From Myxococcaceae bacterium JPH2 (GTDB lineage: Bacteria > Myxococcota > Myxococcia > Myxococcales > Myxococcaceae), in assembly GCA_016458225.1 (NCBI GenBank), contig JAEMGR010000048.1:1-33031 (forward strand): DNA of 33,031 bases. The letters run 5' to 3'. Positions within the stretch are counted from its first letter, which is position 1. Every line of letters starts with the position of its first letter. Shown here piece after piece: positions 1 through 33,031 of this stretch. Position numbers and translations under genes: made by a program. The notes below the pieces were generated by a model. It searched no databases, was not told the origin of the DNA, and was given only the letters and a program-made list of their open reading frames with translations.

Positions 1-874
1 ATTGTAGTAGCGCTGGTACTCGCGCAGCAGACGCCGAGCGTGAGGTTCGTTCAGGACGACAACATGGTCCAGCAGCTCCCTACGTATCGAGCCGATGACC
101 CTCTCCGCATGGGGATTTTGCCACGGACACCGTGCTGCGCTCGGCACCTCGCGAATCCCCCAATGGGCAAGCGTAGCGCGAACGCCCTCGGAGTAGAGCT
201 TGTCCCTATCTCGGAGCACCGGTCCCAGGAAAGGCCTCGCGCAACTGCTGCTTCGTCCACTCTTCCGTCGGGTGCACGGCCACATTGAGGTGGATAATTC
301 GCCTGTCTCGGCGACTCACAACCACAAATCCCAACAGCACTCCAAACGTCGCAGTCGGAATGACAAAGAAGTCCATTCCCGCGAACTCCGACAGATGCAA
401 GCGCAAGAGATTCCGCCATGAGGGCGATGGTTTCGGTGCTCCCCTTCCAGGTCTGGGCATGTACCGAGCAACCGTTGTCTGGCCTACTTCCATCCCCAGC
501 TTCGACAACTCCCCATGAATGCGCGGGGCGCCCCATGTCGGGATGGATTCAGCCATGCGCCGAATCAACGCGCGCAGTTCCGGAGTTGGCCGAAGCCACC
601 CCACCCGACTCCGGGACTTCCATCGCGAGAAGAGTCGAAAGCCCATCTGATGCCACTTCACCACTGTCGCAGGCTGCACCAAGCACAGTGGCCTCCGCCA
701 GCCCAGCCAGAGGCGTTGGAGAACCACCCAGCAGAGGCGGTCGCCCCGCGCAAGCCGCGGTGATGCGCGCCTCTCACGAAAGACTGCGAGTTGTTGACGA
801 AGGTCCCGATTCTCCAGGACCAGATCCGAACGGCTCCGCAGGGCCGAGCACATCGTCTCGACCAGCGCCTTCAC
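1..874 (-). pseudogene. Frameshifted DDE-type integrase/transposase (IS remnant), running off the left edge
   Basis: This is a transposase of the integrase-core (rve, DDE) type, the kind annotated in myxobacteria as integrase core domain protein. Reading leftward from a GTG at 874, about 220 codons give an N-terminal helical region (ENRDLRQQLAVF), a helix-turn-helix-like stretch (WGAPRIHGELSKLGMEVG) and the first catalytic Asp in EFAGMDFF. The frame stops at 206 just after EAFPGTGAPR. Homology resumes at once in another frame: DRDKLYS supplies the second catalytic Asp, and NPHAERVIGSIRRELLDH supplies the catalytic Glu, continuing to base 1. The core is therefore split by a frameshift and the element should not move on its own unless frameshifting occurs. 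The C-terminal end and the left IS end lie outside the window. I saw no convincing terminal inverted repeat. The family (IS3/IS481-like) is inferred from motifs only. Confidence 0.85.
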
Positions 875-1005
875 GAAGACCCGAATCTTACCGGCCGTAG
901 CTGGCAGGCCAGAATTCTGCCGCCCCCGTCACAAGCGGCATGGCCTCACAGAGGCGCCTGCGCACGCTCACCCACCTTCGCCCCTTCCATCCTCGGCATT
1001 CTTCG

Positions 1006-1023
1006 GCCCTCCATCTGGAGGGC
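1006..1023. repeat. Perfect hairpin GCCCTCC-ATCT-GGAGGGC
   Basis: A 7-bp perfect inverted repeat with a 4-nt loop sits in the gene-free stretch between the transposase remnant and the kinase remnant. No T-run follows on either strand, so it is not a standard Rho-independent terminator. It may be an old IS end or a chance structure. Nothing else is recognisable from 875 to 1089. Confidence 0.4.
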
Positions 1024-1089
1024 TGTGCATGCAATGACGCGTTGGCTGACGCACGCTTCTCACCGGCCCCGAATGTCTGATAGCCCCCC

Positions 1090-1360
1090 CAGCAGGGTGG
1101 CGTCTATGTTTCGGTCAAGGTGGTGACGGACGCGCGGCGGCTGCGCGTGCGCGACACCGGGCCGGGGATTCCTCCGGAGGCGCCGACGCGCATCTTCGAT
1201 GCCCTTCCAGCAAGTGGAGACACTGGAGCACAAGTCCACGCCGGGCGTTGCGCTGGGGCTGACGCGGGTGCGCGAGCCGGTGACGGTGCTGGGCGCAAAG
1301 GTGTCGATGAGCTCACAGCCAGGAAAGGGCAGCGAGTTCACCGTCGAGCCGCCTTCCTGC
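1090..1360 (+). pseudogene. Histidine kinase HATPase_c domain remnant, frameshifted
   Basis: A fragment of the ATP-binding domain of a sensor histidine kinase. From about 1090 the frame reads QQGGVYVSVKVV, then RVRDTGPGIPPEAPTRIFDA, which is the G1 box and F box of GHKL ATPases. Near 1200 homology moves to the next frame, FQQVETLEHKSTPGVALGLTRV (the GTGLGL-like G2 box, here degenerate as PGVALGL), and ends at GSEFTVE. One extra base in gatgccc-ttccag accounts for the shift. The N-terminal sensor, the dimerisation His and the N box are absent and no start codon is present. This is a decayed stump left beside the IS remnant, not a working gene. The family is clear from the motif order. Confidence 0.8.
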
Positions 1361-1377
1361 GCACGGCGGAGGCGAGG

Positions 1378-2796
1378 TCAGTCGCCCGGCAGCGACGACA
1401 GCAGGTCCTTGATGCCATCGAGGATCTTCCGCGCGCTGAGCTCTCCTTCGACCCGCTCCCCGACACTGTCAGGGTCGCTGTCGAAGCCGAGGACATTCTC
1501 GGGGCCCTCGATGCCGATAGCGCCCTCGACGACCAGGTCGTTTCCAATGAAGACCTGCACGGCATGGGCCCTCTTCGAGGACACAGGCTGCGTGAGGTCG
1601 TACGGCCAGAGGCGCCTGCGGAGCTCCGAGGCGAGGATGGAAGGAGGGACGGCCGCACTCCCTCCCTGGGCGACCAGGGTCATGATGACCGAGTCGGTGC
1701 GGGCATCGCCTTCGGCCTTCTCGAGGTCGCCATTCGCATGCACCCGGAGCCACAGGCCCGGCCGCTTCTGCAGTCGCAGCAGGAGCGGGCTGCCGCTGCG
1801 TGAGTGTTTGGGAATGCCCGGCGCCTCCAGGTCGCGTTCGAGGTCCGCGCCGCCGAGATCGTGGACGACCAGGTCGCCCTTCGAGGTGCCCACCGCGACG
1901 AAGCGGTCATTCGGAGACACGCTCAGGCAGGAGACCTCCCACGGGGGCACCTCGAATGGAAGCACCCCGAGCACCCGCCCGCTACGACTCGAAATGAGTG
2001 TCACGCCCTCCGCGCCGCTGGCCACGAGCCAGCGCGTGCTCCGAGCCATCGCCAGCAACGCTTCTTGACCGTGGCCACACCTCAGGATTTCCGAATCCCA
2101 GTCATGCCTACCGGTCTCGTGGTCCCACCTGTAGAGGCGCGGCCGGACCGGCTCGTCATCCCGGTTGAGGCGTGACTTCACGCCCACCACGCGAGGCCCG
2201 GTCGGCAGCACGAAGCCCGGCCCGATGGCGACGCCCCGCTCTCCCTTGAACCGCGAGAGTTCCTGTCCTGTCCACGCATCGAGCACCACGAGGTCCCACT
2301 CGAAGAAGCACCACAGCTTCGTCCCGTCGTCGCAGAGCGACAGGCCACAGGTGGGCTCGAAGGTGTCGATGTCCTTCAGGAGCAGCTTCGGAGTCGAGCC
2401 CGGCGTCCACGCCCAGACCCCGTCGCCATGGGTGACATGGCCCGCCCAGTACATGACGCCGTCCGCAGAGACCACCAGCGCCTTGGGACGCGCCGTCAGG
2501 GGTGCGCTCTCCAGCCCCCTGCCGGAGTCCAGCGCGTACACTCGGGCGACCTTGTCCTCGAATGTCGCGGCCAGCAGGTCTCCTGTCGGGAACAGCCGGA
2601 CCTTGTTGAGCCCCTCAGCGACCGTCAGCGTCGACACGGTCCGCGCGGCCGCGACGTCCCAAACGCGGACCGTGGAGTCCGCCGCCGCCGCCGAGACGAT
2701 CCGGGACGAGTCCTCGAGCCAGTCCGCGGCGAGGATGGGCGTGGAGTGGCCCTTGAGCTTCGTGCTCGGTCCGTGAAGGTGCCTGTCCTGCTTCAT
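1378..2796 (-). CDS. WD40-repeat beta-propeller protein
   Basis: A 472-residue protein beginning MKQDRHLHGPSTKLKGHSTP. WD40 blades are visible as GHSTPILAADWLEDSSRIVS followed by STVRVWDV (about residues 16-48), VRLFPTGDLLAATFEDKVARVY (next blade), and SPNDRFVAVGTSKGDLVVHDL towards the C-terminus, with weaker blades between. No signal peptide or membrane segment is seen, so it is probably a cytoplasmic scaffold. The ATG at 2796 is chosen because it overlaps the TGA of the upstream kinase remnant as ATGA, the usual translational-coupling arrangement. A longer in-frame extension reaches 3285 but is low-complexity Pro/Gly/Arg, as expected of an out-of-frame read. In myxobacteria such propellers are often fused to or paired with Hanks-type kinases, which fits the neighbour. 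Partner and function are unknown. Confidence 0.8.
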   Translation of the reverse strand: MKQDRHLHGPSTKLKGHSTPILAADWLEDSSRIVSAAAADSTVRVWDVAAARTVSTLTVAEGLNKVRLFPTGDLLAATFEDKVARVYALDSGRGLESAPLTARPKALVVSADGVMYWAGHVTHGDGVWAWTPGSTPKLLLKDIDTFEPTCGLSLCDDGTKLWCFFEWDLVVLDAWTGQELSRFKGERGVAIGPGFVLPTGPRVVGVKSRLNRDDEPVRPRLYRWDHETGRHDWDSEILRCGHGQEALLAMARSTRWLVASGAEGVTLISSRSGRVLGVLPFEVPPWEVSCLSVSPNDRFVAVGTSKGDLVVHDLGGADLERDLEAPGIPKHSRSGSPLLLRLQKRPGLWLRVHANGDLEKAEGDARTDSVIMTLVAQGGSAAVPPSILASELRRRLWPYDLTQPVSSKRAHAVQVFIGNDLVVEGAIGIEGPENVLGFDSDPDSVGERVEGELSARKILDGIKDLLSSLPGD

Positions 2797-3285
2797 GGTG
2801 CGCCTGCCTCCATCCTCACCGTCACCTCCCGCGGGTGGGCCTCCACCGGCACGCTCACCGTGGTGGGGTGGGCGATTCTTACCAGGAGGTCGACCGCGCG
2901 GGCATCCACGCTGTCTAGGGTCACGAAACCTTCCAGCTTCGACGCGGAGGGATTCATCCACCCGCGCGCCCGTGGAGTCCTCATGGAGGGAGTCGCTGGA
3001 CTTGCTGACCGTGAGGAAGTGTTTGACCCGGCTCAGCCGGAGCACGAAGCGGCCGTGCCAGAGTTCTTCATGTTTCAGCGCCATGTCTTCCAGCACCTCC
3101 CAATCCCAGAGCTTCTCACCCGCCTCTACGGGCGCCCGCTGAACCTCCCTCGCCGCGTCTTCGCCAGTGCAGGGCCCCAACGGTGCCAGCCTCGCACGCA
3201 TGACGGTTTCCAGTTCGGCTGCAGTGGCGAAGCGCTCAGCGGGATTGCGCCGTAGCAACGTGTGGAGGATGTCGCTCAGCGGCAC
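2793..3285 (-). pseudogene. C-terminal remnant of a Ser/Thr (Hanks-type) kinase, frameshifted
   Basis: The reading starts at PLSDILHTLLRRNPAERFATAAELETVMRA, which matches the last helix region (subdomain XI, conserved Arg in NPAERF) of bacterial serine/threonine kinases. All catalytic subdomains are missing upstream; similarity stops near 3300. A non-kinase tail follows (EKLWDWEVLEDMALKHEELW, then FVLRLSRVKHFLTVSKSSDS). Near 2940 the plausible protein changes frame to SKLEGFVTLDSVDARAVDLL and ends EVTVRMEAGAP with a TGA at 2793-2795. The gene is thus truncated at its 5' side and frameshifted, yet its end still overlaps the WD40 gene start by ATGA, showing that the two were once an operon. Kinase ancestry is likely; the nature of the tail is unknown. 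Confidence 0.65.
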
Positions 3286-3430
3286 GGGCCCCCTCTGTAT
3301 CGCACCTGCTTCTTGAGACTCCAGATTGATAGGAATCAGGCCGCTTGCCGTTGCATGAACTCCCGCAGCACCTCGCTGGCGCGAGCTTCACGTGAGCAGT
3401 GACATGCCTCTGTCGAAACCGCACGACGTG

Positions 3431-4093
3431 TCAGGTGGAGCGCCGGGTACCCGCTCCGAGCGCGACAGTCGCCACCTCGGCGATGGCGACCTTCTCGAGC
3501 AGTTCGACCTTCGGAATCCCGGGGATGTTCCCCAGCACCCCGGCGGCCCTGAGTGACGCGAACCCGTGGCACATGGACAACGCGGCGATGGCCCGGGCGA
3601 CGACGACGTCGAATGGAAGCCCGGGGTTGCCCGCGGCCACCACCTCGAACAGGGTCCGCAGGGAGCGGTCGGACGCCTCGTGGACGGAGGCGAAGCGCAC
3701 CCGGTCCTCGATTTCAGGAAGGAACATGATGCGGTAGTGCGAAGCGTGCTCCTCCGCGAAGGAGAGGTACGCGGCGGCGACCTCCGCGAGCTTGCCCGGC
3801 ACGGTGGACTCACGCGCCACGGCCTGCGCGACGCGCTCCGCGAGCAGGTCGTAGCCCTCGGTGGCCAGCGCCGCCAGGAGGGACTGCTTGTCCGGGAAAT
3901 GGTGATAGGGCGCTCCGGGAGACACGCCCACGGCCCGGGCGAGGACCTGGATGGTCAGCCCCGTGACGTCGCCTTTCCGCAGGAACTCGATTGCCGCATC
4001 CAGCAGGGCGCGGCGCAAATCGAGGTGGTGATAGCCGCGAGGCTTCGGGGACTTCCTGGCCACGGTCTGACGCGTCTTGGGGGTGCTCGCCAC
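3431..4093 (-). CDS. TetR/AcrR-family transcriptional regulator
   Basis: A 220-residue DNA-binding repressor-type protein. The N-terminal HTH is clear at about residues 25-75: LRRALLDAAIEFLRKGDVTG, then LTIQVLARAVGVSPGAPYHH with the typical FPDKQSLLAALA following helix. The C-terminal two thirds are the helical ligand-binding and dimerisation domain (FAEEHASHYRIMFLPEIE). The Lys/Arg-rich first 20 residues may be an extension. It lies 49 nt downstream of a lipoprotein gene on the same strand and probably shares its promoter. A perfect palindrome at 4816-4834 in front of that lipoprotein gene is the best candidate for its operator. The ligand cannot be told from sequence. Confidence 0.92.
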   Translation of the reverse strand: MASTPKTRQTVARKSPKPRGYHHLDLRRALLDAAIEFLRKGDVTGLTIQVLARAVGVSPGAPYHHFPDKQSLLAALATEGYDLLAERVAQAVARESTVPGKLAEVAAAYLSFAEEHASHYRIMFLPEIEDRVRFASVHEASDRSLRTLFEVVAAGNPGLPFDVVVARAIAALSMCHGFASLRAAGVLGNIPGIPKVELLEKVAIAEVATVALGAGTRRST

Positions 4094-4142
4094 GGGACTC
4101 CCATCTCTTCGTGGCGAGCATAGGTCGAGGAACCCCGCGTCG

Positions 4143-4793
4143 TCAGTTCTGCCGAGCCGTCAGGTCGAGTGTCGACTCGGTCTGGATATGCTCCATGCCG
4201 ACCTTCATGTAGCCAGCGAAGTCCTCCTCGACGAAGGATTTGAGGAAGCCCTCCGTGGGCCACCCGTTGCCACGAAAGCGATAGGTCCAGCGCAGGTGCG
4301 TCCCCGTCGCCGTCGGTGTGAAGTTGAACTCCCCCACCGCGTACTGGACGGCCCGGCGCGCCTCGTTGGTGAAGTTCCAAACGATGTACTGAAAGCGTTG
4401 GCCCTCCGCGACGACGAGCAACTCCTCGAGAGAGGTGTTCCCGTCTCGCAGCACCACGCGTCGGCGCGTTCCCGGACTGCCCCAGGATGGGGAGAGGACT
4501 TCGGTCCGCTCGATGCCGGCGATCTTCTCGGTCCCCAACAGGATGCGCTCCAACGGAACGTTCACCAACCAAGGCAACAGGCGGTCCGGGGGCACGGCGA
4601 TATCGGCCTCGACCGTATGCGCGATGAACGGCGCCTCGGGCTCCAGCGTGGGCGTCGGCGTCGTGCGGTGCAGCGAGTCCCGCTCCGTGACGGAGGTCCC
4701 CGACGCGTAACCGACGGGCGTCGCGCACGCGCCCAGGAGCACACCACACACGAGGAGGAGCAGGGCGAGGGCAGGTGTCGCAATCCGCGGCAT
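4143..4793 (-). CDS. Lipoprotein with START/SRPBCC-like (polyketide cyclase-type) domain
   Basis: A 216-residue predicted lipoprotein. The signal MPRIATPALALLLLVCGVLL ends at a lipobox LLGAC, with the lipidated Cys at about residue 23, followed by a Ser/Thr/Pro-rich linker. From about residue 55 the pattern resembles SRPBCC ligand-binding proteins: HTVEADIAVPPDRLLPWLVN (first strand and helix), the central GTRRRVVLRDGNTSLEELLV strands, FNFTPTATGTHLRWTYRF and a long C-terminal helix. Such domains bind hydrophobic ligands; the ligand here is unknown. It is the first gene of a likely two-gene unit with the TetR regulator. The ATG at 4793 sits 22 nt below the palindrome, so the promoter would be repressible. 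Domain assignment is by pattern only. Confidence 0.75.
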   Translation of the reverse strand: MPRIATPALALLLLVCGVLLGACATPVGYASGTSVTERDSLHRTTPTPTLEPEAPFIAHTVEADIAVPPDRLLPWLVNVPLERILLGTEKIAGIERTEVLSPSWGSPGTRRRVVLRDGNTSLEELLVVAEGQRFQYIVWNFTNEARRAVQYAVGEFNFTPTATGTHLRWTYRFRGNGWPTEGFLKSFVEEDFAGYMKVGMEHIQTESTLDLTARQN

Positions 4794-4815
4794 GGACGTT
4801 CCTCTCAGAACACGA

Positions 4816-4834
4816 ATCTAAATTACATTTAGAT
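4816..4834. promoter_or_regulatory. Perfect 7-5-7 palindrome ATCTAAA-N5-TTTAGAT, candidate TetR operator
   Basis: The arms ATCTAAA and TTTAGAT are exact reverse complements separated by TTACA. The site is strikingly AT-rich in a GC-rich window and lies 22 nt upstream of the lipoprotein-TetR unit. Position, length and dyad symmetry fit a TetR-family operator overlapping a promoter. Binding is inferred. Confidence 0.6.
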
Positions 4835-4850
4835 GCGAGGAGATAGGTTG

Positions 4851-5126
4851 TCAAGGCAACGACTGGCGCCGTGCCAGTGGAGAGCGGGAGAGTCTGTGCC
4901 TGGAGACGACCTTCACGAAGCGCGGGGCGTCGATCCCCGCGAGAGACCTGTCACGGGGTGGAGGTGGGCACTGTAGGGACGTCCACTCGACGGCGATGTT
5001 GGGATTGAAGGCCCAATCCCCTAACAGATTCGCCCACAACCCTGGCTGGAGGCGGGCCTCCTGCGCGTCGGCGTCGACGACAGCGGAAAACGGCATGCCG
5101 GCCTGGCCTTCCTCCAGGTCGCTCAT
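4851..5126 (-). CDS. Hypothetical short protein, possibly a gene fragment
   Basis: An open frame of 91 codons from an ATG at 5126 (MSDLEEGQAGMPFSAVVDAD, then LQPGLWANLLGDWAFNPNIA). The first 55 residues have a normal globular-protein composition, with acidic and hydrophobic residues alternating. The last 35 are Arg/Ser/Pro-rich and may be read-through of a broken gene. I recognise no family. It is divergent from the leucine-rich-repeat gene with about 150 bp between starts. It may be a remnant of a longer protein rather than an intact gene. Confidence 0.3.
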   Translation of the reverse strand: MSDLEEGQAGMPFSAVVDADAQEARLQPGLWANLLGDWAFNPNIAVEWTSLQCPPPPRDRSLAGIDAPRFVKVVSRHRLSRSPLARRQSLP

Positions 5127-5275
5127 CTCGTCCACACCTGCAGCCCAGGGTGGCCCAAGATTTCCCTGTCGCTCGTTTTCTGCACCTTGAGCTGCGCGGC
5201 GCTCCACCCCCGCGCTTCTTGACGGTCGTCGCCACCCGTTGCCGCCTCGCCAGATTCGGCGATACTTCTCCGACC

Positions 5276-6646
5276 ATGATCCAACGGCCCTGGCCCCTCG
5301 AGCTCGCCGCGCGGCAGCTGATCCGCGATGACGTCGCCGTCGAGTCGCGGCTGTCCGTGGTGGGGCTCGTTCGATTCGACGAAGTCCTGGCTGGCCGCAT
5401 GGCTCGCGGGCTCAAGCGGGAAGACGCCGAGGCCTGGCTCGACCTCCATCGCGCCTGGATCAACGAGCGTTTCGGGGCTGAGGACTTGGTGCCCGCCTTC
5501 ACTCGGTGGTCTCGGCTACGGGCCGTCTCCGAGCTGCGGATCGACTGCAACTGGCTCGGTGTCACGGGGGTAGCCGAGGTGCTTGCGTCACCGCTCCTGC
5601 ATCACCTGGACGAACTCGAGCTGGCCGTCGGGCTCCACACGGTCGAGGCATTCGAGCCGCTGGCTCGGCGAACGATGACCCGCTTGCGCCGCTTCGGCCT
5701 CGCGATGCCCGACGCCCAGGATGGTGACATCCCCGTGGGTGATGATCTGGCCAACCTTCTCTCTGCTGCCGGTCTCGAGCGTCTGGAGAGCCTCGCGCTC
5801 CCTCGCGTCGGCATCGGCCCTACGGGCCTGAGTCGTCTGTTCGACCTGCCCGCGTTGGCCTACTTGGACCTCGCAGGTTCCGTGTTCGGCGAAGAGGGCT
5901 GCCACGCCCTGGCCCGGGCCTCGAGCCTGTCGCGCCTTCGTGGGCTCGATCTCGAAGGCTGTCTCGGATTCGGCGATGCCGGCGACTCGGCATTCCCTGG
6001 CCCCGGCTTCTCGGCGCTCATCACGTCGCCGCGCTTGGCCGTCGCGCATCTCGGACTGGGCGACATCCCGGGAGCCGCCGCGATCGCCGCCGGCTCGGCA
6101 CGCATGACGACCGTCGAGCACCTCGCTCTTTCGGAAGTCGAGGATGACGAGCTCGCGTCCCTCATCGCGTCTCCCTACCTGACCGCTCTCCGCCACCTGC
6201 GCCTGCGGAGCTGCAATCTTTCGAGCACGACCCTCGCCCGGTTTGGACGGTCTCAGCTTCTTGCCGCACTCGAGTCTCTGACCCTGAGCAACGAGCCCAC
6301 GGCGTCGCAGCGGGGTCTCGTCGCTCGGCGCCTGCCGCGCCTGCGCGAGCTTCGGATGGAGGTCAACCACACGACCGCGGACAGCCTCCGCCGCGCCGAC
6401 TTGCCCAACCTCACCGAGCTACACCTCGACTTCGACGCGACGACCCTGAGCCAGGATGAGGAGGTCGAGGAAACCGACCTGGATGCGGTCATCGATGCGC
6501 TCGTGAGCGCGAAGGGCCTGCCGCGTCTGACAGCAGTCGCCACGTCACCTGTTTCGCCCGAACAGATGGCCAAGCTCGCAGGCCGCTTCGGTACGGGATT
6601 CCGGACCAAGGAGTACTCGCTGACGGGCTCGGTCCGGGACCTTTGA
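5276..6646 (+). CDS. Leucine-rich-repeat protein
   Basis: A 456-residue protein from ATG 5276 (MIQRPWPLELAARQLIRDDV). The frame is open upstream to 5150, but that part is low-complexity and there is no better start. An N-terminal helical region of about 80 residues leads into irregular LRR units of the ribonuclease-inhibitor-like kind. They recur as LDELELAV, LESLALPRVGIGPTGLSRLF, LAYLDLAGSVFGEEGCHALA, LRGLDLEGC, VEHLALSEVEDDELASLIAS, LRHLRLRSCNLSSTTLARFG, LESLTLSNEPT and LTELHLDFDA. There is no signal peptide or transmembrane segment, so it is probably cytoplasmic. LRR proteins with an N-terminal helical cap are common in myxobacteria, usually of unknown partner. It stands alone, with gene-poor sequence on both sides. 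Confidence 0.85.
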   Translation: MIQRPWPLELAARQLIRDDVAVESRLSVVGLVRFDEVLAGRMARGLKREDAEAWLDLHRAWINERFGAEDLVPAFTRWSRLRAVSELRIDCNWLGVTGVAEVLASPLLHHLDELELAVGLHTVEAFEPLARRTMTRLRRFGLAMPDAQDGDIPVGDDLANLLSAAGLERLESLALPRVGIGPTGLSRLFDLPALAYLDLAGSVFGEEGCHALARASSLSRLRGLDLEGCLGFGDAGDSAFPGPGFSALITSPRLAVAHLGLGDIPGAAAIAAGSARMTTVEHLALSEVEDDELASLIASPYLTALRHLRLRSCNLSSTTLARFGRSQLLAALESLTLSNEPTASQRGLVARRLPRLRELRMEVNHTTADSLRRADLPNLTELHLDFDATTLSQDEEVEETDLDAVIDALVSAKGLPRLTAVATSPVSPEQMAKLAGRFGTGFRTKEYSLTGSVRDL

Positions 6647-6729
6647 ATCGCGACCCGGAGCAGATTCGTCAGGCGTCACAGGCTGACATGCCCTGGGATT
6701 CTCGGACCATGTGAAGCTTGCGAATTGCA

Positions 6730-6869
6730 GTCGCGCGCCATCGAAACACCTCGGCCCATCCTGCGACCTGAAGGCACACGTCTTCATGCCCGCTAGCGCC
6801 ATCAAGTCTTGAGATGGGGGTCGCGCCCCTGCGTCGTCTCTCGCGCCAAGAGACACCTCCTGGTCGTTC
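6730..6869. repeat. Dispersed ~140-bp repeat, copy 1
   Basis: This stretch aligns by eye with 13065-13206 in the same orientation over its whole length, at roughly three quarters identity. Shared blocks include CTGAAGGCACACG, TCAAGTCT-GAGATGG and GCGCCAAG. It lies in the 418-bp gap between the LRR gene and a lipoprotein gene, where I see no convincing CDS. Open frames cross it on the minus strand, but they differ between the two copies. It could be a MITE-like element or the relic of a shared gene. Confidence 0.65.
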
Positions 6870-7064
6870 AACACCTCGAGATGTACCGCCTGAACCGAAT
6901 CCGCAGTCAAAGCGCCACTCTGGAGCGAGAGGAATCCCAGGGTAAATGCATACGAATTCCTCCCGTGGACCACGCACCTCGACAGCTGGCGCTTCGTGTT
7001 CGTGCTAGCCGAACAGTAGCGGGCTCTCTAAGGTCACGAACCGAACCCGAAGGAGATCGCAACG

Positions 7065-7562
7065 ATGATGCCGTTCAGAGTCGCAGCTCCAGCAGCCGCG
7101 CTGCTCGCCGCGCTAGGGGTGTTGGGCTGCGGCAAAGAGGCCGAACCAACCCCGACTCCCGACCCGGAGCAGCCGGGAGGGACCGTCGACAACGTCCCTG
7201 ACAACCAAGCCCAACACTTCGTCGCCACCGATCCGAGCGACTCGGCGAGTTGGACCTTCGCCCTGCAAGACCAGGTTGCGATCCCTTCAGGTGTCCGCGA
7301 GGTTTTCGTCGAGCTACACGCCTGCCGGCACGCCTACGAGCCACCGGGTGTAATGCGCTTCCGCACGCCCGAGTCGACAAGCTGGCGCAACCTGAACGTC
7401 GACCAGCCCCTTTGCGGCAAGCCCGGCACCCCTGCCGCTCAGGTCTGGCTCCCTGTGAGCGAGTCCCCAAAGCTCGTCGTCGAAGCCGTGCGCCCGGAGA
7501 CGGGAGGCCAGTCCTACGTGCTGACGACCGTCAAGGTTCTCGGCTGGGTCGTGTCCCGATAA
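7065..7562 (+). CDS. Small predicted lipoprotein, unknown function
   Basis: A 165-residue secreted protein. The signal MMPFRVAAPAAALLAALGVL ends at GC (lipobox VLGC), so the mature protein starts at Cys22, followed by a Pro/Thr/Asp-rich linker (PTPTPDPEQPGG). The mature domain (about residues 48-165) is beta-rich with two further Cys (ACRHAY and PLCGKP) that could form a disulfide, and patterns such as WTFALQDQVAIPSGVREVFV and VWLPVSESPKLVVEAVRP suggest a jelly-roll fold. A Shine-Dalgarno-like AAGGAG lies 10 nt before the tandem ATGATG start. I do not recognise a named family. It appears monocistronic. Confidence 0.75.
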   Translation: MMPFRVAAPAAALLAALGVLGCGKEAEPTPTPDPEQPGGTVDNVPDNQAQHFVATDPSDSASWTFALQDQVAIPSGVREVFVELHACRHAYEPPGVMRFRTPESTSWRNLNVDQPLCGKPGTPAAQVWLPVSESPKLVVEAVRPETGGQSYVLTTVKVLGWVVSR

Positions 7563-7917
7563 GGGTGTCAGTGGCCAGCAGGGCAAGAGCGAACGCAAGG
7601 TAAGGCCCTGCTCCCGTGTGCATACCCAAGATCCGGTCGCCTCATCATGGAGGCGGTCGGCGGCCATGATGGCGTCGAGGGTACGGACGAACCCGATGAA
7701 GCGCAGCTATCGCAACGGCGTCTGGCCCCAATTCGGTACCGCCTCCTGCTCCCTTGTGAGCTTCGCCCCGAAGCCCCTGGTCGGCTTTGACCGGCATGGC
7801 GGCCCTCCGCCCCTACCCAGATGAAGCGCGGTTCCGGTCGACGAATCGCGTGGAGTGTCGCCCGCGATGGCGTCTGGTTTCTGCGCGCTGGGCGGGCCTA
7901 TCGTAGAATCCCACGCC
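7563..7917. other. 355-bp stretch without a recognised gene
   Basis: No open frame here has convincing protein character. A minus-strand reading FGAKLTREQEAVPNWGQTPL looks faintly protein-like but is short and broken. It may be gene debris. The promoter of the following DHFR-like gene presumably lies at its right end, though no clear -35/-10 pair is seen. Confidence 0.5.
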
Positions 7918-8472
7918 ATGGGCCTCCTCACCTTCGGTCTCAATGTGACGTTGGACGGATGCATCGATCACACCCAGGGGATCGCGGACGACGAGCTGCA
8001 CGACTACTGGACGCAGCTCATGGATCAGAGCGGGGCGATGCTCTTCGGGCGCAACACCTACGAGCTGATGGAGGGAGCCTGGCCCGCGGTGGCACACGAC
8101 GAAAAGGCGCCGCGCGCGATGCGCGAGTGGGCACAGAAGCTCGAAGCGAAGGCGAAGTACGTCGTGTCGGGCTCGCGGAGCGACTTTCCGTGGCAGAACA
8201 CGAGCAAGGTGGAGGGTGACCTTCGCGAGGCGATCTCGGCGCTGAAAGCGAAGACCGAGCGGGGTGTCCTCGTCGGAGCGCCCAAGCTCTCGACTTCGCT
8301 CGAGGAGTGGGGGCTCATCGACGAGTACCGCATCGTCGTTCATCCCATCATCAGTGGCCGCGGGCCGACGTTGTTTCATGGCCTGTCGAGTGCTCGGCAT
8401 CTCGAGCTCCTCTCGACCCAGCGGTTCAAGTCCGGCGTGCAGGCGCTCCACTTCCGTCGCCGGGCGGGATGA
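7918..8472 (+). CDS. Dihydrofolate reductase / RibD C-terminal family protein
   Basis: A 184-residue cytoplasmic NADPH-dependent reductase-fold protein of the YyaP/YwjB type. It begins MGLLTFGLNVTLDGCIDHTQ, where NVTLDG is the family's opening strand. It continues with MLFGRNTYELMEGAWP (the cofactor-site GRxTYE motif), KYVVSGSRSDFPWQNTSKVE, the GVLVGAPKLSTSLEEWGLID segment, and VVHPIISGRGPTLFHGL near the C-terminus. Length and motif order match the family. These proteins are distinct from true FolA and their substrates are mostly unknown. ATG 7918 is chosen over the upstream in-frame start at 7855 because homology begins exactly there. About 280 bp without a recognised gene follow. Confidence 0.92.
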   Translation: MGLLTFGLNVTLDGCIDHTQGIADDELHDYWTQLMDQSGAMLFGRNTYELMEGAWPAVAHDEKAPRAMREWAQKLEAKAKYVVSGSRSDFPWQNTSKVEGDLREAISALKAKTERGVLVGAPKLSTSLEEWGLIDEYRIVVHPIISGRGPTLFHGLSSARHLELLSTQRFKSGVQALHFRRRAG

Positions 8473-8755
8473 GCAAGGACGAGCGAACCCACGGCATTTC
8501 GCGTCGGGAAGAGTCCTCGCAGAAGCGACGCGAGTGAACCGCAGCGTCGCAACTGAGCGCGATGCAGCTGCCCGACTTCTTCGGACCACTGCTGACGAGA
8601 GAGGCGCCGCTCGGGATGGATTGGGTTCCACGGCATCGCACTGCCGTCGAAACTCCAGAGGCGTGACGTAGCCGCGGCTCCCTCGCCCCGCGCTTCTCGC
8701 CCGGCTTCAGCACGGGCTGCTCAATCGGAGGGTATTACCAGGGGCCGAAGCCGCA

Positions 8756-9367
8756 CTATCCGCCCTCTCCCCGCTGACGTCGGCGGAACTCCTCCACCTT
8801 CGCCTTGTTGCCGCAGCCCGCCATGGAGCACCAGCGCCGCTGTCCGGAACGCGAGGTGTCCACGAAGAGGAGCGCGCAGCCCTCGCCCTCGCAGTGGCGG
8901 ATGCGCTCCGCCAGCGGGCCCCCCAGTAGCTCCACACCGTCGCGCGCCACGGCCGCCAACAGTGAGTGCACGCCACCGCGCATCCACGTCAGTCCCTCGG
9001 GGCCCAGCTGTGGCGCCGGAGGAGGCTCCGCCGCCCACCGGTTCACCAGCGCCCTGGCTTTGGAGTCCATGCCCTCGTTTCGCAGGCGGGCCACCGCCAG
9101 TTGGTAGAGGGCCTCGCGAAGCTCGCGCGCGAGCCGCAGCTCCTCGTCGGTGGGCCGCGGATCCTTCGCCGCCAGCCCGGCGGCGACCAGCCAGCGGCCC
9201 AGGTCGTGCGGCGTCTCCAGCAAGTCCTTCGGCTCGGCCTTCAGCCGCGCGGCCAATGATGCAGGCAGGTCCAGGCAGAGCCGGCCCGAACGGAACTTGA
9301 ACCCGTCGCGCAGCTCACCTGCCGGAGCCACGGGCCGCTCCGGTGCCTGTTTCTTTCTGGGTGCCAT
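8756..9367 (-). CDS. CGNR zinc-finger / ABATE-domain transcriptional regulator
   Basis: A 203-residue predicted regulator. The N-terminal part (FKFRSGRLCLDLPASLAARL, then PHDLGRWLVAAGLA and LRLARELREALYQLAVARLR) fits the ABATE stress-associated domain. The C-terminal 40 residues hold the zinc finger: C-x4-C (CEGEGC), FVDTSRSGQRRWCSMAGCGN, then KAKVEEFRRRQR. The signature reads CGNK rather than CGNR, a conservative change. The finger presumably binds DNA. It starts at ATG 9367 and is divergent from an SDR gene across a 114-bp region containing a strong promoter and a spaced inverted repeat, so it probably controls that operon and perhaps itself. Upstream in-frame codons to 9829 are antisense to the SDR gene and are not used. 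Confidence 0.88.
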   Translation of the reverse strand: MAPRKKQAPERPVAPAGELRDGFKFRSGRLCLDLPASLAARLKAEPKDLLETPHDLGRWLVAAGLAAKDPRPTDEELRLARELREALYQLAVARLRNEGMDSKARALVNRWAAEPPPAPQLGPEGLTWMRGGVHSLLAAVARDGVELLGGPLAERIRHCEGEGCALLFVDTSRSGQRRWCSMAGCGNKAKVEEFRRRQRGEGG

Positions 9368-9396
9368 GACATCCCACAGGAAAGCATGAAACCGGG

Positions 9397-9425
9397 TTGA
9401 CAGGTTACATAAAACCCAACATAAC
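9397..9425 (+). promoter_or_regulatory. Sigma-70-type promoter for the SDR operon
   Basis: A perfect -35 TTGACA (9397-9402) is followed after 17 bp by CATAAC (9420-9425), matching the -10 consensus at four of six positions. The predicted start lies near 9432, about 50 nt before the SDR ATG. A GCGGAGG Shine-Dalgarno precedes that ATG. Confidence 0.55.
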
Positions 9426-9440
9426 TTCGCCCGTAACCTG
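9401..9440. promoter_or_regulatory. Inverted repeat CAGGTTAC-N24-GTAACCTG, candidate operator
   Basis: Two exact 8-bp inverted half-sites (9401-9408 and 9433-9440) lie 32 bp apart centre to centre, about three helical turns. The first overlaps the -35 box and the second falls at the predicted transcription start. A third GGTTACC occurs at 9448-9454. The divergently encoded CGNR protein is the obvious candidate ligand; this is inferred from position. Confidence 0.55.
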
Positions 9441-9481
9441 TTCATGGGGTTACCAACTCCACCCGTCGCGGAGGCACACTC

Positions 9482-10201
9482 ATGCAGCTGGCAGGCAGGA
9501 AGGTGATTGTCGTTGGGGCTGGCTCGGGCATCGGAAGGGGCGTGGCCTTGGCCGCATCCGAGGCGGGCGCCCACGTGGTGCTGGCGGGCCGCAAGCGGGA
9601 GGCGCTGGAGGCCACCTCCGAGTCGATGAGGGGCCCCCGCGAGGTGCGCGTCCTGGACGCTTCCGTGGAAGCAGAGGTGGCGGCATTCTGCGAAGCGGTG
9701 GGCCCCTTCGACCACCTGGTGAGCACCGTGAGTCAGGGCACCGCCGGGCCTCTCACCGGGCTGGGCTCCGCGTCCATCGAGCGGGCCTTCGCCGCCAAGC
9801 TCTGGGCGCCCATCTTCCTGGTGAAGCACGCCTCGCCGCGCATCTCCCCGGAGGGCTCCTTCACCTTCTTCTCTGGCTTCCGTGCCTGGAAACCCGCCGT
9901 CGGCACCTCCATCACCAGCCTGGTCAATGGCGGTCTCGAAGCCTTTACCAAGGCCATGGCCGTGGAGCTCGCGCCGGTGCGGCTCAATGCCATCTCTCCA
10001 GGCGTGGTGGACTCCGGCTCCTTCTGGGACCGGCTCAGCGCCGAGGCCCGGGAGCGGCTCTTCGCGGACTACGCCAACAAAGCCCCTGCTCGCCGCGTCG
10101 GGAAGACGGAGGACCTGGCCGCCGCCACCCTCTTCGCCATGACCAACCGATTCCTCACCGGCACCGTCCTCACCGTGGACGGTGGTGGGGTGCTGATGTG
10201 A
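9482..10201 (+). CDS. Atypical short-chain dehydrogenase/reductase lacking the YxxxK pair
   Basis: A 239-residue SDR-fold protein. The nucleotide-binding loop is intact (VVGAGSGIGRG, residues 10-20), as are an NADP-type basic patch after strand 2 (LAGRKRE) and the C-terminal SDR segments VRLNAISPGVVDSG and TGTVLTVDGGG. However, the catalytic helix reads GTSITSLVNGGLEAFTKAMA: Thr145 and Asn149 stand where Tyr and Lys belong, while Ser131 is kept. The NNAG motif is also replaced (STVSQG). It may bind NADP(H) but do different chemistry or act as a sensor. It is the first gene of a two-gene operon with the lipocalin-like gene 14 nt downstream, facing the CGNR regulator. Confidence 0.9.
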   Translation: MQLAGRKVIVVGAGSGIGRGVALAASEAGAHVVLAGRKREALEATSESMRGPREVRVLDASVEAEVAAFCEAVGPFDHLVSTVSQGTAGPLTGLGSASIERAFAAKLWAPIFLVKHASPRISPEGSFTFFSGFRAWKPAVGTSITSLVNGGLEAFTKAMAVELAPVRLNAISPGVVDSGSFWDRLSAEARERLFADYANKAPARRVGKTEDLAAATLFAMTNRFLTGTVLTVDGGGVLM

Positions 10202-10215
10202 GGGGGCACGACGCG

Positions 10216-10743
10216 ATGAAGCGAAACGACTGGCGAGCGCTCACGGGCGGGACCTTGCTGCTCCTGGTGGTCCTCCTCACCTCTCGCGAGGCGGACGCCC
10301 GAGAGAAGTCCCTCGCGGATCAGCTCGTGGGGACCTGGACGCTTGTCCTGGTCGACAACGTGCTTCCGGATGGGCAGCGGGTGCAGCTCTACGGTGCGGA
10401 GCCCCAGGGCCTCCTCATGTTCGATGGCCAGGGGCGCTACTCCATCCATATCCTCCGCGCGGGTCGGGCACGGTTCGCGTCCAGCGACAAGAGTCAGGGA
10501 ACGCCGGAGGAGAACCAGGCCACCGTGCGGGGGACCAACTCACACTTCGGCCGGTACTCGGTGAATGAGAAGGAGCGCACGCTCACCTTCCACATCGACC
10601 ACGCCTCATTCCCGAACTGGGAAGGAACAGAGCAGCGGCGCACCTTCACGCTGGCGGGCGACGAGCTGACATACATCGTCCCCGCGCCGACGACCGGTGG
10701 GACGGGGGCCGTCGGCGAGGTGAAGTGGAGACGCGCGAAGTAG
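10216..10743 (+). CDS. Secreted lipocalin-like domain protein
   Basis: A 175-residue exported protein. A signal peptide (KRNDWRALTGGTLLLLVVLL, likely cleaved after READA near residue 28) precedes a lipocalin-like domain: LVGTWTLVLVDNVLPDGQRV, GLLMFDGQGRYSIHILRAGR, HFGRYSVNEKERTLTFHIDH and RRTFTLAGDELTYIVP. The opening GTW and the meander of short strands match the lipocalin-like_5 family, which probably binds small hydrophobic molecules. It lies 14 nt after the SDR stop and should be cotranscribed. The pairing of an SDR with a lipocalin-like protein hints at a small-molecule pathway, but the ligand is unknown. Confidence 0.82.
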   Translation: MKRNDWRALTGGTLLLLVVLLTSREADAREKSLADQLVGTWTLVLVDNVLPDGQRVQLYGAEPQGLLMFDGQGRYSIHILRAGRARFASSDKSQGTPEENQATVRGTNSHFGRYSVNEKERTLTFHIDHASFPNWEGTEQRRTFTLAGDELTYIVPAPTTGGTGAVGEVKWRRAK

Positions 10744-10919
10744 CCACGAGTGAAGGGAGCGCCGCACCATTCGAGCTACGGGGAGACATCGTTGTCGTCA
10801 GCACCTGAGCCGCGCTGCTCGAACTGGAACGCTTCACCGTCCTGCGTGGCGCTACTCGGGGGAGTGAATGTCGGCACTGCCGGAAGAGACTCGTCGGGGT
10901 TCGACTTCACGCGCCGGGG

Positions 10920-12014
10920 CTACGCCAGATCGACCGGCGCGTAGTAGTGCTGGTCGCCGAGCGCGTCGACGCGCCGCCAGAAATCCTCGCCAACGGCCAG
11001 ACCGCTCGCGCTCTTCTCGGCCGTCTGTCGCCAGAGCGCCCAGGACGCAGGGTGCAGCCTCGTAGCCTCTGCGAACTCGGCGACAGCTTCGTCGGCTTGC
11101 CCGTCGCGCATCAGGGCCTGGCCCAGGCGAAAGTGCGCATGCGCTTCGGTAATTGCTGCGTCAGGCACACTCAGCCGCGACATGACAGCCTTCGCATCGA
11201 GCGTGTACGGGCTCGCGCTGCCACGGACAGCCCAGTCGCGCACCGCGTGGAGATACGCGGCCTTCCCTCGGTCGCGCGCCTCGCGCGCCTCCTCCGGCAT
11301 CGCGAAGGTCTTTCGGTCCATTTCACGGAAGCTGTCCGTCATGCCCGCAGATTCGGGTGGCCGCACCATCTGACCGGCGTCGTCGATCCAAACGGCCTGT
11401 GGCACGTTCACGAGGTTGTACAGCTCGGCGATGAGGTGGTCGCGGTCAATGAGGCAGGGGTAGCCGGGCGAGGCAGCCTCAATCCAAGGCCGGGCCGCGT
11501 CAGGCTGATCCAGCGCGACAGCCAGCACCGTGAACCCGTGCTCCTTCGCGGCTTGGTGGAGCGACTGCCAGACGGGCAACTCTCCTCGGCAGCCGCACCA
11601 CGAGGCCCAGGTAACCAGGAAGACTTTGCGGCCTCGGTAGTCGGACAATCGATGCAGCCGCCCATCAAGGTCGGGCAACGCGAAGTCGGGCGCATTCAGC
11701 GAAGTCAGCGCGGCAGCACGGCGCGATGCGCCCTCGCCGAGCACCCAGATCTTCCCCGAGCGGCTATGCACGACAGGCCAGCCCGCGTGCCGCCACGCGC
11801 CCGCCGCATCGATGCGTTCCCCGTCGACCAGATTCTGGTTGCCGCGCGGGAAGGGCATACAGGTGTCATCTCGACACAGGCCCACGGGTTTCCACAACCA
11901 GCCGGTGGCGAGTTCAAGTTCCCCCTTGTCCAGCCAGAGGGCGTCGCCATCAACCGTCGCGCGCGCCAGGCGCGTGTCCTGCGATTCATGAAGCACTCGA
12001 ATCTCGCGCGTCAT
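10920..12014 (-). CDS. Redoxin (thioredoxin-fold) protein with TPR-like C-terminus
   Basis: A 364-residue cytoplasmic protein starting MTREIRVLHESQDTRLARAT behind a GGGAGGG Shine-Dalgarno. Residues 1-100 form an uncharacterised domain (LWLDKGELELATGWLWKPVG, with Cys47 and Cys52 in GLCRDDTC). Residues about 105-235 are an AhpC/TSA-TlpA-like redoxin (NAPDFALPDLDGRLHRLSDY, VFLVTWASWCGCRGELPVWQ, FTVLAVALDQ). The active site reads WCGCR, so the cysteines (140 and 142) are one residue apart instead of two. Residues about 285-345 hold a TPR-like pair (HAHFRLGQALMRDGQADEAV, then FAEATRLHPAS). It is divergent from an AraC-family gene that may control it. It is not secreted as far as I can see, unlike ResA or TlpA. 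Confidence 0.88.
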   Translation of the reverse strand: MTREIRVLHESQDTRLARATVDGDALWLDKGELELATGWLWKPVGLCRDDTCMPFPRGNQNLVDGERIDAAGAWRHAGWPVVHSRSGKIWVLGEGASRRAAALTSLNAPDFALPDLDGRLHRLSDYRGRKVFLVTWASWCGCRGELPVWQSLHQAAKEHGFTVLAVALDQPDAARPWIEAASPGYPCLIDRDHLIAELYNLVNVPQAVWIDDAGQMVRPPESAGMTDSFREMDRKTFAMPEEAREARDRGKAAYLHAVRDWAVRGSASPYTLDAKAVMSRLSVPDAAITEAHAHFRLGQALMRDGQADEAVAEFAEATRLHPASWALWRQTAEKSASGLAVGEDFWRRVDALGDQHYYAPVDLA

Positions 12015-12127
12015 CGAAACCCTCCCTGTCTTGAGTTGTGACACCCTACGCAGCGGAGAGAGTCGAAGCCTGCCCAATTCTCGTCCTCCCTTGCCTGATT
12101 CTCTCCCTGTGCGCAGAATCGGCCCGA

Positions 12128-13213
12128 ATGCCTGCCAACCCATCCAAGCGAACGAACGACGAGGGGGTTCATGGGGACCTGCGGCGGCTGACCGAGTACG
12201 CGCTGCGACTCATTCCACCTTCGACTGCGCGAACGGCGCAGCTCGTCACGCCACGGCACGGCTTGTACCTGTTGCGGCAGCACCAGCGCACGGCCTTCGA
12301 GGCCGCCATCTATTCCCCGATGCTTTGTCTGATTCTCCAAGGATGCAAGGAGATGACCTTCGGCGAGCATCACTTTCGTCTGCGCGCCGGCGAGTGCGCG
12401 CTGGTGAGCCATGACCTGCCGATTGTCTCCCGAGTCCGGGAGGCACCCTATCTGGTGTTGCTCCTCAACATCGAAGTCGATGTGCTTCGGAGCCTCTACG
12501 AAGACATCGGCGAACGGGTGACGACCGCAGCCGAGGCGCGAGCGCTCGAGGTGCATCAGGCCGACTCGCGCCTTCTCGACGCCATCAGCCGCTATCTCAC
12601 GCTCTCGGAGTCGGCGATGGACGCGCGGGTGCTCGGCCCGATGTTGCTCAAGGAGATCCACTACCGCCTGATGATGGCGCCGCTCGGCCCCATGCTGCGG
12701 AGCCTGATTCGGCACGACAGCCACGCGAGCTCGATCGCCCGCGCCATCGCGCTCCTGCGGCGAGACTTCCGCTCGCCGGTGGTGGTGGAGGAACTGGCGC
12801 GCGCGGTGGGGATGAGCGTTTCGTCGTTCCACAAACACTTCAAGGCCGTCACCTCGTCTTCGCCACTGCAGTACCAGAAAGGCCTGCGCCTGCTCGATGC
12901 GCGGCGGATGCTCGTGGCGGGCACGGCCTCGGTGACCGCGGTTGCGTTCGAGGTTGGCTACGAGAGTCCCAGCCAGTTCAGTCGCGAGTACACACGAAAG
13001 TTCGGACGGCCGCCCAGCCAGGACGTGGCGCCCAAGGCGCCCAGCGCCTCTTCACACGGGGCCCGTCGCGTCCCATCAAACCACCCCGACCCTCCCCTTC
13101 GGACTGAAGGCACACGCCTTCGCCCCACTCGCACCGTCAAGTCTCGAGATGGCGGGGTCTCCCCTGCGCCGTCTCGCACGCGCCAAGGGACAGCTCCTGG
13201 CAGTTCGGCTTGA
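12128..13213 (+). CDS. AraC-family transcriptional regulator with repeat-derived C-terminal tail
   Basis: A 361-residue regulator from ATG 12128. Residues about 20-190 match the AraC_N type sensor domain (TPRHGLYLLRQHQRTAFEAA, YSPMLCLILQGCKEMTFGEH, ECALVSHDLPIVSRV). Residues about 198-300 are the double HTH: SIARAIALLRRDFRSPVVVE, LARAVGMSVSSFHKHFKAVT, ASVTAVAFEVGYESPSQFSR, EYTRKFGRPPSQD. The family normally ends about there. The extra ~60 residues are Pro/Arg/Ser-rich, and the last ~48 are encoded by the second copy of the dispersed repeat. The original stop has evidently been lost. DNA binding is probably intact. It is divergent from the redoxin gene with 113 bp between starts, the usual position for a regulator and its target. 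Confidence 0.92.
   Translation: MPANPSKRTNDEGVHGDLRRLTEYALRLIPPSTARTAQLVTPRHGLYLLRQHQRTAFEAAIYSPMLCLILQGCKEMTFGEHHFRLRAGECALVSHDLPIVSRVREAPYLVLLLNIEVDVLRSLYEDIGERVTTAAEARALEVHQADSRLLDAISRYLTLSESAMDARVLGPMLLKEIHYRLMMAPLGPMLRSLIRHDSHASSIARAIALLRRDFRSPVVVEELARAVGMSVSSFHKHFKAVTSSSPLQYQKGLRLLDARRMLVAGTASVTAVAFEVGYESPSQFSREYTRKFGRPPSQDVAPKAPSASSHGARRVPSNHPDPPLRTEGTRLRPTRTVKSRDGGVSPAPSRTRQGTAPGSSA
13065..13206. repeat. Dispersed ~140-bp repeat, copy 2, overlapping the AraC gene end
   Basis: Matches 6730-6869 end to end by eye. Similarity begins at GTCGCG (13065) and stops at GTTC (13206), where the flanks diverge. It supplies the last ~48 codons of the AraC-family gene, ending seven bases before that gene's stop. 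The sequence is not obviously flanked by a target-site duplication. Confidence 0.65.
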
Positions 13214-13332
13214 GGATTCTTCCCCGCCTGGGCGCACAGCCGAAACTCGGAGCAATTCGAGCCGGAAACGTCCTTGCTGAATGCCCCCGACTCTCGTGCG
13301 AGCTCAGCCGGTCCGGCAGAGCCCTTCCCGCG

Positions 13333-14004
13333 TCACATTCCCAGCCGGCGCACCAGCTCGGCCGGCACTGGAAAGACGGTCTCCTTCGGCAGCAAGCGCA
13401 CGGCATGATCCGCGCGCCCGTCGTCCAGGTGCTTGCGCACCTTCTGCACCAGCGGCGTCAGGTCGGTGATGGAGACAATCCAGTCCTTCACGAAGCTCTG
13501 GATGATGGCTCGCCCCAAGCCCACCTGGATGCTGTCATGTGGCAGCCCCGCCCCCCTTAGCGTGCGCTCTGGATCCCACTGCACATGGACGGGCGCGGCA
13601 TCGAACGCCTTGCGCCAGGCCTCTGGGGAGCCATGGGCCTTGGGCTCGAAGCTCGTGAGCACCGCGGCGCCGAGTGCCTCCTCCCAGCCCGTGCGACGGA
13701 CTCGCACCGCGAGCGTCCGCTCCTGCCCGCTCTTACGCCCCCAGTTGGAGCGATGCATCAGCCACAGGAAGCTGGGCTTGATCCACGTCATCCGCCCCAC
13801 GGAGAAGGGCGGGCCGAACGTCTGCTCCTTCACCGCCACGTCCGCGATGGCATCCGGATAGGCCTGATACATCACGATGGACGTCCGATCGAAGTCGGCG
13901 CGGATCTCTCGGGCGGCGCTCACCGTGCCATGGCCTCCGTGGATGGGGGGCTGCGTCCCGTCGTCACGGCGCCCACAGTACCACGGGGGCCAGGGCGCCC
14001 CCAC
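13333..14004 (-). CDS. DUF4291 family protein
   Basis: A 223-residue cytoplasmic protein of the DUF4291 family, recognised from its conserved run. It shows [75 protein letters not shown], and [20 protein letters not shown] ending in [15 protein letters not shown]. The [11 protein letters not shown] and QWDPER blocks are the family hallmarks. No biochemical function is established that I can cite. The start is uncertain: homology begins at REIRADF (residue 32 of the longest frame), so a GTG at VSAAREI would give a protein about 28 residues shorter. It is transcribed alone, divergent from a membrane-anchored protein gene. Confidence 0.92.
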
Positions 14005-14178
14005 CCCAGGAGGGTTCTCGGAGGAGCTGGATGAACACGCGAGAGAGGCCCTGCTGGATTTTGGTCAGGATTCGCCCTCGCGAGCACAGCGGGGCGCATT
14101 GGTTAGTTGGTGAATGAATGCGAGGGGAACTATCCTTTCGGAGAATCCGGGCGACGCGAGTCCCGGCCCGGGAGCATC

Positions 14179-14817
14179 GTGTTGCGCAAGGTTCAAATCA
14201 CTGCAGTGATCGTCACCGTGGTCGGTTTCGTTGGCGCGGGCCTCGCGCCCTTCGCCATTCAGTATTTTGGGAGTGGCACGCTGCACGTGGTCACGGCGGG
14301 GGGCGGCGCGGTGGAGCTGGTCGTCGACGGCGCGCCGACGCGAGAGCGGAGCAAGGAAGACGACCACCTCGTCTACGAAATCACCCGAGGCCATCACGCA
14401 GTGGATTTGACGGATTCCTTGACGGGCACCGTCACGCACTACTCGGTCGATGTCTCCAATGGCTATTCCGAGCTCCTCCTGCCGACGCGAAAGGACCAGT
14501 GCTTCATTCGTTTCGATATGTCAGAGGCCTTGTACACAGGTTCGGAGGCAGGAAGCGGAAAGCAATCGCCGTCGGTGGAGGAAGTCTTCCAGAACACGGG
14601 CACGCCGATATCGGTCTCCACCAATGTGTTCCTGACCATCGGCGAGATGCCCGACAGCATCAACTCCAGACGGCGAATCTACCTGCTGCGCGATCTGCCC
14701 TGTGCCTTCGCGGTCGATGGGGCCAACCCGCGACTCCAGAGTCTGGCGCTGTCGAAGCGTGCCGATGAGCTGTTCACGGACCCGGACGCCCTGCTCGCCG
14801 ACGACAATCCGGAATAG
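14179..14817 (+). CDS. Membrane-anchored protein of unknown function
   Basis: About 212 residues from a GTG at 14179 (VLRKVQITAVIVTVVGFVGA), which has GGGAG at proper distance. The frame is open back to 14107, so the start could be up to 24 codons earlier. A single N-terminal transmembrane helix (residues about 6-25) anchors a beta-rich outer domain (GSGTLHVVTAGGGAVELVVD, HAVDLTDSLTGTVTHYSVDV, YSELLLPTRKDQCFIRFDMS). Two Cys (CFIRF and PCAFAV) could pair. The strand pattern and the phrase DGAPTRERSK resemble PEGA-like surface domains, but I cannot assign a family. It is flanked by a hairpin 13 nt after its stop. Confidence 0.6.
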   Translation: MLRKVQITAVIVTVVGFVGAGLAPFAIQYFGSGTLHVVTAGGGAVELVVDGAPTRERSKEDDHLVYEITRGHHAVDLTDSLTGTVTHYSVDVSNGYSELLLPTRKDQCFIRFDMSEALYTGSEAGSGKQSPSVEEVFQNTGTPISVSTNVFLTIGEMPDSINSRRRIYLLRDLPCAFAVDGANPRLQSLALSKRADELFTDPDALLADDNPE

Positions 14818-14829
14818 TGGAGAGGACGA

Positions 14830-14845
14830 CGGAGGCGCTCCTCCG
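14830..14845 (+). terminator. Weak hairpin CGGAGG-CGCT-CCTCCG after the membrane-protein gene
   Basis: A perfect 6-bp GC stem with a 4-nt loop begins 13 nt after the stop at 14817. No T-run follows, so intrinsic termination would be weak. It might instead protect the 3' end of the transcript. Confidence 0.3.
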
Positions 14846-15271
14846 AGGGACGTAGCGCGTTAGTGGAGGCGCGTGGGCCTGTAGAGCCCGAGTCCGAACG
14901 GGCCGCTGCATCCCGAAGGCCTCAGGCACTGACTCCTTTCTTCATGGCCACCCTGTTCCAGCCCGAACTCACGGCGAGCACCGGCCAGCCCCATCCGCTC
15001 ATCCGAGCCTTCCTCACGGCGGCCTCCGTCCGGGCGGCCCATCCCGCCATTGAGCGGGAAGCGACCACATCCACGGTGTAGCCCGCGAACAGCATCCCTC
15101 GCCCGGCCCACCGCGAGGCTCCGCGAACACGCGGTGCGCACCCAGGACGTCACGAGCAATCGCAGCTCATGCGCTCGAACCGCCACGCCTTCGCAAGAGC
15201 GTCTCCACCGCGGCTGACATACGCTGGCAATCGAGGGCCTCTGGCAGTGGCCCTGACAAGGATGCCCACCC
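14846..15271. other. About 425 bp without a recognised gene
   Basis: All open frames are short, Arg/Pro-rich and unlike proteins I know. The promoter and leader of the SRPBCC gene must lie at the right end, but no consensus boxes stand out. Nothing else is supported. Confidence 0.5.
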
Positions 15272-15949
15272 ATGCTCAAGAAGACTCTCATTGGTCTTGC
15301 CGCCCTTCTCCTGAGCGTGGTGGGTGTCATCGCTACCCGACCCTCGGCCTTCACAGTGCAGCGCACCGCGACGTTGCCGGTGACTCCGGAGATCGCCTTC
15401 TCGCGGGTGAATGACTTCCACCCATGGAACGAGTGGTCGCCGTGGGCCCGGCGGGATGTGAACATGAAGACGACGTACTCCGGCGCGGGGTCCGGAGTCG
15501 GCGCCATCTACGCGTGGGCAGGCAACGAGCAGGTGGGCGAGGGCGTGATGACGATCAGGGAGAGCAAGCCGAACGAGTTGATCCTCATCCAACTGCAGTT
15601 CCTCAAGCCCTGGGCCGCCACCTACACCACCACCTTCACCTTCAAGCCCGTGGGGGATGGCACCGAAGTGGCGTGGTCCATGCGCGGCACCCACGACTTC
15701 ATGGGCAAGGCCTTCTCGCTCTTCATGGACACGGACACGTTGATGGGCAGGGACTTCGAGAACGGCCTTGCCAACCTGACGGTAGCGGCGGTGGCCGAGA
15801 AGATGCGGCGCCCCGAGGAGAAGGCTCGCGCCGAGGCAGAGGAAGCGCGCGCGGCCAAGGAGCGGGCGGATGCCGCCGCCGAGGCCGCTGCGGTCATGCA
15901 GGGCGCCCCCATTGGCACGAAAATCATGCCGCTGCCGACGAATCCGTGA
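15272..15949 (+). CDS. SRPBCC-family (polyketide cyclase/dehydrase-like) membrane-anchored protein
   Basis: A 225-residue protein. The N-terminal hydrophobic segment (residues about 3-22, KTLIGLAALLLSVVGVIATR) is an uncleaved anchor or signal. An SRPBCC domain follows (residues about 25-175): FTVQRTATLPVTPEIAFSRV, NDFHPWNEWSPWARRD (the DFxxWxxWSPW signature of this subgroup), GVGAIYAWAGNEQVGEGVMT, FTFKPVGDGTEVAWSMRGTH and a long last helix. The tail (residues about 178-210, EEKARAEAEEARAAKERADA) is a charged Ala/Glu coiled-coil extension not usual for the family. The fold binds hydrophobic ligands; the ligand is unknown. It appears monocistronic. Confidence 0.88.
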   Translation: MLKKTLIGLAALLLSVVGVIATRPSAFTVQRTATLPVTPEIAFSRVNDFHPWNEWSPWARRDVNMKTTYSGAGSGVGAIYAWAGNEQVGEGVMTIRESKPNELILIQLQFLKPWAATYTTTFTFKPVGDGTEVAWSMRGTHDFMGKAFSLFMDTDTLMGRDFENGLANLTVAAVAEKMRRPEEKARAEAEEARAAKERADAAAEAAAVMQGAPIGTKIMPLPTNP

Positions 15950-16160
15950 CGCGCGGATGAGGCCCCTCAAGTCCAGGACAGGCCGCGTCGAAGATCCTCG
16001 GGTTGCCTCCCGGAGAAAACTCCGCGCGCCTGCGAAATAGCTCGCGCTGGGAGTTCGTTGGACCTGAGGGTGAGCAACTGGGCTCACGTGGGCTGACCTG
16101 CCCGTCCCCGCACGCGAGCACGGCCGCCTGGAGCCGTCTTCCCCTCACGGAGTTGAACGC

Positions 16161-17624
16161 ATGAGCCGCCTGGCATCCCCCTCCACACCGACACGGGTAA
16201 CGACGTGCCGACCCGGTGCACGGACATGGCGCATGCGGGCGCTCTCGCTCGCGGTCATGGGGACCGCCGCCGGCCTTGCCGCCTGTGCGGTGCCGTCCGC
16301 GCGCGCCGTGTCTCCGGCCGGAGTGCCCGCGTTCAGCGAAGACATGTTGTCGCCCGAGTTCTGGATCCGCCGTGCGCCGTCGCCCGACGAGGTGCTGCTC
16401 GATGCCGACCAGGTGGCCGCGAAGCGCATGCGCGCGTTCGGTCCAGATGGCGGACTGGTCGATTTGAGGCGCATCCCAGCCACGCTGACGCGGGAGCAGG
16501 TCGCCAGTTGGATCAAGGATGCGCAGCAGACGCCCATCCAGGCAACGATCGACGAACAGGGCCTGCCGGTGACGGAGGCGATGCGCGCAGAACTGCGCCA
16601 GAACGCCGCGACCGAGCACATCCCCGAAGCATCCACCGCGCGCTACGGCCTCAGTGTGCGGCGCACGCCCCTGCGGTCACTGCCGTCGGACCGGCAATTC
16701 TTCGCCGCGGAGAACCTGCGCGACTACGAGAGCCTGCAGGCCGGCATCCTGTTCCCCGGCGAGCCGGTCGTCATCGCGCACCACAGCTCGGATCAGCAAT
16801 GGATGTTCGTCCTGACGACCCAAGGGCCCGCGTGGGTCCGGCGCGGAGACGTCGCGGAGGGCACGGCGGACACGGTGTTTTCGTACGTGGCGAAAGCGCC
16901 TGGACGTGTCGTCACGGGCGACCAGGTGCGCACGGTATTCACACCGGAAGCACCAGGGGTATCCGAGCTTGAACTCGACATGGGGGTCGAGCTGCCACGG
17001 GCCGACGTGGCACCCGGCGAGCCCGTCAACGGCGCCAGCGCCTATGCATCGTGGCCGGTGCTGCTGCCGGTGCGCGAGCAGGACGGCACACTCGCCTTCC
17101 AGGGCGCGCTGCTGCGCCGTACCGCCGACACCGCGCCGGGATATCTGCCGCTGACACGTGCCAACATCCTCCGGCAGGCGTTCAAGTTCCTCGGCGAGCG
17201 CTACGGTTGGGGGCACCAATTCAATGCGCGCGACTGCAGCGGACTGACCAGCGAAGTGTACCGCAGCATGGGGCTGTTCTTGCCGCCGAACTCCGGGATG
17301 CAAGGGAAGAGCGCGGCGTTGAACCACCGCCTCTTCACCGCACAGGACTCGCACACCGAGCGGCTGCGCGCACTGGCCCAAGCGCAGGTGGGTGACCTCG
17401 TCGTCGTTCCCGGTCATGTGTTGATGATCATCGGCCACGTGGATGGCGAGCCCTACGTCATCCAAGATGTCCCATACGCCGTGTTCAAGGATCCGGACAC
17501 GCAGCAGCTCCGCAAGACGAAGCTGAACCAGGTATCGGTCACTCCGCTGCTGCCGCTGTATGCCGACGACTCGACCCTGTACGTGGACGCGATGACGAGC
17601 CTCGTGCACGTCACGCGGCCATAG
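16161..17624 (+). CDS. SH3-domain NlpC/P60 cell-wall peptidase lipoprotein
   Basis: A 487-residue predicted murein endopeptidase. A lipoprotein signal ends at LAAC (AVMGTAAGLAAC). ATG 16233 (MRALSLAVMG) would give a standard signal length, so the real start may be there rather than at 16161. Residues about 55-165 are the N-terminal stabilising region, followed by SH3-like domains (LSVRRTPLRSLPSDRQFF, PVVIAHHSSDQQWMFVLTTQ and GPAWVRRGDVAEG). The C-terminal NlpC/P60 domain has the nucleophile Cys359 (FNARDCSGLTSEVYRSMGLF) and His419 (VPGHVLMIIGHVDGEPYVI). This order resembles YkfC-type gamma-D-glutamyl-L-diamino acid endopeptidases, so recycling or trimming of peptidoglycan stem peptides in the periplasm is likely. 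No immunity-type neighbour is adjacent. Confidence 0.9.
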   Translation: MSRLASPSTPTRVTTCRPGARTWRMRALSLAVMGTAAGLAACAVPSARAVSPAGVPAFSEDMLSPEFWIRRAPSPDEVLLDADQVAAKRMRAFGPDGGLVDLRRIPATLTREQVASWIKDAQQTPIQATIDEQGLPVTEAMRAELRQNAATEHIPEASTARYGLSVRRTPLRSLPSDRQFFAAENLRDYESLQAGILFPGEPVVIAHHSSDQQWMFVLTTQGPAWVRRGDVAEGTADTVFSYVAKAPGRVVTGDQVRTVFTPEAPGVSELELDMGVELPRADVAPGEPVNGASAYASWPVLLPVREQDGTLAFQGALLRRTADTAPGYLPLTRANILRQAFKFLGERYGWGHQFNARDCSGLTSEVYRSMGLFLPPNSGMQGKSAALNHRLFTAQDSHTERLRALAQAQVGDLVVVPGHVLMIIGHVDGEPYVIQDVPYAVFKDPDTQQLRKTKLNQVSVTPLLPLYADDSTLYVDAMTSLVHVTRP

Positions 17625-17713
17625 GCCCGACCGCCGAGCGCGGCATGGCCCTCACCGCAGGCCGAGAGGACGCCTCAACTCGCGAACAGGGTCGCGCGGG
17701 GCGCCCTCCCCCA

Positions 17714-18064
17714 TCAGATGGAACGCTCGCGAGTACTTCGGCATCCGGGCGCCCCTATCTTTCTGTCATTCGGCACGGTCCGGTTCCGATCGCCACAGGG
17801 TATCGAGGACAGGGACTCCCCAGGATTGAGCACGGTGGCGGAGACATCGACGCCGGCAGCGGGAGTTCCCGTCGCGGTGACGACGGTGCCGCGGAGGATT
17901 CGCGTGCCCAGCAGAGACGAGGAGGAGACCGCGCTCCGGGTTCGCAGGAACGCGCGTGCGCGAGGGGTCTCGCGCACCGGTGCCTCGTGGAGGACCCCGA
18001 AAGAGACGGCAGTCCCCAGCACGAACAACGCGAGTCCGATCGCGCTCAAGCGCTGTCTACGCAT
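17714..18064 (-). pseudogene. Truncated carboxypeptidase-regulatory-like protein (5' stump)
   Basis: About 116 codons from an ATG at 18064 preceded by GAGGAG. The start is intact: an N-terminal anchor (MRRQRLSAIGLALFVLGTAV, then SFGVL), a linker, and one beta-sandwich opening (LRGTVVTATGTPAAGVDVSA, then TVLNPGESLSSIPC). The GTVV-x-TPAAGVDVSAT pattern is that of carboxypeptidase regulatory-like (CarboxypepD_reg) repeats found in very long myxobacterial surface proteins. The sequence then turns into non-homologous Arg/Ser-rich codons and stops after 35 residues. The rest of the gene is absent, so this is most likely a deletion stump. I infer the family from the repeat pattern alone. Confidence 0.55.
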
Positions 18065-18267
18065 GCGCTGCTCCTCGAGATGACGTTGCCCCAGTTGCGC
18101 AGAGTCCCACCTGCTGTGCCAAGAGGAGCTCACGATACTTGAGCAAGTCATCGATAAGGCTGCTCAATCGACCAGAAGCACTTGCGTGGGAGGTCGAATC
18201 CGCACCCCAGGGATGAACCAATGTATTCGCCCGCGCGATTGCCCCATCGCTCTATTTCAACAGGCGC

Positions 18268-19185
18268 TCAGGTGCCCAGTCGCCGGAACCACGCCTCGGT
18301 CCGGGGGATGGCTCCGCCGCCGATCCGCAGCGCCATGGACTGGTCCGCCGCGAGGGCGATCCACGGTGCGAGCAGCCGATAGACCTCTCGGTACAGCCGC
18401 AACGTCTCTGGGGAGGCGGCATCGCCTGTCGTGGGAGCCGGCCCCGCTTTGATCAAGGTGCCATGCCGGGCTTCGAGCAGCTCGACTTCGGCAGGAAGCT
18501 GACGCCGCAAGGCACTGACTCCACCGAGTGGCGCCAGCGTCCCCGCGTCGAGCAACGTCAGCCAATTCACGCCCTGGATGCCATTGTTGCCCACTGCCTT
18601 GGCGTCGAACGGGATGCGAACGATGTCGATGCCCGGGTAACGCATCGACATGTTCCATGCGTGAGTCTCACTGGCCTGCTTGTCATACCGGGAGCATTCG
18701 AAGGCGAAGCCCGCGGACCCACAACGGAAGGAGAACACTTCGGCCAGTTGGTGGACGAACGCAAGGAGGTCACTCGGATTGTCTCGGGCGTCCACCGCCG
18801 GGAACGCCATGGACAGGATGTTGGCCTGCTGGCTCGCATCCACGTTCCAGATTTCGAACTTGGTGGAGGGAGCATCGTGAGGCTTCTCGCTGACCTTCAG
18901 CTCCAGTGCGAGGTAGTTCTTGCGAGGCGCATCGGGAGCCAGCCAGGTGCCGAGCAGTCCGAGGACCCGCTTCGTGACCGGCTTGTGGACCTTCATCGTC
19001 TCCGTGGCGTGGAAGGTCAGCCGCGCGGGCGGGCACCGGGTCTGAAACAGCTCCCAGGCCGACAGCAGCCCGACGGAGCCGTCGTAGAACGAGCGGCTGG
19101 TATACAGGTTGATGCCGAAGACCCACGAGGTCAGCCGGATGCCGTCCTGGATGAGCTCGAGTTCGGAGGGTGAGGGTGCGTGCAT
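18268..19185 (-). CDS. DUF3396 / type VI immunity family protein
   Basis: A 305-residue cytoplasmic protein starting MHAPSPSELELIQDGIRLTS. It follows the DUF3396 layout. An N-terminal alpha/beta half (SWVFGINLYTSRSFYDGSVG, LLSAWELFQTRCP) is followed by a middle strand segment (DAPSTKFEIWNVDASQQANI). The second half carries the marks FSFRCGSAGFAFECSRYD, MSMRYPGIDIVRIPFDAKAV, NWLTLLDAGTLAPLGGVSAL and a final LYREVYRLLAPWIALA helix. Proteins of this family are annotated as immunity factors that neutralise polymorphic or type VI effectors, and myxobacteria carry many paralogues. No matching toxin gene is recognisable within the window. The gene lies 158 nt downstream of a WD40 gene on the same strand. 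The longer open frame to 19695 is antisense read-through. Confidence 0.85.
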   Translation of the reverse strand: MHAPSPSELELIQDGIRLTSWVFGINLYTSRSFYDGSVGLLSAWELFQTRCPPARLTFHATETMKVHKPVTKRVLGLLGTWLAPDAPRKNYLALELKVSEKPHDAPSTKFEIWNVDASQQANILSMAFPAVDARDNPSDLLAFVHQLAEVFSFRCGSAGFAFECSRYDKQASETHAWNMSMRYPGIDIVRIPFDAKAVGNNGIQGVNWLTLLDAGTLAPLGGVSALRRQLPAEVELLEARHGTLIKAGPAPTTGDAASPETLRLYREVYRLLAPWIALAADQSMALRIGGGAIPRTEAWFRRLGT

Positions 19186-19343
19186 GGTGTGGGGCCTTTG
19201 CCTGCCGTCGCGTCGAAGCACGCGGAGAAGAAGCTCGCACAGACCAAGGCCCTGTTGAAATGGAGTGAAGGGGTCGGGGCGTTGATGGAACCGGATGCCC
19301 GACCTCGCGATGCCCGTGCGCACACCGTCGGAAGTGCGTGGCG

Positions 19344-20306
19344 CTAGACCAGAGGCATCGACAGCAGCTCCCGTTGGCACGTCACGTAGAGCGTCCGATC
19401 GTGCACCAACAGGCCGCCCAGTTCGACGTGGCCGACGTCGTACACGGCGAGGCACTCGGTGGAGTCGAGCGACCAGACGCGCACGGTGCCGTCGGAGCTT
19501 CCGGTGCACAGCAGCCCGCGCGAGGGCTCCACCGCGACGAAGTCCACCCAGTGCGCATGGCCCTGCCATTGCCGCACGACGCGGCCAGTGACGCTGTGGA
19601 CCATGTGGGCCACGAAGTCCCAGTACCCGCAGAGGAGGTGCTCTCCGTCGGGGTGCCAGGCCAGCCCCCGGAGGGTGTTCGACGGGCGGTTCCACACGAT
19701 GCCGAGCTGTTCCTTGCGCGCTTCGCTGAGGGGCTCATGGTGGGCGGTGGCCATGCGCAGGTGGAAGAGGGCGCGGACGTCGAGCGTGCGGTCTTCGAGC
19801 ACGTGGACCGCGCCGTTGCTTCCGCCCACGGCGACGAGGCCCCGGGAAGGCGCATGCGCGAGCGCGTAGAGCGGCCCGGTCTGCAGCGTGCGCAGGCTCT
19901 CTCCCGTCCAGGCATCCCAAAGCTGCGCGCTGCTGTCGGCGCTGATGGAGACGACGCGGTCCTCGCTGACGATCGCGGCGGCCTGGACCTCTTCTCCGTG
20001 CCCCTCGAAGGTCTGCACGCGTTGCCAGTCCTGGGAGTCCCAGAGGGCCAGGCCGCGAATCTTGTGCGCCTCGAGCACGCGGCCCAGCTCGGCTTCCCCC
20101 GCCAGCCGGAACCAGGGCTCTCCATTCCGACAGATGGCGTCCGTCTTCAGGACCCGCGTGCACTCACCGGTCGCCAGACTCCAGAGGAAGATGCGCCCAC
20201 GCCCATTCGCGGCGATGTGACGCCCATCCGGCCACAGCATCGGCGCCCCAAGCGGATCTCCATCGAGGTTGTCCGCCTCGAGCATCTGGGGATGACGGCG
20301 CCACAT
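19344..20306 (-). CDS. WD40-repeat protein
   Basis: A 320-residue propeller without signal or membrane segments. Blades are visible as LWPDGRHIAANGRGRIFLWS, LATGECTRVLKT; VQTFEGHGEEVQAAAIVSED, RVVSISADSSAQLWDAWTGE; LYALAHAPSRGLVAVGGSNG, AVHVLED; LRGLAWHPDGEHLLCGYWDF, VAHMVHSVTGRVVRQWQGHA; and HWVDFVAVEPSRGLLCTGSS, DGTVRVWSLDS. This makes about six or seven blades, enough for one closed propeller. The role is probably as a scaffold or sensor; no catalytic domain is fused. It is upstream of the DUF3396 gene (gap 158 nt) and divergent from an AraC regulator. It is not closely similar by eye to the WD40 gene at 1378-2796. Confidence 0.88.
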   Translation of the reverse strand: MWRRHPQMLEADNLDGDPLGAPMLWPDGRHIAANGRGRIFLWSLATGECTRVLKTDAICRNGEPWFRLAGEAELGRVLEAHKIRGLALWDSQDWQRVQTFEGHGEEVQAAAIVSEDRVVSISADSSAQLWDAWTGESLRTLQTGPLYALAHAPSRGLVAVGGSNGAVHVLEDRTLDVRALFHLRMATAHHEPLSEARKEQLGIVWNRPSNTLRGLAWHPDGEHLLCGYWDFVAHMVHSVTGRVVRQWQGHAHWVDFVAVEPSRGLLCTGSSDGTVRVWSLDSTECLAVYDVGHVELGGLLVHDRTLYVTCQRELLSMPLV

Positions 20307-20376
20307 CGATTCAATCTAGGCCGTGCCAGCAAACGAGGGCCAGAGACGAATGGAGGCAAGGAGAACCCTCGCCACG

Positions 20377-20411
20377 TTGACAGCGCGCCGCGCGTAGCGC
20401 GATTGCAATCG
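20377..20411 (+). promoter_or_regulatory. TTGACA box and 12-bp palindrome upstream of the AraC gene
   Basis: A perfect -35-like TTGACA (20377-20382) is followed 17 bp later by the exact palindrome CGATTGCAATCG (20400-20411), which sits where a -10 box would be but does not match TATAAT. It ends 11 nt before the GTG start of the AraC gene. It could be a repressible promoter or an operator for another regulator. Confidence 0.35.
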
Positions 20412-20422
20412 ATTCGCGAGCC

Positions 20423-21283
20423 GTGCATTGGAACTTCGTGTCCTCCGCACCCGTCCTTGGATTTGGTCGCTATCTCGGCACACCGCTCCAGCGCCTGGAG
20501 GTGGCGGGGCTCGTCCTCACGGAGAGCATCTATCCTCCCGGCGTCGTCCTTGCTCGACACCGACACCAGCACGCGGGATTCAGGCTCACGCTGGAGGGCG
20601 GCTTCACCGACGTGTTGGAGGGACGTGCCCGGGAATGTCCTCCCAGGTCGGTGGCCTTCCAGGCACCCGAGGTCGCCCACGAGCAGCGCATCGCCGGTCG
20701 GCGCACCCGCACCTTCAACATCGACTTCTCCGAGTCGCTCTGGCGGTCGCGCTACCCGCTCGTGTCCCGGCTGGACAGTCGGATGGAGCTGACCTCCGCG
20801 CGGATGTCCACGCTGAGCGCGCGCCTCTATCAGGAGTTCCACCGCGGGGATGACGTGGCGGCGCTGGCCATTGAAGGGCTGGCGTTGGAGCTGCTGGCCG
20901 AGGCGCTCCGCGCCACGACGCCCCCGAAGGAATCAGCACCTCCCGTGTGGCTCGCACGGGTGAAGGAGCGACTCGATGCAGTCCGAGGTCCTCCTCCCAC
21001 GCTCGCGCAACTGGCTCGCGAGGCCGGAGTGAGCCCCACACAGCTAGGCCGCGGCTTCCGCCAGTTCTTCCAGTGCACTCCCGCCGACCACCTGCGCCGC
21101 TCCCGCCTGGAGCGCGCCAGCCGGGCACTGAGGGAGACGAAGCATCCCCTCAGCGACATCGCGCAGGAGGCGGGCTACTGCGACCAGAGTCACATGACGC
21201 GCGAATTCAGCCGCCGACTCCGCCTGTCCCCAGCCGAGTACCGGCGACTGCTCACGGGCCACGCGTTTCGTCCAACGGGCTGA
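20423..21283 (+). CDS. AraC-family transcriptional regulator (cupin sensor type)
   Basis: A 286-residue regulator from a GTG at 20423. Residues about 1-100 are a cupin-like sensor domain (LTESIYPPGVVLARHRHQHA, then GFRLTLEGGFTDVLEGRARE and VAFQAPEVAHEQRIAG, with the His-rich first motif). Residues about 175-278 carry the two HTH units: RLDAVRGPPPTLAQLAREAG, VSPTQLGRGFRQFFQCTPAD; then LRETKHPLSDIAQEAGYCDQ, SHMTREFSRRLRLSPAEYRR. Length and domain order are normal. It is divergent from a WD40 gene and followed closely by a metallopeptidase-like lipoprotein gene, either of which could be a target. Confidence 0.93.
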   Translation: MHWNFVSSAPVLGFGRYLGTPLQRLEVAGLVLTESIYPPGVVLARHRHQHAGFRLTLEGGFTDVLEGRARECPPRSVAFQAPEVAHEQRIAGRRTRTFNIDFSESLWRSRYPLVSRLDSRMELTSARMSTLSARLYQEFHRGDDVAALAIEGLALELLAEALRATTPPKESAPPVWLARVKERLDAVRGPPPTLAQLAREAGVSPTQLGRGFRQFFQCTPADHLRRSRLERASRALRETKHPLSDIAQEAGYCDQSHMTREFSRRLRLSPAEYRRLLTGHAFRPTG

Positions 21284-21329
21284 GTTCCGTCCAAGACATC
21301 CTCGCGCGACGGTGTTCAGCTTCGGCGCC

Positions 21330-22589
21330 ATGACTTCGGACCCGATCGTCTCCCCCACCCTCGTTCGCTCCCGGCCCTCCGACTCCTGCCGGGGGCTCCC
21401 CACCCTGGCCCTCGTCGCCACGCTGTGGCTGGTGTCATCCGGTTGCGCATCGCAACAGGAGGTCCCCACCCCTCCCGCGCCGGCCGTCACCCGGGTGGAA
21501 GCAGGGCGCACACACTGGGTGCTGCGTCCCTCCGAGGCGTATGACGCCCTCTGCCTGCTGAACCTGCTGCGTGGCGACACGTTCTATACGCGGTTCTATC
21601 CCGTGGAGTTCCAGCGCTTCTCCGCCCTCCTCGAGCCCAAGGAGAAGGCCGCGCTCGAGCACCTCACCGAGCGGATGGGAAAGCAGGCCGGGACGATGGT
21701 GGGCCCCCACCTGACGCTCGTCTTCTCCGTCACGGGCGCCACCACCGTGGACGGCCTGGCCAGGACGGTGTCGGACGATGCCGCCTGGAAGGCGATGCGT
21801 CGGGACTTCAAGGCGACGAGCTACGGCGAGGACTCCGACTTCAGCGAGATGGAGGATACGCGCCAGGACCTGGGCGTGCTCTTCGCATTCCTCCAACGCG
21901 TCGACTTCGCGCGCATCTGGCGCGCGGAGTACCTGCCCCAGGTCGAGCAGGCCATCGCCCAGCTCGGCGCCCAGGTGGCAACGCATGACGTGGTCGGCTG
22001 GGACGAGGACGTTCTCGGTCGGGCGCTCCACGTGGAGGAGCTGAACGCCCACGTCCTGAAGTTCGCCAAACCCCACGGCATCCGAGTGACGGGCTGGAAC
22101 TTCCTCACCGACCTCACCTACCCGCTGAGCGTCACGGTGAAGACCGCGGTGCACGAACTGCTTCACCCCCCATTCAAGCGCGAGGGCGCCATCGACGCGC
22201 GGCTCACGGCCCTGGAGGCGGACCCCTACTTCCAGCGGCTGGTGCGCGAGCATGACCCGGCGTTCGGCTACACCACCGCGCAGGGACTGACAGAAGAGGA
22301 CTGCGCCGAGGCCATCGACGTCTTCGTCAGCGAGCGCCAGGGCCTGCTGCGAGGGAGAGATGGAAAACCCCTGACGGGCGCGGCCTTCTTCCGCGACCAC
22401 GACGACGGAATGCACGTGCTGGCCTACATGCTCTACGAGGAGCTGCGTCGCGCGGACCTCTCCTCGGGGACGAAGTACGAGGACTTCATCCTGAAGCTGT
22501 TCGACACGGGCGTGCTCGTACCCGGGAAGCTGGAGCAGCGCTTCCGCGCCTACGCCGGCGCGTATTCCGTGAAGGCCTTGAAGGAATAG
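21330..22589 (+). CDS. Lipoprotein with HELLH zinc-metallopeptidase-like motif
   Basis: A 419-residue predicted lipoprotein from ATG 21330 (a GTG at 21312 is an alternative). The signal LPTLALVATLWLVSSGC ends in a lipobox SSGC. The mature part is mostly helical and acidic (LRPSEAYDALCLLNLLRGDT, FYPVEFQRFSALLEPKEKAA). At about residues 275-279 it has HELLH (His275, Glu276, His279), the HExxH zinc-binding and catalytic signature, and an acidic helix downstream (GLTEEDCAEAIDVFVSE) could give a third ligand. I recognise no named peptidase family, so protease activity is a hypothesis. It follows the AraC gene by 46 nt and may be cotranscribed with it. It would face the periplasm or cell surface. 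Confidence 0.75.
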   Translation: MTSDPIVSPTLVRSRPSDSCRGLPTLALVATLWLVSSGCASQQEVPTPPAPAVTRVEAGRTHWVLRPSEAYDALCLLNLLRGDTFYTRFYPVEFQRFSALLEPKEKAALEHLTERMGKQAGTMVGPHLTLVFSVTGATTVDGLARTVSDDAAWKAMRRDFKATSYGEDSDFSEMEDTRQDLGVLFAFLQRVDFARIWRAEYLPQVEQAIAQLGAQVATHDVVGWDEDVLGRALHVEELNAHVLKFAKPHGIRVTGWNFLTDLTYPLSVTVKTAVHELLHPPFKREGAIDARLTALEADPYFQRLVREHDPAFGYTTAQGLTEEDCAEAIDVFVSERQGLLRGRDGKPLTGAAFFRDHDDGMHVLAYMLYEELRRADLSSGTKYEDFILKLFDTGVLVPGKLEQRFRAYAGAYSVKALKE

Positions 22590-22707
22590 ACCCTCAGGAA
22601 CGCCGCACCAGACGGCCGCGACGAGGCGCGCTCGCGGCCCTCGTCGCGCCGGGCCATCGCCATGGCCCCGTACCCGAACACAGCGCCGGGACTGGGAGAA
22701 GGCAGGA

Positions 22708-23499
22708 GTGCCACGTGAACAGAGATGGCTGGGTCGCGCGATGCTTGGTCCGCGCTGGCTTGCATACCTGGGGGCGGTTGGCCCAACCCAGGAGCATTCT
22801 CACCACGCGTTCCAGCTCGTTCGGGCGACAGTGGGATTGCTCACGCTCGCGGATGCACGCGGACGCCGCGCGGAGGGGGCCGTGGCTGTCATTCCTCCAG
22901 ACACCGCGCACCGCATCGAGCACGGGGCGGCGAATGTGTGGCTCGTCTTCGTGGACCCGGACGGCCCAGTAGGCCGCAGGCTGCGGCAGCTCGATGTGGG
23001 CATGGCGTCAGCACAGTGGGTTCGTGCGGGGACGCCTCTCCTCCGTGTGCCGCTCCCGTCCGAACAGGTGCGTGCAGGAGACTGGGGGCGACGGGTGGAA
23101 GAGTCGCTGATGCGATTGGTCGGCGAGGCGGTTTCCCCTGGCTCGGTGCACCCTGCGATCAAGCGCCTCATTGCAATCCTCCCAGAGCGCATCGAAGCGG
23201 GAGACGTGAGCCAGCGCGCGCTCGCGCAGGAGGTCGGGCTGTCCGCTGGGCGCATCGGACATCTCTTCTCCACCAGCATTGGCATCCCGCTACGTCCCTA
23301 CATCCTTTGGCTCCGCCTCCGTCGGGCGACGGAAGCCTTCCAGGACGGCGCGACGCTCACCCAAGCCGCTCACGTCGCGGGCTTCACGGACAGCTCGCAC
23401 CTGAGCAATGCGTTCCGCCGAATGTTCGGGCTTGCGCCCTCGGAGGTTGCCCGAGGCATCAAGTGGCTCAGCGAGCAGCCGTCCACCCCCACAACGTAG
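22708..23499 (+). CDS. AraC-family transcriptional regulator
   Basis: A 263-residue regulator from a GTG at 22708 (ATG 22741 is an alternative). The short N-terminal sensor resembles the cupin of stress- or ligand-responsive AraC proteins (GPTQEHSHHAFQLVRATVGL, VAVIPPDTAHRIEHGAANVW, LVFVDPDGPVGRRL). The C-terminal double HTH spans residues about 155-255: IEAGDVSQRALAQEVGLSAG, RIGHLFSTSIGIPLRPYILW, then GATLTQAAHVAGFTDSSHLS, NAFRRMFGLAPSEVAR. It precedes a fatty acid hydroxylase/sterol desaturase gene by 47 nt on the same strand, so it is likely the local activator of that gene and cotranscribed with it. Confidence 0.93.
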   Translation: MPREQRWLGRAMLGPRWLAYLGAVGPTQEHSHHAFQLVRATVGLLTLADARGRRAEGAVAVIPPDTAHRIEHGAANVWLVFVDPDGPVGRRLRQLDVGMASAQWVRAGTPLLRVPLPSEQVRAGDWGRRVEESLMRLVGEAVSPGSVHPAIKRLIAILPERIEAGDVSQRALAQEVGLSAGRIGHLFSTSIGIPLRPYILWLRLRRATEAFQDGATLTQAAHVAGFTDSSHLSNAFRRMFGLAPSEVARGIKWLSEQPSTPTT

Positions 23500-23546
23500 C
23501 CAGTTCTTCCAAGTCAGCGGGGGTGCAGCGATGCCACCTTCCCCTC

Positions 23547-24440
23547 ATGCTGACGACTCCGCTTCAAGCCTCACCGCTGACGCACTGGGCGCGCCAGGCA
23601 TTGCGCGTGGGCTACCCGCTCTTCATGCTGCTCGGAATCAACGGTGCAGCGCTGAGTCTTGTCCACGGCGGCGCCGCAAAGCTGTGGCTTGCCGTGCTGC
23701 TCATGGCAGCCATCGGAGCGTCCTTCCTCGCCGAGCACGCCATCCCTTACGAGCCAGACTGGAATCGCTCCCACGGGGACATCGGGCGAGACCTCGTTCA
23801 CTTCGTCGTCAACGAAGCGTCCAACGTCCTGTCCCTTCTCGCGCTGCCGCTTCTCTCAGGCTGGGTCACTGTGAGAGACGAATGGCCACACGAATGGCCA
23901 TTCGTTCTCCAGGTACTCCTCGCGGTGCTGGTGTTCGACTTCGGCGTCACCCTGACGCATTGGCTGAGCCACCGAGTGCCCGCCCTCTGGAGACTCCACG
24001 CCGTGCATCACTCCGTGAAGCGCTTCTATGGATTCAATGGACTGATGAAGCACCCGCTTCACCAGGCCTTGGAGCTGACGGCGGGGGTGGCACCACTCCT
24101 TCTCATCGGGCTTCCTTCGAGCGTCGCGACAGCGCTCGCCGCGCTCTCGTGCGTGCAGCTCCTCATGCAGCACTCGAACGCGGACTACACGGTAGGGCCG
24201 CTGAAGTACCTGCTGGCCCTCAATGCGGGGCACCGATTCCACCACCTCAAGTGGGCAGGCGTCGGCGACGTCAACTTCGGACTCTTCACCAACGTCTGGG
24301 ACCACCTGCTGGGAACGTGGTCCTTTTCATCCGAGAAGCAGTTCACCTCGGATGATCTTGGCATCGCCAAGGAGCCGGGCTTCCCACAGGATTACTGGGC
24401 TCAACTTCTCAAGCCATTTCAAGGCAACAAACCAGGCTGA
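23547..24440 (+). CDS. Sterol desaturase / fatty acid hydroxylase superfamily protein
   Basis: A 297-residue integral membrane di-iron enzyme. Hydrophobic segments occur near residues 22-38, 46-65, 85-102, 118-136 and 175-200. The histidine clusters of the superfamily are all present: HWLSH (138-142), HAVHH (151-155) and HRFHH (229-233), with extra His in LMKHPLHQ and MQHSN that may complete the set. The spacing fits non-haem di-iron oxygenases that hydroxylate or desaturate lipids in the membrane. The substrate (fatty acid, sterol or carotenoid) cannot be assigned. ATG 23547 is chosen because homology and the first membrane helix begin just after it. The adjacent upstream AraC gene suggests regulated lipid modification. 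Confidence 0.92.
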   Translation: MLTTPLQASPLTHWARQALRVGYPLFMLLGINGAALSLVHGGAAKLWLAVLLMAAIGASFLAEHAIPYEPDWNRSHGDIGRDLVHFVVNEASNVLSLLALPLLSGWVTVRDEWPHEWPFVLQVLLAVLVFDFGVTLTHWLSHRVPALWRLHAVHHSVKRFYGFNGLMKHPLHQALELTAGVAPLLLIGLPSSVATALAALSCVQLLMQHSNADYTVGPLKYLLALNAGHRFHHLKWAGVGDVNFGLFTNVWDHLLGTWSFSSEKQFTSDDLGIAKEPGFPQDYWAQLLKPFQGNKPG

Positions 24441-24502
24441 GAGGATACGCACTGGGTGACAGACTCCTACCGACTTCACCGATGTAGATATCGAACGGAC
24501 CC

Positions 24503-25051
24503 TCAAGATGGAGTTGTTTGGATGACCAGGGCATCCAGCTCGATGACATCGCCTGGGGTACCTTCGGCGCCAGTCACTTCCACGGACACCCGCTCCGTCC
24601 CCGCCGGAGCCGTCAGCTCGCGAGTGGTCCGCACCCATTGCTCGGAAAGCACGGGGCTGGAGAGCGTCTCCGCCTGCAGCTCCCGACCGCTGGAGTCGCG
24701 CCAGACGACCCGCATCTCAGCGACCAGGGAGCGCCCAGCCGTCCCACGTGCCCAGAAGGAAGCGCGGTGGGCCCCTGGGGATGCCGCGAACCCTGGCCAG
24801 TTGTCGGTGATGACACCCCAGCCGTATGGCGCGGTCACCTCCACGCGCAGGCCCGCCTCGCCCTCTCTCGCGGCGGTGGGCGCTCTCGAAATGGTGACCG
24901 CGAACCACGCCCCCCAGGTTCCGAGCCCCGTCTCCAGGGATGCGGTCTCCGCGTCCAGCAGATTGGCGGTGGGAGAATGATCGAAAACGGCGGGCTCACA
25001 GGCGGTCAGCGCCGTCGCCAGCACCAGCGTGCTCCAGTGCCTCGGTTTCAT
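24503..25051 (-). CDS. Lipoprotein with carbohydrate-binding-like jelly-roll domain
   Basis: A 182-residue lipoprotein. The signal MKPRHWSTLVLATALTAC gives Cys18 at the lipobox LTAC. After a short linker the mature domain (LLDAETASLETGLGTWGAWF, then GEAGLRVEVTAPYGWGVITD, HRASFWARGTAGRSLVAEMR and RTTRELTAPAGTERVSVEVT, ending VIELDALVIQ) has the signature of CBM4/9/22-like jelly rolls: a leading N-x-E-x-L-x-W-type start, a SFWAR core strand and a closing DVIELDALVI strand. A carbohydrate or glycoconjugate ligand is likely but not shown. The start overlaps the FecR stop as ATGA, so it is translationally coupled and is the last gene of the sigma operon. A surface or periplasmic sensor or effector role would fit. 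Confidence 0.8.
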   Translation of the reverse strand: MKPRHWSTLVLATALTACEPAVFDHSPTANLLDAETASLETGLGTWGAWFAVTISRAPTAAREGEAGLRVEVTAPYGWGVITDNWPGFAASPGAHRASFWARGTAGRSLVAEMRVVWRDSSGRELQAETLSSPVLSEQWVRTTRELTAPAGTERVSVEVTGAEGTPGDVIELDALVIQTTPS

Positions 25052-26082
25052 CGCGCGGTCTCGCGGTCTTGGCTCTCACACGACAGCGCCCCACGCGCAC
25101 GCTGGACCGCCTCCGTGTAGTGCCCGCGCCGGAACTGCAGCTCGTGCCGGGCCCAGTGCGCGCAGGCGCGCTGCGCGTCCTTGAGCTGGTACGTCAGCAA
25201 CGAGCCCAGCTCGAAGCTGAGGCGCTCCCGCGTCGCCATCGGCTGCTTGCGCATCGCATCCTCGAGGTACCTCGCCGCTTGCTCGAACTCGTGCCGACCG
25301 CGAAGGACCTCCAGCTCTCGCAAGACCTCCTCCGCATTCGGAGCACGAACCGGAGCGACGGGAACGCGGGAAGGTGAAGCCTTCGGGATGGGCGCTGCCA
25401 GCGGTTGGGGCCGCTCCGGCACAGGCGGAACAGGCTCGGGGGTCGCGGGCTCGGCAGGTTCGGCCACGGGCCACTCCAAGGTCTGTCCCACTCGCACAGG
25501 AATCACCGCGCCGCTGGGCAGACGGAAGGCAATGGCCCCCTCGTGCAGAGTGACCGCGCCTCCTGACTCCCGCGCATCCACCGTGAAGCGCGTGCCCATG
25601 ACCTCGATGGCGCCGCCGGACACGAGCACGACGGCGGGAGGCGAACCTGGCTGGCGGTGATTCACCGAGAACTCCGCGCGCCCACGAACCAGGCGCACCC
25701 CGGAGGACTCTCGGCGGACGACGAGCGGCCCCTGGTTCTGGAGGGTGATGCCTCGGGCCACATCCATCAAGGCGCCCTCACCCGCTTGAATCTCCACCCC
25801 CACGGCGTCTTCCCGCACCTTCAGGTCGACACTGCCCCGCGCAAGCTCGAGTCCCCCCCACGAGCGCACCGAGGGTGACCGCATGAAGAACACCACGAGC
25901 ACCAGCGCCACCGCCGACGCGGCGAGTCCCCAGAACACAGGTCGCCTGTGCCCTGCGCGCTTCGGCTCGCGAGCGTCCCGCAACCGAGACCACACCCGAG
26001 CCCGAACGGCGGGTGGCATCCCTTGCTCGCGGCGGAGCGGGTCTTCACGCCGAAGCTCTGCGCGAAAGTCACGGGGAGCCAT
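25048..26082 (-). CDS. FecR-family membrane regulator (putative anti-sigma factor) with TPR-like tail
   Basis: A 344-residue single-pass protein. About 48 cytoplasmic residues (RREDPLRREQGMPPAVRARV, a helical sigma-binding-like part) precede a transmembrane helix at about residues 50-67 (FWGLAASAVALVLVVFFM). The periplasmic FecR domain spans about 85-195 (VEIQAGEGALMDVARGITLQ, AVVLVSGGAIEVMGTRFTVD, AVTLHEGAIAFRLPSGAVI). A Pro-rich linker (PATPEPVPPVPERPQPLAAP) leads to a helical TPR-like end (EVLRELEVLRGRHEFEQAAR, then QLKDAQRACAHWARHELQFR). The start overlaps the sigma gene end by 14 nt and has an AGGTGG site, so the two are coupled. It most likely holds the ECF factor inactive until an envelope signal arrives. 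Confidence 0.92.
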   Translation of the reverse strand: MAPRDFRAELRREDPLRREQGMPPAVRARVWSRLRDAREPKRAGHRRPVFWGLAASAVALVLVVFFMRSPSVRSWGGLELARGSVDLKVREDAVGVEIQAGEGALMDVARGITLQNQGPLVVRRESSGVRLVRGRAEFSVNHRQPGSPPAVVLVSGGAIEVMGTRFTVDARESGGAVTLHEGAIAFRLPSGAVIPVRVGQTLEWPVAEPAEPATPEPVPPVPERPQPLAAPIPKASPSRVPVAPVRAPNAEEVLRELEVLRGRHEFEQAARYLEDAMRKQPMATRERLSFELGSLLTYQLKDAQRACAHWARHELQFRRGHYTEAVQRARGALSCESQDRETAR

Positions 26083-26629
26083 CTTCCACCTTCCATCCCC
26101 AGGCCAGCAGACGGCCCTGGGCGCGGCTGATCAACTTCGACACGTAGCCCTCTGACAGCGAGAGGAGCTGGGCAATCTCGCGCTGGCTCAGGTCATCGAG
26201 AATCTTCAAGGCCATCACCACCCGCTCCTGCCCTGGCAAACGGTCCAGCGTCGCCGAGGCGCTGCGCACCGCCTCGCGTCGCACGAGGGCCGCCTCCGGC
26301 GTGGACTCCGTCTCCGCGGGTTGCACCGGAAACAAGAGTTCGGAGATGCGCTGTCGAAACGTCTTCTCGCGCCGCAGGGCGGAGAACGCCACGTTCTGCG
26401 TGACGCGAAAGAGCCAACCCCGAACATCCTCCTCGCGCAGCCAGGCCCGGTGCTCCCAAGCCTTGAGGAAGACGTCATGTGTGACGTCTTCGGCCCAACT
26501 CGAACGGCCGGCCGCATACCGCATGGCCCAGACGTAGACGTCCTCGGCGTGCTCCTCGTAGAGCGTGTCGAATGACACAGGCCGGGCAGGCAGAGCGAGC
26601 GGGGCCTTGGAGGGGAGAGCACGCGACAT
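26069..26629 (-). CDS. ECF-type RNA polymerase sigma factor
   Basis: A 186-residue sigma-70 family factor with only regions 2 and 4. Region 2 spans about residues 18-88 (FDTLYEEHAEDVYVWAMRYA, WAEDVTHDVFLKAWEHRAWL, VRGWLFRVTQNVAFSALRRE). Region 4 spans about 125-178 (LDRLPGQERVVMALKILDDL, SQREIAQLLSLSEGYVSKLI, SRAQGRLLAW). No extra C-terminal domain is present. It is followed by the FecR gene with a 14-nt overlap, the standard sigma/anti-sigma arrangement. A motif GGAAAGT-N16-GTAG sits just upstream at 26645-26671 and recurs at the divergent DUF1592 operon, so it probably directs its own transcription and that of the export operon. Confidence 0.95.
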   Translation of the reverse strand: MSRALPSKAPLALPARPVSFDTLYEEHAEDVYVWAMRYAAGRSSWAEDVTHDVFLKAWEHRAWLREEDVRGWLFRVTQNVAFSALRREKTFRQRISELLFPVQPAETESTPEAALVRREAVRSASATLDRLPGQERVVMALKILDDLSQREIAQLLSLSEGYVSKLISRAQGRLLAWGWKVEDGSP

Positions 26630-26644
26630 CCATCACCTGAGGAC

Positions 26645-26671
26645 CTACGATTCAAGCAGGAGAAACTTTCC
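26645..26671 (-). promoter_or_regulatory. Candidate ECF-sigma promoter upstream of the sigma gene
   Basis: On the minus strand GGAAAGT (26671-26665) is followed by 16 bp and GTAG (26648-26645), ending 15 nt before the sigma ATG at 26629. The 5' half resembles the GGAAC-type -35 used by many ECF factors. The same element with identical spacing lies at 27669-27695. Autoregulation is inferred. Confidence 0.6.
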
Positions 26672-26678
26672 TCGAAGG

Positions 26679-27590
26679 TTACAGCCCCCAGGAAAGCTGA
26701 GCGCCGGTTTCCAGCCTCGCGCCTCCCCGAGACCACAGCGTCTCGCCCTCGCTCACATGCGTCACGGGCCGCAGCAGCCCCAGGGCCACGCGCAGCTCCG
26801 CCGAGAGACGCTCGGAGAACCGCCACCGGAGCTTCATCCGAGCCCACCCCGCGGGAGACACCTGGGTCCCCGTCTGGCTCGACAACCCAGCGTCCTTGAG
26901 CTGGAAGGCGTGGATGACGAGCCCCGTGCCCGCCCCCGGCTCGAGCAGAAGTCGCTCCGCCACGGAGAGCCGGTAGCTGACGAAGGCGCCACCCTGCACC
27001 TCGAACACGGTCAGCGCCGCATCGCGTGACACTCCGAGCCCCGCCTCCGCATCCAGGCCGAATGACTCCCAGCCACGCCTGACAAAGAGCAGGAGATGGG
27101 GATCAACCGTGGGCCCACGCCAGACCGTTCCCAGCCCCAGCCCCAAGTCCAGCGAGGGCTGCCATGGAGCGGCGGCCACCTCCACAGGTGGCTGGAGCAC
27201 GGGCTCGGGCGGGGGTGGCTCGGGGTCCGGATCCGGCTCGGGCTGCACCGCCCGAGTCATCTCGGAGAGCTTCTGGGCGACTTCCAGATGAAGCTCCGAG
27301 AGAGAACCCCGCCCCACTCGAACCCCCTGCTCCACCCGATGCCGCGGCCCGACGGCCTCGAGCCGCAGTCCTTCGGGAGTGCGGCTTGCGCGCAGTCGAA
27401 GCTGCGCCGGACTCTGTGGAGAGACGACCGCGAAGCCCTCCTGAATCAGGCGCAGCGCCACCTGTCGCTCCAGCGCCACGCCATCCCACCGCCGGTAGTC
27501 CTGCTCGGGCAGCGCACGAAGGTCGAAGGACACCGACACCGCCGGGGCCTGGGTCAGGACGAGGGAGAGCGCGCAGAGCAGAGCAGTCAT
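26679..27590 (-). CDS. Exported protein with C-terminal outer-membrane beta-barrel-like domain
   Basis: A 303-residue protein from ATG 27590 (MTALLCALSLVLTQAPAVSV, a short signal peptide). The N-terminal half (about residues 20-115) is an alpha/beta domain (FDLRALPEQDYRRWDGVALE, RQVALRLIQEGFAVVSPQSP). A Pro/Glu linker follows (PEPDPDPEPPPPEPVLQPPV). The C-terminal 165 residues alternate in strands with aromatic girdles (LDLGLGLGTVWRGPTVDPHL, FGLDAEAGLGVSRDAALTVF, FVSYRLSVAERLLLEPGAGT, ARMKLRWRFSERLSAELRVA), typical of a small outer-membrane barrel, although the last residue is Leu rather than Phe. It ends 49 nt before the sigma gene on the same strand and may be cotranscribed with it. A signal-sensing role for the ECF-FecR system is plausible but unproven. 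Confidence 0.7.
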   Translation of the reverse strand: MTALLCALSLVLTQAPAVSVSFDLRALPEQDYRRWDGVALERQVALRLIQEGFAVVSPQSPAQLRLRASRTPEGLRLEAVGPRHRVEQGVRVGRGSLSELHLEVAQKLSEMTRAVQPEPDPDPEPPPPEPVLQPPVEVAAAPWQPSLDLGLGLGTVWRGPTVDPHLLLFVRRGWESFGLDAEAGLGVSRDAALTVFEVQGGAFVSYRLSVAERLLLEPGAGTGLVIHAFQLKDAGLSSQTGTQVSPAGWARMKLRWRFSERLSAELRVALGLLRPVTHVSEGETLWSRGGARLETGAQLSWGL

Positions 27591-27668
27591 GCGGTGAGGG
27601 GCGAGAGTACCGTCGCCCGTGGCCCCCAGCCAGCATCGACTGCCCATTCGCGCTGAGGCCACTGGGCA

Positions 27669-27695
27669 GGAAAGTATTTTCGGCCACGCGAGTAG
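27669..27695 (+). promoter_or_regulatory. Candidate ECF-sigma promoter upstream of the DUF1592-DUF1552 operon
   Basis: GGAAAGT (27669-27675), 16 bp, then GTAG (27692-27695), matching the element before the sigma gene in both boxes and spacing. It ends 8 nt before the ATG at 27704, so the transcript would be almost leaderless. It lies in the 113-bp divergent region shared with the barrel-protein gene. Confidence 0.6.
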
Positions 27696-27703
27696 CCAGG
27701 GGC

Positions 27704-29482
27704 ATGACGCTTCCTCGCTCCGTGAGCCTCCTGCTTCTTTGCGCTGGCGCGGTCGCCTGTAATGGATCCATCGGGCCCAGCCCGCACACCGGCGGAGACG
27801 AACCCGCTCCGCCGCCCGCGTCCGAGTCCATCCATCCGGCGCCAGCGCAGTTCTCCTGCGACACCAACGCAGTCCCCGCGGACCTGCCGTTGCCCCGGCT
27901 GTCCCGGACGCAGCTGATGAACTCGCTCCGCTTCGCCATTGCCCGTGCGCTGCCGAACGAGGCCGATGCCCTCTGGGCGAAGCTCACTCCCAACCTCGCC
28001 CGTTACCCCACGGACCGGCGCACTCCCGCGCCGGGTGACTTGAAAGGCGGCTTCAGCCGGCTGGACCAATCCATCCAGCAGACCCAGGTCGACGTCATGT
28101 ATGACCTGGGCAAGGCCGTGGCCCAGGAGCTGACCAGCACCGACGCGCGCCGCAACGCGCTCCTCGGAAGCTGCGCGAGCGACAGCCAGACAGCGAACGA
28201 TCGGGCCTGCCTGGAAACTTTCATCCGAGGTTGGGGCTCGCGCGTCCTGCGCTATCCGTTGCCGACGGCGGAGGTCACCGCCTTCGCCGACATCGCCGGA
28301 GCCACCCCGGTGGACAGAGCGGCGGTGGCGGACGTCATCACCACCCTCTTGAACTCGCCCTGGTTCCTCTACCGGATCGAGCATGGCACCACCGCCGACG
28401 GCGCGGTGAGTCCCCTCTCCGCGTTCGAGCTGGCCTCGAAGCTGTCCTATCAATTCTGGCAAGCGCCTCCGGACGACGCGCTCTGGGCTGCGGCGGCCGA
28501 TGGCTCGCTCCTGACCGCGAGCGGCTTCAGCGCACAGGTCGACCGGATGATGAAGAGCGCGCAGTTGCGAAGCGCGTTGGACGAGTTCGTCAGCGAGTGG
28601 CTGCGACTCGAGGAGTTGCCGTCGCTGGTGGCGCTCCAGAACGACCCGGTCTACCAGTCCTTCGTTGGGGCGCAGATGCCTACGGACGCCACGCGCACCG
28701 CGATGCTCGAGGACGTTCGGCTCTCCGCCTGGAACACCGTCGTGTCCGGAGGCTCGGTGAGTGACTTCCTGCACGACCGGAGGTCCTACACGTCGGATCC
28801 ATTCCTGGCCGCCATCTACGGCGTGCCTGTCTGGAACGGATCCGGTCCAGCGCCGGTCATGCCGTCCCAGAATCGCAGCGGACTTCTGACCCGCGCGGCA
28901 TTGCTGGCCACGGGGACCGCCTCGACGCGTCCCATCCACAAGGGATACCTGGTGCGCAACGCCCTGCTCTGCCAGCAAGTCGGGGCGCCTCCGCCCAATG
29001 CCAGCGACAGGCCACCCGCGCCCACGGCGAGCACGACGACGCGACAGGCGGTGACCCAGCTCACCTCCGGAGGCATCTGCGGAGGCTGCCACAACAGCAC
29101 CATCAACCCACCGGGCTTTGTCCTCGAAGGATTCGATGCGCTCGGCCGAGAGCGCAGCGTGGAGCGGCTGTTCAACCCGCAGGGCCAGGAGACCGCCTCG
29201 CCCGCCGTGGACACCTCAGCGGACGTGCGGATCTACGACTCCGAGCAACGAGTCATCTCCAACGCCGCGGACCTCTCGCGGATGATCGATGACAGCCAGC
29301 TCTTCGAGTCGTGCGTCGCGCAACACTACTTCCGCTTCGCGCACGCTCGCGTGGAGTCCACCTCCCGCGATGGCTGCCTGCTCTCGGAGATGGAGACCGT
29401 CGCGCGCAGCGGCGCACCGATGTCTGACTTGTTGAAGACCGTCGCCAATCACCCCACGTTCAAGCAGAGGAGCTTCCAGTGA
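27704..29482 (+). CDS. DUF1592/DUF1588/DUF1585-type lipoprotein with one CxxCH motif
   Basis: A 592-residue exported protein of the Planctomycetes/myxobacteria DUF1592 group. A signal (MTLPRSVSLLLLCAGAVAC) gives a probable lipid-modified Cys19. After a Pro-rich linker, LPRLSRTQLMNSLRFAIARA opens the helical part; DUF1595- and DUF1592-like regions follow (FIRGWGSRVLRYPLPTAEVT, VITTLLNSPWFLYRIEHGTT, FELASKLSYQFWQAPPDDAL). The DUF1588-like part has NRSGLLTRAALLATGTAS, KGYLVRNALLCQQVGAPPP and CGGCHNSTINPPGFVLEGFD, with the motif at residues 459-463. DUF1585 closes (LFESCVAQHYFRFAHARVES). The single CxxCH suggests one c-type haem. The N-terminal cytochrome domain of longer homologues is absent. 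It is coupled by a GTGA overlap to the DUF1552 gene. The role is unknown. Confidence 0.92.
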   Translation: MTLPRSVSLLLLCAGAVACNGSIGPSPHTGGDEPAPPPASESIHPAPAQFSCDTNAVPADLPLPRLSRTQLMNSLRFAIARALPNEADALWAKLTPNLARYPTDRRTPAPGDLKGGFSRLDQSIQQTQVDVMYDLGKAVAQELTSTDARRNALLGSCASDSQTANDRACLETFIRGWGSRVLRYPLPTAEVTAFADIAGATPVDRAAVADVITTLLNSPWFLYRIEHGTTADGAVSPLSAFELASKLSYQFWQAPPDDALWAAAADGSLLTASGFSAQVDRMMKSAQLRSALDEFVSEWLRLEELPSLVALQNDPVYQSFVGAQMPTDATRTAMLEDVRLSAWNTVVSGGSVSDFLHDRRSYTSDPFLAAIYGVPVWNGSGPAPVMPSQNRSGLLTRAALLATGTASTRPIHKGYLVRNALLCQQVGAPPPNASDRPPAPTASTTTRQAVTQLTSGGICGGCHNSTINPPGFVLEGFDALGRERSVERLFNPQGQETASPAVDTSADVRIYDSEQRVISNAADLSRMIDDSQLFESCVAQHYFRFAHARVESTSRDGCLLSEMETVARSGAPMSDLLKTVANHPTFKQRSFQ

Positions 29483-31086
29483 GCAACACACCCGTCTTCC
29501 GATGGGACCGCCGCATGTTCCTGCGCGGCGCGGGCGGAGCCGTGCTGGCGTTGCCGCTGCTTCCGTCGCTCTTGAGTCCCCGCGAAGCGAAGGCCCAGGC
29601 CGCGCAGCGCCCGAAGTGCTTCGTGCACTTCCGCACGCCCCACGGCGCCATCTTTGGCGCGAGCATGTGGCCGGGGGACGCGGCACTGACGCAGTCCTCG
29701 TTCTACGCGGACCACGACGTCCGACGGGGAGGCCTGGCCGCGGCGACCAACGCGAGTGGTGATGCGGTCATCAGCCGGGTGCTGACCGCGAAGTCGTCCG
29801 TGCTCACGCCCACGCTGGTCTCGAAGATGAACATCCTGCGGGGACTCGATTTCCCCATGTACATGGGTCACAACTTCGGCGCCCCACTCGGCTACTACGA
29901 CTTCGACAAGGAGCGGCCCGGCTCTCCCCGAGCGACCATCGATCAGGTGATGGCCTACTCACCGGCCTTCTACCCAAGCGTCGCCTCCGTCCGGAAGCGA
30001 AGCGTCGCCATCGCGGGCTCGGGCACATCGACCGGCAGTTGGGGGTACAACACGCCCGGAGTTCGCTCGTCCGGGGTCGCGTCGAGTTCCATCAGCGGAA
30101 CCGAAAGCTCGCTCGCCCTCTTCGATACGTTGCTGGCCGGCACCAGCAGCCCCGGCAATACCCGAGCCCCCGTGGTGGACAAGGTCCTCGAAAGCTATCG
30201 GCGGCTGCGCAATGGCAACGGTCGGCTCTCGGCCGACGACAAGGTGCGGCTGGATCAGCACATCGACGCGGTCGCCGAGCTGCAGCGCCGACTGGAGACC
30301 ACCAGCGCCGGCTGCCAGGTGCCAGCCCGTCCCACCACCGACAACCTGACACTGCGAAACTCGGGTTCCTTCGGAGGAGATCCCGCGAAGAACGTCGAGT
30401 ACTTCCGGCTCATCAACGAGGTGCTCGCCGTGGCGATGAACTGCGGCGTCTGTCGCATCGCCACCATCAGCATCGACGAGAACAACCAGAACCTGACGTT
30501 CACCGCCCGCGCGCCTCAGGGAGAAGACTGGCACAACAACGTCGTGCATCCCGCGACCGTGGCCGGGGCGAACCAGGACCTGGTGGTCCAGTTCAACCAG
30601 GTCTTCTTCTCGCAAGTGTTCCTCGACCTCGTCACTCGCTTCGAGCGGTTCTCGAACGGCGCAGGGGGAACCCTGCTGGATGATTCGCTGCTCGCGTGGG
30701 GGCAGGAGAACGGCAACACGCCCCACTTCTCCTTCTCCATCCCAGTCGTGACCGCCGGGAGCGCGGGGGGGGCCCTCAAGACGGGCAGCTACTGCGACTA
30801 CCGAAACATCACGCGCAAGGTGAGCGGCGACTCGAGCACGGGCACCGAGGGCAACTTCCTGTGGTCGGGCCTCCTCTACAACCAGTGGCTCGGCACGGCG
30901 CTCCAGGCGATGGGCATTCCGCAATCGGAATGGAGCGAACCCGACCACCCCGGCTACGGATGGAAGGCGTCGTACCAGTCGACCTACGAGTACCTCTTCA
31001 CGAACAATGGCTTCACTGCCGCGCAAGCCTATCCGGCATCGATGTGGCAGAAGACGGGAGAGCTGCTGCCATTCCTCACGCCCTGA
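29479..31086 (+). CDS. DUF1552 family protein, Tat-exported
   Basis: A 535-residue protein of family DUF1552, almost always encoded next to DUF1592 proteins. The GTG at 29479 overlaps the previous TGA and is kept because it preserves the twin-arginine signal DRRMFLRGAGGAVLALPLLP, with cleavage near AKA-Q at residue 40. The domain shows the family run KCFVHFRTPHGAIFGASMWP, MNILRGLDFPMYMGHNFGAP, GSPRATIDQVMAYSPAFYPS, CRIATISIDENNQNLTFTAR, DDSLLAWGQENGNTPHFSFS and QAMGIPQSEWSEPDHPGYGW. Export by Tat implies folding, perhaps with a cofactor, before transport. A joint role with the DUF1592 lipoprotein in the periplasm or on the surface is inferred from constant pairing. No enzymatic activity is established. 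Confidence 0.94.
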   Translation: MSNTPVFRWDRRMFLRGAGGAVLALPLLPSLLSPREAKAQAAQRPKCFVHFRTPHGAIFGASMWPGDAALTQSSFYADHDVRRGGLAAATNASGDAVISRVLTAKSSVLTPTLVSKMNILRGLDFPMYMGHNFGAPLGYYDFDKERPGSPRATIDQVMAYSPAFYPSVASVRKRSVAIAGSGTSTGSWGYNTPGVRSSGVASSSISGTESSLALFDTLLAGTSSPGNTRAPVVDKVLESYRRLRNGNGRLSADDKVRLDQHIDAVAELQRRLETTSAGCQVPARPTTDNLTLRNSGSFGGDPAKNVEYFRLINEVLAVAMNCGVCRIATISIDENNQNLTFTARAPQGEDWHNNVVHPATVAGANQDLVVQFNQVFFSQVFLDLVTRFERFSNGAGGTLLDDSLLAWGQENGNTPHFSFSIPVVTAGSAGGALKTGSYCDYRNITRKVSGDSSTGTEGNFLWSGLLYNQWLGTALQAMGIPQSEWSEPDHPGYGWKASYQSTYEYLFTNNGFTAAQAYPASMWQKTGELLPFLTP

Positions 31087-31107
31087 CAACGTCATGAGCG
31101 GCCAGAA

Positions 31108-31135
31108 AGGCTCTGCTGATTGGCAGGGCCTTTTT
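31108..31135 (+). terminator. Rho-independent terminator of the DUF1592-DUF1552 operon
   Basis: A 10-bp stem (31108-31117 with 31122-31131, two G-T pairs) with loop GATT is followed directly by TTTTT, 21 nt after the DUF1552 stop. This is the clearest intrinsic terminator in the window and sets the operon end. The following 290 bp to 31427 hold no recognised gene, only the leader of the next one. Confidence 0.85.
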
Positions 31136-31427
31136 GTTCAACACGGCCTCGCGAGTCATCCTCCGACAGGCCCCAACGCCATGGTTTGGCAACGTGCCAG
31201 ACGTCCTTCATGCCATCGCCAGACGTGTCCCCGCCTTCGTATCCAGGAAGCTTCCTGGCGAACTGGAGGAGTCTCCAGTCGATGGCTCTCAAAATGACGC
31301 GCCATCCCTGCGCAATCTCGCGCGGCATGAGTGGTCATGAACCTTCAAGCGGTGAACGGGGAGAAGCGTTGAATTGTTGAGAGGAACGGCCTCGGGATAA
31401 AAGACTCCGACGCAGAAGGAGGAGTGA

Positions 31428-32876
31428 ATGCCGAGTCGAGCCGTCTCCCGGAGGCTGTTGCTCCAAGGTACGCTGGTCGCAGTCGCATTCAATCCCACCC
31501 TTCGGAGCTGGGCCTCCACGATGGAGGCTGGCGCGGTCCCGCTGCCGCCACTCGATGGCGAATTGCGGATGGACACGCCGTCGCGGACCACGGCTGCGGA
31601 GGACTTCGGCCACATCCTCCACCGCACGCCGAAGGCGGTGCTCGTTCCTGGCTCGGTGAGGGACATCGTGGCCATGGTCCGCTTCGCACGCGCCCAGGGA
31701 CTGAGGATCGCCGCCGCTCGGGGACTTGGAGAAAGCCACAGCACCTTCGGCCAGTCCCAGGTGCCCGCGGGCATCGTCATCGACATGTCCACGCTGTCGA
31801 CCATCCACGAGATTGGCGAGGACAGCGCCTGGGTGGATGCGGGCGTCCGCTGGCGCGACCTGCTCCAGGCCTCGCTTCCCAGCGGCAAGAGCCCGCCGGT
31901 GCTGACCGACTACATTGAGCTGAGCATCGGTGGGACTCTGTCGGCGGGGGGCATTGGCGGGCAGGCGTTTCGCTGGGGACTCCAGGTGGACAACGTCCTG
32001 GAGATGGACGTCGTCACGGGCCAGGGAGAGCTTGTGCGGTGCTCACGCTGGCATGAGCGCCCCCTCTTCGACGCTGTGCGCTCGGGCCTGGGCCAGTTCG
32101 GCATCATCGTGCGAGCGAGGGTGAGACTCGTCGACGTGCCTCCTCGAGCGCGGACGTACATCGCGCTGTACAACGACCTCCACCGATTCTTGGAGGACCA
32201 GCAACGGCTCATCGAGGACGGTCGCTTCGATTACGTCGAGGGCTCTGTCGTCGCATCCAATGGGGGCCGGGCGTATCAGCTCGAGGTGGTGAAGTACTTC
32301 ACCCCGGGCGCGGAGCCCCACGATGCGAGCCTGCTCGCGGGCCTGGGCTTCCAGCCCGGAACCCTCCAGGCGAGCGACGGCAGCTACTTCGACTTCGCCA
32401 ACCGGCTCGCGCCGCTGATCGCACTGCTCAAGCAACTCGGCGTCTGGGACTTCCCCCATCCGTGGCTGGACATGTTCGTCCCCGCCAGCGCCGCTGAGTC
32501 CTTCGTCCGGGAGGTCCTCGCACAGACCGCCGAGGCCGACATGGGGCAGGGGCCCATCCTCCTCTACCCCTTCCGCTCCTCGCGGCTGACCACGCCCTTC
32601 CTGCGCACCCCCAACGGGAGGCACGTCTTCCTCTTCTCGATGCTCCGCACCGCCATTCCACCGACATCGGAGACCGTCGAGGCCCTCGTGCAGAAGAACC
32701 GCGCCATCTTCGACCGGCTCACAGCCATGGGAGGGAAGATCTATCCCGTGGATGCCGTGCCATTGAGCCCCGCAGACTGGCGCCGCCACTTCCACCCCGA
32801 CTGGGAGCGGTTCGAGCACGCCAAGCGACGCTACGATCCGGACCGTATCCTCACGCCGGGACAGGGCATCTTCTGA
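31428..32876 (+). CDS. FAD-linked oxidase, cytokinin dehydrogenase-like, Tat-exported
   Basis: A 482-residue flavoprotein from ATG 31428 behind AGGAGGAG. The signal has twin arginines (AVSRRLLLQGTLVAVAF). The FAD-binding type 4 domain covers about residues 60-240: KAVLVPGSVRDIVAMVRFAR, GLGESHSTFGQSQVPAGIVI with His104 as the likely covalent FAD site, then LTDYIELSIGGTLSAGGIGG, QAFRWGLQVDNVLEMDVVTG and SGLGQFGIIVRARVRL. These blocks and the later FPHPWLDMFVP and DPDRILTPGQGIF are hallmarks of the cytokinin dehydrogenase group, which oxidatively removes the N6 side chain of cytokinins. The Asp of the TDY motif, matching the plant active-site Asp, is present. Whether cytokinin is the true substrate is unproven. 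It stands alone. Confidence 0.9.
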   Translation: MPSRAVSRRLLLQGTLVAVAFNPTLRSWASTMEAGAVPLPPLDGELRMDTPSRTTAAEDFGHILHRTPKAVLVPGSVRDIVAMVRFARAQGLRIAAARGLGESHSTFGQSQVPAGIVIDMSTLSTIHEIGEDSAWVDAGVRWRDLLQASLPSGKSPPVLTDYIELSIGGTLSAGGIGGQAFRWGLQVDNVLEMDVVTGQGELVRCSRWHERPLFDAVRSGLGQFGIIVRARVRLVDVPPRARTYIALYNDLHRFLEDQQRLIEDGRFDYVEGSVVASNGGRAYQLEVVKYFTPGAEPHDASLLAGLGFQPGTLQASDGSYFDFANRLAPLIALLKQLGVWDFPHPWLDMFVPASAAESFVREVLAQTAEADMGQGPILLYPFRSSRLTTPFLRTPNGRHVFLFSMLRTAIPPTSETVEALVQKNRAIFDRLTAMGGKIYPVDAVPLSPADWRRHFHPDWERFEHAKRRYDPDRILTPGQGIF

Positions 32877-32893
32877 TCGCCCCCTTTTGAACG

Positions 32894-32940
32894 GGCCTTC
32901 TCGCGAGCACACCGTGGCAGGAAGAAGGCCTGCCAGGTCC
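32894..32940 (+). terminator. Inverted repeat GGCCTTCT-N31-AGAAGGCC after the oxidase gene
   Basis: Exact 8-bp arms with a long loop begin 18 nt after the stop at 32876. No T-run follows. It may be a weak terminator or an unrelated repeat. The last 90 bp of the window hold nothing I recognise. Confidence 0.3.
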
Positions 32941-33031
32941 TGCGGGAGCAGGCAGCCCATGCGAGCCGGCCCGGACGCGAAGCGCCGCAAGGGCCGAGCA
33001 GAAGGGCCCAACTCCAACTCGGGGCAGGGGC

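Follow-up and report, generated by a model that had tools for sequence, protein, structure and literature searches.

MITEs are elements of 50–500 bp that are normally intergenic, and truncated members may lose their ends and come to resemble REPs; Rickettsia palindromic elements (RPEs), of approximately 150 bp, are located in frame inside genes, as these classes are described in the review PMC10969869. For REPs, the features considered in this study are an extragenic palindrome and its presence in many copies per genome. The attC site of integrons is an imperfect palindrome that follows a gene and shares its orientation, with a size comparable to the repeat described below and with the core-site motif GTTRRRY.

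In the current study, we analysed a stretch of 33,031 nucleotides (hereafter the window) from the draft genome of Myxococcaceae bacterium JPH2 (designated G000; 8,994,968 bases in 144 contigs), in which a dispersed repeat of approximately 140 bp had been predicted from the sequence. Its two copies are termed c1 (6730..6869) and c2 (13065..13206), and a third was retrieved from a genome of another genus (G080). The repeat resembles MITEs in that it falls within 50–500 bp, is not accompanied by a transposase, is mostly intergenic and is scattered, when compared with the class as outlined in PMC10969869. Its length of approximately 140 bp is combined with broken reading frames and the lack of any Pfam match. 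It differs from MITEs in that the terminal inverted repeats do not rise above shuffles (first against last 35 bases: scores of 5, 5 and 6 for c1, c2 and the G080 copy, matched or exceeded by 70%, 74% and 60% of 500 shuffles) and in that there are three copies only.

With REPs the repeat shares a hairpin in non-coding DNA close to gene ends, this hairpin being positioned behind stop codons in c1 and the G080 copy and overlapping the end of an open reading frame in c2. In contrast to REPs, homology extends far beyond the palindrome, and the repeat is not highly repeated, with two convincing copies in G000 and one in G080. The likeness to RPEs comprises a similar size and the fact that c2 is in frame with an AraC-type ORF (RPEs again as covered in PMC10969869), although this is one in-frame case in three copies, it is confined to the extreme end of the gene, and the resulting tail is a predicted one. 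An attC site was rejected, as Pfam-matched ORFs between c1 and c2 are found on both strands rather than as cassettes of one direction; by eye, no GTTRRRY core site is discernible at the repeat ends. Since terminal inverted repeats and a high copy number are both lacking, we refrain from classing the element with either MITEs or REPs, and the membership of such a family that had been suggested is not upheld, with three copies in 145 genomes.

Results

A homologous pair of repeats in the window

Copies c1 and c2, both on the plus strand (for c1 the sense of the upstream gene), are identical at 109 of 143 alignment columns (76.2%), and by blastn either copy retrieves the other from the window at E 1.5e-22, the next-best window match to either being at E 0.018; at the scale of the whole genome the pair is found at E 1.6e-20. 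The alignment extends end to end in the same orientation, as had been predicted by eye, with three gaps, of 1, 1 and 2 bases. Its local alignment score is 72, whereas 300 shuffles averaged 12.9 and never exceeded 22, confirming that the homology of c1 and c2 is real and far above chance. The abrupt loss of similarity predicted for both sides is compatible with an extension test, in which extension beyond the copies scored 3 on the left (40 of 60 shuffles as good) and 17 on the right (8 of 60 shuffles as good), a short weak continuation being possible on the latter side. Shared words near the repeat ends, inspected as putative target duplications, of which none is clear, reached 4–5 bases at best, which is the level of chance and has to be read against the age of the copies and the uncertainty of their exact ends; a shared word of 7 bases at the inner limits of the c1 core lies inside the repeat.

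The statement that neither a tRNA nor a transposase explains the repeats is supported: a tRNA was rejected since the window contains none, and none of the 30 ORFs that were scanned, out of 130 listed, gave a transposase Pfam match.

Occurrence across genomes

Searches for additional copies employed blastn, a sequence profile built from c1 and c2 alone (R1) and a model with one hairpin rebuilt from all three copies (R2), the latter being applied to 145 genomes of the order and, with laxer filters, to a set of 40. In the R1 and R2 searches the best-ranked candidates per genome only were scored, and stricter filters were applied where more than 40 genomes were searched. By blastn, R1 and R2, c1 and c2 are the only convincing copies in the G000 draft; a blastn search of this genome with c1 returned c1 itself, c2, and then 31 bases at E 0.048 and 19 bases at E 0.59. 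Over 60 genomes including G000, blastn gave no match outside G000 at E 0.001.

Across 96 genomes of the family, R1 revealed a third copy at G080:C1:8901822-8901913 (approximately 93 columns; E 4.1e-10, runner-up E 0.002), in another genus and at an unrelated locus, which substantiates the description of the repeat as dispersed. Its pairwise scores are 47 with c2 and 38 with c1, against maxima of 25 and 20, respectively, in 300 shuffles. The core common to this copy spans columns 13–105, corresponding to 6742..6833 in c1 and 13077..13168 in c2 (both on the plus strand), with 63 and 69 of 93 columns, respectively, identical to G080. In columns 13–87 the identities are 56/75 (c1-c2), 55/75 (c1-G080) and 59/75 (c2-G080), the last two amounting to a core conservation of 73–79% between genera. 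As all three cores have diverged from one another to a similar extent, the c1/c2 pair does not represent a recent local duplication. A comparison of 17 kb around the G080 copy with the window gave no match in DNA (E 0.01) or in translated ORFs (E 1e-4), although the default-scored blastn of these 17 kb failed to show the element itself, so that other short relics would have been missed too.

Among the 145 genomes of the order, R2 detected no convincing copy beyond these three, so that the search of relatives yielded one additional copy; the match that followed them (G100, E 0.009) lies within an open frame, and the 40-genome run with laxer filters gave three more matches at E 0.035–0.07. Neither G001, the one other genome of the same genus in the set, nor any of the 15 further genomes from the genus of G080 had an R2 match below E 0.01. 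The R2 scores of the three copies, at 102–114 bits, are high by construction. Phages, queried with c1 and the G080 copy, and plasmids, queried with c2 and the G080 copy, gave no match. A literature search with general terms retrieved no description of the element, which may hence have been published all the same.

A number of weaker matches were rejected. The 18-mer CTGAAGGCACACGYCTTC has nine scattered genome matches and three viral ones, and with R2 these twelve either reached at most 22 bits or, in several cases, were unlisted, as against the 102–114 bits of the three copies. In whole-length alignment with c1, L017 and L023 lie more than 4 standard deviations above shuffles, an excess that was discounted because the 18-mer is shared by construction; L017 lies, moreover, in an apparent coding frame. 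Other viral patterns returned 0, 8, 3 and 0 stretches, none of these 11 exceeding 17 bits with R2. Thirteen short blastn matches in the 96 family genomes (E 0.0011–0.008, with a threshold of E 0.01) had at most 17 bits with R2 or were unlisted, and they fall on different parts of the query, with four, from one genus, on one part. The longest of them, L027, shares CTGAAGGCACACGCCT, yet obtains 12 bits with R2 and spans several open frames. Most of the 13 next R1 matches (L074–L086, from a list with 21 more) exceeded 100 shuffles with at least one copy, as is expected from selection over 96 genomes, and they were rejected, seven having been viewed as alignments and judged to be chance; L079 shares only GLKAHAF and lies in an open frame that presumably encodes an RdgC-like protein. 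The R2 matches L089, L090, L091 and L093 (26.7–31.2 bits) were dismissed, L089 as it lies in an open frame and the other three on their alignments alone.

Position of the copies relative to genes

Copy c1 starts 83 bases past the stop codon of a leucine-rich-repeat-like ORF of 498 aa (5150..6646, plus strand), whose Pfam LRR matches are below the curated cut-off, and the G080 core starts 12 bases past the stop codon of a MacB/FtsX-type permease gene. Copy c2 starts inside an ORF of 391 aa for an AraC-type regulator (12038..13213, plus strand) and, rather than lying outside reading frames, forms its 3′ end, in frame. All three copies have the orientation of the gene on their left and are located behind it or, for c2, in its 3′ end; three of three on the sense side has a chance of approximately 1 in 8.

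The tail that the AraC-type ORF derives from c2 amounts to approximately 48 residues (343–390). The closest relative retrieved, L008, which is truncated by its contig end and matches at 68% over 140 residues, stops by our reading after ...PPSRDVAAR, at approximately residue 334 of the AraC-type ORF, and three more distant relatives stop 13, 14 and 19 residues past the equivalent of residue 330, beyond which the ORF itself continues for 61 residues. As a practical warning, approximately the last 48 predicted residues of this protein are probably not ancestral.

Coding potential

The c1-c2 mismatches within columns 61–87, five in number, all fall in one codon phase (approximately 0.012, allowing for three phases), as do eight of 11 in columns 61–111 (0.026). 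This bias is gone when the third copy is included, the counts in columns 61–87 being 0, 1 and 3 for c2-G080 and 0, 5 and 3 for c1-G080. With gaps of 1, 1 and 2 bases, the reading frames are not maintained between c1 and c2, and none of the five frames of the repeat that were compared with Pfam matched up to E 1. Of four frames compared with PHROGs, one weakly matches (E 0.019) a family without an assigned function. A 73-aa frame of c2 matches c1 at E 4.6e-4 with one stop, and in 98 genomes it has seven weak matches elsewhere (E 0.0026–0.0093). The broken frames, the loss of the phase bias in the third copy and the Pfam result support non-coding as the better reading of the repeat, in agreement with the original prediction.

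Hairpin and predicted folding

A hairpin around GAAG...CTTC, of the type GAAGGC-ACAC-GCCTTC, is present in each of the three copies and occupies columns 37–62 on the plus strand, at 6765..6790 in c1 and 13101..13125 in c2. Seven contiguous pairs are predicted in c1 and seven, together with two outer ones, in c2, and folding of 33-base pieces yielded z -3.45 for c2 (0/200 shuffles as good), -2.79 for G080 and -1.51 for c1 (16/200). In the majority consensus 10 of 11 positions pair, the eleventh being without a majority base. For three hairpins counted on the alignment, 81.6% of cells pair, compared to 32–47% when slid, for a structure that was chosen from these sequences; this percentage was reached by 32 of 500 shuffles, and the covariation, with 67 of 500 shuffles as high, is not above them.

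Full-length folds of c1 and c2 were unremarkable on both the plus strand (z 0.23 and -0.59) and the minus strand (z -1.79 and -1.48). The G080 stretch folds at z -2.79 on one strand and -2.50 on the other, aided by a G-run beside the stop codon, and contains a second strong stem after this codon. The RNAalifold energies of -32.2 (plus) and -33.4 (minus) favour no strand. No terminator with a T-run was found in 6500–7200 or in 12900–13500. An Rfam family was rejected, as Rfam 15 gave no match at the gathering score in the window and none up to E 1 in the three copy-bearing loci.

Discussion

Employing a combined approach of alignment, profile searching and folding, we propose, with a probability of roughly 45%, that c1 and c2 are fossil copies of a small non-coding, non-autonomous mobile hairpin element, MITE/REP-like in behaviour. 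Such an element would measure approximately 140 bp in G000, with a core of approximately 93 columns common to the copy in the other genus. Its copies would have spread as DNA through the action in trans of a transposase or other recombinase not encoded adjacently, may have settled where little harm is done and would then have decayed; c2, being in frame with the AraC-type gene, would have provided the predicted tail. The patchy occurrence, the unrelated sites and the lack of shared flanks, as judged from three copies, appear to fit the movement of small DNA better than vertical descent, and mobility itself we infer from the scatter of these copies alone. The terminal inverted repeats and the covariation, neither of which rises above shuffles, the unremarkable full-length folds of c1 and c2, the want of a clear target duplication and the small number of copies speak against this proposal. 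The dispersed-element reading of the original prediction is accordingly retained as regards its non-coding and dispersed nature, and relinquished as regards MITE or REP membership.

The main rival, which we consider rather unlikely, is that the repeat is a structured 3′-UTR or terminator-like RNA, in which a hairpin transcribed from the upstream gene would terminate transcription or shield the 3′ end of the mRNA, with the core kept by selection. The sense orientation of all three copies behind or at a gene end, the hairpin in each of them, the core identity between genera and the second stem past the stop codon in G080 are consistent with such a role, although the orientation is an event of approximately 1 in 8, no T-run terminator is found around either window copy, RNAalifold gives similar energies on both strands with no Rfam match, and the element is not retained in relatives among the 40 and 145 genomes searched with R2. 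A derivation of the copies from a larger insertion sequence or gene, of which they would be the non-coding terminus or a degraded coding fragment and hence remnants of a lost protein gene, is in our view quite improbable. The concentration of c1-c2 mismatches in one codon phase and the match of the 73-aa frame to c1 argue for this origin, and other short repeats of the window may be insertion-sequence remnants; against it, the phase bias is absent with the G080 copy, the gaps break the frames, Pfam is silent up to E 1, the best PHROGs match is weak and the 73-aa frame has weak matches only elsewhere.

An old local duplication in this region, with the G080 match due to a separate transfer, would account for the spacing of 6.3 kb between the only two copies of G000 and for a homology that covers 143 columns between them as opposed to approximately 93 with G080. 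It is nevertheless very unlikely, given that the c2 core is as near to G080 as to c1 and that no flank has clearly been duplicated along with the repeat. The more ambitious suggestion, namely an undescribed hairpin element that moves horizontally, settles at gene 3′ ends via an unknown enzyme and is able to lengthen C-termini, as in the AraC-type case, we hold to be highly doubtful. The element is ordinary in kind, being a known type of thing and not obviously important. If the reading as a fossil mobile element is true, it adds one further small, low-copy entry to the known intergenic repeats, with c2 as a case in which a repeat forms the predicted tail of a regulator.

Neighbouring repeats and other genes of the window

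Four other short dispersed repeats, of approximately 70–130 bp, are located at 3295–3366, 5099–5228, 8557–8680 and 19247–19328, each being present at several places in G001; the third of these occurs at 7 places in G000 and 5 in G001. None of the four has a blastn relation to c1 or c2. On its minus strand, 8557–8680 reads RGYVTPLEFRRQ, which we take to resemble the end of an IS3-type transposase; this reading has no Pfam match. A stretch of 318 bp (L073:1928-2245), located approximately 335 bases past the G080 core, has 30-base terminal inverted repeats that are 87% complementary and looks like a MITE-like element in its own right. Circumstantially, both neighbourhoods would appear to have a history of small insertions.

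Among the remaining genes of the window, 10920–12143 (minus strand) encodes a ResA-like protein that scores 290 bits, against a cut-off of 300, with the NCBIfam WAxxUGC family, the name of which suggests a candidate selenocysteine motif. A protein with NlpC/P60 and SH3 domains (16161–17624, plus strand) is encoded near a TsiV-type (type VI immunity) protein (18268–19695, minus strand), and the two possibly form an effector and immunity neighbourhood. At 31428–32876 (plus strand) a FAD-binding protein strongly matches the substrate domain of the cytokinin-dehydrogenase family (E 4.2e-45), whose best-known members are plant proteins. Adjacent genes at 27164–31086 (plus strand) encode DUF1592/1588/1595/1585 and DUF1552 domains, and adjoining these, at 25048–26629 (minus strand), are an ECF-type sigma factor and a FecR-domain protein.
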